From a virus, in the IMG/VR virus record IMGVR_UViG_3300018067_000008, positions 1 through 47,642 of that record: a DNA stretch of 47,642 bases. One strand, written 5' to 3'. Of the stretch, positions 1-47,642 are shown piece by piece. Position numbers and translations under genes: made by a program. The notes below the pieces were generated by a model, which searched no databases, was not told the origin of the DNA, and saw nothing but the letters and a program-made list of their open reading frames with translations. The stretch's first letter is position 1; every line of letters starts with the position of its first letter.

Positions 1-498
1 ATTGCCCGGACCAGGGAACGACAATTCAATAAACTCATTCAGTGTCAGAGGCCCAGAAGCACTGATCAGGAAACTCACTGTATCCGTCGGTCCGAACTGA
101 GGGGGATTCGCACCCGTGCTGAAGTTGAGACGGAAGTCGAAGTAACCGTCCCCGTCGGCCCGATATGCATTCACACCACGGTCAACGCTTTCAAATGCGC
201 CGCCCGTCGTATCGTTGACCAGTGCAAAGGTCACGTCCAGCGGACTCAGCGCCGGGTTCAGGTTGAAATAGACGGCGTCGATACTGGCTCCATCCGCACC
301 AAATGCTGCGATGAGAGTCAGCAGTAGATCACCGCCACCCGGACTATCTGACAATCGCCCCAAGAGCGTGCCCGTCGTGGGTGTCGTGCCGAAGTTGGTA
401 GTGAACGCGAAGTCAATAGCCGTCGCCTGAGCGGGCTTTGCTCCCATCAATACTGCGCCCATGAACAGGGCGACTGTCGCAGCTTTCCACTTTTTCAT
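1..498 (-). CDS. PEP-CTERM protein, N-terminal part (runs off the window start)
   Basis: Starts at an ATG at 498 and stays open to base 1 (166 codons). The N-terminus is Met-Lys-Lys-Trp-Lys, then a hydrophobic core and an Ala-Lys-Pro-Ala-Gln-Ala cleavage-like site near residue 25, which is a standard Sec signal peptide. The rest is Gly/Asp/Thr/Phe-rich, soluble and beta-sandwich-like. The last residues (LTLN...PGPGN) match the start of the open frame at 47374-47642 on the same strand and in the same frame, so on a circular genome the two pieces would make one protein of about 235 aa ending in a PEP-CTERM anchor. It lies just downstream of the tail genes. The role is unknown; a protein sorted to the host envelope, for example for superinfection exclusion or adhesion, is inference. 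Confidence 0.75.
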   Translation of the reverse strand, partial: MKKWKAATVALFMGAVLMGAKPAQATAIDFAFTTNFGTTPTTGTLLGRLSDSPGGGDLLLTLIAAFGADGASIDAVYFNLNPALSPLDVTFALVNDTTGGAFESVDRGVNAYRADGDGYFDFRLNFSTGANPPQFGPTDTVSFLISASGPLTLNEFIELSFPGPGN

Positions 499-529
499 TT
501 GATTCTCTCGCTCTAAATCGTTGACCCAA

Positions 530-1855
530 CTACCCTCGACGTCCGTGAATGATGTATGCTTTCATTGCATCCTGTCCACCTCCTGGAAGATCCATACTCT
601 GACCCTGATCGAACGAAGTCGGTAATCCATTAACGGGTTGAAGCGTTAAGGGATCATAAACGATTACATCATGGAGTGGATAAGATGCAGTCATACGCGC
701 ATGACCACGAACTCCACACGGCATCTGGATAATGCGCCCATCAGGTGCAAGTGCTGAATACGCTTTATTCACGCCGTCGCCATGATCTCCTTCCCAGTGA
801 TTATGCGGCTGGAAAGGAGCTACTGGATTCGGAGGTTGCCACTGTGTATTCGCCACAGTCCAGTTCGGAACGCCTGCTGGAATCAAATCAGCGACATTAC
901 GAATTGCATCGAGGATATTGTCGATGTTGGGAATCTCCCAGAAATTATCCTCTCGTGGAATTGTAGCGTGCGGTAATCCAACTCCTGTCCCAGAGTGAAA
1001 TACGAAGATTGGAGCGCCACACATGATGGAGACAGCTCGCAACATCGCAAGTTGCAGTGGATTCGTGTTCTGGCTTACACTGGAACCTGGACCCGTAGGC
1101 TCCCAATTCGCACCAACGAATGGTCTATCGTTGTGATGATCATAGCCCTGACGCACGTCACGCCAACCATAATCAGCACCTGAGTTACGTGCAAGATGTC
1201 GAATATAGACATCGAGGTCGTGACTACTGAGTGCCTCGTAGATTTCTTCGATTTCATCCTCATCGCCTGGCGTTGAAAGAGCCAGTAGATTCGGGATGAC
1301 TGCACCCATCTCGTCTGCCATATCAATGAGTTCCTGTAGTGGATCGCCACCATTGGAATACTCATTCTCCATCTCGCAACAGAGCACCTTATCGACGCGA
1401 CCATCCTTGATAATACTGGCGACTTCTCTAGCAAGCCACATATGATCGACGTTAGTGCCTTTTCCACGTAACGTAATCCCACTGCGAATCCCGACACTAT
1501 ACGCGTAATCAATGTCTTTTCGCAGCGTATCATGCCACCAGGATTGATTCTGTGGGTCAAGCGTCATGTCGAATCCATTGACCATAGGCCAACTGACTTC
1601 GGTTAGAGGACGCTTGAAGTTGAATCCTTTCCCGGCCATGTATTCGAGATTTGCCTTGTATCGGTCCCACTGCTCATGGACATACTGCATCGACGACATG
1701 TATGTGAATCCGAGCGGATAGAACTCACCAAGATCATCATAGACTACACGGCCATGACGTCGAACGAGACCACTCCTCGACGTTACAGGTTTTGATGGGG
1801 CAGTGCCTTTGACATCCGATGCAAAGAGTAGAAAATGGCCTGGATCAATCTTCAT
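530..1855 (-). CDS. Glycoside-hydrolase-like tail protein (TIM-barrel type, tentative)
   Basis: 441 aa. The sequence has the feel of a clan GH-A glycosidase. An early segment (residues 46-95) has Phe-Tyr-Pro-Leu-Gly and many aromatic residues. A Glu-Asn-Glu motif at residues 163-165 resembles the acid/base Asn-Glu at the end of strand 4, and an Asn-Trp-Glu at 250-252 could bring a second acidic residue. There is no signal peptide. It is the last of a chain of overlapping tail genes (its start overlaps the stop of the gene at 1852), so it is probably a virion-associated depolymerase or receptor-binding component that acts on host surface glycans. It holds two isolated HxD triplets (HND near residue 241, HGD near the C-terminus). 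The family assignment rests on motif spacing only, and the catalytic nucleophile is not certain. Confidence 0.55.
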   Translation of the reverse strand: MKIDPGHFLLFASDVKGTAPSKPVTSRSGLVRRHGRVVYDDLGEFYPLGFTYMSSMQYVHEQWDRYKANLEYMAGKGFNFKRPLTEVSWPMVNGFDMTLDPQNQSWWHDTLRKDIDYAYSVGIRSGITLRGKGTNVDHMWLAREVASIIKDGRVDKVLCCEMENEYSNGGDPLQELIDMADEMGAVIPNLLALSTPGDEDEIEEIYEALSSHDLDVYIRHLARNSGADYGWRDVRQGYDHHNDRPFVGANWEPTGPGSSVSQNTNPLQLAMLRAVSIMCGAPIFVFHSGTGVGLPHATIPREDNFWEIPNIDNILDAIRNVADLIPAGVPNWTVANTQWQPPNPVAPFQPHNHWEGDHGDGVNKAYSALAPDGRIIQMPCGVRGHARMTASYPLHDVIVYDPLTLQPVNGLPTSFDQGQSMDLPGGGQDAMKAYIIHGRRG

Positions 1856-3030
1856 TCGAGTGTCTCCGCTGCCGGGAGCACGTAAACGAGCGGCCCTCGA
1901 TCCTCTCCATCACGCTCTGCGATGAGACAGCCTTTGCCTTTCTTGAATGATTCCCAGGCTCCACCCGGCGTGTCACGTTCCTCAAGAGATCCGTAAGGAG
2001 TGACGCATAGCCATTTACCGTTCGGTTTTTGAACACTTACCGTGCCGTTGCCGTTGTCATGTTCAGTTCCGGGGAGAAAACCATCCATGACTTTGCCGTA
2101 AGCCTTTAGCATTTCATCGTCCTCTTCTACTGGTGGAGGCACATCATTGTGTGGCGGCACGTCATTATGCGGCGGCACATCGTTGTGCGGAATATCATTG
2201 TGCGGAGGAGGTGCATCATTATGCGCAACCGGAGGAGCGAGGTTAACTCGTGGCATTGAGAAATCGACATCGAATGCCCGCACCTCCCCAGGCTGTTCTC
2301 CCTCTCCACTCGACAGTGCGAAACGCAATACTCCATTGGCAAGAACACGTCCATTGTGCCAGCAGTTAACGCCTGCCGGTGAGATCGTGTATCCATAGAA
2401 GGAGCTTATCGGATGGAGAACAACTCCTGCCTCCTCGCAGAAGTATGAGACCCACCAACGACCATCAATCAGGAACGCATGTGGGAACCAGGCGCGTCCA
2501 ATCTGACTTGGCTGTGGGATTCCAAACACATGAATGATCCCACTTTCACACCAGATTGCACGCCTGTTACCAACAAGCATTAAATCTGATGCATGTCCAT
2601 CTGTAATCTTCCACTCAGATTCATCAGGTTCATGCGCGATACTTGGGCCGTTGCTGTGGTAAAGTGGCTTATAACCAATTGTGCCATCAGCTCCAACGCC
2701 AAGAAGTCCAGCCCTAGGACGATTAAAACCCTTAAAGGAGTAAAGTCCCGTTCCATTGAGCCATGCTGCCCAGATGCTTCCATCCGCGTAGAGTGCATTC
2801 GCTCCATATCCATAATACGGATCGTTTGAATCTAGGATAGCACGTTGCCGCTGCTTTGTCAACTGATCGTAGAGAGATATGACCCATTCATTCTCTCCAT
2901 CAGCAAAGAAGGCAATGTCATCATTAGCCCATCCACCAGCCGCACCTTGTGAAAATGGGACGTTATCAATGGAGACTTGCCCTCCACCAACCCCGTGTAG
3001 AATCTGTCCCCGACTGTTTATGCTCGACAT
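1852..3030 (-). CDS. Tail protein with His-Asn-Asp repeat linker
   Basis: 392 aa. The first ~260 residues are rich in Gly, Trp and Tyr with recurring short blade-like segments (for example ADGSIWAAWLNGTGLYSF and IDGRWWVSYF), which suggests a beta-propeller or similar binding domain. Next comes a linker coded at about 2127-2226 with five HND triplets separated by Pro-rich spacers, then an acidic stretch and a ~85-residue C-terminal domain starting Met-Leu-Lys-Ala-Tyr. It overlaps the methyltransferase gene upstream by 13 bases and the glycosidase-like gene downstream by 4. The HND linker puts it in the same repeat family as the HxD protein and the radical SAM enzyme of this operon. It is probably a fibre or receptor-binding subunit, and possibly a second target of the modification enzymes. 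No named family is recognised. Confidence 0.7.
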   Translation of the reverse strand: MSSINSRGQILHGVGGGQVSIDNVPFSQGAAGGWANDDIAFFADGENEWVISLYDQLTKQRQRAILDSNDPYYGYGANALYADGSIWAAWLNGTGLYSFKGFNRPRAGLLGVGADGTIGYKPLYHSNGPSIAHEPDESEWKITDGHASDLMLVGNRRAIWCESGIIHVFGIPQPSQIGRAWFPHAFLIDGRWWVSYFCEEAGVVLHPISSFYGYTISPAGVNCWHNGRVLANGVLRFALSSGEGEQPGEVRAFDVDFSMPRVNLAPPVAHNDAPPPHNDIPHNDVPPHNDVPPHNDVPPPVEEDDEMLKAYGKVMDGFLPGTEHDNGNGTVSVQKPNGKWLCVTPYGSLEERDTPGGAWESFKKGKGCLIAERDGEDRGPLVYVLPAAETLE

Positions 3031-4379
3031 GCACTTTCCTTTCTGGATTTGACTAGCGTTCCTTTAGCTACTCCACCAGATGCAGTGCATACGACATCAA
3101 AGAAGCCTGGAATTACAAATTCTTTTGAGTTGCCGTAGTCATAAAAAATGACATATTCGCAATTGTCATGCAGTCTGATGAGAACTTTCCCGACAGCTTC
3201 ATCACTCACGTCATCGAATCGAGCAGTGGAAATGAGAGCCAATCCGTATGGCCCATCCCAGTAGTGATCGTCGAAAATCGAACAATTGAAGATAGATGCG
3301 TCCTTAAATCGACGAGAAGTTGCAGCAAATCTATCCTCATCGCACTCAACGCCACATGGAATCATCCAAGGAGTGTTCTTAACTATCTTCTTCAAGAGAA
3401 GACCATTTCCACATCCCAGGTCAAGAACTTTCGCTTGAGTGAAATCAGCTCTAGTTGATAATCCGAGGAGGGCGTTGTGTGCTTCCCTTTGAGTTTTCTC
3501 AGAGGTAAATCCATTATCGGTGAAGTTATCAATTCCCTGAAAAGCGAGACGCTTTACTGATTGGAATGGAAATTCGGTTCCAGTCGCACCTTCCTCTGGA
3601 TATCTGTCTGAGTTGATGTCGATAACCATCTTCTCTGCAAGCGCGGTCGTTGAACTGATAATCTTCACAATTGGAGTCGTTACGATTGCAATTCCGTGAA
3701 GAGAACTCCATCGAATCGGCCAACGCAAGATCTCCTCAAGCCAGTCTATCTCCTGAGTTAAACCAAGATCGAGTCCAACTGCGATTAGATTTTGAGCAGT
3801 CGCAACTGTATTCAGACACCTAAAAGAGCATGGAAGATGAGAAACTGCACGAACTCCGAGATGTCGTAGAAGAATATTACATTCGTAATACTTATCGTGA
3901 CCCTCGTTACTCATCACTGGAGTGAGATCTCGGTATCCTTTATCGACCCAGTAATGCTCGAAGAAATCACAACAGCACTGAGGGAAGCCGAGGAGAAGAC
4001 CCATTGCTGTGTTATTGCTTTTCTGATAGAACTCTAGGAAGCTCTGAACAGCATCTCCCCTTCCAATGGCAATTCGATAATTCCACGGTTGTCCAGGCTG
4101 AACTGGAATAGTTGCATTGGAGTAGACCTGAGATGCACCCTGTCTATCAAGAGTTACACAAACAAGTCTATGATGTGTTGCCCATTGAGATAGAGTTGGA
4201 TACTCCTCAGGAGTGCAAGACTGCAAAGTAACGAACTTTGTTTTCCTGAGAGCTGCTTCTCTCTCAATCCTTATCCATGCATGAGAGATTGCCTGAATCC
4301 TCGGCTCCCACACCTCGCGCGCACGGGGAGATGTCCAAACGATTCGTGTAAACTCGGGCAAACTAAAGTCCAGCTTCAT
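3018..4379 (-). CDS. PxCC-domain (DUF483-like) / SAM-dependent methyltransferase fusion
   Basis: 453 aa, two parts. Residues about 120-190 carry Gly-Phe-Pro-Gln-Cys-Cys-Cys-Asp-Phe-Phe (131-140) and later His-Leu-Pro-Cys-Ser-Phe-Arg-Cys (181-188), a Cys pattern I associate with DUF483-type domains of unknown function. Residues about 300-440 form a class I methyltransferase: motif I is VLDLGCGNG (318-326), followed by an acidic residue in CGVECDED and a core like other small-molecule or protein methyltransferases. It overlaps the radical SAM gene upstream by 17 bases and the repeat protein gene downstream by 13, so all are co-translated. Inference: the second tailoring enzyme of the HxD cassette, possibly methylating a His or Asp side chain. 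The substrate is unknown, and the PxCC domain could bind metal or the repeat peptide. Confidence 0.75.
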   Translation of the reverse strand: MKLDFSLPEFTRIVWTSPRAREVWEPRIQAISHAWIRIEREAALRKTKFVTLQSCTPEEYPTLSQWATHHRLVCVTLDRQGASQVYSNATIPVQPGQPWNYRIAIGRGDAVQSFLEFYQKSNNTAMGLLLGFPQCCCDFFEHYWVDKGYRDLTPVMSNEGHDKYYECNILLRHLGVRAVSHLPCSFRCLNTVATAQNLIAVGLDLGLTQEIDWLEEILRWPIRWSSLHGIAIVTTPIVKIISSTTALAEKMVIDINSDRYPEEGATGTEFPFQSVKRLAFQGIDNFTDNGFTSEKTQREAHNALLGLSTRADFTQAKVLDLGCGNGLLLKKIVKNTPWMIPCGVECDEDRFAATSRRFKDASIFNCSIFDDHYWDGPYGLALISTARFDDVSDEAVGKVLIRLHDNCEYVIFYDYGNSKEFVIPGFFDVVCTASGGVAKGTLVKSRKESACRA

Positions 4380-5598
4380 GTCGATTCTCTACCCAATTGA
4401 CTGGCGTATCGTTATGATCCCCATGACTATCGCCATGATCACTATCACCATGAGAATCACCGTGAGGACTATCTCCATGAGCGTCGGTTCCTCGATCTCC
4501 CGCCCAATTACCAAGGAGACGATTCTCCAGATCCTTGATTCGTTTCGGGTCTCTCGTAACTGACATGTTTCCAAGTTCTGATTCAATTCTCTTGAAGAGA
4601 GAAAACCAAAACTCACAGTGAACAGTTCGATTTCTCCAATCATGGTCGATTGCAGTGCCAGGACATTGCCCTCGACAGAGTGAAAAGAATCTGCAATCGG
4701 CACATCCACCGAATTCCTGAGGTGTATGATAAAGGGCCAGATAGCGTTCGAAACCGGGCGTGTCAGCTTTGACCCAGTTAACACCATCCTTATTTGTCCT
4801 GCCACAATTCGACCGCGTTCCATCCGGAGATATACCGTGAACAGCCGCCGTTGTCTGAGGATCGCAGTTATTCCAAATGCACGAAACTTTATTAGCATCG
4901 GTTTGACGCAATAATCTATGGATGTCCGTGAATGGCTGGAACTCAACCTTCCGTCTCTTAGACCATTCATAGATCTCAGTGAACGCATAGATCATTCGTT
5001 CATTGGACATGGCTAGACCATGAACATTCACTTCATCTTCGAGAACGTGAAGGTTGATCCATTTTATACCGATAGATTCGAGCGCTTCGAACCAGAGGAG
5101 CAGCTTTAGAATCTTTATCGGAGATCCTGCATTACCCGCATGAATCGTCACGATCAGTCCCGGCGGTCGTCCTTGAGCGCAAAGAGCTTCAATGGCCCGC
5201 TGAGTACGACGAGTCCCTTCATCAGTAGAAAGAACAGAATTACCGTGGCGATGAGAGTTAAGCTCACCAGGACCATCAATGGAGATACCGACCCCGACAT
5301 TGAACTCCTTAAATAGTTTAATGTGTTCATCGGTAATGAGAGTTCCATTAGTCTGTATAGAGTTGCGCCCAGACTTACGAAGTCCAAACTCGAAAACCTC
5401 CCGTAGATGTGGAATCCCTGCGAGAAGAGGTTCACCACCAAAGACGCAAAAGTCTCCACTTTCTTTCTCAAGCTGCGCTTTAGCTTTTGACCAGTCAAGC
5501 GGAACACTGATATTTCCGGCATCTCTCATGGGTTCTTGATAGCAATAAGTGCATTTGAGATTGCAGGAAACTCCGACCGGAAGATACTCTACAGACAT
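4363..5598 (-). CDS. Radical SAM/SPASM enzyme with C-terminal HxD repeats
   Basis: 411 aa. The radical SAM [4Fe-4S] motif CNLKCTYC lies at residues 12-19, a GGEP motif at 54-57 for SAM binding, and Asp/Gly-rich barrel strands follow. The SPASM-type auxiliary cluster region holds Cys 240, 245, 265, 299, 302, 308, 312 and 328 in the order seen in anaerobic sulfatase-maturing enzymes and peptide-modifying rSAM proteins. Residues 374-397 are six HxD triplets (five HGD, one HND), like the repeats of the adjacent gene. Start ATG 5598 overlaps the stop of the HxD protein gene by one base, and the end overlaps the methyltransferase gene by 17 bases. Family knowledge: SPASM enzymes mostly modify ribosomal peptides or proteins. 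Inference: the target is the HxD protein. An sulfatase-maturase role is less likely because no sulfatase is present. Confidence 0.88.
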   Translation of the reverse strand: MSVEYLPVGVSCNLKCTYCYQEPMRDAGNISVPLDWSKAKAQLEKESGDFCVFGGEPLLAGIPHLREVFEFGLRKSGRNSIQTNGTLITDEHIKLFKEFNVGVGISIDGPGELNSHRHGNSVLSTDEGTRRTQRAIEALCAQGRPPGLIVTIHAGNAGSPIKILKLLLWFEALESIGIKWINLHVLEDEVNVHGLAMSNERMIYAFTEIYEWSKRRKVEFQPFTDIHRLLRQTDANKVSCIWNNCDPQTTAAVHGISPDGTRSNCGRTNKDGVNWVKADTPGFERYLALYHTPQEFGGCADCRFFSLCRGQCPGTAIDHDWRNRTVHCEFWFSLFKRIESELGNMSVTRDPKRIKDLENRLLGNWAGDRGTDAHGDSPHGDSHGDSDHGDSHGDHNDTPVNWVENRHEAGL

Positions 5599-6584
5599 TA
5601 AGGACCTACGTAAACTGGCAAATCGTTGTGAGCTGAATCCGTGTGAGTTGCTGGGACATCGTTATGCGTGTCATCATGAGTGTCAATGTGAGCCGCATCA
5701 ATATGAGCAGCATCTCCATGACCTGAATCAATGTGACCATCCTCATGAACTCTATCGGAATGTGCATCTCCATGTCCCGAATCCGAGTGCGCTCCACCAT
5801 CTCCGTGATTGTCGACGTGAGCTACGTCGTTGTGCGAATCGTTATGTGAAATATCGCTGTGCTCATCCGAGTGAACGTCAGTGTGAGTATCTGCGTGAGT
5901 ATCACAGTGAAACCCATTAAACTGAGTGTCAGAATGATCCTGATGAAGCACAGGAAGCCCCTCAGGATTATAATACTGACAGTCATAATGATGCAGTATG
6001 ATTGGAAGATCACCATGCTCATCATTATGAAGATCCTCATGAGCGACATCAACATGAGTATCACTATGACCTACATCGCTATGCGTATCTGTGTGACCTG
6101 TATCATCATGATAATCAGTATGTGAATCACCATGAGGAACGTCGCTGTGAGTATCCTGATGACCGAAATCACCGTGGTAATCGTTATGCGCTGCATCCGA
6201 GTGTGGCGTATCGCTATGAGGCCCGTCAGAGTGCGTATCGGTATGAGTATCTGTATGCGGAACTCCAATACCATCGATGTGAGCTATGTCAGTGTGGGCT
6301 TGGTATTTATTCCCTACAGCAATCCAGCTCGCAAGATTGTTCTCAATCCACACTGAACCAGAGATTGAGCTAGGACGTGATCCTTGATTGACTCCAGCAA
6401 TCATGAACTCATAATCTCCATACTCACGAATATAATGGAGATCGTTACCCTCAACCCACGCAGAACCTGCTATCGCTACATTTGGACCGACAAGCGTGCC
6501 AGGATAATACCACTCAACACCAGAAGCATCGATGTAGTGGAAATCGTTAGCTTCAATCCACGCGGAACCGGGAAGTTTAGCCAT
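5598..6584 (-). CDS. His-X-Asp (HxD) repeat fibre protein
   Basis: 328 aa. Residues 1-95 hold three copies of a ~38-residue repeat beginning Gly-Ser-Ala/Val-Trp-Ile/Val-Glu and rich in Tyr, His and Asp. From residue 97 to about 322 the protein is dominated by about 45 His-X-Asp triplets spaced every 4-5 residues (patterns such as HTDTHSD and HSDTPHSD). One break near residues 195-225 has Tyr, Cys, Pro and Asn. His and Asp codons alternate freely between CAT/CAC and GAT/GAC, so the repeat is kept at protein level and is not a fresh DNA duplication. It sits between the fibre gene at 6584-7066 and the radical SAM gene, with one-base overlaps on both sides. Likely role: a fibre or adhesin segment whose His/Asp array binds metal or is modified by the neighbouring enzymes. 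No named family is recognised. Confidence 0.85.
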   Translation of the reverse strand: MAKLPGSAWIEANDFHYIDASGVEWYYPGTLVGPNVAIAGSAWVEGNDLHYIREYGDYEFMIAGVNQGSRPSSISGSVWIENNLASWIAVGNKYQAHTDIAHIDGIGVPHTDTHTDTHSDGPHSDTPHSDAAHNDYHGDFGHQDTHSDVPHGDSHTDYHDDTGHTDTHSDVGHSDTHVDVAHEDLHNDEHGDLPIILHHYDCQYYNPEGLPVLHQDHSDTQFNGFHCDTHADTHTDVHSDEHSDISHNDSHNDVAHVDNHGDGGAHSDSGHGDAHSDRVHEDGHIDSGHGDAAHIDAAHIDTHDDTHNDVPATHTDSAHNDLPVYVGP

Positions 6585-7066
6585 TAGCTCGTGGCAAACT
6601 TATCCACACCAACGGGGAGAACTAGCGCATCAGCGAAGTAACCGCGTCGGACTTTTGCACCGTTGCTCCCGAGATCATATGCTGCATTAGCATTGAATAC
6701 GATAGAGCAACTTAATGAGAGTCCACTTAGGTTAGCTACAGTTCCGCCTGAGATTACAACCGTATTCGAGTTCTGAACGCCCATCGTGCCAATGCCAAGA
6801 TTGACGCGAGCATTTGCTGCATCTTGAGCACCAGTCCCACCACCACTCACACCAAGGTAACGCTCGAGAAAAGCTCCAGGAACATCCCATTCCTGTAGTC
6901 TATATTGGCCGCCACCCAGACGTGCGAATCTGATAGATCCGATTGGTGGAGTTACAAGAGAAGCAGAATTCAAAAACATCGTCGCAACATCGACGTCACG
7001 ATCCTTCGCCTCATTAACGAAGACGTCATACTGCGTCGTGACGGTTGGATTTGCCCAGTTAGCCAT
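6584..7066 (-). CDS. Tail fibre protein
   Basis: 160 aa. The middle has the typical phage fibre segment Gly-Gly-Gly-Thr-Gly-Ala followed by Ala-Arg-Val-Asn-Leu-Gly-Ile-Gly (about residues 75-95). Alternating Ser/Gly/Val stretches suggest beta-structure, and the C-terminus resembles the Asp-Leu-Gly-Ser repeats of fibre stems. The start codon overlaps the end of a small coiled-coil ORF, and the stop overlaps the start of the HxD protein. It is probably the particle-proximal part of the receptor-binding apparatus, with the HxD protein as the next segment. Confidence 0.7.
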   Translation of the reverse strand: MANWANPTVTTQYDVFVNEAKDRDVDVATMFLNSASLVTPPIGSIRFARLGGGQYRLQEWDVPGAFLERYLGVSGGGTGAQDAANARVNLGIGTMGVQNSNTVVISGGTVANLSGLSLSCSIVFNANAAYDLGSNGAKVRRGYFADALVLPVGVDKFATS

Positions 7067-7217
7067 TCTTCTCTTTCAGTCTCGTAATCTCAGCAGCCAT
7101 CTCATCGATTTGTTTGTAGAGCTTGGCAATCTCCTGCTGCAGCTTGAACTTGATAAACTCTCGCTCTCCAATAAGAGTAAAAAGTTCTTCGGGTGAAGTC
7201 TCGATTTTATTCTCCAC
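7059..7217 (-). CDS. Small coiled-coil protein, GTG start
   Basis: 52 aa, GTG start at 7217. The sequence is charged and helical with heptad-like spacing in its second half (KLQQEIAKLYKQIDEM, then AEITRLKEK), so a short coiled coil is likely. It overlaps the stop of the upstream gene by 11 bases and the start of the fibre gene by 8, which fits the tight coupling of this operon. The function is unknown; a fibre assembly or trimerisation helper is a guess. Confidence 0.6.
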   Translation of the reverse strand: MENKIETSPEELFTLIGEREFIKFKLQQEIAKLYKQIDEMAAEITRLKEKNG

Positions 7218-7566
7218 TCGGAGTTTCCTCGACTACACCAGCCAGCACGTTCCAATCACTGTGGATCTGGGAACGAATGTCAGCGTCTCCCGATGCCGTC
7301 ACGGTCGCGCGCGCATCGAAGTTATATGACGTCTCAAATGCAACAAGATTGGGACGATTCACTAACCAGGGTGACGTTTGACTGGTAACTGCATCAAGGT
7401 TGAGCAGCACAGTTCGTCGTGCATACTCATCCCGCTCTTTATGATAAGGAGTCTCCGGATCTTCGCCAATGATCTCCCATGCTACTTGACTGAAAGCATC
7501 CTTCACACGACGTCGAAATGTCGGGTCATCAGCAAGAGCCTGTTGTGACGCAGAGTTATTCGCCAA
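7207..7566 (-). CDS. Conserved-looking phage protein of unknown function
   Basis: 119 aa, soluble, mixed alpha/beta, beginning with a helix (about residues 14-34, FRRRVKDAFSQVAWEIIG). It overlaps the fibre gene at 7556 and the small coiled-coil gene downstream. It resembles the small proteins often found beside podovirus fibre genes, but I do not recognise a named family. Confidence 0.7.
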   Translation of the reverse strand: MANNSASQQALADDPTFRRRVKDAFSQVAWEIIGEDPETPYHKERDEYARRTVLLNLDAVTSQTSPWLVNRPNLVAFETSYNFDARATVTASGDADIRSQIHSDWNVLAGVVEETPSGE

Positions 7567-8530
7567 TGTGTGCCTCCAGCAAGCTCTGATGATTGGTAGG
7601 TTTCATGTCGCGTCGCTCAGCTTTAGTAGTCTTACGAGCCGATATTTGAGAAACGTCCTTAAATCCCTGTGAACCTACGAAAGCAACGAGGTTCTCATCG
7701 GCATCGAGAAATGCAAGTCCAGGACCAAGCCCTAATTTCTCACCTTCTGTAACGGTCCAACCATTATCGAAGGTTAAATCGCCTGGAGTAATTGTTACAC
7801 CACGAATAAGACTCCATCGTAAAGAGCTGTTTCCAATGGCACCCGAATTATCAGAACCCGGAACAAGACTACCACTCGTCTGCATCGACATCCGAACGAC
7901 TGGAGAACCTAACGCGTCAATAACCAAATCGAGGGCGTTGTTGTTCCCAGCAAGCGTGTGCATCCGCCATGCCCATGAGTTTCCCGAAGCGTTCAGAATA
8001 TATTGTGCGTAGTTTCCGGCTCCATTAAGAGTATTTCGGACATTATGATAAACTGAACCAGCAATACCAAGCTCTTGAGTAATTGTCTGCCCAGTCTGCA
8101 AAATGTTGCCAAGGAATTGAAATTCACTGGCACGAAAACCCATCTTTTGAATACCACCAGCACCATCGTTTAGTGAGTCAAGTGCTACACCTGTCCCAAC
8201 TCCACCAATACCTGCAAGGCTTCGTATACCTAGATTCATATCGGTTCCAACTCGAACTTCTAGAGTAGAACCATATGTTGATGGGTTAACTGCCGTTCCA
8301 ATAGCAACAGTGCCACCTGTAAAGAAATTGACAGCACCAGTATATACGTTGTTTGCGTTTCGTAGAGCTACGTTAGCAGACAGTCGAGCATCCGCAAGAA
8401 TTCCCTCGGTTATCGTAGCAGCACTGAGCGGCAACGGTGCCCAGGATGACCCGTTGTCATCGGACTTTTCAAAGACGTGAGATGTTCCGTTCCATCGCTG
8501 CCACATTAGACTATCCCCCGAGCTTTCCAA
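7556..8530 (-). CDS. Tail fibre / spike stem protein
   Basis: 324 aa. It opens with Trp-Gln-Arg-Trp-Asn-Gly-Thr and Gly-Ser-Ser-Trp-Ala-Pro-Leu, a motif seen at the start of particle-bound fibre modules. It continues with a Ser/Thr/Gly/Asn-rich beta-helix-like body and ends in a charged helical tail with Lys-Thr-Thr-Lys-Ala-Glu-Arg-Arg. It overlaps the fibronectin-domain protein gene upstream by 25 bases and the 119-aa gene downstream by 11. Likely a fibre or spike subunit; the receptor is unknown. Confidence 0.65.
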   Translation of the reverse strand: MESSGDSLMWQRWNGTSHVFEKSDDNGSSWAPLPLSAATITEGILADARLSANVALRNANNVYTGAVNFFTGGTVAIGTAVNPSTYGSTLEVRVGTDMNLGIRSLAGIGGVGTGVALDSLNDGAGGIQKMGFRASEFQFLGNILQTGQTITQELGIAGSVYHNVRNTLNGAGNYAQYILNASGNSWAWRMHTLAGNNNALDLVIDALGSPVVRMSMQTSGSLVPGSDNSGAIGNSSLRWSLIRGVTITPGDLTFDNGWTVTEGEKLGLGPGLAFLDADENLVAFVGSQGFKDVSQISARKTTKAERRDMKPTNHQSLLEAHIGE

Positions 8531-10092
8531 CTCATTGGATAAGTAACTCGATTACCTGCTGAGTCGAGAGCAAAGACTTTGAAGAACGTCGGATTAGCTA
8601 CATCATTGAAATCGTAGATAGCCGTCACTGGCTCCTTAGCTTCAACTGTCAACGTAATCGACTCGACATCCTTGAACTTCTTGTTGAACAGAACCGTCGT
8701 TCCAGCAATATCACCGGCATTTGCTGTGACAAAGCCGGAATCCAATTCTTTCTTCACGTTCAATGAAACGGTTACGTTAAAGAACTCAGCTAGAGCATGA
8801 TCACTCTCAGCTGTGAATTCAAGTTTGAACTTGAGAAATCTAATCTGTTCGAAGTATTGTGATGCACCTGCAATCATAGGACCATAGGTAACACCATCAG
8901 TCGAGGCTGCCATCTTTACGATGACACTGATATTCTCACTCGTTATAGTTTGAGTGCTCCATGAGATCGTTGCAATAACATTCGGGAAGACTGCCCCGTA
9001 ATTTACGATCTCCTCATAGCTTCCAGTCAGTGCTCCCGGTTGGATGTAGATTGGATATCCAGCATCAATCTGATCTTTAGGTTTAAGCCATGAGCGATTC
9101 GTGAAATGCTGTTGCCAATTCGTTATCAACCAACAAGCCAGAAGTTTTGGCCCAGGCGTCCGAATGCAATTGATCAGAGTCGAACTCGTCTGGATAAGTG
9201 CAAGATAGATATGAGTCGGATCAGTTGTGAAGCCTGACTGATTCTCAAAGATAAAATTAGCTACGTTTACACTTCCGGCTTTCTCGATGTAGATTCCATG
9301 AGCTTGCGTATCAAGAGCACCAAGATTGCTGACGTAGATGCTCTCAAGAACAAAGTCAGGCGGTATCGCAAGTGTTACTGGAATCTCGCTACGAATTGAC
9401 TCATTACCTGCTACATCGACAGCGGAAATGCCGTAAAGGTAAGTTCCACCGACCATCTCAAAATAGGTCGTGAAGTTACCACGAACAGTTCCAATCAATC
9501 CAGCATTCTTCCATAAATTGTAGTAACTGATGGAAAAGTCGGACTTTGGGATATTCCAGCTTAAGAGGACGTTATTGTCAATCGTCCGAGCTGTCAAAAC
9601 TGGTGCCGCTGGAGCAGTAACGATGACTGTGACAGAAGCTTCTTCTGCTGAATATTGACCCAGGTCATTCATTGTTTTGACTCGATAGAGTCCAATCAAA
9701 CCAACAAATGGAACGACGTTAACCTGAGTCGATAGAGTCCTTAAAACGAAATCAGCAGTCTCCCAATCAGCTCCTCCGAAACGCAGTTCATAGTTGAGAA
9801 CTCCATCGATTTCTGGTCTTGTCCAGAACAAACGAATACTGACCTTTTCAATCGAATATCCAAAGTCAGTCGGTGGAGTAAGTAAGATTGCTGATACCGA
9901 ACGCTGGCTCAGAGCTTTAACAATTGGAGAAATGGCAAGCGTTATCCGACTAATCTGATCATTGAGAATCGTGATTGCCTCAAACAACTTTGGGTCGATA
10001 TTCTGACGCCCAGTAATCAGAGAAGTGACATGATCCGACCTATCCTTGATAGTCGGAAATTCGATGTCAGTAACTTTGATCAGATCAGCCAT
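8506..10092 (-). CDS. Tail protein with fibronectin type III-like domains
   Basis: 528 aa. Residues about 75-235 hold two fibronectin type III-like units, recognisable by Pro-Pro-Thr-Asp then Arg-Leu-Phe-Trp, by Ala-Pro-Val-Leu-Thr-Ala and Leu-Ser-Trp, and by Tyr-Leu-Tyr-Gly-Ile-Ser-Ala-Val-Asp-Val-Ala-Gly-Asn. The N-terminus is helical and the C-terminal half is beta-rich. Such modules are common in phage tail-tip and fibre-attachment proteins. It follows directly on the stabilisation-type protein and precedes the fibre genes, so it is probably a tail hub or fibre adaptor. Confidence 0.72.
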   Translation of the reverse strand: MADLIKVTDIEFPTIKDRSDHVTSLITGRQNIDPKLFEAITILNDQISRITLAISPIVKALSQRSVSAILLTPPTDFGYSIEKVSIRLFWTRPEIDGVLNYELRFGGADWETADFVLRTLSTQVNVVPFVGLIGLYRVKTMNDLGQYSAEEASVTVIVTAPAAPVLTARTIDNNVLLSWNIPKSDFSISYYNLWKNAGLIGTVRGNFTTYFEMVGGTYLYGISAVDVAGNESIRSEIPVTLAIPPDFVLESIYVSNLGALDTQAHGIYIEKAGSVNVANFIFENQSGFTTDPTHIYLALIQTSSTLINCIRTPGPKLLACWLITNWQQHFTNRSWLKPKDQIDAGYPIYIQPGALTGSYEEIVNYGAVFPNVIATISWSTQTITSENISVIVKMAASTDGVTYGPMIAGASQYFEQIRFLKFKLEFTAESDHALAEFFNVTVSLNVKKELDSGFVTANAGDIAGTTVLFNKKFKDVESITLTVEAKEPVTAIYDFNDVANPTFFKVFALDSAGNRVTYPMSWKARGIV

Positions 10093-11954
10093 TATGCAGG
10101 TTCTTCTGCCCAGAATGGATTGTGATAGATATTGATCTGCGTGATTCTGAACTTCTCTCCGTATGAGTCAGTCAGTCCTTTCAATCTTCCCTTCTGACTT
10201 TGCAGATTGAATTCAGATTGAAGGAATCGACCTGGTGTCGCACTGAGAAGCATCGATGGAGCAAATACGGTGACAGTATCATCGAGTCCAAGGAAGAACA
10301 AGTTGAGAATTCCTGTCCCGGTCACACGAAGCCGCACTCCACCAAAGTAGTGGACCATGACTTTGTCATCACCAATGTGTCCCGTCTCAAAGGTCGGATC
10401 AGGAATTGCAGTCAGATTGTCGTTGATTTCAGTCTCATCAAGGAAATAGATATTTCCATCGATGGATGCAATCTTTAAGACTGGCTCACCATCGTCATCA
10501 ACGTCAATTCCTACGGCAGTTGGACGATAGTTAGCAAACTCCCAGAATGCCCAGCGAACGTCCAATACAGTCATTCCATTTGAGTAATCACAATACAATA
10601 GAGCGTTCGGACTTGTTGCTCCATCAAGAGGGACTACCGCGTAAATGACTTCATTGATTGGATCAAGCGTAAGCTGAATCGTATGGAACGCAGTCTTCGT
10701 AACTCTCGCCCACAGATCCTCAATCTTGACAGTGATTACGTTACTGAAGTCGCCATTGTATGCGATAATACCTTTCTTCGAGGCGACAATGTAACGATCT
10801 ACTGTGTTCCCTTCCTCATCAAGAATTGCTGCAACACCGAATACAGACGATCCAACGCCCATATCGATTGGACCCTGAACATCCCAGTATGCAGGCTCCT
10901 CACCATTGTTTGAAGTTGAATAGACTCGATTAGTCTTGTGGATCATTAGGGTGCCGCCGCGGTATGCGACACAGTTCTTGACGCCTCCACCTACACTCGA
11001 ATCTACTTCAATTCCACCATTGAGAAGGGAGATGCTCTCAGGCTCCCCAGCTTTAGAAAGGTAGACGGACGATGGCTCCAAATTCGGCGCCCATCCGACC
11101 AGACTACCGGCAAAGGTCGTGAATCCCAAGACGGCAGGAATCAACGCCATCTGACTCTTGAGATAATCTGCAGACCTTACGAGCTGAGAATCGTAGAACT
11201 CTACATCAATCGCAGTAGCCGTATTATTCGGTAATACAGCTCCCTCGATGAAGAACAGTTCAATCCCATCTTGATTGCCATCATACTCAGGAATTACCTG
11301 ACTAGCAACGATATGACGAGCAACCGTCCCCGCTGGACCGCTTGGGATATTGGAAATGTGAGTCTTAAATGACCCGGTTGATGTATGCTGAGCGTAAATG
11401 ATCGGACCTGGTTGACTTAAGAATCCGCTCTCAGTCTCAAAGACGACAGCATAGAGATGGAGTCCAACCTCGACATATCCAGATGCGCTTGAGTCTTGAG
11501 CAACTAACGTAAAACCAGATGGCTGATTAGCACCAGCCAGACGAGCGGGATTTCCAGCTCCTACGTAAACATGAACGAACTGACCTGGGAGTCCAGTCTT
11601 TCCATCGTGAGGAGACAGATATGCTCGGTCGTTCATGACGACCATCGAGAAATCTGTCATCCCAGAGATAGTTAAGATCGGACTACCTGGATACAAACTG
11701 TCGAAGATTCGTCCAGCTGTATCCAAGTAGATGATTCGATCGGCTTGTCCTTCAATCGAATAAGGAAAGAATCGACGCACGCCGCCTGGCACTGAGATTG
11801 ACAGAGACGTCCCATAACGAGTCTCAAACCCGTTTGGGAGATAGCGAATATTTCTGGCCTTTAGAAAGTGGTCTTCCGGAACACGTTCCGCTGGACCACG
11901 AGCATACAGGCCATTGAAATCCGTTATGCGCGTCGACTCTAGTTCGTCAAGCAT
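10092..11954 (-). CDS. Packaged-DNA stabilisation / tail tube-like protein
   Basis: 620 aa. The N-terminus (FNGLYARGPAERVPEDHF, then ARNIRYLPNGFETRYGTS) matches the opening typical of podovirus 'stabilisation' proteins that plug the portal after packaging and form the tail needle hub or tubular tail. The rest is beta-propeller-like with repeated Tyr/Asp/Gly turns. It lies between a small structural gene and the fibronectin protein in a continuous morphogenesis order. The assignment is from N-terminal pattern, length and position, without a detectable enzyme motif. Confidence 0.65.
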   Translation of the reverse strand: MLDELESTRITDFNGLYARGPAERVPEDHFLKARNIRYLPNGFETRYGTSLSISVPGGVRRFFPYSIEGQADRIIYLDTAGRIFDSLYPGSPILTISGMTDFSMVVMNDRAYLSPHDGKTGLPGQFVHVYVGAGNPARLAGANQPSGFTLVAQDSSASGYVEVGLHLYAVVFETESGFLSQPGPIIYAQHTSTGSFKTHISNIPSGPAGTVARHIVASQVIPEYDGNQDGIELFFIEGAVLPNNTATAIDVEFYDSQLVRSADYLKSQMALIPAVLGFTTFAGSLVGWAPNLEPSSVYLSKAGEPESISLLNGGIEVDSSVGGGVKNCVAYRGGTLMIHKTNRVYSTSNNGEEPAYWDVQGPIDMGVGSSVFGVAAILDEEGNTVDRYIVASKKGIIAYNGDFSNVITVKIEDLWARVTKTAFHTIQLTLDPINEVIYAVVPLDGATSPNALLYCDYSNGMTVLDVRWAFWEFANYRPTAVGIDVDDDGEPVLKIASIDGNIYFLDETEINDNLTAIPDPTFETGHIGDDKVMVHYFGGVRLRVTGTGILNLFFLGLDDTVTVFAPSMLLSATPGRFLQSEFNLQSQKGRLKGLTDSYGEKFRITQINIYHNPFWAEEPA

Positions 11955-12265
11955 TAGCCGAACTTTGGATAGGTCGCCTCATACCGGATCACATCACCTG
12001 TGTATCCAGCAGCATACGCTCCAGCAGCAAGTTCAACTCCTGGAGCTGAGAAGATTTTGATCTTCCCTGTCGTATGGTCCCACACGACCGTATTCCCGTT
12101 GATGCTTTCGAGGTCGACGTTGTATGGAGCTTTCGTCGTTCCGGGTTTGGGAAGATTGACTGCTTCCCCTCCAGTGACGTAAGATCCAGAGAGGACAATC
12201 GTCCCCTGAACCGTGATGTGACGAAGTCCCGGAAGTTTTCTCTGTTCTGTTACCGTGCTTGCCAT
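11954..12265 (-). CDS. Small virion-like structural protein
   Basis: 103 aa, rich in Val, Gly, Thr and Pro with alternating beta-strand patterns and no Cys. It lies between the head-tail adaptor gene (16-base overlap) and the stabilisation-type gene. Size and composition suit a head decoration or head-completion protein. I do not recognise a named family. Confidence 0.65.
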   Translation of the reverse strand: MASTVTEQRKLPGLRHITVQGTIVLSGSYVTGGEAVNLPKPGTTKAPYNVDLESINGNTVVWDHTTGKIKIFSAPGVELAAGAYAAGYTGDVIRYEATYPKFG

Positions 12266-12891
12266 CGATAACCTCTCCTTCTGACTGGCCGGTCTTGTAA
12301 CCGCTTGACCAATGAGCTGATTACGAGCTTCTTGAAATACTCCGCTTTATTAGAAGCCATAGTAGCTCGATTAGTCGCTGCTCCTCCGAAGTTAGATGCG
12401 AGAGCTGCCGTTTGAGCTGCCAAAAACTGCTTTGCATTTGGCAATTCGATAATTGAACTCTGATTGGTTACAGTATTCAATGATCGAAGATAGCGGAGAC
12501 GAACGGTCCTTGGAGTCGTAGCACCAATGAAACGAATCTTGCTCTCACGAAAGGAGAATGCTTCCAGTTTTGACGTTGGAGCCGTATCAGGTTCCCACGT
12601 AACCTCATTCACCTTCGTGAATTTCGTCTCGCCCGCACCTTGCTCATCGAGATAGATGGGAAGGACGAAATCGTTCGGAAGTTGAAGCTCAGTCTCTCCA
12701 ACAGCAACAGGGATTGCAACGGCAATCTCATACAATGAGGGAAGATCGTTCGATTCCAGCTCTGCCTGAAGCTCTCCGACCGCCGAACGGAGATATGGGA
12801 GAAGAATCGCATACGTCCATCTGACCTTAGCGGCATCATTAAGGTAGACGGATGCGCTCTCATCCATGCATTCAGACGCGAGTAAGGGCAT
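12250..12891 (-). CDS. Head-tail connector / adaptor-like protein
   Basis: 213 aa. The N-terminal 60 residues are helical and start with Cys-Met-Asp-Glu-Ser, Leu-Asn-Asp and Leu-Leu-Pro-Tyr-Leu. A beta-rich centre and a helical, strongly basic C-terminus (KRLQDRPVRRRGYRWQAR) follow. This is the layout of podovirus gp4/gp6-type connector proteins that sit under the portal. It shares a base with the stop of the upstream micro-membrane gene. Assignment is by size, layout and position. Confidence 0.55.
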   Translation of the reverse strand: MPLLASECMDESASVYLNDAAKVRWTYAILLPYLRSAVGELQAELESNDLPSLYEIAVAIPVAVGETELQLPNDFVLPIYLDEQGAGETKFTKVNEVTWEPDTAPTSKLEAFSFRESKIRFIGATTPRTVRLRYLRSLNTVTNQSSIIELPNAKQFLAAQTAALASNFGGAATNRATMASNKAEYFKKLVISSLVKRLQDRPVRRRGYRWQAR

Positions 12892-13040
12892 TAGATCCTA
12901 CCTCGGAGCAGGAAAATCAGCAGAACAAGGAGAACGACAAAGATCAACCCCGATGGACCATAACCCCATCCTGATCGATAGGAGTAAGCGGGTCCAGCAA
13001 GTAGAAGGATCAACAGAACGACGATGAGGATAGTAATCAT
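12891..13040 (-). CDS. DUF3309-like micro membrane protein
   Basis: 49 aa, ATG at 13040. It has a hydrophobic helix at residues 2-15, a central segment with Gly-Trp-Gly-Tyr-Gly-Pro-Ser-Gly, and a second hydrophobic helix at 31-45 ending Arg-Gly-Arg-Ile. This matches what I know of DUF3309 proteins, which are common in proteobacterial genomes and not a usual structural phage family. The stop overlaps the start of the adaptor gene by one base. A 15-bp dyad lies just before the start codon and includes the AAGGA ribosome-binding site in its loop. A holin or membrane effector role is possible but unproven. Confidence 0.75.
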   Translation of the reverse strand: MITILIVVLLILLLAGPAYSYRSGWGYGPSGLIFVVLLVLLIFLLRGRI

Positions 13041-13044
13041 TACC

Positions 13045-13059
13045 GTTCAATCCTTGAAC
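13045..13059. promoter_or_regulatory. TGTTCA-type dyad (copy at 13.05 kb)
   Basis: GTTCAA-TCC-TTGAAC, six-base perfect arms around three bases. It occupies most of the 27-bp gap between the stop of the zinc-ribbon gene and the start of the micro membrane gene. On the mRNA it is a hairpin whose loop region contains AAGGA ten bases before the ATG, so it could hide a ribosome-binding site; as DNA it could be an operator. Confidence 0.55.
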
Positions 13060-13067
13060 ACTTCCTG

Positions 13068-13703
13068 TTATTCCACGTCCATAGTGGCCTTGAGTTCCTT
13101 ATACGCGACGACGTCAAGAATCTCTCGGCAATTTGGACACTTCACAGCACCGAATGGGACTTCAGCTTTGCAATACATACAGGTATTCTTAGAGTCACCC
13201 GTTCGGATAACCCAAGGACGCTGTGCATTGATTCGTTGAGCGGCGAGTCGCTGGAGATTGCTGACACTCGTATGTCTCTGCGTTCGAGCATACGTGTCAT
13301 CTGCGATCTTTACCAGCTCCTCGAACCACTTATTCTGACGAATCTCAGCCTCGTCAACCATGACGCCGAAGAGATCTCGAATTTCCTTCTCCGAATAGAA
13401 CGCTCCGGGAACCCAGAACAGACCGGGTTCGGCAGATCCGACAATACGACCGATATGACTGGTCATGAAGTCGTGAACGATTGATTCAGCAAGCGTGTCA
13501 TACGCTGTTCGCATTGCATGGACCTGTTCGTTCTTCGTCTCTGTGTAGTAGACTGCATCACCTACTACGAGCCAGGACATTCCACCGATTGGTGCGGCTG
13601 GAATCACATAATAGCCTGGATAGAGTCCCGGTTTCTGCTCTGCAATTGCCAGAGGAAATAGGGAAATGACCGTTGCCTTTAGCTGATCAGATTGATTCTG
13701 CAT
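13068..13703 (-). CDS. Zinc-ribbon phage protein
   Basis: 211 aa. The N-terminal ~150 residues are mixed alpha/beta without a recognised fold. Residues about 170-192 form a zinc ribbon with Cys-Met-Tyr-Cys and Cys-Pro-Asn-Cys. The gene lies between the capsid block and the connector genes and shares a base with the upstream gene. It may be a virion accessory or assembly protein. Confidence 0.7.
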   Translation of the reverse strand: MQNQSDQLKATVISLFPLAIAEQKPGLYPGYYVIPAAPIGGMSWLVVGDAVYYTETKNEQVHAMRTAYDTLAESIVHDFMTSHIGRIVGSAEPGLFWVPGAFYSEKEIRDLFGVMVDEAEIRQNKWFEELVKIADDTYARTQRHTSVSNLQRLAAQRINAQRPWVIRTGDSKNTCMYCKAEVPFGAVKCPNCREILDVVAYKELKATMDVE

Positions 13704-14320
13704 TACAACTCGCCCTTCGTTCCGGAGATGACTCCGGGGATGATGATCTTTGATTGACCTACTGGACGTTCATAATTCTTTGGGACAGTAACTACTGCAT
13801 GAGGATCAGTCCAAAGCCATGAACGATTCTCATCATCAAGAACATCCCTGAAATACGCAACTTCTGATGCAAAGAGCTTCTTATCTCTTTCCTCTAGAAT
13901 ATTACGCAGTTCACCAGGTTTGTGCGGATTCCGATGCATCCAGACAACAATCTCACAAACTCGGAACAGCGGTTCGAGAGGTTCTTGCTTTGGAGACAAG
14001 AATGGATACAAGATCTCGTAATGTCCATTCTTCGTCTCTGGAATTTCCTCGATTGGAGAATAAACGAAATGCTCCAATATCCATGTATCCTGATGATTTG
14101 GATACTTCGGGACTTCCAACTCTCCAACTTCTTCACGGAGAAAGATGTGTCCCATGTAGTAAACGTGATATTTGCCGAAACGTCGTTCAGTCTCATTGGT
14201 AGACCAAGAAACACGATAACGAGGTTTGTTTCGGACTTCGTCTTTGCCGTAACGGACTTCGAGCAAGTAATTAATCGCTCTGGCTTCCGACTGCCACGGT
14301 GCTATTGTAACTTTTCCCAT
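13703..14320 (-). CDS. Phage protein of unknown function, downstream of capsid
   Basis: 205 aa, soluble, rich in Trp, Tyr, Pro and charged residues. There is no membrane segment and no catalytic motif. It is the first gene after the capsid protein, separated by a 69-bp gap that holds no clear hairpin. Size, composition and position are all that can be said. Confidence 0.7.
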   Translation of the reverse strand: MGKVTIAPWQSEARAINYLLEVRYGKDEVRNKPRYRVSWSTNETERRFGKYHVYYMGHIFLREEVGELEVPKYPNHQDTWILEHFVYSPIEEIPETKNGHYEILYPFLSPKQEPLEPLFRVCEIVVWMHRNPHKPGELRNILEERDKKLFASEVAYFRDVLDDENRSWLWTDPHAVVTVPKNYERPVGQSKIIIPGVISGTKGEL

Positions 14321-14389
14321 AAACTTAAAATTGGAGGAGAGAAACTCGTTGCTTCTGACTCAAATCCCCCTCCCCCAACCTGCAAGTCG

Positions 14390-15649
14390 TTAATAACCCG
14401 CAGGAACCGTCAGCCCGTAGATGTAGGCGACTTCGGCAGGATTTCGGACGTAGAAGTTGAAGCTTGCCACGATGTAGAACACCTGGCTCGTAGCAACTCC
14501 ACCCGAAGTTCCCCTGATCTCGAAGATTCGCCGTCCATCAACGGTGTAGAACCCAGGAGCATGCATCTCTGCACGACCCCACGCATCGTTCGCGATGAAA
14601 TCGATACGTGTCTTATCCCACGAGAAGTGCGTCTTGATGGGCACTCCGGCGATCGTCATGTTTTCGCCGAAATACATATCCAGAGACTCACCACCCTTGG
14701 GACTGCGGTTAATCACGGACGCGAGCATCCCGAGCTCCTCATATGCCTGGAGCTGTGCGGGATGCATCCATGCTGTAACCTTCTTTCCCTTACCCATTCC
14801 GACGCGATCGCCCACCTTGTTCATCGCAAGACGAGCGTGGGGAAGAGCCAATCCACCAGAAGCGTTGACAGCGTTCCCCCGCACTTCAGGAGTCAGCGCA
14901 CGGTCGAAACCGAGCCAGTTCCCCGTTGATGCGTTGGAGTGGTGATACGGGATGCCGAGCAGACTGACGGGCGGCGTAGCACTCAGACCGGAAACGACAA
15001 TCTTATCACCGGGTGCCAAATTGGCTGTCGTTGCGGTCTTGATCTGCTTGTTCGGTCCATCATAGAACGCAATCGCTTTTTCGGCACCAGCAGTGCGATT
15101 CGTGGTCAGAGTCGAATTGTAGTAGTTGATGTTCTGACCGTAACGCAGCAGACGCGCACCGAAACCATCGACGTTCAACGTGACCGTGTCGAAGCCACCA
15201 GCATTGGTAACTGCTCCGACCGTTCCGAGCACACCGTCTCCACCCTGCATTGACAGGGAATCGACGTTACGACGGAACTCCGCCATCGACGTTGCGAGCA
15301 GATGACGCAGGGTATTGACGACAGACTTGCGCCGGTCATCCGTTGCCCACTCTGCACGCTTTGTCCACTCTACTGCGTGCTTGAGGTTGACCGTATCGAT
15401 CACGGCCTTGTCAAACACTGGACCTTCACCGCGTCCGAGGTCGCCGCCGTCAGAATCGAAGTGACCGAACTTTCCGCCCGGTCTGAGTTCGAGCGGGATA
15501 CGCATCTGTCGCTCGGAAACAACCTGAACAGGCCGCTTCTCGATGAAAGAATAGAACGTATCCTCGCGCTCGAAAAGAGTGGGGATCGCACCACGATCGT
15601 CCACCGTTTCGAGTTCTGCGCCGACGACTTGAATAGCTGTCATTGCCAT
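14390..15649 (-). CDS. Major capsid protein
   Basis: 419 aa. It is preceded by the acidic scaffold gene and the portal gene in standard order. The sequence has an N-terminal arm, long amphipathic regions, a Gly-rich E-loop-like stretch (residues about 50-75, ELRPGGKFGHFDSDGGDLGRG) and a closing beta-rich part with Phe-Asn-Phe-Tyr-Val-Arg-Asn-Pro-Ala near the end, as expected for HK97-fold capsid proteins. The base composition is somewhat more GC-rich than the fibre genes, as is common for highly expressed capsid genes. Function follows from position, length and fold-like pattern. Confidence 0.82.
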   Translation of the reverse strand: MAMTAIQVVGAELETVDDRGAIPTLFEREDTFYSFIEKRPVQVVSERQMRIPLELRPGGKFGHFDSDGGDLGRGEGPVFDKAVIDTVNLKHAVEWTKRAEWATDDRRKSVVNTLRHLLATSMAEFRRNVDSLSMQGGDGVLGTVGAVTNAGGFDTVTLNVDGFGARLLRYGQNINYYNSTLTTNRTAGAEKAIAFYDGPNKQIKTATTANLAPGDKIVVSGLSATPPVSLLGIPYHHSNASTGNWLGFDRALTPEVRGNAVNASGGLALPHARLAMNKVGDRVGMGKGKKVTAWMHPAQLQAYEELGMLASVINRSPKGGESLDMYFGENMTIAGVPIKTHFSWDKTRIDFIANDAWGRAEMHAPGFYTVDGRRIFEIRGTSGGVATSQVFYIVASFNFYVRNPAEVAYIYGLTVPAGY

Positions 15650-15667
15650 AAGTCGTCTCTTTCCTGC

Positions 15668-17044
15668 CTACTTCTTCAGATTCGCCCTTCCGCTGAGAAT
15701 GTCTTCGTCCGAAGTTCTGTTCCAATCAATTCGTCGGGGATTGGTGGCCCGAATAGTCTTCGGCTTTGGAGATTGCCCACCAGAGTGCGGTCTTGGAAAT
15801 GGCTTGTCTTGACGATCTACAGGACGTCGGTCATCACTCCGTGTGCCCTTTTGATCGTCCTTGATGTTGTTTTCCTCTCTAATCCTACGTGCAAGTTTGG
15901 GCAGGATTTGTTTGGCGCGCTCCAGATACGCGTTTGTTATCCTGGATACATGCCCATTTGCGTATGATGACCGTCGAGCGTTGACCCAGAGACGATTCAC
16001 ACGATTCATGTGATTCTGATCTCCGGTGATTTCTTGGTCGATGTCACGAAGGACATCAGCGACGAGTGCGTTCTTTGTTTTCTCTTTCAGCGTATCGTTC
16101 GGATCGATCGCCTGACCGATGGAATTCATCAGAGACGAGGTGATTTCACGATTTACTGAAACGCGCGCCTCATCGAACTTCTTACTATCGAATTCTTTTA
16201 CTCGATCCTGAAATTCCTTCTCGCGCGGGTCTTCCGTAGCTGTCGGAGTAGGAGAAGGCACCCCATCACGACCGAGAAACTTCCAAATATGTAGCGCCGA
16301 GTGTTCGAGATTTTTGTTTCCATCAGCCTTTGCCCTGCGATATGCAGCACTTACGAACTGCGTGATAGGGACGTCAGTCACGTCCATGTAGAGATCTTTG
16401 TTACGCTCCAGAAGTGCCGGGAGAATGTTCTTCGCCATTCGAGTAGCGGCTCTCGAATCAGCTTTGTTCACTTCATCGTAGAGGAATCCGAAATCACCCT
16501 CATCAACGACTTTATCGATGAGAGTATTGAAATTGTCTTGAGAGGTAGCAGCTTCTCTTGCTTCGTCGACGGATGAATAGAGAGAACGAAACTGCTGATG
16601 TTCCGCGATTGCCGTTCGGACGTGAGGAAACTTCTTGAAGATGTCGGGATATGCCGTCTTGAGAGCTTTCAGGGACGGGATGCGTTTCGTGTCTTCATCG
16701 TCTTTCTCCTTGGGCTTTTCCTTCTCTTCTTTATCTTCTTTATCTTCTTTGTCTTCTTCCTCGATGTCGGGCTTTTCCTCTTTGTCGTCCTTGGATTCAG
16801 TTCGCCCTCGATCGACTCGTTCGTCTTCGTCCTCTTCGTCGTCGACGTCTTTGTCGTCTTTCTCCCCATCGCCCTGAGAATCGTCGCCATCATCACCATC
16901 GTCGTCATCTCCAGCTAACGCTTCGAGATCATCACTTGATGGAGATGGAACTTCCGGCAGTGCTTCTACACTTCCACCACCGCCGCCCTCCTCATCATAG
17001 AAGGGCTGGAGAAACTTGAGGAAACCGATGCCAATGCCAAACAT
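15668..17044 (-). CDS. Scaffolding protein (acidic N-terminus)
   Basis: 458 aa. Residues about 20-125 are almost only Asp, Glu, Lys and Ser (disordered, highly acidic). Residues 125-330 are helical with coiled-coil character, and the C-terminus is basic and Pro/Arg-rich. It lies between portal and capsid genes, where tailed phages encode the internal scaffold that is released before DNA packaging. There is no protease motif. Confidence 0.75.
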   Translation of the reverse strand: MFGIGIGFLKFLQPFYDEEGGGGGSVEALPEVPSPSSDDLEALAGDDDDGDDGDDSQGDGEKDDKDVDDEEDEDERVDRGRTESKDDKEEKPDIEEEDKEDKEDKEEKEKPKEKDDEDTKRIPSLKALKTAYPDIFKKFPHVRTAIAEHQQFRSLYSSVDEAREAATSQDNFNTLIDKVVDEGDFGFLYDEVNKADSRAATRMAKNILPALLERNKDLYMDVTDVPITQFVSAAYRRAKADGNKNLEHSALHIWKFLGRDGVPSPTPTATEDPREKEFQDRVKEFDSKKFDEARVSVNREITSSLMNSIGQAIDPNDTLKEKTKNALVADVLRDIDQEITGDQNHMNRVNRLWVNARRSSYANGHVSRITNAYLERAKQILPKLARRIREENNIKDDQKGTRSDDRRPVDRQDKPFPRPHSGGQSPKPKTIRATNPRRIDWNRTSDEDILSGRANLKK

Positions 17045-17053
17045 AATAACTCC

Positions 17054-19423
17054 TTAGGATTTTCCGCTCTCGACTCCCTCAGGAGCCTCAACATTCGGAT
17101 TATTGTCTTGATCGGGAGCTTCCTTACCAGGAGTAACTCCACCGATTCCTTGTTTGATAGCTTGCATCATCTGACCCATTTCGTGCGCTTTGTAATGAGC
17201 CAGGCAGTTCTGATAACCCATTGGATTTTCACGCTTCACAAGTTGACCAGTCTCAGATACCAGGAAGGCTTTGGTCGTTTCCATGTGAATAACGTGGTCG
17301 TCCACATCCATGTCCGGCATGATCGTCGGCTGGAACTGGACCTGACCAGTCATCGGATCAATACCCATCGGGATGGGCTGAGCCGTCAGGAGGTCAGTAA
17401 TCTCATTGAGCTGCTTCGAACGATCGTCATCACCCGGAATGTAGTAATCACTGAATCCGAGAAGAGCGGAGACTGCTCCGACGTTTTCGGGATGGAACAG
17501 AGCCGCATCAATATTCGGATTCTCCATTTCGAGCATCTTGATCAGCATATCTCTCTTTTGAGCATTGCTGATCGGGAATGACTCGGAACTTTCAGCGACT
17601 ACCTCTCCGACCTTTCCTGTGATTTCTGACTTACGAATCCAGACGTTGATGTATCCGTAAGTTCCATGCTCTTTAACGAAACGCTCGTCGTATTTGAGAT
17701 GATCCAGATAGTCCTTAACGGACTTTGAAATCATATCAGTCCAGCATTCGTTGACCACTCTCCACGTAATTTGCAGCCTTTGGAGTGCCTGGTTACGCGA
17801 CATCTCATATTCTTTGGCTGTTCCGCTTCCACTCGATATAGCACCACCATAGATAGATGGAAAAGCCCCGGACGTAAACTGTCCAAACTCCTTAAGCTCA
17901 CCGGAAAAGTAACGAACTTCGTCGGAGAGAGTAGAGGGCTTTGTCTCGTGGATAAAATGACCAATGTCTTGTCCTGCTGGGACCTTTACTGGGTAAATTG
18001 CACCAGGCGCTACACGAGAATCCTTGAACTTCTTGAGATTGAGCATATCGGTATCAACGAGAGCCATCGGCGTCCCGTGTTCGATATTGTCAATCGTCAT
18101 CGTAACGAGTTCATTCGTCAGTTCTTGAATGGATTTGAGCGACTTTCCAAGTGCCTGCGCCAGTAGATGTGGGGAAGTCGGGGAAATGGAGATCGTCCAG
18201 TGGTCATCGAGATTTTCATCCTGCGCGCAGAGGAAGTTATCTCCTGCCTGGACGAAATAGACCCCATTCGGAAACTTCTGGAGTAATCCATCTCTGATGG
18301 ATTGATCCTCTATTTCTTCAAATGCCCAACTACGAAGCCACCGCTGTCGGACGGTGACCATATCGGACACTGCGTATCCTGACGAGCTGACGAGGTTTCG
18401 CGCCCATCGATCATACTTCTCATCATCCTTCGTCGGTGAGACCAAGTCTCGGATGTTCGGAACATAATCCTTGTAGACGGCGATGACCATCCCAGGAAAC
18501 TGCTCAGTGTCGAGAGTGATATAAGGACATTCCTCTTGAGAAGTAGCAGTATGAGGAATACGAAAATGCAGAGGTGAGTAAGCTTTGATATCCTCGGTGA
18601 CTCGAGGGATTTCCTGCTCACCAATCTTTCCAGGGACCATATCCTCGACTGTATCCATCTCGGGCGGACCTTGATATCCACAGTGCTCGCATTGCTGCGA
18701 GGACATGTCATTTCCGCATTGTGGACAATAGGATACATCAGTCTGTTTAGGAACCAATCCCGTTAAAGGTTGGACGACAGTGCCTAACTTCGGATCAGTG
18801 CGCGCGTAGTTGTAGAACCCGACGACTCCCTGATTCCAGAGAATGTAAAGTGCTCTGGTAAGAAGTAATGGAGCCTTATTCCTTCGTTGAATTAGCTCGG
18901 CCGCTCGAGAGTAGACCTTCGATGTCGAAACGTCTGCCGTGCTATCGGCGTCATCTGGGAAGAATCGTGTCGCTGGAACGCCCGAAGACATTGCAGCGAT
19001 AACTGATTCGCCGTGCGCCTTATAGATGTTAACCGTTCGAGGATTGAATCCTTCGAGATCCAGGTCATCCTCATCATTGAATGAATCGATCGGTCGCCAA
19101 TCCTGAGCGACTTCGCTCCAAATGTTATGCTGATTGTCATGCCAGAAATGTTCCATGAGTTTCCACTCACGAAGCATCGGCTTACGGACTTCATCCTCAT
19201 CCCGTTCGTATCTATCGACAAGCTGTATGAGGGCATCCTGCCATTCTTTCGGGATTGCATTCGGGTCATTCGGATTGACGTTCTCATCTATCGTTCCACC
19301 CGAAGCGACAGCATTCGGCCCGGAGACAAGAGGGTCTACTGCCTCAGGATTATCCTTGAGGAGAGCGAGCTGCTCTTGCTCAGCTAATGCTTCTGGGTCG
19401 CCTTGGAGTGGTTGATCTGCCAT
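17054..19423 (-). CDS. Portal protein
   Basis: 789 aa, large as in podovirus-type portals. It has an acidic N-terminus, a conserved-looking core with Tyr-Lys-Ala-His-Gly-Glu-Ser and Gly-Val-Val-Gly-Phe-Tyr-Asn-Tyr, and a zinc ribbon (Cys-Pro-Gln-Cys near 233-236, Cys-Glu-His-Cys near 246-249). It lies downstream of the terminase genes and directly before the scaffold and capsid genes, and forms the DNA-entry dodecamer of the procapsid. The zinc ribbon is an insertion seen in only some portal families. Confidence 0.85.
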   Translation of the reverse strand: MADQPLQGDPEALAEQEQLALLKDNPEAVDPLVSGPNAVASGGTIDENVNPNDPNAIPKEWQDALIQLVDRYERDEDEVRKPMLREWKLMEHFWHDNQHNIWSEVAQDWRPIDSFNDEDDLDLEGFNPRTVNIYKAHGESVIAAMSSGVPATRFFPDDADSTADVSTSKVYSRAAELIQRRNKAPLLLTRALYILWNQGVVGFYNYARTDPKLGTVVQPLTGLVPKQTDVSYCPQCGNDMSSQQCEHCGYQGPPEMDTVEDMVPGKIGEQEIPRVTEDIKAYSPLHFRIPHTATSQEECPYITLDTEQFPGMVIAVYKDYVPNIRDLVSPTKDDEKYDRWARNLVSSSGYAVSDMVTVRQRWLRSWAFEEIEDQSIRDGLLQKFPNGVYFVQAGDNFLCAQDENLDDHWTISISPTSPHLLAQALGKSLKSIQELTNELVTMTIDNIEHGTPMALVDTDMLNLKKFKDSRVAPGAIYPVKVPAGQDIGHFIHETKPSTLSDEVRYFSGELKEFGQFTSGAFPSIYGGAISSGSGTAKEYEMSRNQALQRLQITWRVVNECWTDMISKSVKDYLDHLKYDERFVKEHGTYGYINVWIRKSEITGKVGEVVAESSESFPISNAQKRDMLIKMLEMENPNIDAALFHPENVGAVSALLGFSDYYIPGDDDRSKQLNEITDLLTAQPIPMGIDPMTGQVQFQPTIMPDMDVDDHVIHMETTKAFLVSETGQLVKRENPMGYQNCLAHYKAHEMGQMMQAIKQGIGGVTPGKEAPDQDNNPNVEAPEGVESGKS

Positions 19424-19426
19424 TTA

Positions 19427-20107
19427 TTAGAATCCGTATCCACAGCTGTTACAGACTTGCTCGTTCCAAGTTCTCTTGCAAGTAGGACATTTCTTAATCT
19501 TTATCGTCCGCTCTGGAAGAACCTTAACTGTGCTGGATGTGGCTGGTAGAATCGGCAAATCTCCCCACTGTCGAGCCATTGCATCTGCGATTCCACGATA
19601 TGTTTCGGACCTTCGATCGCTTCGATGTTTGCCAGGAGATTCTCGATGAACTCGTTCGTCACGTCCATGAGAAAAATCCCTTGTTTCTTGCAAGTGAGGA
19701 AGATTCTTAAGCCAGAGGCACGTTTGCTTCTGCTCTCCATCTCCGAACATCCACGGTTGGATGATCTGATCCGGTTTCCTGATGCGAGTAGATAAGACTC
19801 CCACAGGATTTTCGATAGCGATACGTCCAACATTGGCTTCCATTAACTCCGAAACGAACTTGATCGAGTCTTCCTGCTGATCTTTCTTGTAAATAAAGTG
19901 CTTCGCCCCAGAGACACATAAATGAGTACAGGGCGGAAACGCAATCAATAAGTCCCAGTGGTCCCGAAGAGCGATGAGTATATCACCAACGATATGTCTT
20001 CCAGGTCTTTTAGACTTTCGGAGGTCGCATGACCAGGCATCATGTCCCAGCTCAACGAAAGCATCCCTAACTCGACCCGAGAATTCACATCCAACGAGAA
20101 CTTTCAC
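19427..20107 (-). CDS. Cytosine-C5 methyltransferase-like protein with zinc ribbon
   Basis: 226 aa, GTG start at 20107 sharing GTGA with the upstream ORF stop. The N-terminus is a SAM-binding type strand (Leu-Val-Gly-Cys-Glu-Phe-Ser-Gly). Phe-Pro-Pro-Cys-Thr-His-Leu-Cys (residues ~57-64) carries the PPC catalytic motif, and Ile-Glu-Asn-Pro resembles motif VI. The later motifs and target-recognition domain of true C5 methyltransferases are missing, and the protein ends in a zinc ribbon (CPTCKRTW...CNSCGYG). Such short proteins are frequent in phages. It could be a reduced DNA methyltransferase or a nucleotide-modifying relative. Confidence 0.7.
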   Translation of the reverse strand: MKVLVGCEFSGRVRDAFVELGHDAWSCDLRKSKRPGRHIVGDILIALRDHWDLLIAFPPCTHLCVSGAKHFIYKKDQQEDSIKFVSELMEANVGRIAIENPVGVLSTRIRKPDQIIQPWMFGDGEQKQTCLWLKNLPHLQETRDFSHGRDERVHRESPGKHRSDRRSETYRGIADAMARQWGDLPILPATSSTVKVLPERTIKIKKCPTCKRTWNEQVCNSCGYGF

Positions 20108-20220
20108 TCTTTAACTAACCTCGAACCAGTTCCATTCGGCTGAAACTGAGAGGGGCGCGCGCTCTTCGGTTTCTTGACACGAAGTTTCGGTTTCGTTGGA
20201 CGTTTGCCAGCATGTTTCAT
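20104..20220 (-). CDS. Small basic protein
   Basis: 38 aa, about one quarter Lys/Arg with many Pro (MKHAGKRPTKPKLRVKK). The ribosome-binding site GGAGGATAGC lies directly before ATG 20220, and the stop overlaps the GTG of the next gene. Probably a nucleic-acid-contacting or disordered peptide; the function is unknown. Confidence 0.6.
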   Translation of the reverse strand: MKHAGKRPTKPKLRVKKPKSARPSQFQPNGTGSRLVKE

Positions 20221-20221
20221 G

Positions 20222-20449
20222 CTATCCTCCCAGACAGGACTTCTGAATTAGAACGATCGTGTTGAAAGTCGGTCTGATCCAGCCGCCCTTCTGGACAGTT
20301 CCTGCCACGTAAGCAGTGAATGGACCAGCGTAAGCGGTTGAGATTTCCAATCCACCTCCACCGACAATCTTGACCGGCACGGATGGGAGCGCGTAAACTT
20401 CTCCAGAGTTCGTTGGAGTATTCGCACCGACTGGGATCTGGTAAATCAT
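20222..20449 (-). CDS. Small beta-rich phage protein
   Basis: 75 aa, rich in Gly, Val, Thr, Ala and Pro with alternating strand patterns. It begins Met-Ile-Tyr-Gln-Ile-Pro-Val and lies in the terminase-portal interval with the next small gene two bases away. Composition resembles a small virion or head-decoration component. No family is recognised. Confidence 0.65.
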   Translation of the reverse strand: MIYQIPVGANTPTNSGEVYALPSVPVKIVGGGGLEISTAYAGPFTAYVAGTVQKGGWIRPTFNTIVLIQKSCLGG

Positions 20450-20451
20450 GG

Positions 20452-20601
20452 CTATCTCGCGAACATCGAGCGTTGCTTCTTCGGAGTCTTTTCAACAATC
20501 TCGCGCGCAACAGCTTTAGACGGCGAATCCTTGCCTGTCGGACCCGCCCCGTGAAGCACGGTCTGCATCAGTTTGTATTGTTTCGCTGATTTCGCCGGCA
20601 T
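20452..20601 (-). CDS. Small basic phage protein (PAKSxKQ type)
   Basis: 49 aa, ATG at 20601 with AAGAAGGATGA upstream. It begins Met-Pro-Ala-Lys-Ser-Ala-Lys-Gln-Tyr-Lys-Leu-Met-Gln and ends Lys-Thr-Pro-Lys-Lys-Gln-Arg-Ser-Met-Phe-Ala-Arg. This is the shape of a common small phage protein that opens with PAKSxxQ and closes with a basic KTPKK tail. It overlaps the end of the coiled-coil gene (20516-20851) by 86 bases in another frame. Confidence 0.7.
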   Translation of the reverse strand: MPAKSAKQYKLMQTVLHGAGPTGKDSPSKAVAREIVEKTPKKQRSMFAR

Positions 20602-20851
20602 CTGGTTCATCCTTCTTGGCTAAGACTTGCTGTTCGAATTCCCTGACTCGACGAGCGGCTTCCCGCATTGACATTCCTGATGAGCGGAGGGGTTCCTGTC
20701 CCACTTCAGGTCGTTCATTGGCTTTATTAACGACTCCAAGAACTCCTGAGTGAAGAAGAGATTCAAGCCTGTCTCCTCTTTGGTGCGCGCGTTCGAGTTC
20801 TGCTTCGAGTCGTCTGATTGCTCCGACATAAAGCTCTCGCTCATTATCCAC
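20516..20851 (-). CDS. Coiled-coil protein between terminase and portal, GTG start
   Basis: 111 aa from GTG 20851, which lies in the end of the large terminase gene; GGGGA is a suitable ribosome-binding site upstream. Residues 5-35 are a charged helix (AIRRLEAELERAHQRG), and a second helix (EAARRVREFEQQVLAKK) follows. Codons follow a purine-first pattern over most of its length. An alternative ATG ORF in another frame (20620-20844, 74 aa, Ser/Asn-rich) is less convincing. The last 86 bases overlap the next small gene. Function unknown. Confidence 0.6.
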   Translation of the reverse strand: MDNERELYVGAIRRLEAELERAHQRGDRLESLLHSGVLGVVNKANERPEVGQEPLRSSGMSMREAARRVREFEQQVLAKKDEPDAGEISETIQTDADRASRGGSDRQGFAV

Positions 20852-22517
20852 GACGCGTTCCCCGATTAAAGCGAGTCTTGTTATAGAGCCTGACCGGGGC
20901 GTCTGAGTTGCGATTAGAACTTTCAAACTTCTCCATAGCCCTATAATATTGCGTTTGATCGCCAGAACGCTCGAGACGATCCACAATTTGACCTTGAGCA
21001 ACTAACAACTCCAAATCTGCATCTGGAAAATCAAGAAGATTGTCAACAGCGTTAACTGCATACCTCGTTTCGTCGTACGCATCATCACCGTCGAACTCTT
21101 TTACGTCTTCAGGATTCTTCCCGACCTTGCTTAAGTCATTGTAGACGCAAATTGGGAGAACCTTCAACGTCTCCATGCAATTCCTAAAGAAGAGAAGCTT
21201 CGGGAGATTACCTTCAGGCTTCTCAGGCGCGAACATCTGCATGTAATCTGCTAATCCACGTTTTCCGTGGATTCTAAAGATACGCTGAGCTAGGTCGTTA
21301 TCGAATCCTTCGGGCGGCACATATCTGGGCGGGCGTGCTTCCCATCTCAGATATTCATGCAGTAATTGCTTGCCACCAATCCTGTCGTTATGAGCCTTCT
21401 CAACAATTCGAAAGTTACTTGCCTTCATGAATTGCTGAGCAATTGTCGCTGGGTCGCCCCGATCCTGCCATGCAGAAGGGTCGAGAACTACTCGTTTAAT
21501 TGGTTCACCCGAACTTAACCTGGCGACATCGGCTCCCCAGACTGCAATCTTCGCTTTGGTCGTATACTCCCGATACTTAAATACTCGATGACCAGGAGCA
21601 ATTGCATACCAACCAACACAAGTCATGGCCTTTCGATCTGGATTGGTGCCGCCCCAATCAACGCTGATTACACGAGGCCAGTAACTCGGAATCTTAAAGG
21701 CTTCGCAGACGTGCAACGCATGTTGAGGTTCACCAATGATACGCTCCAAGCGAAGCTCATTGAAAACCTGTCCTGCGAAAACCCACCAATCTCCCTCGAC
21801 CTTCGCTTTATATTCCGCTGGTGGTAAACGACGCAAGCGGTTAATATAATTCGGGTCATGCTCCATCAAAAACGGATTGTCCGTCAGTCTCGATCGCACG
21901 AAACAACGGAAGGTCTTTGATGCGTCGTCGAAGATTAGTGTATCGCCCGCCCCAATCGGATCTGGTTCAACGAAGAGTTTACGAACCCAGAGATGTCCGA
22001 TGTTTCCTGGATTGCTTGCTGACCGAACTGTTGCCGGTAACTCGGCAATCGTCGAACGAACACGCGAGGAGACGATGAATGTGTACTCTTCCTCAGCGAA
22101 GTGCGTAAGCTCATCGAAAGCGGCGTAGTGAAATTCAGCCGTATCATGCGATCGAGCGTCAGCCATCGTTTCGAGATAGCTGAATTTGATTGTCGCTCCA
22201 CTCTGGAACTTCCAGATGTGATCAGATGCATTGTAGACTCCGCCTTCGGCCTTGTAGATTTCTTCGCTACGAGGGATTAGAGATTCTTTCAACTGAGGCA
22301 TCGTACGACGAAAGATGATGCCTCGAAAATATTTGTTCTTATGCCATCCCATCAGGATGGGAATGAGCACGAGCAGTTCAGACTTACCTCCGCCGACTGC
22401 TCCACCGTAGAATGCTTCGAAGACTTGATTCGGGAGTGAAAGGAATTTCTCCTGTTTAGGAAATGGTTTCCAGACTCTCCTTACTCCACCATCGAAGTAT
22501 TCAATCTGAACTGGCAC
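20844..22517 (-). CDS. terL: Terminase large subunit
   Basis: 557 aa. The ATPase part has a Walker A-type GGAVGGGKS (38-46) and a Walker B AAFDE (132-136). The RNase H-like nuclease part begins near Val-Ile-Ser-Val-Asp-Trp-Gly-Gly (about residue 283), with further acidic residues later. It cleaves concatemeric DNA and drives it into the procapsid. It follows the small terminase and cold-shock genes and precedes the portal, the normal order. This is one of the most certain assignments in the window. Confidence 0.93.
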   Translation of the reverse strand: MPVQIEYFDGGVRRVWKPFPKQEKFLSLPNQVFEAFYGGAVGGGKSELLVLIPILMGWHKNKYFRGIIFRRTMPQLKESLIPRSEEIYKAEGGVYNASDHIWKFQSGATIKFSYLETMADARSHDTAEFHYAAFDELTHFAEEEYTFIVSSRVRSTIAELPATVRSASNPGNIGHLWVRKLFVEPDPIGAGDTLIFDDASKTFRCFVRSRLTDNPFLMEHDPNYINRLRRLPPAEYKAKVEGDWWVFAGQVFNELRLERIIGEPQHALHVCEAFKIPSYWPRVISVDWGGTNPDRKAMTCVGWYAIAPGHRVFKYREYTTKAKIAVWGADVARLSSGEPIKRVVLDPSAWQDRGDPATIAQQFMKASNFRIVEKAHNDRIGGKQLLHEYLRWEARPPRYVPPEGFDNDLAQRIFRIHGKRGLADYMQMFAPEKPEGNLPKLLFFRNCMETLKVLPICVYNDLSKVGKNPEDVKEFDGDDAYDETRYAVNAVDNLLDFPDADLELLVAQGQIVDRLERSGDQTQYYRAMEKFESSNRNSDAPVRLYNKTRFNRGTRRG

Positions 22518-22724
22518 TTACTTGTCAGTCCATGCATTGTAGACGCGCACGTATTCAGGTCCAGGTGATTGACCATCCTTCGCATAGACCCGAATGAAAG
22601 TCCACAATGCAATTCGACGTGGAATCTTCCATGCGATGAATATTGGAAATCCCTCATCGCGGAACCAGAACCACCACGCACGTGGTCCCCAACCAGGCGT
22701 CCATATTCTCCACATGTTATTCAT
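22518..22724 (-). CDS. Small Trp-rich phage protein
   Basis: 68 aa with an unusually high aromatic content (MWRIWTPGWGPRAWWFWF), a following hydrophobic segment with Pro and Arg, and a polar C-terminus. Similar short Trp/Arg-rich proteins sit beside terminase genes in many uncultured podovirus-like genomes, which is memory rather than a search result. It ends directly before TerL. Membrane association is possible but no clean helix is present. Confidence 0.6.
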   Translation of the reverse strand: MNNMWRIWTPGWGPRAWWFWFRDEGFPIFIAWKIPRRIALWTFIRVYAKDGQSPGPEYVRVYNAWTDK

Positions 22725-22959
22725 TCGTATCTATCGCGAATGCCCTTGGCCCATCATCAGTCTTACCAGGCTGAAAGGAGACTTTATCACCTGATTGAAG
22801 ATTGCGGAAATGCTTCGAGAACTTACTTAACTCCGACCAATGAAAGAAGTAGTCACGTCCATCTGTGCCCTCGATAAAGCCGAATCCTTTATTCAGGCGG
22901 ACGATCTTACCATCCATTCTCCGTTCTTCACGGACCTCATTCACCGCTTGATGTGGCAT
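22717..22959 (-). CDS. Cold-shock domain protein
   Basis: 80 aa from ATG 22959, or 66 aa from an internal ATG at 22917. The body is a CspA-type OB fold: Asp-Gly-Lys-Ile-Val-Arg-Leu-Asn, the RNP1-like Lys-Gly-Phe-Gly-Phe-Ile, then RNP2-like Tyr-Phe-Phe-His-Trp, and a GDKVSFQPG strand. Such proteins bind single-stranded RNA or DNA and unwind RNA structures. It lies between the small and large terminase genes, overlapping the former by 23 bases, which is an unusual place for it. Confidence 0.85.
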   Translation of the reverse strand: MPHQAVNEVREERRMDGKIVRLNKGFGFIEGTDGRDYFFHWSELSKFSKHFRNLQSGDKVSFQPGKTDDGPRAFAIDTNE

Positions 22960-23584
22960 TTGGCTCAGCCTCTGGCAATTGATTGATTGTCTTTACTGTA
23001 AAATCGGAAACCTCACGTCGTTCGGGAGCGTAAAGATGGAGATGTGAAGATCTCGAATCATGCAGATGCTCACCCTTGTTTATCGTTCGATCGATAACTC
23101 CGGAAAGGTGATTAGCCATCTGTGCGGCTACCTTCGCGCGCTCGCGATTCGGAATGTTCAGTAGAGCTTCCTCATCAATGATGTCGAGAACTTTGAGAAG
23201 CTTTTCCCGTGCCTTCTCCCGAATGTTTCCGAGCGCTTCATAGATCCCATCGCGTAGAATCTGATTGCGCGCTTCCCGATCTTCAGGGGATTTTCCCCCA
23301 TTGTTATACTCTCCACGAGCGAGCAACTCAGCGTAGCCAACGGAGACATCACCGATCTCTGCGGCAGCTTCTGGTCCACTAATGATGGCTGCAGCCGCAA
23401 CAACAGCTCTCATCTCGGGAGTTAAGAGATGTTTCTCCCGTTGAGTTCCATTGTTCTTGAATCGGGAAGGATCGAACGACGCAGTCTTTCCCACGGCAAC
23501 GCCGTCGTTTTTCGGGTGAATACGTTCCACCAGGTTAAACGATTCGGAGCGACGCTGATCTAACTCTTTCTTGGAGATGAACAT
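22937..23584 (-). CDS. terS: Terminase small subunit-like protein
   Basis: 215 aa from ATG 23584 (Met-Phe-Ile-Ser-Lys-Lys). An earlier in-frame ATG at 23617 lies inside the promoter sequence and is unlikely to be used. A helix-rich middle (EMRAVVAAAAIISGPEAAA) followed by a helix-turn-helix-like stretch and a long charged helix (ALGNIREKAREKLLKVLDII) fits a terminase DNA-recognition subunit. It is the first gene of the packaging operon, directly preceding TerL except for the cold-shock gene. Confidence 0.65.
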   Translation of the reverse strand: MFISKKELDQRRSESFNLVERIHPKNDGVAVGKTASFDPSRFKNNGTQREKHLLTPEMRAVVAAAAIISGPEAAAEIGDVSVGYAELLARGEYNNGGKSPEDREARNQILRDGIYEALGNIREKAREKLLKVLDIIDEEALLNIPNRERAKVAAQMANHLSGVIDRTINKGEHLHDSRSSHLHLYAPERREVSDFTVKTINQLPEAEPNATSSGE

Positions 23585-23605
23585 GATAGGAGTTGCTTCG
23601 CAACA

Positions 23606-23634
23606 AGGGTAACACATGAGGATGAGAATGTCAA
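23606..23634 (-). promoter_or_regulatory. Sigma70-type promoter for the packaging operon
   Basis: On the minus strand, TTGACA (23634-23629), a 17-base spacer, then TACCCT (23611-23606). Transcription would begin about 15-20 bases before the ATG of the small terminase gene. A short GTTGC/GCAAC hairpin lies in the leader. Confidence 0.6.
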
Positions 23635-23671
23635 GAGCCGCATTCGTTGGGGAAATTGCCCGAAGTTATCT

Positions 23672-23686
23672 GTTCAATGATTGAAC
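23672..23686. promoter_or_regulatory. TGTTCA-type dyad (copy at 23.67 kb)
   Basis: GTTCAA-TGA-TTGAAC with six-base perfect arms, about 40 bases upstream of the packaging promoter. The minus strand reads GTAAGCGTTCAAT before the centre, the same flank as the copy at 27.67 kb. Position relative to the promoter fits an operator. Confidence 0.6.
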
Positions 23687-23716
23687 GCTTACCCTAGGTC
23701 TTCGTCCCAGCGAAGT

Positions 23717-23740
23717 TATGGGACCTAACTTTTTCCCATA
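23717..23740. repeat. Inverted repeat, 7-bp arms
   Basis: TATGGGA and TCCCATA around ten bases. It lies in the non-coding stretch upstream of the packaging promoter. It could be another protein-binding dyad or a weak hairpin. No T-run of transcription-terminator type is clearly placed on either strand. Confidence 0.4.
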
Positions 23741-23826
23741 GTGATTTTAAACTTATCTAAATTCGTTGGATGGTGAATGCTTCGCAGGGGGGCGCGGGCA
23801 TGGGACCCGTCCGCGGGGAATGTATA

Positions 23827-24001
23827 AAGTGGTCATACCACTTGGGCTTTGCGGGACAAAGTTAGCTGGTCGCCAGGGGCAGCGCAGTCCAAGTGGTCAT
23901 ACCACTCAAGATCTGGCCGGCGCGCAGTGGTCATACCAATCACAGTGGTCATACCACCTGGCTGCTTTGCGATGCAGAGTAAGCAAGTGGTCATACCACT
24001 C
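23827..24001. promoter_or_regulatory. Array of five AGTGGT-CAT-ACCACT dyads
   Basis: Five copies of a 17-bp dyad with consensus AAGTGGTCATACCACTT start at 23827, 23891, 23925, 23943 and 23985; copies 3 and 4 differ by one base in one arm. Centre spacings are 64, 34, 18 and 42 bp. The core TGGT-N3-ACCA is the kind of site bound by FadR-subfamily GntR regulators; ribbon-helix-helix proteins also bind short dyads, and one is encoded 125 bp away. The stretch 23.62-24.04 kb has no convincing gene, so this array is its main content. Likely operators, or a decoy for a host regulator. Confidence 0.7.
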
Positions 24002-24016
24002 ACTCTGGACTGAAAA

Positions 24017-24040
24017 GGGCGGGCCATCAGCAGCCCGCCC
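24017..24040 (-). terminator. Rho-independent terminator (minus strand)
   Basis: Perfect 8-bp stem GGGCGGGC/GCCCGCCC with an 8-base loop, followed on the minus strand by TTTT. It ends transcription of the regulatory section (24.87-24.05 kb) before the packaging genes, which have their own promoter. Confidence 0.8.
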
Positions 24041-24044
24041 GATC

Positions 24045-24122
24045 TTACTTAGAGTTGAGCGTATGCTCTATGACTCCGCCAAGCCAGATCACGATGATTG
24101 CCCAAAGTATGAGACCTCCCAT
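24045..24122 (-). CDS. Micro membrane ORF
   Basis: 25 aa from ATG 24122: a short hydrophobic helix (LILWAIIVIWLGGVI) with a polar tail ending Asn-Ser-Lys. The stop lies five bases before the terminator. The ribosome-binding site is weak. A single-span membrane peptide is possible; at this length it could also be chance. Confidence 0.4.
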   Translation of the reverse strand: MGGLILWAIIVIWLGGVIEHTLNSK

Positions 24123-24125
24123 GAT

Positions 24126-24266
24126 CTATGGTCTCAGTTCCGGACGGAGCATGATCCGCAATGCGCGCTCGATCAAGTGAGCCATTGAAACGTCCTCAGC
24201 CTGAGCGCGCAACTTCAGATCGTTCCACAGTTGCAGATCCCTCACGTAAATTGTTTTGTTCGGCAT
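24126..24266 (-). CDS. Ribbon-helix-helix regulator
   Basis: 46 aa from ATG 24266 with AGGAAG seven bases upstream. It opens with the ribbon (Asn-Lys-Thr-Ile-Tyr-Val-Arg), followed by two helices (LQLWNDLKLRAQAE and SMAHLIERALRIML), the complete Arc/CopG-type fold. Such dimers bind short DNA dyads with the paired strand. It lies between the 180-aa gene and the dyad array, so it is the first candidate to bind it, or the palindrome at 25.4-25.8 kb. Confidence 0.8.
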   Translation of the reverse strand: MPNKTIYVRDLQLWNDLKLRAQAEDVSMAHLIERALRIMLRPELRP

Positions 24267-24293
24267 TTGACTTCCTGTCACCTGATAAAAGTA

Positions 24294-24318
24294 GGGCCGG
24301 ATCGAATTGACCCGGCCC
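24294..24318 (-). terminator. Terminator-like hairpin after the 180-aa gene
   Basis: GGGCCGG and CCGGCCC arms with an 11-base loop. On the minus strand it is followed by TACTTTTATC, so it probably attenuates or ends transcription from the promoter at 24.95 kb before the ribbon-helix-helix gene. Confidence 0.6.
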
Positions 24319-24327
24319 AAGAACGAA

Positions 24328-24870
24328 CTACTGAACCGCTTCGTCCGTGGTCTCGTCATCCTCGCCAAGAACCATGCGCGCCATTGCAACGGCCTGCTCG
24401 GGCGTGTACTTGCCGGGCTTGGCTTTCATGATATTGGCAGCCATCTTCTCGATTGCCTTCTCCGGACCTTCCGCCGCTGACTTGACACGCTGAGATGTGC
24501 GGCTGCGCGCGTTCAGGTCAGCGCCGTAAAGGCAGAACTTGACAAGCGACGGCTTCCTCCAGTCCAGCTCTCCCTCCTCGCCGTCCTCTTTCACGGGCGC
24601 GTTGAGGTTCCCGCCGGAGATCGCCTGAAGCGCCGCCATGATCTGCTTTGCGCTTGTGGCCTTCTCACCGATCGAAAAGCGAACGTAGTCACCGGTAAAC
24701 TTTCCGGCTTCCACTTCCACCAGATCAAGTTCCGCCTTGACCTGACCGGCTTCGATCAGCTCGTTGATGTTGGCGCCGACGATGCCGTCGTTCACCAGTT
24801 CCGTGATACCAGCCTCCAAGGAGTCCAGCGTCACAACCTTCTGACCCTCTACCACTTTCGTTTTTGCCAT
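24328..24870 (-). CDS. Phage protein of unknown function, first gene leftward of the divergent region
   Basis: 180 aa from ATG 24870 with AAGGACAGGA upstream. The middle holds two short repeats of Glu-Leu-Val/Ile-Asn and Ile-Glu-Ala-Gly and a stretch KFTGDYVRFSIGEKATSAKQI. The C-terminal part is helical with Pro-Glu-Gln-Ala-Val-Ala-Met-Ala. It is acidic, without membrane helices or catalytic motifs. It is more GC-rich than the surrounding region. A strong promoter precedes it and a terminator follows, so it is expressed on its own, as expected for an abundant early protein. No family is recognised. Confidence 0.7.
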   Translation of the reverse strand: MAKTKVVEGQKVVTLDSLEAGITELVNDGIVGANINELIEAGQVKAELDLVEVEAGKFTGDYVRFSIGEKATSAKQIMAALQAISGGNLNAPVKEDGEEGELDWRKPSLVKFCLYGADLNARSRTSQRVKSAAEGPEKAIEKMAANIMKAKPGKYTPEQAVAMARMVLGEDDETTDEAVQ

Positions 24871-24923
24871 TCTGTCCTGTCCTTTGTTTGGCTCGGTGCG
24901 CCTTGTGCGCCCGACCGAGTTAC

Positions 24924-24952
24924 AGAATAGCAAACGCCGTGGCGCATGTCAA
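24924..24952 (-). promoter_or_regulatory. Strong sigma70-type promoter (leftward)
   Basis: On the minus strand, consensus TTGACA (24952-24947), a 17-base spacer, then TATTCT (24929-24924), about 55 bases before the start of the 180-aa gene. The leader contains GCGC-rich short inverted repeats. Confidence 0.75.
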
Positions 24953-25052
24953 TACCCCAAAGCAAGTTTTTTCATGGCGCGTGCATTTTGTTTTGCCTGC
25001 CGCACGATCCGCCGTCTCGCCGTTGACGAATCTCTCCCTGGTATCACATGCT

Positions 25053-25095
25053 TCTGGATCATGCTCGACCTGGCATCGCCTCCATCTGGATCATG
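25053..25095. repeat. Direct repeat TCTGGATCATG x2
   Basis: Two identical 11-bp copies at 25053-25063 and 25085-25095, 32 bases apart (about three helical turns), upstream of the leftward promoter. Same-face spacing suits a protein-binding site. Confidence 0.5.
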
Positions 25096-25104
25096 TCAGT
25101 TTCA

Positions 25105-25149
25105 ATCTATAAAGTGAGCATATAGATGGCATTTTTTCACTTTATAGAT
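25105..25149. repeat. 13-bp perfect inverted repeat
   Basis: ATCTATAAAGTGA (25105-25117) and TCACTTTATAGAT (25137-25149) with a 19-base spacer in the non-coding region left of the large palindrome. TATAGA recurs several times further right (25290-25622). Confidence 0.65.
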
Positions 25150-25193
25150 CCTCTAAAAAGGGCGTTTTAGGGGGATCGCATACTGCCGTAAAT

Positions 25194-25820
25194 AAGTGTT
25201 CATTGGCCCACAAATGCCCTACAAACTGTTCAATTGAGCAGGGGGGAGGTTTGGATCGCGGCTGGCTTCGCCACGTTTCCTGAGGAGATCTATAGAGTCT
25301 GGCTCCGCCATCTAGGAGCTGCATGGATAACAGAGAATATATACAGTTCTTGATCTAGTGCAGCATCCTGGTGCGGGCGTTTATTAGGCCCGAGAATTTA
25401 GCGATACATTAGGAGTTGATTAGTCGTTGATTAGCAGTCGATTAGGCGCGAATTAGTGTGTTTTCTATTAAGTGTTCATGCCTGTAAATATGGCCCAAAT
25501 AAGTGTTCACCTGGGGATCGGTGTATGGGAGTATACTATATAGGGGTAGTCTAACAATTTTCCCCTTGCCTCTTGAAATCTATAGATTGTTATGAATGTA
25601 TAGAGTTTTATGGATTTATAGATGTATATTTGTGCTTTTATATATATATATGATGTGTTACATACCATACTCCCCTACACACCGACCCCGCATGAACACT
25701 TAAAAACCCTTATATTCAGGGGATTGAACACTTATGGAAATCTCGCAAATATACCACTAATCAATAGCTAATTAATGACTAATGTGCTCCTAATTTATAA
25801 CTAAACTATCGCTAAATTCT
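25194..25820. other. Putative replication origin / divergent switch: large imperfect palindrome
   Basis: The 24.95-25.84 kb stretch has no gene. From 25393 to 25820 the sequence folds back on itself around about 25607. AGAATTTAGCGATA (25393-25406) pairs with 25807-25820. Clusters of ATTAG on the left mirror CTAAT on the right. AAGTGTTCA (25470, 25501) mirrors TGAACACTT (25693, 25725). A block with ATCGGTGT and GGGAGTAT at 25517-25534 mirrors 25667-25689. The centre is a TA-rich tract. A further AAGTGTTCA lies at 25194. The palindrome separates leftward from rightward genes. Symmetric iterons with an AT-rich core fit an origin or a two-sided operator; no DnaA box was found in it. Confidence 0.65.
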
Positions 25821-25840
25821 ACGACCTAACAATTTCCGAG

Positions 25841-25869
25841 TTGCCTTTTGGTTAAATTTGTGGTATCCT
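25841..25869 (+). promoter_or_regulatory. Promoter candidate for the rightward RHH gene
   Basis: TTGCCT, 17-base spacer, TATCCT, ending 45 bases before ATG 25914. It lies just right of the large palindrome, so a protein bound there could control it. Confidence 0.45.
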
Positions 25870-25913
25870 AAAAACGGCAAGTTTTATTCATCTATGGATT
25901 GGAGAGGCACATC

Positions 25914-26132
25914 ATGAGAGACTATCACGTCGGTGGATTCAAGGCAAGTCACAAGCGGAATGCATCTGTATTCATCAACGGAAACCTTCACACCTGGTGC
26001 AAGCGATATTGTGAGGAGCATGGCGTATCTTTCTCACAGCTCGTCGAATCACTACTAGCTAAACTCTATTCAGATAACAACGGGATCTTTCTAGCTCCTG
26101 GTGACAAGACGATCATTGATCCAAAGAAGTAA
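25914..26132 (+). CDS. Ribbon-helix-helix-like regulator
   Basis: 72 aa from ATG 25914 with GGAGAGG upstream; a TTG 15 bases earlier is in frame but overlaps that site. After a short N-terminal extension the sequence Asn-Ala-Ser-Val-Phe-Ile-Asn gives the ribbon, followed by helix one (LHTWCKRYCEEHG) and helix two (SFSQLVESLLAKLY), then a polar tail. It is the first rightward gene and mirrors the ribbon-helix-helix gene on the left of the divergent region. Likely binds the palindrome or the early promoters. Confidence 0.72.
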   Translation: MRDYHVGGFKASHKRNASVFINGNLHTWCKRYCEEHGVSFSQLVESLLAKLYSDNNGIFLAPGDKTIIDPKK

Positions 26133-26145
26133 CAGATGCATAAAG

Positions 26146-26174
26146 TTGACATTTGGCCCGGCACGTGCTATTAT
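26146..26174 (+). promoter_or_regulatory. Strong sigma70-type early promoter
   Basis: Consensus TTGACA (26146-26151), 17-base spacer, TATTAT (26169-26174). It drives the long early operon that begins at 26261. The leader has CGTTTAC/GTAAACG arms (26188-26194, 26220-26226) and the parS-like site. Confidence 0.8.
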
Positions 26175-26224
26175 GCTATCTGCGAAGCGTTTACCGAGCG
26201 GCCACTAGCGGCAAGACGAGTAAA

Positions 26225-26240
26225 CGTTCCACGTGAAACA
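26225..26240. promoter_or_regulatory. parS-like site
   Basis: CGTTCCACGTGAAACA matches the bacterial chromosomal parS consensus TGTTNCACGTGAAACA at 15 of 16 positions counting the N, with an intact CACGTG core. It lies in the leader of the early operon, 20 bases before the first ATG. It could recruit host ParB, or the phage ParB-domain protein coded at 36.3 kb, or act as an operator. Confidence 0.65.
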
Positions 26241-26260
26241 AAACGGCAGGATCGGAGACA

Positions 26261-26506
26261 ATGATGTCAGAGAGAGTCCACGTAAAAGTCCTCACTATCA
26301 CCGGCCAGGGCACGGTAGACGTTCCTATCCAGCGATTCACCTCCACAAACGAAGCACTTGATCAGCTCGGAGAATTCGAGCTTTTGAAGATGCTGAACTA
26401 CGCGCACGAGCTGAGACAGCGCAACTTTATCCGGCAGGGTCAATGTCCTCAGTGCGGGACGCGAACGTGCGGATTCTTCAATCGTCCATACTGCTGCGGG
26501 AGGTAA
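26261..26506 (+). CDS. Small Cys-rich early protein
   Basis: 81 aa (or 80 from the second ATG). The N-terminal part is a beta-rich segment and a helix; the C-terminus has Cys-Pro-Gln-Cys-Gly-Thr-Arg-Thr-Cys and a closing Cys-Cys, a probable zinc-binding knuckle. It is the first gene behind the strong early promoter, a position typical of host-takeover proteins. Function unknown. Confidence 0.65.
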   Translation: MMSERVHVKVLTITGQGTVDVPIQRFTSTNEALDQLGEFELLKMLNYAHELRQRNFIRQGQCPQCGTRTCGFFNRPYCCGR

Positions 26507-26509
26507 TGA

Positions 26510-26800
26510 ATGGCTTATCCTCTCGGCCCTGGTGTAGCAGTAGAACGGATCATTGGCCGCAAGATCAGTGATAAAGAGCTCGGACGACTCTCAGGTATCC
26601 CTGATTGCTGTATCGAATTCTTTGAGACGAAGTATGTTCCTGGTATGAGGGAGCCGTGGAACAAGATTTACTTCCTTAGCCTAAGCGACTTCTGGGATTA
26701 TGTCCCATGTCCCGCATGTAAGGAATCGAAGCGTAAATCACGTCTCATCCGAGATAAGGAAATCGTGGAAACGCTCAAGAGAATCCTTCATAAGCAGTGA
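26510..26800 (+). CDS. Stand-alone PxCC (DUF483-like) protein
   Basis: 96 aa. Gly-Ile-Pro-Asp-Cys-Cys-Ile-Glu-Phe-Phe at residues 29-38 repeats the GFPQCCCDFF motif of the fusion protein coded at 3018-4379, and Cys-Pro-Ala-Cys follows at 67-70. It is thus a short relative of that domain in the early operon. The stop codon is part of a large hairpin. The function of this domain is unknown to me; metal binding through the Cys residues is likely. Confidence 0.65.
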   Translation: MAYPLGPGVAVERIIGRKISDKELGRLSGIPDCCIEFFETKYVPGMREPWNKIYFLSLSDFWDYVPCPACKESKRKSRLIRDKEIVETLKRILHKQ

Positions 26801-26850
26801 GTTACGATGTGGGGGATGTTGTGAGAGCAATATCCTCCTCACGGTAACTC
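26799..26850 (+). ncRNA. 52-nt near-perfect hairpin between early genes
   Basis: GAGTTAC (26799-26805) pairs with GTAACTC (26844-26850). After a 2x2 internal loop, a 14-position stem (13 pairs including two G-U, one mismatch) is closed by the six-base loop TGAGAG. No T-run follows, so it is not a standard terminator. It may be an RNA processing site, attenuator or protein-binding hairpin in the early transcript. Confidence 0.6.
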
Positions 26851-26874
26851 GTTGATAAGTGAATAGGAGACAGG

Positions 26875-27666
26875 ATGTCAAAGTTTTCGAGTGAAGATGC
26901 CAATGAGATGGCAAGAATGGAACAATTGGCCGCGCCAAAGCCAATCGATGAAATCCCAGAGGTTCCAGTCGTAGCCGATTTCAATAACAAAGGCCAATTC
27001 AACAATCGCTCTAATTTCAAACAGAAAATGCCAGATTTCAAGACCCGTTTGAACTCAATCAAGGCCGGATTTGGTGGGACGAAAGTCGTCGAACAGAAGC
27101 CGGTTGCTCAACTTCATCCTGGTATCGAAGTTGTGCCTGGTGACATGGGAGCTCCTCAGAACGAGCTTGAAGCTCTGGTAGAAGCTGACCGCAAATTTGC
27201 GGGAAAGGTGAATGACAATCACGTTGAGCAGGAATCTGATAAGGTTCTTCATGCGGAGACACTTTACACAGAGATGCTCGCTGAGAAGTCAATGGACCGG
27301 GAGCGATTCAAGTCCGTGTTCATCAACACCGTGCAATCTGAATGTGCCGGTCTAACCCTCGACCAAATCGAGGAGAGCATTCGGCGGGATCATGAAGTCC
27401 TTTTCGATAAGAGGACAGGCATTCAGGCTAAGCTCGCTTATCGGGCTGAACTCCTGAAGGATGCGACTGCTGAGGAGCGGGCGAAGCGGCTCAAGGATGA
27501 CTGGCTGTTCAAACCGGCAAAGGCCGTCGCGAAGTCAGCCGCTCCGAAGTCAACGGGACCTAAGAAAGCAGCTTTCGATCCTGCTGCTGCAATCAAGGCA
27601 TCATTGAAGGCCAAGGGGCTGACGGATGAAGCGATTGCTCAGCGCATGGCTAAGTTGGGCCTGTAA
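26875..27666 (+). CDS. Early protein of unknown function
   Basis: 263 aa with GGAGACAGG upstream. Residues 1-70 are polar with Pro and Asn, probably disordered. Residues 95-200 are helical and acidic. The C-terminus is Ala/Lys-rich and ends in a short conserved-looking helical motif (AIKASLKAKGLTDEAIAQRM). It directly precedes the SNF2-type helicase gene, with only the 21-bp dyad-containing gap between, so the two may work together. No family is recognised. Confidence 0.7.
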   Translation: MSKFSSEDANEMARMEQLAAPKPIDEIPEVPVVADFNNKGQFNNRSNFKQKMPDFKTRLNSIKAGFGGTKVVEQKPVAQLHPGIEVVPGDMGAPQNELEALVEADRKFAGKVNDNHVEQESDKVLHAETLYTEMLAEKSMDRERFKSVFINTVQSECAGLTLDQIEESIRRDHEVLFDKRTGIQAKLAYRAELLKDATAEERAKRLKDDWLFKPAKAVAKSAAPKSTGPKKAAFDPAAAIKASLKAKGLTDEAIAQRMAKLGL

Positions 27667-27668
27667 GC

Positions 27669-27683
27669 GTTCAATAGTTGAAC
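27669..27683. promoter_or_regulatory. TGTTCA-type dyad (copy at 27.67 kb)
   Basis: GTTCAA-TAG-TTGAAC, four bases before the helicase ATG, in the place of a ribosome-binding site. Its flank GTAAGC and the following AATA match the 23.67 kb copy read on the other strand. Operator or translational hairpin. Confidence 0.6.
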
Positions 27684-27687
27684 AATA

Positions 27688-29301
27688 ATGGCTAATTTAG
27701 CTCACAAGTGCCCGATCCCCGATTGCAACAAGGTCATGGAAATCATGACCGAGAAGGTAATCGCCAATCGGAAGTTTCTCAAGCTCAAGTGCGGTCACAC
27801 GATCACGGTAAAGCGTGACTTCACTCTCAAAGGTCAAGCAAAAGCTGAGAAGTCTGGAACTTACGACTTCAAGTTTGGTGAGCATGATGACCTGACTCTC
27901 ATGAACTTCCAGAAAGAGGGAGTTCAATTTCTCGAACGTGCGAACTTCAGGGGAATCATTGCTGATGATCCGGGCCTGGGGAAGACGTTCCAGTTCCTCG
28001 CGCCGCTTCGCATTCATCCTGAGAAGCTTCTGCCATGCCTGATTATCTGCAAGGCTGGTCTGAGGACGCAGATTGGCAAGGAAGTATTCCGCATGACGAA
28101 TATTCCTGCTCAGGTCATGTATGCTTCGTATGAAAAACCCGCGATGTTCAAGAAAGCCATCGTGATTGTTTCATATGACTCGATCTGGCGGATGAAATGG
28201 GATGACAAAATCTTCTCCAAGTTCAAGACGGTCATCCTCGACGAGTGCCAGGCCATCAAGAATTCTTCGAGCAACCGAACGCAGAAGATCAAGGAGCTGA
28301 TCAAGGAGCACTCGTATCCGAACATCATTGGAGCGAGCGCGACACCGATCAAGAATCGAGGTAGCGAATACTACCAGATTCTCAACATGGTTGCACCTGA
28401 GAAGTTTCCAACTGAATCAGGTTTCCAAATGCGTTGGCTTGAGTTCGATGATAAAGGACGGCCACGGGGCGTTCGGCAAGATCGAATGGAAGCCTGGAAG
28501 GATTTCACGAAGGATATCATCATCCGGCGTAAGAAAGAGGAAGTGCTCAAGGATCTTCCCCCGATTCGTCGCTCGTATCGGAACTGCGACCTGAGCGAGG
28601 AAGTGGAAGCTGCCTATCAGGAGCAGTTGGCCGGATTCATGAAGGAATTCGAGAACGGTGGTCCGGGTCAGAAGGCGGTTTTCATGAACCTTCTTGCCTA
28701 CATTGCTCGAATGCGTCACCTCGTGGGCATGAGCAAGATTCCTGATACCGTTGAAGAGGTTGATGAGATTCTGCTCGGTTCTGAGGAGAAGGTAGTCGTT
28801 TTCGTCCATCACATCGCAGTCGGGCGGGCGTTAATGACTAAGGTGATGGAACGCTGCACTGATGCCGGTTATGCCTGGGAGCCAGTCTGGTTGCAAGGCG
28901 GCATGGATAATGTCCAGCGAGATGAAACCATCGCAGCATTTGTCGATGGCCCGTCTCGCGTGATGATTGCTTCTCAGCTCGCATCGGGCGAGGGAGTTGA
29001 TGGTCTGCAAAAGGTTTGCGGCTATGCAATCATGCACGAGCGTCAGTGGAATCCAGCAAATGAAGAGCAGTGCGAGGGACGCTTCTCACGCATTGGATCA
29101 ACCAAGTCCAGCATCCTCATCAAGTATATGATCGCGGTCAGCACGATCGATGAATGGCTGACCAACCTGATTGATGAGAAGCGAATCGACGTGACTGCAA
29201 CGCTCGATGGTCGTTACGTAACGCCAGACGAGACGAGTTTAACGCGGGAGATGATGGAGATCATTTACCGTGAAGGTCGGCAGAGGTGGAAACTTCGGTG
29301 A
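27688..29301 (+). CDS. SNF2-type DEAD/DEAH helicase
   Basis: 537 aa. The N-terminus has a Cys knuckle (Cys8, Cys13, Cys35, His37). Walker A DDPGLGKT is at 93-100, DECQ (motif II) at 185-188, and Gly-Ala-Ser-Ala-Thr-Pro (motif III) follows. The C-terminal lobe includes GEGVDGLQ and Gln-Cys-Glu-Gly-Arg-Phe-Ser-Arg-Ile-Gly, the motif VI of SNF2 remodelers. It translocates on DNA; phage copies are thought to help replication or recombination. There is no clear Shine-Dalgarno because the dyad occupies the position. Confidence 0.9.
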   Translation: MANLAHKCPIPDCNKVMEIMTEKVIANRKFLKLKCGHTITVKRDFTLKGQAKAEKSGTYDFKFGEHDDLTLMNFQKEGVQFLERANFRGIIADDPGLGKTFQFLAPLRIHPEKLLPCLIICKAGLRTQIGKEVFRMTNIPAQVMYASYEKPAMFKKAIVIVSYDSIWRMKWDDKIFSKFKTVILDECQAIKNSSSNRTQKIKELIKEHSYPNIIGASATPIKNRGSEYYQILNMVAPEKFPTESGFQMRWLEFDDKGRPRGVRQDRMEAWKDFTKDIIIRRKKEEVLKDLPPIRRSYRNCDLSEEVEAAYQEQLAGFMKEFENGGPGQKAVFMNLLAYIARMRHLVGMSKIPDTVEEVDEILLGSEEKVVVFVHHIAVGRALMTKVMERCTDAGYAWEPVWLQGGMDNVQRDETIAAFVDGPSRVMIASQLASGEGVDGLQKVCGYAIMHERQWNPANEEQCEGRFSRIGSTKSSILIKYMIAVSTIDEWLTNLIDEKRIDVTATLDGRYVTPDETSLTREMMEIIYREGRQRWKLR

Positions 29302-29456
29302 GTTGCGATCTCTGTGGCGCTGAGGCAGTCGGTGAGCTTGACTACGAGGATGGAGAAATTCTCGTGGGATGCGCCGACTGCCTCTTGGAAATCGTTTCCG
29401 ACCCGGCAAAGCCAGTAGATAGAATTCAAGAATATGGGAGACAAGATGTCGAATAG
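29298..29456 (+). CDS. Small zinc-finger protein, GTG start
   Basis: 52 aa from GTG 29298, which shares GTGA with the helicase stop; AGAGGTGG lies upstream. Cys-Asp-Leu-Cys and Cys-Ala-Asp-Cys sit 19 residues apart with acidic residues between, a treble-clef or ribbon-like knuckle. It overlaps the next ORF by 11 bases. Confidence 0.65.
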   Translation: MSCDLCGAEAVGELDYEDGEILVGCADCLLEIVSDPAKPVDRIQEYGRQDVE

Positions 29457-29613
29457 CTTAATGGAACAGCAGGTAAATGAACTCGCTATCTCTCTTAGGG
29501 ACATGGCAAAGTTCCTCGATGGACAGAACGCAATCATACTTCGGACTGCGGCAACCTTGCTTTTGACCCAGCAGAAGATTATCCGCGACGTTCATCAAAT
29601 CTTAAGTGAATAG
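29446..29613 (+). CDS. Small helical early protein
   Basis: 55 aa from ATG 29446 with GGGAGA upstream. Mostly one or two amphipathic helices (NELAISLRDMAKFL, then RTAATLLLTQQKIIRDVHQIL). Function unknown; part of a run of tiny overlapping early genes. Confidence 0.65.
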   Translation: MSNSLMEQQVNELAISLRDMAKFLDGQNAIILRTAATLLLTQQKIIRDVHQILSE

Positions 29614-29619
29614 GAGTCA

Positions 29620-29748
29620 ATGATGACATACGAACAGTGGATTACGAAGGTCGAACAGCTCCGGGAGAAGTATATCAATGGAGAACTCACTCCGCAGGAG
29701 TACTACAAAGCAGTCATGTTCTACGGTGCGGTCGTCAACAATGATTGA
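29620..29748 (+). CDS. Small early protein, SHOCT-like
   Basis: 42 aa from ATG 29620 (a second ATG follows directly) with TAGGAG upstream. The sequence LREKYINGELTPQEYYKAV resembles the short SHOCT-type oligomerisation helix motif. It overlaps the next gene by eight bases. Confidence 0.6.
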   Translation: MMTYEQWITKVEQLREKYINGELTPQEYYKAVMFYGAVVNND

Positions 29749-29929
29749 TAACCAAGTCCTCCTCGACGCGGCCGCACAGCTCGAATCGGCTGCCAGGAAG
29801 CTACGTCATGCTTCTCGATGGAACTCCGTTGACATGGACAGCTTCAACGATCTTCGTGACAATGTCCGAAAGAAGTATATAGATGAGGCTCGTGCGCTTC
29901 TGCACGCTGCGGAGGCAAGAATCGCATGA
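29741..29929 (+). CDS. Small helical early protein
   Basis: 62 aa from ATG 29741 (MIDNQVLLDAAAQLESAARK...). Almost entirely helical with alternating Ala/Leu and charged residues. A longer frame starting at 29678 is not needed. Its stop shares ATGA with the next start. Function unknown. Confidence 0.6.
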   Translation: MIDNQVLLDAAAQLESAARKLRHASRWNSVDMDSFNDLRDNVRKKYIDEARALLHAAEARIA

Positions 29930-30093
29930 TGCAGATTATCGAAGTCAAACTGATAGTAGAGGATGCTTGTAATCCTTCTAATCAGGAAGCGGTCCAATAC
30001 GTAACTGAGATGCTAGGTGAGGTGTTCGGCAAGGAAGAAAGACAAGAACATCCACGAGTTAAACTCATACTGATGGAAGTAAAACAGCGATGA
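29926..30093 (+). CDS. Small early protein
   Basis: 55 aa from ATG 29926 (second ATG at 29929). A beta strand (IIEVKLIVEDA), a helix and a second strand (RVKLILMEV) suggest a small ferredoxin-like half fold. It overlaps both neighbours by four bases. Function unknown. Confidence 0.6.
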   Translation: MMQIIEVKLIVEDACNPSNQEAVQYVTEMLGEVFGKEERQEHPRVKLILMEVKQR

Positions 30094-30503
30094 TGCCAAC
30101 CTGTTACTTTCATAAGGCGACCCGGTCGATTGCAGACCTGATCTCCGTTGATAGCGGGGAATACCTGCTCACCCGAGTTAATGTTCCGGATAAATACCGC
30201 AACGCGGGGATTGGAAGCAGGATTCTCGATGAAATCTGCAAGGACGCAGATGAGAATGGCGTCACGTTAGTTCTAGAGGTTGTTCCATCTGGAGGGTTGA
30301 CATTCCACGATCTGGTTCGATGGTATGAGAGGCGAGGATTTGAATCAGACGAACGAAAGTTCGGTATGCTCATGAAGAGGTTGCCCAATGCATCATCAGA
30401 CATCCGGAGAGACGGAGAAATCGAGAGAACAGGATTTGCCAATCACATTCGAGGCGTATCGTCGGCTCGTTCTGAAGGAATTATGCAAGGTCGAGATATA
30501 TAA
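30090..30503 (+). CDS. GNAT-family acetyltransferase-like protein
   Basis: 137 aa. Val-Asn-Val-Pro-Asp-Lys-Tyr-Arg-Asn-Ala-Gly-Ile-Gly (residues 30-42) is the acetyl-CoA pyrophosphate-binding motif, and Trp-Tyr-Glu-Arg-Arg-Gly-Phe-Glu (about 86-93) the usual last-helix motif. The fold ends near residue 100; the remaining ~37 residues overlap the next gene and may be a poorly conserved tail. It likely transfers an acetyl group; the target is unknown (host protein, nucleotide or phage protein). Confidence 0.75.
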   Translation: MMPTCYFHKATRSIADLISVDSGEYLLTRVNVPDKYRNAGIGSRILDEICKDADENGVTLVLEVVPSGGLTFHDLVRWYERRGFESDERKFGMLMKRLPNASSDIRRDGEIERTGFANHIRGVSSARSEGIMQGRDI

Positions 30504-30711
30504 GAACTTCCACGTTGCGGTGCGGGCGTTCAGTAATCTGGATGCTCTGAACTACTTCGCAACAGACGTTCTTCCGATCTTGAAGTCCTGCTACGACCTG
30601 AGCAAGTCAGTTCAATTTGCTGCAAAGCGATTGGACTTGCTGACCGAGATGCAGAAGATGATGGCAATGTTGAACATCGTGGAAAACGAACTTGATCGAA
30701 GGGGACAATGA
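30388..30711 (+). CDS. Helical early protein
   Basis: 107 aa, mostly helical after residue 18 (ITFEAYRRLVLKELCKVEIY and LLTEMQKMMAMLNIVENEL). It overlaps the acetyltransferase gene by 116 bases; the start could be internal. Function unknown. Confidence 0.6.
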   Translation: MHHQTSGETEKSREQDLPITFEAYRRLVLKELCKVEIYKNFHVAVRAFSNLDALNYFATDVLPILKSCYDLSKSVQFAAKRLDLLTEMQKMMAMLNIVENELDRRGQ

Positions 30712-30715
30712 AGTC

Positions 30716-30865
30716 ATGTATTACATTGTAGAAATGAACTTCCCGAATGGGAATAAGGTTACGTTGACAGTCGTTGCTCGATCTGAGGGAGATGCTGCAA
30801 GCAAGTCAAGACTGGCTTATCCCGAGGCAATGGACGTTCGAATCATCGGGCAGCACGGAGCATAG
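30716..30865 (+). CDS. Small early protein
   Basis: 49 aa from ATG 30716. A beta hairpin (YYIVEMNFPNGNKVTLTVVA) followed by a helix (EGDAASKSRLAY) and a final strand, a compact beta-beta-alpha-beta pattern. Function unknown. Confidence 0.6.
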   Translation: MYYIVEMNFPNGNKVTLTVVARSEGDAASKSRLAYPEAMDVRIIGQHGA

Positions 30866-30880
30866 AAAGAAAAGGATACG

Positions 30881-31144
30881 ATGACTAACTATCGTGGAGG
30901 AGGCAAGCTCGTTACTCGTCTTCTGGGTAGGCTCGTTGTCTATCATGGAGATGGGATTGTCGAGTTCGAGATCCGAAACGAGTCAGAGATCGAGAAGCGG
31001 GGGATGAAAGTTATTCTTCGTATCGATGGTCTAGGGGATATTCCTCGTCTGTTTGATGGGAATGTCATCCAAATTGATTTGAAAGGCATAGCCAATGCAG
31101 AGACAGAGCCGGAAGACATACGCACCGCGAATCATCGGGGATAG
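30881..31144 (+). CDS. Small beta-rich early protein
   Basis: 87 aa, basic N-terminus and beta-rich body (GRLVVYHGDGIVEFEIRNES). The last 50 bases overlap the next gene. Upstream AAGAAAAGGA may serve for translation. Function unknown. Confidence 0.6.
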   Translation: MTNYRGGGKLVTRLLGRLVVYHGDGIVEFEIRNESEIEKRGMKVILRIDGLGDIPRLFDGNVIQIDLKGIANAETEPEDIRTANHRG

Positions 31145-31454
31145 AAGAGTTCCGAAGTCCGTTGGTATCGACCCGCTTCATTATGAGGAGTTAATTCTCA
31201 TTGCCAGGGGAGCGGGTTATCGTGGAAATCCGGCATCTATCTCATTCGTGGTCGATGGGATTTTGATGGACTACTTCAAGATGTTTTCACCCCGATATGG
31301 GGATGAGATTGGAAGCAATGATGCTACTGAGATTCGTCGGTCAGGGCGGGAAAAGGAGACTCACGCGCGAAATCGAGTTGCCAATCGAGCAAATGTCGGA
31401 CGAGTGGCTGTTGAAAAGCTTCTTCGATTTGAAAAGAGAAGGAATGCGTCGTAA
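31095..31454 (+). CDS. Basic early protein of unknown function
   Basis: 119 aa, beginning Gln-Arg-Gln-Ser-Arg-Lys. A middle region resembles a ribbon-helix-helix or helix-turn-helix start (PKSVGIDPLHYEELILIARG and NPASISFVVDGILMDYF), so it may be another small DNA-binding protein. The C-terminus is Arg-rich and overlaps the next candidate ORF. Confidence 0.6.
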   Translation: MQRQSRKTYAPRIIGDRRVPKSVGIDPLHYEELILIARGAGYRGNPASISFVVDGILMDYFKMFSPRYGDEIGSNDATEIRRSGREKETHARNRVANRANVGRVAVEKLLRFEKRRNAS

Positions 31455-31524
31455 ATTGCTTAGTCGGTACGGTTATCGACGGAAGATTGACAAAGGAGCC
31501 AATGATGGCAGAGTTAATTCATAA
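31318..31524 (+). CDS. Small basic ORF overlapping its neighbours
   Basis: 68 aa from ATG 31318; earlier in-frame ATGs exist at 31297 and 31303. Helical and basic (LPIEQMSDEWLLKSFFDLKREGM). It overlaps the end of the previous gene by 137 bases and the start of the next by 23. Either this frame or the C-terminal part of the previous one could be the real product, or both. Confidence 0.4.
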   Translation: MMLLRFVGQGGKRRLTREIELPIEQMSDEWLLKSFFDLKREGMRRKLLSRYGYRRKIDKGANDGRVNS

Positions 31525-31750
31525 GGACGGATTTCTTGAGTTCTGGCACATTGATAACTCTGAGTCTGGAAAGACTATGATTGTCTCTGTGAAGAACAAG
31601 AACGATGTCGAGCTTGGTCAGGTCAAGTGGCATGGTGCATGGAGAAAGTATGATTTCCATGTGAGCGCAAACATCATACTTGATTCAATCTGTCTGCGAG
31701 CCATTGCAGACTTTTGTGACACGGTGACCAAGTATCATGGCAGATCCTGA
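31502..31750 (+). CDS. Small early protein upstream of the nuclease
   Basis: 82 aa from ATG 31502 with AAGGAG upstream; a longer frame from 31487 is unlikely. A beta-rich body (DGFLEFWHIDNSESGKTMIVSV) and a closing helix. Its last 14 bases overlap the PD-(D/E)XK nuclease gene. Function unknown. Confidence 0.65.
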   Translation: MMAELIHKDGFLEFWHIDNSESGKTMIVSVKNKNDVELGQVKWHGAWRKYDFHVSANIILDSICLRAIADFCDTVTKYHGRS

Positions 31751-32696
31751 TATCTTCGTATTCGATTCAACAGTGTTGAATGACCTCCAGGCATGTGCGC
31801 GTAAGCTGGAGTTTGGGCATGTCAAGAACTGGCGCCCGTTGAGTGGTAAGGCGACTCCTCTAGACCGGGGCAGTATGCTCCACGATATGCTCGCACTCTA
31901 TCGGACGTTGCTGAAGCTTTCGTGGAGAGAAGGTAATCCAGAGTGCCTTACTAAGTCTGAGGCTGCATTCCTCGCAGAGCAGGAGATTGCACCTAAGACT
32001 TATAACTGGAATGAGATTGTCGAGCTGAGCATCATGCTCGGTCGGCTCTACATGGCAACGCAGTCTGAGAATCTGACAATGGAGGAGGGAGAAGAGATTA
32101 TTCGGAACTTCGCTGAATATGTCGACTTCTATCAAAACGATGGATGGCAACCAATCGAAGTGGAAGCTGCCTTTAGTCGTATCCTCTACGAATCACCTGA
32201 ACTTATCCTTGTGGTCGAAGGTCGTATTGACCTTATCACGGATAGTCGCTCCGGTCGAACCGTCGTGGATTCCAAGACCGCGTCCCGACGCCAAGAACCA
32301 GTACTCTTGTCTAACCAGTTTATCTGTTACGCTTGGGCGACGGACGTTCCAAGTGTCACTGTGGATAAGATTGGATTCCAAAAGACGTTAAAGGCAAAGG
32401 ACAGGTTTCAGCGCCATATCCTTTCCTATCCGAAGGAATTAAAGGAAGAGTGGAGAGAATGGGCGATCTACTGGGGCAAGATGGCCGCGTTCTACGTTCG
32501 GGAGGGGATCTTTCCGCCCAACTTCACGAGCTGCGACAAGTATGGTGGCTGCATTTACTTACCAATATGCTCCACGACACCGGGTGCGCGCGAGTGGAAG
32601 GCGTCGACTCTATTCCGGGTCGGGGAACAATGGAGTCCTCAGAACAAGGAGTTGAAGACATCAACGGCGTCAGTGACGGGAAAAGAGGCTGAGTAA
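31737..32696 (+). CDS. PD-(D/E)XK nuclease (Cas4/RecB-like) with Cys cluster
   Basis: 319 aa. Glu-Gly-Arg-Ile-Asp-Leu-Ile and Val-Val-Asp-Ser-Lys-Thr-Ala (about 158-180) give the catalytic D...SK core of RecB-type nucleases. An N-terminal Cys (residue 18, ACARKLEF) and a C-terminal cluster (CDKYGGCIYLPIC) form the four-Cys iron-sulfur site known in Cas4 and AddB. Expected activity: 5'-3' or ssDNA exonuclease used in recombination and replication. It precedes the RecA/Sak4-like ATPase, as often in phages. Confidence 0.85.
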   Translation: MADPDIFVFDSTVLNDLQACARKLEFGHVKNWRPLSGKATPLDRGSMLHDMLALYRTLLKLSWREGNPECLTKSEAAFLAEQEIAPKTYNWNEIVELSIMLGRLYMATQSENLTMEEGEEIIRNFAEYVDFYQNDGWQPIEVEAAFSRILYESPELILVVEGRIDLITDSRSGRTVVDSKTASRRQEPVLLSNQFICYAWATDVPSVTVDKIGFQKTLKAKDRFQRHILSYPKELKEEWREWAIYWGKMAAFYVREGIFPPNFTSCDKYGGCIYLPICSTTPGAREWKASTLFRVGEQWSPQNKELKTSTASVTGKEAE

Positions 32697-32980
32697 TGGC
32701 AAAGGCATCTCATCGAGGGTCGCATAAGTATTTGCGACTAAACGTCCGTGGTAGGCATTCAGTCAACAAGCACATCTTTCGGTGCGCAAAGCCTGGGTGC
32801 AGTCATTATCTGACCGAGCAGTTCATTGTCGGTGCGGTTGCCGAGTGCTGGCGTTGTGAACGAGACTTCGTTATCGATCGCAAAACGGCACTGAAGAAAC
32901 CGCATTGTCGGGAATGCACGCGAGGCACGAAGGAAGTAGTTCCAGGAACAAACATCGTCATTCCGGAGTCACCGATCTAA
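32696..32980 (+). CDS. Zinc-finger early protein
   Basis: 94 aa, basic, with Cys-Ala-Lys-Pro-Gly-Cys, Cys-Trp-Arg-Cys and Cys-Arg-Glu-Cys, three pairs that fit two zinc sites. It shares the junction base with the nuclease gene (stop/start) and precedes a small acidic gene. Possibly a nucleic-acid-binding partner of the replication genes. Confidence 0.7.
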   Translation: MAKASHRGSHKYLRLNVRGRHSVNKHIFRCAKPGCSHYLTEQFIVGAVAECWRCERDFVIDRKTALKKPHCRECTRGTKEVVPGTNIVIPESPI

Positions 32981-33231
32981 TGGAACCTGAGCAGGAAGAA
33001 TTCATGACCGGATTGAAGGAAGCAATTGAGAAGCTTCTCGGTCCTAATGGCGGTGGAGTATTAGTAGCTACTGAGGCAACTAATGAAATCTACGCTATTG
33101 TCTTCTCCATTGAGAAGCTTCCGGATATCTTTGTTCTCGCATCCTCAATCAATATGCTTTCGGAGATTCTCTGTCGCACGTTAGCGAGTGAGAGCATCCG
33201 GAATATTCCAACTCCATCTCAGAAAATGTAG
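32980..33231 (+). CDS. Small acidic early protein
   Basis: 83 aa from ATG 32980, overlapping the upstream stop by one base. The N-terminus is acidic and helical (EPEQEEFMTGLKEAIEKLLG), the middle a beta strand pair, and the end Pro/Ser. It precedes the ATPase gene directly. Function unknown. Confidence 0.65.
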   Translation: MEPEQEEFMTGLKEAIEKLLGPNGGGVLVATEATNEIYAIVFSIEKLPDIFVLASSINMLSEILCRTLASESIRNIPTPSQKM

Positions 33232-33237
33232 GTGAAT

Positions 33238-34050
33238 ATGGCTGAAGACATCAACGAATATAAACCGGACGGACAGTCATTGATATGTCTGTTCAAGGGA
33301 GACCCAGGCACGGCGAAGTCTCCCGCTGCTGCATCGTTCCCTGACCCATACATACTCGACTTAGATGGGCGTATTGCATCTGTCGCTTCCTACTGGCGAG
33401 GTAAGGAACGCAACATCAAATACGATACACTCATCAACGACTACCCGAAACTGTGCGACAAGCTCGATGCACTGATTCGATACAATCCATACGGGACAGT
33501 CGTTCTCGATTCCATTACTACACTTGCCAGATCGTTGCACACATTGATTTTTCAAGCTCGTGGAGCAGGTTCGCAAGCTCGTGAGAAGGATGATGACGGC
33601 AAGAAGCGGCTCTATCTGAATGCTGCAAAGCTCCCAGGCAAGTTCGAAGGCATTCCGGTTCTGGAGATTGACGATTACAAGACCGAATCAACTGGGATCA
33701 TTCAAATCCTGGATGCATGTCGAGTCCTCTGGAACGGCGGCAAGGGATGCAACGTCATTGTCATTGCCCATGTCATTGAGGTAGAGACGAAAGACCTGAA
33801 GAATCGGGTTACTCGAACGCGCGCAATAATGACGGGCGGGCGAAAGATCGCGGCAGAGATTCCTGTCTACTTCAACGAGGCATATCACTTCTACAATACG
33901 CCATCCGGCGGTTACGAAATCATCACGAAGGCTGACGGAGAGGATTGGGCGAAGACGTCATTGCCCCTTCCCGAACGTCTTGACTTTACCCACAAGAATC
34001 TCTACGATGAGATTAACACCTATCGCACAAAGGATGTGGTCGTGGCATGA
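33238..34050 (+). CDS. RecA/Sak4-like ATPase
   Basis: 270 aa from ATG 33238 (a GTG at 33232 is also in frame). The Walker A is GDPGTAKSP, with Ala before Lys instead of the usual Gly. Val-Val-Leu-Asp-Ser is the Walker B, and a later Asn-Val-Ile-Val-Ile-Ala-His resembles the RecA-fold strand-4 sensor. It likely pairs or anneals single-stranded DNA with the neighbouring possible ssDNA-binding protein and the nuclease. It might instead act as a DnaB loader-type ATPase. Confidence 0.8.
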   Translation: MAEDINEYKPDGQSLICLFKGDPGTAKSPAAASFPDPYILDLDGRIASVASYWRGKERNIKYDTLINDYPKLCDKLDALIRYNPYGTVVLDSITTLARSLHTLIFQARGAGSQAREKDDDGKKRLYLNAAKLPGKFEGIPVLEIDDYKTESTGIIQILDACRVLWNGGKGCNVIVIAHVIEVETKDLKNRVTRTRAIMTGGRKIAAEIPVYFNEAYHFYNTPSGGYEIITKADGEDWAKTSLPLPERLDFTHKNLYDEINTYRTKDVVVA

Positions 34051-34217
34051 TTATTTCGATACGAATAGTCTCCATGTTTGATTCCGGTGGCGGTCTGGAG
34101 GAGTTCGTTGAGGAATATACAGCGACCGACTGGCCTGAGATGATTAAAATCCTGGTGGCGCACCATGCCGACAGTCCGGTGCTGCCTGAGCTTGTTGAAA
34201 TTAAATATCGAGGATAA
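34047..34217 (+). CDS. Small early protein
   Basis: 56 aa; start shares ATGA with the ATPase stop. A strand (IISIRIVSMF), then an acidic helix (GLEEFVEEYTATDWPEMIKILV). Function unknown. Confidence 0.6.
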   Translation: MIISIRIVSMFDSGGGLEEFVEEYTATDWPEMIKILVAHHADSPVLPELVEIKYRG

Positions 34218-34219
34218 GC

Positions 34220-34486
34220 ATGAAAGTTGAAGATTTGGCAGATAAGAAGCATGAGTTCAAGCTCACGGATGGTCGAGTTGTCACCATCATCCGAAGCAGC
34301 ACGGACTGTGAAGTCTGCACAACTCGCGGAGAACAGATCGAGACGGCGGAATGGGAGGTCCAGAACAACGATGGGCAAAGGGCACATGTCTGCCAAGCCC
34401 ACGCACAGGAGTTCCTGGATGCCGTTCACGACGATCTCGAGAAAGGGGGTATCTTTTCGGAAGTGTTCGGAATGCCAAAGGTTTAG
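34220..34486 (+). CDS. Small Cys/His early protein
   Basis: 88 aa. Cys-Glu-Val-Cys (30-33) and Val-Cys-Gln-Ala-His form a possible zinc site in a beta-rich body. It precedes the ssDNA-binding-like gene. Function unknown. Confidence 0.65.
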   Translation: MKVEDLADKKHEFKLTDGRVVTIIRSSTDCEVCTTRGEQIETAEWEVQNNDGQRAHVCQAHAQEFLDAVHDDLEKGGIFSEVFGMPKV

Positions 34487-34513
34487 TCAACTCAGAGTGC
34501 AGGAGACGATTAG

Positions 34514-34891
34514 ATGAAATTCAAAGCAACGGCAGAGGATCTTGCCAAGGGTCAGGTAGTAACTCCCGGATGGCACGTCGTAGAGTGCTACAAGCTCGAA
34601 GAGACCACCGATGGTGACGGTGCTGGACTGATGAAGGTCCACGCCAAGGTCATCGGGGGCAAGGAGGAGGACAAGGGTGCGGTCCTCCGTGCTCAGTTCT
34701 CGGAGAAGGCGCAGGGAATGGTCAAGAACTTCTACGAGACCGTGACCGGCGCGAAGTTCGAGGCCGACAAGGAAGTGGACATCCGAGAGCAGCACGTTCG
34801 TGGGAAGAAGATGGAGTGGTATGTCGAGCGAGGCAAGTATCGTGGCCGAGACACGAACGAGGTCGTCGACTACCGCCCCGTGCAGGCATAG
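34514..34891 (+). CDS. Possible ssDNA-binding / OB-fold protein
   Basis: 125 aa. A beta-rich opening (GWHVVECYKLEETTDGDGAGLMKVHAKVIGG, split here only by eye) and the pattern of alternating strands resemble phage DUF669-type ssDNA-binding proteins. The C-terminus is beta-rich with EWYVERGKYRGRD. The codon use is more GC-rich than its neighbours, suggesting high expression. It follows the Sak4-like ATPase in the normal recombination set. Assignment is tentative. Confidence 0.5.
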   Translation: MKFKATAEDLAKGQVVTPGWHVVECYKLEETTDGDGAGLMKVHAKVIGGKEEDKGAVLRAQFSEKAQGMVKNFYETVTGAKFEADKEVDIREQHVRGKKMEWYVERGKYRGRDTNEVVDYRPVQA

Positions 34892-34894
34892 TTC

Positions 34895-34990
34895 AACCTT
34901 TGCTGACTGAGTAGGTCTGGGTCTGTCCCGTCCGCTGAAAGGTTAGCAAATAGGGTTTTCCGACTTTTACCTACTTTAATCAAAAGTCGG
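34895..34990 (+). repeat. Two inverted repeats after the ssDNA-binding-like gene
   Basis: AACCTTT (34895-34901) pairs with AAAGGTT (34938-34944), and CCGACTTTT (34960-34968) pairs with AAAAGTCGG (34982-34990). Neither is followed by a clear T-run, so terminator function is uncertain. They fill the 120-base gap before the next gene. Confidence 0.45.
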
Positions 34991-35014
34991 CCTTATCCAG
35001 AAGGAGAGAGTAAG

Positions 35015-35923
35015 ATGGTAGAGAACCCAGTCGACAAGCTCCGGAAGAGGATGACCGATGCGGTCACAGGTGATTCAAATGCAGCTCTATCGCCAGATCC
35101 TGAGGACTCCGGAGAATCTCTTTCTGGAGGGCGCGACAAGGATCGTGACGTTGCGGCAGGACCGAAGACAATCTTCGAGAAGCAGTCGGTTGCTGAGCAG
35201 CTCATCATCGACGCGAAGGTCAAGGACGTCGAGGACACTCGTGAGGAAACGAGCGGCAAGGAACGTCATGACCTCGTGGCAGGGAAGGAGACGAACATCC
35301 CTCCCTCCATCGTGCAGGAACGGCTCGCGTGCGGAAAGAATCCTGACACCGCAGAGCCGTGGACCAAGGAGGATCGGGAACGCTACGACCGAGAGAACGA
35401 GCGAGCAGTCGAGGAGCACGCTCGTGCAGTGAAGGAGTCGGAAGATAGGATGAGGAAGGATCAGGCTGAGAAACCGATTCAGCCGGTCACTCACATCCCC
35501 ATCTCCCAGCTCACCGAGGGACAGAAGAAGGCAATGCAGGAATCGCAGGATAGGGGAGATTCCCCCGTCGTGCAGGCAAGGGAACGCGACCAGAATGCTC
35601 CAACGGAGATTGGTCGACGAAAGGCAGAGGCAAAGCAGATGAACGAGAATCAGCGCAAGGACAGTGGAGTGGACGAGGACATCGAACGGAAGGAACTCGA
35701 CCGCTCGGACGACGAGGACAACGACCGGGAGAAAGACCCGGACGAGATCCAGGCGGAACTGGACGAGAAGCGTCGTCCCCATCCGGACAACGATCTGCCC
35801 GGACGCGGTGGTCGACTGGACCGACCGGATCAGGAACTGCCTGGTCCATCGAAGCCGGGTAATCCCGTGAAGCCGGGTCAGCTCCCGACCAAGCCAGAGC
35901 AGAAGCCAACTCCAAAGCGCTAG
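35015..35923 (+). CDS. Charged, largely disordered protein
   Basis: 302 aa made mostly of Glu, Asp, Lys, Arg, Gln and Pro. The middle is long charged helices (TKEDRERYDRENERAVEEHA) and the end a Pro/Gly/Lys tail with GPSKPGNPVKPGQLP. A ribosome-binding site AAGGAGAG precedes it. It is flanked by hairpins on both sides, so it may form its own transcript. No family; possibly a DNA-mimic, scaffold or phase-separating factor, which is inference. Confidence 0.65.
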   Translation: MVENPVDKLRKRMTDAVTGDSNAALSPDPEDSGESLSGGRDKDRDVAAGPKTIFEKQSVAEQLIIDAKVKDVEDTREETSGKERHDLVAGKETNIPPSIVQERLACGKNPDTAEPWTKEDRERYDRENERAVEEHARAVKESEDRMRKDQAEKPIQPVTHIPISQLTEGQKKAMQESQDRGDSPVVQARERDQNAPTEIGRRKAEAKQMNENQRKDSGVDEDIERKELDRSDDEDNDREKDPDEIQAELDEKRRPHPDNDLPGRGGRLDRPDQELPGPSKPGNPVKPGQLPTKPEQKPTPKR

Positions 35924-35938
35924 GATCGTATAGGTGAT

Positions 35939-35963
35939 GGGGAGGGACCTTTAACTCCTCCCC
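35939..35963 (+). terminator. Terminator-like hairpin
   Basis: Perfect 7-bp stem GGGGAGG/CCTCCCC with an 11-base loop, followed by TGTTTG. It probably reduces read-through after the disordered protein gene. Confidence 0.6.
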
Positions 35964-35982
35964 TGTTTGCAGAGGAGAATCC

Positions 35983-36156
35983 ATGACTGAAAAAACAGGC
36001 GGATCGACGGGTCATCAGGGACAGACGGACGCGAACAAGGGAGACAGCTCGTCGAAGGGCGCTCCCACGTCCGACAAGCCCACGGCAGGTGACGGGTCGA
36101 AGTCGTCCGGTTCGGACGGTCAGACGTCGGGTCACCAAGAGGGTGGCAATCGGTAA
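35983..36156 (+). CDS. Small Gly/Ser/Asp-rich disordered protein
   Basis: 57 aa from ATG 35983 with AGAGGAG upstream. Only Gly, Ser, Thr, Asp, Lys, Gln and His in repetitive order; no hydrophobic core. It starts 20 bases after the hairpin. The 164-base gap after it holds TTGACT and TAGAGT as a weak promoter candidate and no gene. Confidence 0.55.
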   Translation: MTEKTGGSTGHQGQTDANKGDSSSKGAPTSDKPTAGDGSKSSGSDGQTSGHQEGGNR

Positions 36157-36320
36157 GTAGGTTACTGGTCCGGACGTTGGTGCGCGCGTTGCTCTACGTG
36201 GCAAAATCTACAGTAAGGGCGCGCAAGATCGCCAGCCTTGACTGCTACGTGTAAAGTCGTAGAGTTTCAAGGATAACGGCTTCCACGTCGGGCCAGTAAT
36301 TTTTCATTTTGGAGGCATCT

Positions 36321-37580
36321 GTGCAGGAAGTGCTAATCAGTGACATCGTTTGTGATCTACAGCCAACCCCAGAAGTCAATTCCAAGATCGATGAACTTCT
36401 TGAGTCGATTAAAGAGCAGGGATTGTTCCACCCTATAACTGTTCATGAATTGAACACTTCCCCAATCACTTTTGAGGTCATTGCAGGGAAGAAAAGATTT
36501 CTCGCAATCCAGAAGCTCGGAGTTCACATCATTCCCTGTGAGGTTAAGAAGGGTTTAGATGGCTATCAGAAAGAGGAGATTTCACTCCACGAGAATCTGA
36601 AGCGTGGTCAGTTGCCGTGGCATGAGGAAGTCGAACTCGTTCAGAAGCTGCATGATTTACGTCAGAGACAGCATGGACTCGGAATTGCTAATCGTCCCGT
36701 CAACAGCGATAAGAAGGGCTGGGGGATGAGAGACACGGCTAATGAGCTGGGCAAGGCTCTCGGCTCCGTGTCAATGGACATCCAACTCGCCAGAATGGTT
36801 CGTCAGAATCCCGCACTGAAGAACATCAGGGATAAAGCGACGGCCATGAAAGTTATCAAGCAAACGACCAAACGGTTATTCGCTGAGGAAGAAGCAACCG
36901 TCTCTGGAATGCAGGATTGTGCGGACGAAGTTTTCTTCGGTGAGGCTGCAAGTATCCTGAATCAACTACCGGAAACCATCTTCGACTTCTGTATCACCGA
37001 TCCTCCCTGGTTGAAATTCGCAAAAGCAGACGACCCGACGTTGACTCGTGACGCATTCACATTGCCGGTATTCAAGGCTCTATACCGGACAATGAAATAC
37101 GAGTCGATGATGTATATGTTCGTCGGAGCTGAGGATTTCGAGTTCTATAAACATGAACTCCCGAAGATTGGATGGAAGGTTCAGAGTCATCCGTGCGTCT
37201 GGGCGAAGGAAGGTTCGTTAAGTCGAACTGGAGTTAGATCATGGGAACACGGAAGGGATCTGGAACTAATCCTAGTAGCCGCCAAAGGTTCACCGGTAAT
37301 CGCGTCGAGCACTCAGGTCTCGTCATTGTTCAGCCATGCGGTTGTGCCATCGAAGTCTCTAGTTCACCCGAACGAAAAGCCTACGGGATTGATAGAGTCA
37401 ATGCTGAGGCTCTGCTCATACGTCGGTTCGCTGGGAGTAGATCCTTTCGCTGGTTCAGGAGTGATGGCAAGCGCTTGTAGAAAGACGAAACGTCATTACG
37501 TCCTCATCGAGCGGGAGAATGATAGATACAAGAAGATTCTCGATCGTCTTGGGAAGAAGGAGAAGAAGGAAAAGACATGA
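36321..37580 (+). CDS. ParB-domain / DNA methyltransferase fusion
   Basis: 419 aa from GTG 36321 with GGAGG five bases upstream; the TTG at 36309 overlaps that site. Residues 1-100 are a ParB/sulfiredoxin-type domain (ENLKRGQLPWHEE as box II-like motif, VIAGKKR earlier). Residues ~195-415 are an N4/N6-methyltransferase of beta order: the DPPW catalytic motif at 227-230 comes before the SAM-binding Val-Asp-Pro-Phe-Ala-Gly-Ser-Gly. It modifies adenine or cytosine, probably protecting phage DNA or marking replication; such fusions occur in many phages. A half-dyad TGTTCA-N5-TGAACA lies inside the coding region near 36450. Confidence 0.85.
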   Translation: MQEVLISDIVCDLQPTPEVNSKIDELLESIKEQGLFHPITVHELNTSPITFEVIAGKKRFLAIQKLGVHIIPCEVKKGLDGYQKEEISLHENLKRGQLPWHEEVELVQKLHDLRQRQHGLGIANRPVNSDKKGWGMRDTANELGKALGSVSMDIQLARMVRQNPALKNIRDKATAMKVIKQTTKRLFAEEEATVSGMQDCADEVFFGEAASILNQLPETIFDFCITDPPWLKFAKADDPTLTRDAFTLPVFKALYRTMKYESMMYMFVGAEDFEFYKHELPKIGWKVQSHPCVWAKEGSLSRTGVRSWEHGRDLELILVAAKGSPVIASSTQVSSLFSHAVVPSKSLVHPNEKPTGLIESMLRLCSYVGSLGVDPFAGSGVMASACRKTKRHYVLIERENDRYKKILDRLGKKEKKEKT

Positions 37581-37930
37581 AGTCTGCAATCACTTGGCAA
37601 GAGACGCGAGACTGGTGCCTCAAGAATCCAGGCAAGAAAGCTCTCATTCTATCTGATGAGGGCGGGTTCGAGTTAATCTTTCATCCACGGAGGGAGCTTC
37701 CTGGGTCTGACAAGTTTGACATTCAACGAGTTGAACTGGATTCAGAAGATGTTCCTGACCTGGAAGTGATGCTCAGAGAAATCATGGATTCCGATGTGGA
37801 GTTCAAAGATTACGAAGGTAAGTTCATCAATGAAACAGCCGAGCGACTCGCAAAATACGGAGCCAATACTCGTATGAGCGAAAAGCAAATGAACTGGCTG
37901 AAAGCGATTCATAAGAAATCACAGCAATGA
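37577..37930 (+). CDS. Protein between methyltransferase and polymerase
   Basis: 117 aa, mixed alpha/beta, beginning Met-Lys-Ser-Ala-Ile-Thr-Trp; the C-terminus has Met-Ser-Glu-Lys-Gln-Met-Asn-Trp-Leu-Lys-Ala-Ile, a short helix often seen in small replication-associated phage proteins. It overlaps both neighbours by four bases. Function unknown. Confidence 0.65.
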   Translation: MKSAITWQETRDWCLKNPGKKALILSDEGGFELIFHPRRELPGSDKFDIQRVELDSEDVPDLEVMLREIMDSDVEFKDYEGKFINETAERLAKYGANTRMSEKQMNWLKAIHKKSQQ

Positions 37931-40485
37931 TTGAACGTCGCTACGTTCGGGGTGAAGGACCTCTCAGCGCCAAGCTGATGATTGTTGGCGAAGCTCCAGG
38001 CTATGATGAGGATAAAGAGGGACGACCTTTCGTTGGACCGTCTGGTCGACTACTGAATAAATTCCTCGCAGAAGCTGGAATCAATCGTAGCCAGTGCTAT
38101 GTTACGAATGTAGTCAAGGTCCGTCCGCCTGATAACAAGTTCGATAGACTCAGGGAGTTCGGTCTCAGTCCAGTTGATTATCTCCCAGAGCTGTGGCAGG
38201 AGATTCAGGCTGTTGCTCCCAATTGCATCCTGGCACTAGGAGCCATACCCCTCAAGTTCTTAACTGGACGGTCAGGCAAAGGAAACTCCATCACGGAGAA
38301 TCGCGGTTCCATTCTCCAGCTCACCGGTCAAGCGAAGCATCTGTGCAAGGTTGTAGCGACGTATCATCCCGCATCTCTATTGCATTTGAGAGGATCGGAA
38401 GTCGCTGACCCGCTCCAACGTCTGTTCATGCAAGCAGACTTCAGGCGAGCGGTGGAAGAGTCGGCAAGTCTCGACTTCAACTATCTTGCTCGATCGCTTA
38501 TCGTAGCTCGGAACTCTCACGACACCTGGCGATTCTTAGAGCGGAATAGAAAACGGAAGATGATGGCACTGGACATAGAGGTTCAGTACTCCATTCCAAC
38601 CGTGCTCGGAATTGCATTCTCTAAAGAGGAAGCATTAGCAGTTCCTCTCCTGGATTTCCCATCTCAATTCAACGATGGCGAATGTCTTTGCTCATCCCCT
38701 AGAGATGTAGCTCAGTCAGTCCATGCCATCTATTCCCATGTAGAAAAGTCAGGGATAGATATCATCGGTCAGAACTTCAAGTTCGATCATGATAAAGCTG
38801 AGCCTCGTGGCTTACGTGTCCGCGGTCACATAATCGACATCATGTTGATTCATGCAACGCTCTATCCAGAGTTCCCGAAGTCATTGGAGTTCATGGCTTC
38901 AATCCATACAAGGGAACCGTTCTGGAAGAACAATGACATGTATCACTCATCCCTTACCAATCTCTGTAAGGGGTGCGGGCGGGATGCGGCAGTATCGTTC
39001 GAGTTAGCTGAGATTCTCCTACCTCAATTACAGGAGTTCGGACTTCACGACTTCTACTTCGGATTTCCAAAAGATAGTTGGAGGTATCCATTCGGAGTTG
39101 AGAAGCTGCATGATCTCTATCGAAGGATGGACCATGTAGGATTCAAGTTCAGTAAGGAAAAGAATAAAGAACTGAAGCACAAGTATAGCAGCTTGACGGC
39201 ACAGAGTCAGCTCGAACTAAACATGCTCATCGGAGCATCGGTTGACCCTATTGACATCAAGCCTCTAGCTGTGAATGTGAACTCAAATCCACAGATTGCA
39301 CGACTGCTCTACGACCACCTGAAACTACCATCCAGAGGTAAGGGCGGAAAGGGAACAGGAGAGGACGTCCTTGTTGCGTTAATGAATAGTCCTACTGTCA
39401 AGAATGAAGAGCATAGACGAATCATGTCCCTCATTCTTGAGATTCGTCGACTCAGACGAGTTACATCAGGCTACCTTAATGCAGATACTGACTTCGATGG
39501 CAGGATGCGGACGAACTATAAAATCGTCGGCACTGAGACTGGTCGAACGTCAACCTCAACTCAGAAGCCTCCGGTCCGTCCATACGACATTGGATTGGCT
39601 TATCAAACTCTCACTAAGCATGGAGAGATTGGACCAGACATTCGAAAGCAGTTCGTAGTTGACGATGGATACGTCTTTCTTCAAGCCGATGCAAGGCAGG
39701 CGGAAGCTCGCGTCGTATTTTTGTTAGCAAGAAACATAGATGGCCTCAAGCGCATGGATGACCCGGACTATGATGTCCATGCTGAGACTGCTTCGTGGTT
39801 CAATCCTGAATATACGATTGAGCAGCTGAAGAAAGACAAGTTAAGAAGATTCACCGGCAAGAAGATTCGACACGCTGGACACTACGACATGCAGAAACGT
39901 CGATGCATGTTAGAGTTTAACAACGATGCCAAGAAGTTCGGTCTGGATGTCCAGATTACCGAGTGGAAAGCAGACCAGCTTATCACTCTGTTTCACGCGA
40001 ACGATCCATCAATTAAACAGGTCTTTCACCAGGAGGTTAGGGACTATGTCGATGAGTTCAAATCCCTGATTTCACCGTTTGGTCGACGAAGGGAGTTCTT
40101 CGGTAGTGCTGATGAGCATGGATTCTATAAAGAGTGCTACTCTCAGCTTCCACAAGCAACTGTCGCTGACAATACAAAGAGGGCTATGCTTGGGATACAG
40201 GAAGAAGTTCAAGACATTCGTTACGTCTTAGAATGGCATGACGGATTTCTTGCGCTTGTTCCCGTAAATGAGGTTGTCGAGTATGGGCGGCTCTTTACTC
40301 GATGGATGGAAGAACCAATTGACTTCAGTGAATGCTCACTCCCGAGAGGTAAACTGGTGATTCCGTGCGAACTAGAGCTTTCCGAGACCACGTTTTACGA
40401 TTTGAAGACGTTCAAAATCGATGAATTGGATCGATACAATCCTGCATCAGACAGATCATGTGGAGACTCCAAAGTCCTTCGTTAA
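37927..40485 (+). CDS. Uracil-DNA glycosylase-family A DNA polymerase fusion
   Basis: 852 aa. The N-terminus carries the family 4/5 uracil-DNA glycosylase signature (Gly-Glu-Ala-Pro-Gly-Tyr-Asp-Glu-Asp then Pro-Phe-Val-Gly-Pro-Ser-Gly) at about residues 20-42. A 3'-5' exonuclease follows (Asp216, Glu218 in ALDIEV). The polymerase part has motif A DARQAEAR (Asp588), a motif B-like Arg...Lys-Lys-Ile-Arg-His-Ala-Gly-His-Tyr, and motif C Glu-Trp-His-Asp-Gly (His771-Asp772), where other family A enzymes have His-Asp-Glu. Replicative polymerase; N-terminal UDG-like domains are known from SPO1-type polymerases. The motif A Ala in place of Tyr/Ser is unusual but seen in diverged phage enzymes. Confidence 0.9.
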   Translation: MIERRYVRGEGPLSAKLMIVGEAPGYDEDKEGRPFVGPSGRLLNKFLAEAGINRSQCYVTNVVKVRPPDNKFDRLREFGLSPVDYLPELWQEIQAVAPNCILALGAIPLKFLTGRSGKGNSITENRGSILQLTGQAKHLCKVVATYHPASLLHLRGSEVADPLQRLFMQADFRRAVEESASLDFNYLARSLIVARNSHDTWRFLERNRKRKMMALDIEVQYSIPTVLGIAFSKEEALAVPLLDFPSQFNDGECLCSSPRDVAQSVHAIYSHVEKSGIDIIGQNFKFDHDKAEPRGLRVRGHIIDIMLIHATLYPEFPKSLEFMASIHTREPFWKNNDMYHSSLTNLCKGCGRDAAVSFELAEILLPQLQEFGLHDFYFGFPKDSWRYPFGVEKLHDLYRRMDHVGFKFSKEKNKELKHKYSSLTAQSQLELNMLIGASVDPIDIKPLAVNVNSNPQIARLLYDHLKLPSRGKGGKGTGEDVLVALMNSPTVKNEEHRRIMSLILEIRRLRRVTSGYLNADTDFDGRMRTNYKIVGTETGRTSTSTQKPPVRPYDIGLAYQTLTKHGEIGPDIRKQFVVDDGYVFLQADARQAEARVVFLLARNIDGLKRMDDPDYDVHAETASWFNPEYTIEQLKKDKLRRFTGKKIRHAGHYDMQKRRCMLEFNNDAKKFGLDVQITEWKADQLITLFHANDPSIKQVFHQEVRDYVDEFKSLISPFGRRREFFGSADEHGFYKECYSQLPQATVADNTKRAMLGIQEEVQDIRYVLEWHDGFLALVPVNEVVEYGRLFTRWMEEPIDFSECSLPRGKLVIPCELELSETTFYDLKTFKIDELDRYNPASDRSCGDSKVLR

Positions 40486-41656
40486 GTGGTCGCTCTATAC
40501 AGCTATAGCGGCAGTGACATCTCCAAATGTATCGCTAAACAAACAAGGAGCCTACGACTTATATCCCAACATATACACTATGCTGCTGGGAGAATCAGGC
40601 GTCGGTAAAGGCTTCGGCGTATGGCTGGCAAAGTCACTTGTCAATACAGTTGATAGCACCAGGGTCTTCGCGGGACGGAACTCTATCCAAAAGATAGTCT
40701 CGGATCTGTCTATGGCAATAACAAAAGGCAAGGGAAAGGAGATGATCAAAGATGCGAGAGCCTACCTTAGCTCAGGAGAGTTTGTTAATTTCCTTCTCAA
40801 GGATGAGCAGGCTATTTCCATACTTACTGAGTGGTATGACACTCACTATGTCAAAGAATGGGCAAATAGTCTTAAGAGCAGTGGAACGGAGACACTCAAA
40901 GACGTCAATATCACGCTGTTGGGAGCTTCCACTGCCGACTACCTCAGAGAATCTGTGCCAGTGGCAGCAATCCGCGGAGGCTTTTTTGGACGACTTATGC
41001 TCATATACTCAGCCGAAAAGGGAAAGATTAACGCCCTTATCGACGAGGCGAAAGAAGAAGAGCAAGTTGCTCCTCGTATCAAGGAGTGGTCTGGCTACCT
41101 CATCGAGCTATCTAAGATTGCTCCCGGCTCCAAATTCAAAATAACGGAAGGAGCGCGCGAGTTCTATCGTCCGTGGTATTACGACCTTCAGGAGAGAATT
41201 AAGACCCGTCAGTTAACAGACAAGACGGGATATATTCATCGACTCCACGATCACGCGCTCAAGATTGCAATGATCGTATCTCTCAGTGAAAGTGATGAGC
41301 TCATCCTTCACAAGAGGCACGTCGATGAAGGTATCAACATGGCCCAGGAGCTTATCAGCACAATCAAGAAAACGATTATTGGTATCGGGTTGAGCCAGGC
41401 TGCACCAAAGAACGAAGTCTTTCTACGCTCACTCTTCAGAGCAGCTGAGAATAGAATGACTCGTAAGAAGATGATGCAGGATAACCACAATGAATTCGAT
41501 TCCCTAGAGATGGACAGGATTGCCCTTACTCTAGAGGATGCTGGACTCATTAAGGTTAATGGGACGGTGGGTCAACAGGAGTTCATGCTGACTATGCTCG
41601 GCAAGCGTCAGTTCATGGACATTCAATCAGAGCTGAAGAAAAAGAGGATGCATTGA
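40421..41656 (+). CDS. DUF3987-like replicative helicase / primase-helicase
   Basis: 411 aa, overlapping the polymerase gene by 65 bases. Walker A GESGVGKG at about residues 57-64, then a long alpha/beta ATPase body and a helical C-terminus. It resembles the DUF3987 ATPases that replace DnaB-type helicases in many phages. No primase zinc motif is visible, so priming may come from another protein or the host. Confidence 0.75.
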   Translation: MNWIDTILHQTDHVETPKSFVKWSLYTAIAAVTSPNVSLNKQGAYDLYPNIYTMLLGESGVGKGFGVWLAKSLVNTVDSTRVFAGRNSIQKIVSDLSMAITKGKGKEMIKDARAYLSSGEFVNFLLKDEQAISILTEWYDTHYVKEWANSLKSSGTETLKDVNITLLGASTADYLRESVPVAAIRGGFFGRLMLIYSAEKGKINALIDEAKEEEQVAPRIKEWSGYLIELSKIAPGSKFKITEGAREFYRPWYYDLQERIKTRQLTDKTGYIHRLHDHALKIAMIVSLSESDELILHKRHVDEGINMAQELISTIKKTIIGIGLSQAAPKNEVFLRSLFRAAENRMTRKKMMQDNHNEFDSLEMDRIALTLEDAGLIKVNGTVGQQEFMLTMLGKRQFMDIQSELKKKRMH

Positions 41657-41841
41657 AAATTTGGAGTTGTAAGATTGGACAGACACCTGAATTTCCGTTC
41701 GGAGCTGACGGACCGATGCGTGAAGCTGTCCGAGAGGCTTACCTCAAACTGATTGGAAAAGAACCTGACTTCATCTTTAGCGGATGGGGAGACAGTTTGG
41801 ACAAAGATGAACAGGAAGTCGTTGACAGGCTGAAGAAATGA
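41653..41841 (+). CDS. Small protein, TTG start
   Basis: 62 aa from TTG 41653, overlapping the helicase stop; GAGG lies upstream. It has Trp-Ser-Cys-Lys-Ile-Gly and a helical acidic C-terminus (KDEQEVVDRLKK). Its last four bases are the start of the next gene. Function unknown. Confidence 0.55.
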   Translation: MKIWSCKIGQTPEFPFGADGPMREAVREAYLKLIGKEPDFIFSGWGDSLDKDEQEVVDRLKK

Positions 41842-42041
41842 AAGCGCCTATCTGCTACATCGACCACAGCACAGGCCAGAGTGACCACATGAACGCGCAT
41901 GTTCAGACAGCGGAGTGCTTTCCTTATGACGTCGAAAAACTGCTGCGAGCTGCGGAGTCGCTCAAGGAAATCACGGACGTCCAATTGCTCGGGCGCGTCG
42001 TGGGGCGCATTCTGTGTGCCATCATTCTGAGGTTGCGATGA
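41838..42041 (+). CDS. Small protein of unknown function
   Basis: 67 aa, ATGA overlap with the previous stop. The second half is helical and ends in a hydrophobic and Arg-rich stretch (LLGRVVGRILCAIILRLR). Function unknown. Confidence 0.55.
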   Translation: MKAPICYIDHSTGQSDHMNAHVQTAECFPYDVEKLLRAAESLKEITDVQLLGRVVGRILCAIILRLR

Positions 42042-42182
42042 ATGAAGTCAACTCAAATCTTCCCGACGATCTTGATCATCCTTGACATAGCAGCAGCAAT
42101 CGTCTGGTTCTACAACGGTGATATGCGTCGTGGAATCTATTGGATTGCCGCTGCTGTGTTGACTTCGACTGTGACTTACTGA
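42042..42182 (+). CDS. Two-span micro membrane protein (holin candidate)
   Basis: 46 aa from ATG 42042. Hydrophobic helix one is about residues 5-24 (IFPTILIILDIAAAIVWFY), then a short polar turn with Asn-Gly-Asp-Met-Arg-Arg, and helix two about 31-46. The hairpin layout suits a small class II-type holin. It is the last rightward gene and overlaps the stop of the convergent virion gene by seven bases. No endolysin was found nearby, so the role is a candidate only. Confidence 0.6.
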   Translation: MKSTQIFPTILIILDIAAAIVWFYNGDMRRGIYWIAAAVLTSTVTY

Positions 42183-44497
42183 GGTAATCGCTTTACCTTC
42201 TTCTTGCCAAAGATTCCAGGCGCGTATTTCTGAAGAGCTGGGACATCGGGAAGTTCAAATAGAGGCGTCTCAACGTCTGTATAAGCCTTCACGAATCCCG
42301 GCTCTTGAAATGTCTTGAGCGGATGGAGCATTGATCCAGAGATTCCCCATTCCGGTAGAGGAGAAATACCCTGGAGAGCTTTAGGTCCAACCTTCAGAGC
42401 CGCTCCAAAGAGGAAAGGCAATTGGTATGGACCCATTGCAGCCGATGCAAGTCCCAACTTCTTAATGTCATCCGTTTCATTACCTGCCGCATATCCAGCG
42501 CCTACCGCAGATCCCCAGACTGCTGGATGTTTAGCTGCGCGCGTGATTCCTTGCTTGAATGCGTTAGCTGATGTCTTGGTGAATGGAACGACGAACTTAC
42601 CGCTCTTCGTATTCAATCCAAGAGATTCAGCGAAGGCATTCGGAGAGGTAAGCAAGAGCTCTTTCGCTTCCTTCTCACTAAGTCCCGCACGCATGAGCGA
42701 TTCCTGAGCAGCACTGTCGAATGCTCCCATGACCCGCGCAGGAAGGTTCATCTTCTCGAAACCTTGCAGTACTAGGTTATTCGATGTCCCTCCCGCAAGA
42801 TTCTGAGGATTGGCATTCATCTTCCATCCGCGTTTGATGGCATCAGCATGTTCCCCAAAGTTCATCAATTCCTTGAGGGGCTTCATACTTCGATTTTCCA
42901 ATGCTGCGATGCCATGTGCTGCGATGTTACCTGAGATAGATTTAGCTGGAGCAAGACCAGAAAGCATCGATGTCGTTCGAATCGTCTGGAACACATCGAA
43001 CGCATCAGAGCCTAGCTTCTTTAGTTGATCTTTCGTCTTTTGTGGAATTGATGAGCCAAGGTTGATGAATCCTTCCTCACCTTTCCGCTTGTCCCACTCA
43101 ATGACTTTCTCTGCTAGACGTTTGATAGATGATGTCTCTTCATCACCTGGAGCTGGAACATCCTCGATCTCCTTCTCCAATCGACGACGAGCATCCATCA
43201 GAGATTCGCCTGGTTTAGGCTTGGTTGTTCGAGCTGGTTTCGGAGCGTCACTTCCTTCTAGGAGGACCGAACCTTCCTCACCTTTGAACTGACGGCGTAG
43301 TCTTTTAGCAAAAGATTCAGAGACTCCAGGTTGTGATTTGGATAAGCTCGCAGTCGTGGACGATTTTGTGCCGCCAGTCGCCGCTGCTTCCGCTTTAGCC
43401 GCGGCATTCTCGCCTGCAACTCTAGCTCTAAACTGATCGCGAGTCTCACCGACTCTCCGAGCTTGAGGACTTCCTGCATATTCGGCAGTAGTAGGACCAC
43501 CTCTAACTGCCTTGTCTGTTGGAGCGTTGACGGGTGCTTTCCGATCCCACCAACCAACTTCGTTTGCCGCTCCTTGACGCGCTCCTGTATAACCTGGTCC
43601 AAGGTTTGGAGCTTCGACATCAGGGATAACAGTGCGCGGCTCACGAACTCCCACCTTGTACGCCGCCTGGACCTCCGCTGGAATGTCAATGACTGGAAGT
43701 TCCGAACCTTTGACAGTAGGAGGAGGAAGTTTCTCCCTGGGAATAAACTGACCACCCGGTCCTCTCTGCATCTTGACCATTCCGCTAACCGGATCGACAG
43801 TGCCGGATGGACCTTGGACTGATCTGGGATCGAATGGTCTACCCGCAACGTTCGAATACGGCCTCGTAAGATCAGAAGCAACTCCCGACTCATCCACGGC
43901 ATATCGTGCAGCAGTGGCGGTTCTCTCAGGGAGCGCGAGTGGGGCTTTCTTTGCGGGCCAAGGTGGGAGTTCGCTAGATCCTCCCCATTTTGGTCCCTTG
44001 AGAAGTCCGTGTCCTCCAGAAGCGAGTTCGAGCCCTCCACGCCAGTAGTTTCCCTCATCGATATTTCCAGCTCCACGGAGAGCAAGGGCAGCTGATGCGA
44101 TCTTGGATTCAGGAAACACCATCGATCCGATATCAGCAAGGTTCATCAAGCTAGCAGCACCCTCCTGGCTGCCAGCCATGAAACCTTTACCTAATGTCTT
44201 CCAGCGAGGCTCATCTAAACGAGGAGTTGTGATCTTCTCACCTTCCCTCTTAGCGGCATCAGTGATGATTTTCGGAGCCTCAGTGATTCCGGGGATATGA
44301 CCAAGCCATCCGAGAAAGCCAGACTTCTCAGGTTCGTATGGTTGGACCTGAGATGCAGTCGGATCAACCCTTGGAGATGGAACATCGTTGTCAACAACTA
44401 AGCTGAGAATCTCATCTCTCGTAGGAGGACGAGGCTTGTCCCAGTTGATCGTGTTGACCTTTCCGGTTTTCTTATTTCTTACTTGAATCGGAGGCAT
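42176..44497 (-). CDS. Large internal virion / ejection-type protein
   Basis: 773 aa. The N-terminal third is Pro/Gly/Ala-rich with Ala/Leu/Gly helices; residues 300-500 are low-complexity and charged; the C-terminal ~250 residues are Ala/Gly/Leu-rich helices with a motif (RVMGAFDSAAQESLMRAG) typical of large phage internal virion proteins. A pair with the two genes upstream of it in transcription forms the ejection-protein set. It converges with the rightward early genes at 42.18 kb. Confidence 0.65.
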   Translation of the reverse strand: MPPIQVRNKKTGKVNTINWDKPRPPTRDEILSLVVDNDVPSPRVDPTASQVQPYEPEKSGFLGWLGHIPGITEAPKIITDAAKREGEKITTPRLDEPRWKTLGKGFMAGSQEGAASLMNLADIGSMVFPESKIASAALALRGAGNIDEGNYWRGGLELASGGHGLLKGPKWGGSSELPPWPAKKAPLALPERTATAARYAVDESGVASDLTRPYSNVAGRPFDPRSVQGPSGTVDPVSGMVKMQRGPGGQFIPREKLPPPTVKGSELPVIDIPAEVQAAYKVGVREPRTVIPDVEAPNLGPGYTGARQGAANEVGWWDRKAPVNAPTDKAVRGGPTTAEYAGSPQARRVGETRDQFRARVAGENAAAKAEAAATGGTKSSTTASLSKSQPGVSESFAKRLRRQFKGEEGSVLLEGSDAPKPARTTKPKPGESLMDARRRLEKEIEDVPAPGDEETSSIKRLAEKVIEWDKRKGEEGFINLGSSIPQKTKDQLKKLGSDAFDVFQTIRTTSMLSGLAPAKSISGNIAAHGIAALENRSMKPLKELMNFGEHADAIKRGWKMNANPQNLAGGTSNNLVLQGFEKMNLPARVMGAFDSAAQESLMRAGLSEKEAKELLLTSPNAFAESLGLNTKSGKFVVPFTKTSANAFKQGITRAAKHPAVWGSAVGAGYAAGNETDDIKKLGLASAAMGPYQLPFLFGAALKVGPKALQGISPLPEWGISGSMLHPLKTFQEPGFVKAYTDVETPLFELPDVPALQKYAPGIFGKKKVKRLPQ
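42182..42198 (+). terminator. Weak terminator candidate at the convergence point
   Basis: AGGTAA (42182-42187) pairs with TTACCT (42193-42198), followed by TCTTCTTG. The 6-bp AT-rich stem makes it weak; it lies inside the end of the opposing gene. Confidence 0.3.
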
Positions 44498-44499
44498 TT

Positions 44500-45639
44500 T
44501 TACCTCTCATCCGGATCATAGTCATAGATGGGAGTTGTTCCAGGAGTGCGCCGATTAATCAGACCCTGCTCAAGCGCATCGACACGTTTGAGAAACTTCT
44601 GATATTCGGCCCAATCTTTGGTGGCTTCCTCCATGTCAACTCCACCGCTTTCCTTATTGAGGAACTTGTTCCACTTTGCACTTTCAGCCGCAGCTCTGGA
44701 GAGTGCCGATGAACGAGCATTGGATGATTGTCCAGGAGCGATAGGAGATCCAGCAGCGGCACTTGCTGCTCGTCGAGCTTCGCCTGCTTGATTGACTGCA
44801 AGATTACCTTCGGCAGTTCCAGCATTCCTTTCAGAAGTTGCAGCATTTCGACGGCCAGTCTCAACACCAGCCCATCCTTGCCCAACTCTCTGACCTTCAT
44901 ATGCCCAGTCTTTCACCTTGGAAGATGGACCAACGACCTGGGTCTCCTTGGTTTTAGGATTATACATGACCATGTTTCCCTTGTCATCATAATCCTTAAC
45001 CCATCCACTACCCTCCATGTTTTTGATCTGAGCATCACGATATCGAGCAAGGTCTTTCTGAGCAGCCTCTTTGATATCGTAATCTTTCATCGTCTGACGA
45101 TACTGATTCTCGTCATGTGCGATCGATCGAACTTCCTTCATCATGGAGAGACGACGTTGGGTTGCATCATCCTCAAGATCAGCACTACGACCGAGTGCCT
45201 TCTCTTTGGCTGACCACTCACCGAGTTGACGCCTGTATGGAGCCATTGCAGCTCCCTGTCCAGCCTCGAATCCGGCACCGGCACCATGAGACCAACCTTC
45301 GCCCGCTCCGACGAGAGCCGCACCAAACTTATTCCACTTAGATGGAGTTTGGTATTCAGGCATTGCCTCTAGATGCTGGCTGTAAGCCTGTCGAGCTGGT
45401 CCTTGTTTAGTATACAAATCCTGAATTTCGCTGAGATAGTCAGCCCACTCAGATTTGGGAGGTTCTGCTGTTCTTGCTGGTTCTACTGGTTGAGAGTAAT
45501 CTCCAAAGATCCCCTCAAAGATGTTCTTTCGACCCCCGCCGAACAGCTCATTGTTTGGATTAGGTGCTTGGTTGGGAGCTCGATACGTGCCACCCACATT
45601 CCAGCCACCGAAACGCTCGAATGGATTTCTAAGTCCCAT
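44500..45639 (-). CDS. Internal virion-type protein
   Basis: 379 aa. The N-terminus is Pro/Gly/Asn-rich and disordered, the centre has a Gly-rich segment (GAALVGAGEGWSHGAGAGFEAGQG), and the rest is long charged helices with Gln/Arg-rich repeats. It ends two bases before the start of the 773-aa gene and begins nine bases after the previous one. Typical of helical ejection proteins stored in podovirus heads. Confidence 0.6.
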   Translation of the reverse strand: MGLRNPFERFGGWNVGGTYRAPNQAPNPNNELFGGGRKNIFEGIFGDYSQPVEPARTAEPPKSEWADYLSEIQDLYTKQGPARQAYSQHLEAMPEYQTPSKWNKFGAALVGAGEGWSHGAGAGFEAGQGAAMAPYRRQLGEWSAKEKALGRSADLEDDATQRRLSMMKEVRSIAHDENQYRQTMKDYDIKEAAQKDLARYRDAQIKNMEGSGWVKDYDDKGNMVMYNPKTKETQVVGPSSKVKDWAYEGQRVGQGWAGVETGRRNAATSERNAGTAEGNLAVNQAGEARRAASAAAGSPIAPGQSSNARSSALSRAAAESAKWNKFLNKESGGVDMEEATKDWAEYQKFLKRVDALEQGLINRRTPGTTPIYDYDPDER

Positions 45640-45648
45640 TATATTGTC

Positions 45649-46995
45649 CTACACAACGGGAGGTTTACGAGCAGCAATCAGATTAGCTCCACCTGTCATC
45701 AATCCACCAGCGATTCCAGCTCCTGCTCCGAGGATGTTTCCGGCAGTCTGCCAGGGACTTGTGTTATTCCCCTGAGCATTGTAGCGCATTCCGAGCTGAT
45801 CATTCGACAGACCAGCACGTCCGCCAATTCCGGCAAGGATGTTCTGATCATACATTCCAACTTCACCAGGAGCCTGACCACGAAGGCCGTATAGTCCCGA
45901 AAGACCTTCAGATCGAAGACCCTCACGCAGACGAAGCTGCTCCATTTGATCTTCGTATTGCGCTCGAGCGTTAGAAGCTCCAGCAGCGGCGTGACTTGCA
46001 GCAGAAGATGTTTCAGCTCCGGCGATGCCTTCCATCCCCTGAGTTCCGAACATCTTACCCTTCTGGATAAGACCCTGTGCTCCTGTCTCAACATTCCCGT
46101 AAGCTGACGATGCTCCAGTTCGATTCTGAGCAATGGAGTTCCACAGATTCGATTCAGTCGATGCAGCGCCGCCGATCCCTGCGAGCTGATTTCTCGTGAG
46201 GAGGTCTTGTAATGCGCTTTCAGATTGGGTCATCCCCTGAGCGCCCCACTGACGACCTTCTCTGGTTCGATCAGTAATTCCCAGCTCTGTGGAGAGAGCC
46301 GCCTCAGCACTTGCCTTGGATCTATCTCTCGCCATCTGAAGCGCCTGGGCATTACCCATCGCTGATGAACCGCCTCGAATACGACGAGCACGATTCATCT
46401 CCTCAGTCATCCCACCATACATGGCTGAGATGGGAGCATTTCCCCTCGATCTCAAATTCGCTGCATCTTGAGCACTAACTCCACCAGTTCTGGAGAACTC
46501 ATCGTAAACCCCGCCGCCTCTCATGCGAGCACGATCAGGTTCGGAGATGCCTCCAGTTTTGGCGAAGTCACGATACATTCCAGCATCGCCAAGGATTCTC
46601 TCACGAGCAGCAGGATCGAATCCACCAGAACCTCCGATCTCCAGTAGATTACCCTGAGCCGCACGCAGAGCACCAGCATCGACGCCGCCACCAGTCATAA
46701 AGTCATTATATGAATTTTTGACGGCACCATACGTCGGTGACAGGTCGTAACCTGCCGCTCCTCCACCACCACTACCACCGGCACCTGCTAGAGGGAACTG
46801 TCCACCTCCGACAAGATTGCCTTTAGCCATATCCCCGTATCCACTGCTGATATCTCCATATAGAGCATTGGAACGGTCATATGCTTCATTAGATCGCCCG
46901 GCTTGGGCGTTCGTAAAAGTATCGAACTGTTGGTTAGTCTTTGTTCGCTCCTGCTCCAACATCTGATTCGTTTTCTTCGTTTCACCTTTAGCCAT
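45649..46995 (-). CDS. Internal virion-type protein, Ala/Gly-rich
   Basis: 448 aa, mostly Ala, Gly, Ser, Gln and Arg with helical stretches and short Gly-Gly turns (FPLAGAGGSGGGGAAGYDL). The C-terminus has a Gly/Ala membrane-like segment (ILGAGAGIAGGLMTGGANLIAA). Such composition is common in proteins that form the transient channel through the host envelope during ejection. Its start overlaps the stop of the GNAT gene by one base. Confidence 0.6.
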   Translation of the reverse strand: MAKGETKKTNQMLEQERTKTNQQFDTFTNAQAGRSNEAYDRSNALYGDISSGYGDMAKGNLVGGGQFPLAGAGGSGGGGAAGYDLSPTYGAVKNSYNDFMTGGGVDAGALRAAQGNLLEIGGSGGFDPAARERILGDAGMYRDFAKTGGISEPDRARMRGGGVYDEFSRTGGVSAQDAANLRSRGNAPISAMYGGMTEEMNRARRIRGGSSAMGNAQALQMARDRSKASAEAALSTELGITDRTREGRQWGAQGMTQSESALQDLLTRNQLAGIGGAASTESNLWNSIAQNRTGASSAYGNVETGAQGLIQKGKMFGTQGMEGIAGAETSSAASHAAAGASNARAQYEDQMEQLRLREGLRSEGLSGLYGLRGQAPGEVGMYDQNILAGIGGRAGLSNDQLGMRYNAQGNNTSPWQTAGNILGAGAGIAGGLMTGGANLIAARKPPVV

Positions 46996-47372
46996 TAAAT
47001 CTCCTTGACCAAAGCTACTCCTTCGGCAACTTTGAATCCGAACCTTTTACAGAGCAAACGCTGAAGCATTGGATCTTGAACATAGACGTGAAGTTGAGTT
47101 ATTCCCCATTCTTCACATCCACGATGAGCCTCATGTAGTAAGGTCTCAAGAGCATCGACTCGCTCGAGTTTGGACTTGTTAAGATCAAGGACCATGATGG
47201 CCTCTGCGTAGAGCTTAACAACTCCGAATCCGAGGACGATTCCATCCTTCTCAACTATTGCACTCGTGACGGTATTTTTGAGTTCCGGTAAAGAGAAATG
47301 CTCATCGTGACCTTGACGATAGATTTCGTCAATTCTCTCTAAGTCATCTCTCTTTACCGGACGTATCTTCAT
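46995..47372 (-). CDS. GNAT-family acetyltransferase-like protein
   Basis: 125 aa. The N-terminus (MKIRPVKRDDLERIDEIY) is the usual GNAT opening; a strand at 60-70 and the ending Leu-Cys-Lys-Arg-Phe-Gly-Phe-Lys-Val match the fold, but the central pyrophosphate-binding loop is poorly kept. Located between the PEP-CTERM gene and the internal virion genes. Similar GNAT-like proteins often sit beside podovirus ejection genes; the substrate is unknown. Confidence 0.7.
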   Translation of the reverse strand: MKIRPVKRDDLERIDEIYRQGHDEHFSLPELKNTVTSAIVEKDGIVLGFGVVKLYAEAIMVLDLNKSKLERVDALETLLHEAHRGCEEWGITQLHVYVQDPMLQRLLCKRFGFKVAEGVALVKEI

Positions 47373-47373
47373 G

Positions 47374-47642
47374 TTATGCGCGCTTCGAAGCTTTCCTGGC
47401 GATAGCGAGCAGACCTGATCCGAGTAGCATCAGGCTGGCAGGCTCAGGCACAGGAGTCGGCGGTTCATCGTCTCCGGGAGGGACATCGAACGGAGTCGGA
47501 CGAACGCCCACTCCGAGCCACGTGCTGTTCCCATACGGAGCGATGTTCTGAACATGGGCCGCACCATAGAACGGACCAGGACTATTGCCCGGACCGGGGA
47601 CCGCCAATCCATTAAAGTAATTCAGTGTCAGAGGCCCAGAAC
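47374..47642 (-). CDS. PEP-CTERM protein, C-terminal part (runs off the window end)
   Basis: Open from the window end to the stop at 47374. The C-terminus is Val-Pro-Glu-Pro-Ala-Ser-Leu-Met-Leu-Leu-Gly-Ser-Gly-Leu-Leu-Ala-Ile-Ala, then Arg-Lys-Ala-Ser-Lys-Arg: the PEP motif, hydrophobic span and basic tail of exosortase-sorted proteins. Upstream is Gly-Ala-Ala-His-Val-Gln-Asn-Ile, also typical of PEP-CTERM proteins. It joins in frame with the signal-peptide part at 1-498. A TTG at 47607 that would start an isolated ORF is not a real start. The sorting enzyme itself is not coded here, so the host must supply it. Confidence 0.85.
   Translation of the reverse strand, partial: SGPLTLNYFNGLAVPGPGNSPGPFYGAAHVQNIAPYGNSTWLGVGVRPTPFDVPPGDDEPPTPVPEPASLMLLGSGLLAIARKASKRA
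47584..47642. repeat. Imperfect terminal repeat (with bases 1-59)
   Basis: The last 59 bases match bases 1-59 in the same orientation without indels, with about eight differences (51/59). Both lie in the same frame of the PEP-CTERM gene and change seven residues between LTLN and PGPGN. This supports a circular or permuted genome closed here with a variable allele; a true short direct repeat is the alternative. Confidence 0.7.

Follow-up and report, generated by a model that had tools for sequence, protein, structure and literature searches.

To our knowledge, where a phage has neither a T7-type polymerase nor a lambda-type O protein, its origin and initiator are in most cases unknown. The alpha protein of P4 is a primase-D5-type helicase fusion. 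In the P4 record NC_001609, the annotated type 1 repeat of the origin reads TGTTCACC. In PICIs, the origin lies immediately 3' of rep, the gene of the initiator helicase (PMC6092414). For SCCmec elements, excerpts of one report state that the helicase Cch2 requires the iteron AAGTG and binds the putative origin through its C-terminal domain; binding perhaps as two hexamers was proposed there (PMC7581432). A further family, DUF3987, was predicted earlier as a replicative helicase family (PMC5862659).

Here, a long imperfect palindrome from a soil phage genome, an IMG/VR virus record, is compared with these systems. The window is the whole stretch of DNA analysed, 47,642 bp, and all positions are window coordinates. 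By analogy, the palindrome, at 25381-25832, is best read as an origin that works in the manner of those with paired iterons in PICI/SaPI, P4 and SCCmec elements. As in P4 ori and crr, where TGTTCACC iterons stand in both orientations, it is flanked by one operon reading leftward and one reading rightward, and one of the boxes in the window reads AAGTGTTCACC. All 8 bases of the P4 type 1 iteron are found only in the box at 25501; the other five boxes share TGTTCA. P4 differs in that the same self-comparison gave no comparably long palindrome at its ori, and its alpha protein differs from DUF3987, which is MCM-like and without a primase domain. The likeness to SCCmec Cch2 lies in the AAGTG core and in an A-family polymerase gene in the same operon, whereas the three SCCmec iterons stand in a 23-bp direct-repeat region adjoining the gene, and mirrored 11-bp arrays are not described for SCCmec in those excerpts (PMC7581432). 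These matches to the iterons of P4 and SCCmec, 5-8 bp long, may have arisen by chance.

In PICIs and SaPIs the initiator is a helicase carrying a C-terminal DNA-binding domain; the DUF3987 protein is predicted to be MCM-like and to end in a winged helix, which may bind DNA. Unlike the PICI and SaPI origins, the present element lies at an operon divergence, 15 kb from the DUF3987 gene (40421-41656), has an added outer array of exact 11-bp period whose letters differ between relatives, and belongs to a whole phage, not to a satellite. It was not filed as a PICI-type origin because it is not adjacent to the candidate initiator gene, and this distance of 15 kb, unlike that in PICIs, is counted against an origin.

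When viral contigs were scanned with nothing but the box pair, inverted repeats with the same boxes were found in five contigs (L057, L065, L070, L097 and L078). In L057 and L078 the repeat follows immediately on the 3' side of a D5/P4-alpha-type helicase gene, an arrangement known from a PICI origin that was tested (PMC6092414). The scan also picked up an unrelated phage, L089, which has a DUF3987 gene and whose two boxes are spaced 31 bp apart. It was observed that L057, L065, L070 and L097 belong to one IMG genome (2836755666) and that their 460-bp palindromes, which have TGTTCACC-type boxes, are near-identical, a P4-alpha-like gene adjoining them wherever the neighbouring sequence covers that position.

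Arms and centre of the palindrome

An earlier note on this DNA had described a large imperfect palindrome with mirrored arms, and this was borne out. When the region was compared with its own record by BLASTN, the left arm (25381-25542, plus strand) was found to be an inverted copy of the right arm (25659-25832, minus strand), with 67% identity and an E value of 4.7e-8; gapped scoring of the whole palindrome (25391-25811) gave 116 bits and E 2.6e-28. The local score of arm against arm was 58, compared with 11.9 +/- 2.0 and a maximum of 23 in 300 dinucleotide shuffles. No other inverted repeat in the window is 30 nt or longer with arms at most 800 bp apart. No DNA relatives of the region were found in the phage collection searched, and searches of Rfam and for tRNAs gave no match.

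All the elements named in the note were recovered, namely AGAATTTAGCGATA near each outer end, an ATTAG block, two AAGTGTTCA boxes per arm and the GGGAGTAT blocks. From the outside to the centre, each arm runs from its outermost motif, AGAATTTAGCG, through an 11-bp array and two AAGTGTTCA boxes to a block containing GGGAGTAT. In the left array (25408-25456, plus strand), ATTAG recurs exactly every 11 bp, five times in all (25408, 25419, 25430, 25441 and 25452), with z values of 5.4, 4.2 and 3.5 at lags of 11, 22 and 33, and 0 of 500 shuffles scored as high. In the right array (25757-25805, minus strand), CTAAT, which is ATTAG on the minus strand, stands at 25757, 25768, 25779 and 25790, also at exact 11-bp steps, with an imperfect fifth copy at 25801 (z 5.0, 4.3 and 4.1 at the same lags; no shuffle as high). 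The AAGTGTTCA pair of the left arm is at 25470-25478 and 25501-25509 (plus strand, spacing 31 bp) and that of the right arm at 25693-25701 and 25725-25733 (minus strand, spacing 32 bp). The motif AASTGTTCA was counted 11 times in the window against 0.8 expected, and 6 of the 11 lie within the intergenic region of the palindrome. A third pair, AAGTGTTCA and AACTGTTCA at 25194 and 25224 (25194-25232, plus strand, spacing 30 bp), is located outside the palindrome and is kept in the relatives L001 and L066. The left inner block, CGGTGTATGGGAGTATAC (25519-25536, plus strand), is mirrored and kept in L001; in the arm alignment the right inner block (25667-25684, minus strand) reads ATACTCCCCTACACACCG on the plus strand, and GGGAGTAT/ATACTCCC is found at 25527-25534 and 25667-25674.

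The TA-rich centre that had been noticed is an AT-rich core with TATAGA repeats (25543-25658), the presumed melting site. In a duplex stability scan of the whole 47.6 kb, the weakest 100 bp fell there, with their midpoint at 25619 (z -5.15, against -2.65 for the site ranked next). The palindrome centre is the least stable 100 bp also in L006, L038 and L040, and it ranks second or third for instability in L034, L050 and L013. Seven of the eight TCTATARAK-type boxes in the window stand in this same intergenic region, where 1.2 were expected; they are found in the core and to its left (25106-25148, 25288-25297 and 25578-25622) and are possible sites of a second regulator.

One strand of the palindrome folds with -76.5 kcal/mol, compared with -35.0 kcal/mol in shuffles (z -8.6). 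This counts little for a hairpin, since any mirrored set of sites folds in this manner. Moreover, the identity of the arms is only 60-68%, and the single large gap in their alignment is 11 nt long, that is one repeat unit, the extra unit sitting in the right arm. Hence, a hairpin as the functional form is disfavoured and protein sites are preferred.

Neighbouring genes and promoters

The palindrome is located at the divergence of a left operon of structural genes and a right operon of replication genes. This is where a two-sided regulatory node would be expected, with mirrored operators through which a repressor or activator, for example a ribbon-helix-helix protein, switches both operons; operators mirrored between a pair of co-regulated divergent promoters would resemble an origin of the kind considered here. 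A ribbon-helix-helix gene adjoins the right arm (25914-26132, plus strand), and a second gene of similar type is present in the leftward operon (24126-24389, minus strand), both with weak matches to Arc-like repressors in PHROG (E 7.8e-4 and 2.4e-3). Arrays of 11-bp period are the kind of site bound by some ribbon-helix-helix proteins (ParR), and this was also counted for a node, as was a weak promoter-like site (9/12) in the left arm, the one site found inside the arms when sigma-70-type promoters were scanned for.

The two best sigma-70-like sites fall outside the palindrome: TTGACA-17-TATTAT faces rightward at 26146-26174 (plus strand, 11/12) and TTGACA-17-TATTCT leftward at 24924-24952 (minus strand, 10/12). 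This speaks against a node, and the description of the palindrome as lying between two ribbon-helix-helix genes holds loosely, a larger gene (24328-24870, minus strand) parting the left one from it. A ribbon-helix-helix gene is present beside the palindrome in the window, L006 and L007, but none was seen there in six distant relatives that have the architecture (L011, L034, L038, L040, L047 and L050). Furthermore, an operator needs no weakest duplex at its centre, and in three complete phages (ctMlz233, ctLwi270 and vir526) the repeat is found about 0.7-1.6 kb off the divergence. A regulatory node is considered unlikely on balance. Ribbon-helix-helix proteins as general binders of the palindrome were rejected, because their genes are not conserved with it. 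In L006, three tandem ribbon-helix-helix units are present (7636-8176), against one in the window.

The same arrays bring to mind parC/ParR centromeres, in which 11-bp direct repeats form two clusters with a ribbon-helix-helix gene nearby. A partition or DNA-organising site of this type, with the arrays as its centromere, would account for exact 11-bp repeats in two clusters beside such a gene. The clusters of the palindrome are, however, inverted rather than direct, conservation of the arrays does not extend to the ribbon-helix-helix gene, and no partition ATPase was noticed among the genes in a general scan; such a site is extremely unlikely.

Other genes of the window were also observed. 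On the minus strand (4363-6584 and 1852-3030), a gene for a 328-aa protein with 45 HxD motifs stands next to a radical-SAM gene (Pfam Radical_SAM, E 1.6e-13); HxD tracts occur as well at the end of the radical-SAM protein and in the protein encoded at 1852-3030, and a gene with weak likeness to methyltransferases adjoins this group. The HxD protein is possibly an enzyme-modified repeat protein on a phage particle. An open reading frame at 47374-47607 (minus strand) ends in a PEP-CTERM sorting signal (E 6e-7), a host-surface sorting tail that is unusual for a phage gene.

Recurrence among relatives

Family loci and controls were obtained from two scans with the SNF2 helicase of the window (27688-29301). 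The scans gave 32 and 16 family loci, and 51 phages with unrelated SNF2 helicases from the second scan served as controls. In the comparison of relatives, the first conserved rightward gene was the one at 26875-27666 (plus strand), which encodes about 240 aa in the relatives. The 6 kb upstream of the family helicase contained inverted repeats of at least 55 bits at 11 of 32 and 5 of 16 loci (16/48), against 0/51 controls (family versus controls, Mann-Whitney p 3e-8 for the 32 loci and 1e-4 for the 16); these counts are not fully independent, because some loci are near-duplicates (L041/L050). About two thirds of the family loci had no long inverted repeat at this threshold in those 6 kb.

In the closest relative, L001/L006 (95% terminase identity), the palindrome is kept, with E values of 8e-40 to 1e-39. 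The DNA of the palindrome is there only about 70% identical to that of the window, most aligned flanking genes being 80-90% identical, and its outer motif is GAATAG where that of the window is GATTAG. When the arms of the window and L006 were compared, 13 columns pointed to concerted and 11 to orthologous evolution. L066 has 11-bp repeats of the TCCGGTATAAA type, and its contig stops near the middle of the palindrome. With different letters, the 11-bp period was found in the outer blocks of both arms in L011, L038, L040, L047 and L050, and in both arms of the later-found L117, L118, L120, L128 and L136. An automatic 11-bp flank score over all relatives was modest (9/45 versus 1/28), the period being clear mainly where the palindrome is present. 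L138 and L126 were dropped as good examples, the former having a 9-bp tandem repeat and the latter no 11-bp period.

In a ranking of 6-mers over 20 palindromes, GGGAGT came second (13 against 4.0 expected) and TAAGTG third (13 against 4.1). The AAGTG motif, which was chosen partly after inspection of the arms, was located about 95-150 bp from the centre and pointed inward in 16 of 40 flank windows and outward in 3, with 2.1 expected; it was also present in 5 of 8 windows of the later-fetched loci L117, L118, L120 and L128. The letters of the repeats turn over fast, while the 11-bp period, the inward AAGTG boxes and the meltable core mostly persist.

The contigs of several relatives end at or near the palindrome (L007/L066, L023, L025, L031, L040, L041, L047 and L121). 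A packaging or genome-end site would fit with the finding that, of the 29 contig ends listed upstream of the helicase, 10 are in the bin at 2-3 kb, where the palindrome also lies, and with the near full-length contigs among those ending there (L007/L066, L025, L031 and L047). The ends, however, scatter over hundreds of bases to either side, and the site is internal in the window, in L001 and in many others. A fast-changing region may also break assemblies through strain variation, or circles may merely have been cut there. The contig ends perhaps reflect variation between strains, the cutting of circles or a true terminus of the DNA, and a packaging or genome-end site at the palindrome is regarded as very unlikely.

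DUF3987 relatives were found in seven complete phage records (ctLwi270, vir526, ctMlz233, MD01, VS-ABTNL-3, Kuura and Mel-JY34). These have a common layout, in which replication genes on one strand, ending with DNA polymerase and DUF3987, meet structural genes on the opposite strand. Strong inverted repeats are present no more than about 2 kb from the divergence in ctLwi270 (E 2e-33), vir526 (2e-20) and ctMlz233 (1e-16); that of MD01 is weaker (E 4e-6) and that of VS-ABTNL-3 marginal. In the Caulobacter phage Kuura and the Microcystis phage Mel-JY34 no inverted repeat was found near the divergence, so that together with VS-ABTNL-3 three of the seven have a weak one or none.

The DUF3987 protein and a candidate bidirectional origin

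The proposed initiator is a DUF3987 protein of 411 amino acids encoded on the plus strand (PF13148, E 1.8e-10), predicted to be an MCM-like AAA+ helicase with a C-terminal winged helix. It was modelled by AlphaFold2 with moderate confidence (mean pLDDT 72, pTM 0.69). The best 50 Foldseek matches of the model were all MCM chains, with E values down to 4e-10, and VIA gave Z scores of 19.2 (9gjp_5) and 18.7 (8q6p_7; 261 residues, rmsd 3.8). Residues 328-390, approximately, have the winged-helix order of helices and strands in the model, and a sequence search of the PDB with the DUF3987 profile gave marginal winged-helix (Fur) matches only. As modelled, the protein has the MCM AAA+ fold, and it is predicted to be a helicase acting on DNA. 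SaPI Rep, Cch and P4 alpha were absent among the structure matches listed, which bears neither way on kinship, and DUF3987 and MCM are rarely mentioned together in the literature searched. Like eukaryotic and archaeal MCM, DUF3987 is predicted to combine an AAA+ domain with a C-terminal winged helix, and the loading of two opposed rings is a proposed parallel; unlike MCM, the protein lacks the MCM N-terminal domain, the sequence identity is 11-16%, and no loader was identified. The window also encodes two fusions, one of a uracil-DNA glycosylase domain with DNA polymerase A (37927-40485; Pfam UDG E 1e-26, DNA_pol_A E 2e-27) and one of a ParB N-terminal domain with a DNA methylase (36309-37580).

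From the DNA and the structural model, we infer both an origin role of the palindrome and its binding by DUF3987: the palindrome is probably the bidirectional replication origin of the phage, loading DUF3987 rings at its arms. The 11-bp phased outer array, the inward AAGTG-type boxes about 125 bp from the centre and the inner block flank the weakest duplex of the window. The winged helix of DUF3987 would read the AAGTG boxes, and one ring-shaped helicase would be set by each arm, the two facing opposite ways. The AT-rich centre would open and two forks would depart in opposite directions, served by the UDG-polymerase A fusion of the phage and other replication proteins. Wrapping of the outer 11-bp array would fall to DUF3987 or to some partner protein. 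The earlier note had left the choice between an origin and a switch, and its origin half is the better supported, by the mirrored iterons, the weakest duplex and the recurrence before replication genes with an MCM-like helicase; the half that saw a node bound by ribbon-helix-helix proteins fared less well. The GC skew that had been suggested as a check was set aside as an origin test, because the turns of the cumulative curve (minimum at 25086, maximum at 42430) follow flips of gene orientation and the 4-fold degenerate sites show no switch.

A wider and distinctly more tentative proposal is that the palindrome could represent a widespread class of lytic-phage origins, in which mirrored exact 11-bp arrays would orient two DUF3987 rings oppositely around a melting core, as a one-protein parallel to the MCM double hexamer, and in which the letters and their reader would co-evolve fast while the geometry stays fixed. 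Such an origin class is undescribed so far, and the function of DUF3987 has so far only been predicted (PMC5862659). If the origin reading is right, it would make the origins of a broad group of environmental phages recognisable by their architecture, assign a function to DUF3987, and offer a small in vitro system for the opposed loading of MCM-like rings, consisting of one protein and one 450-bp DNA.
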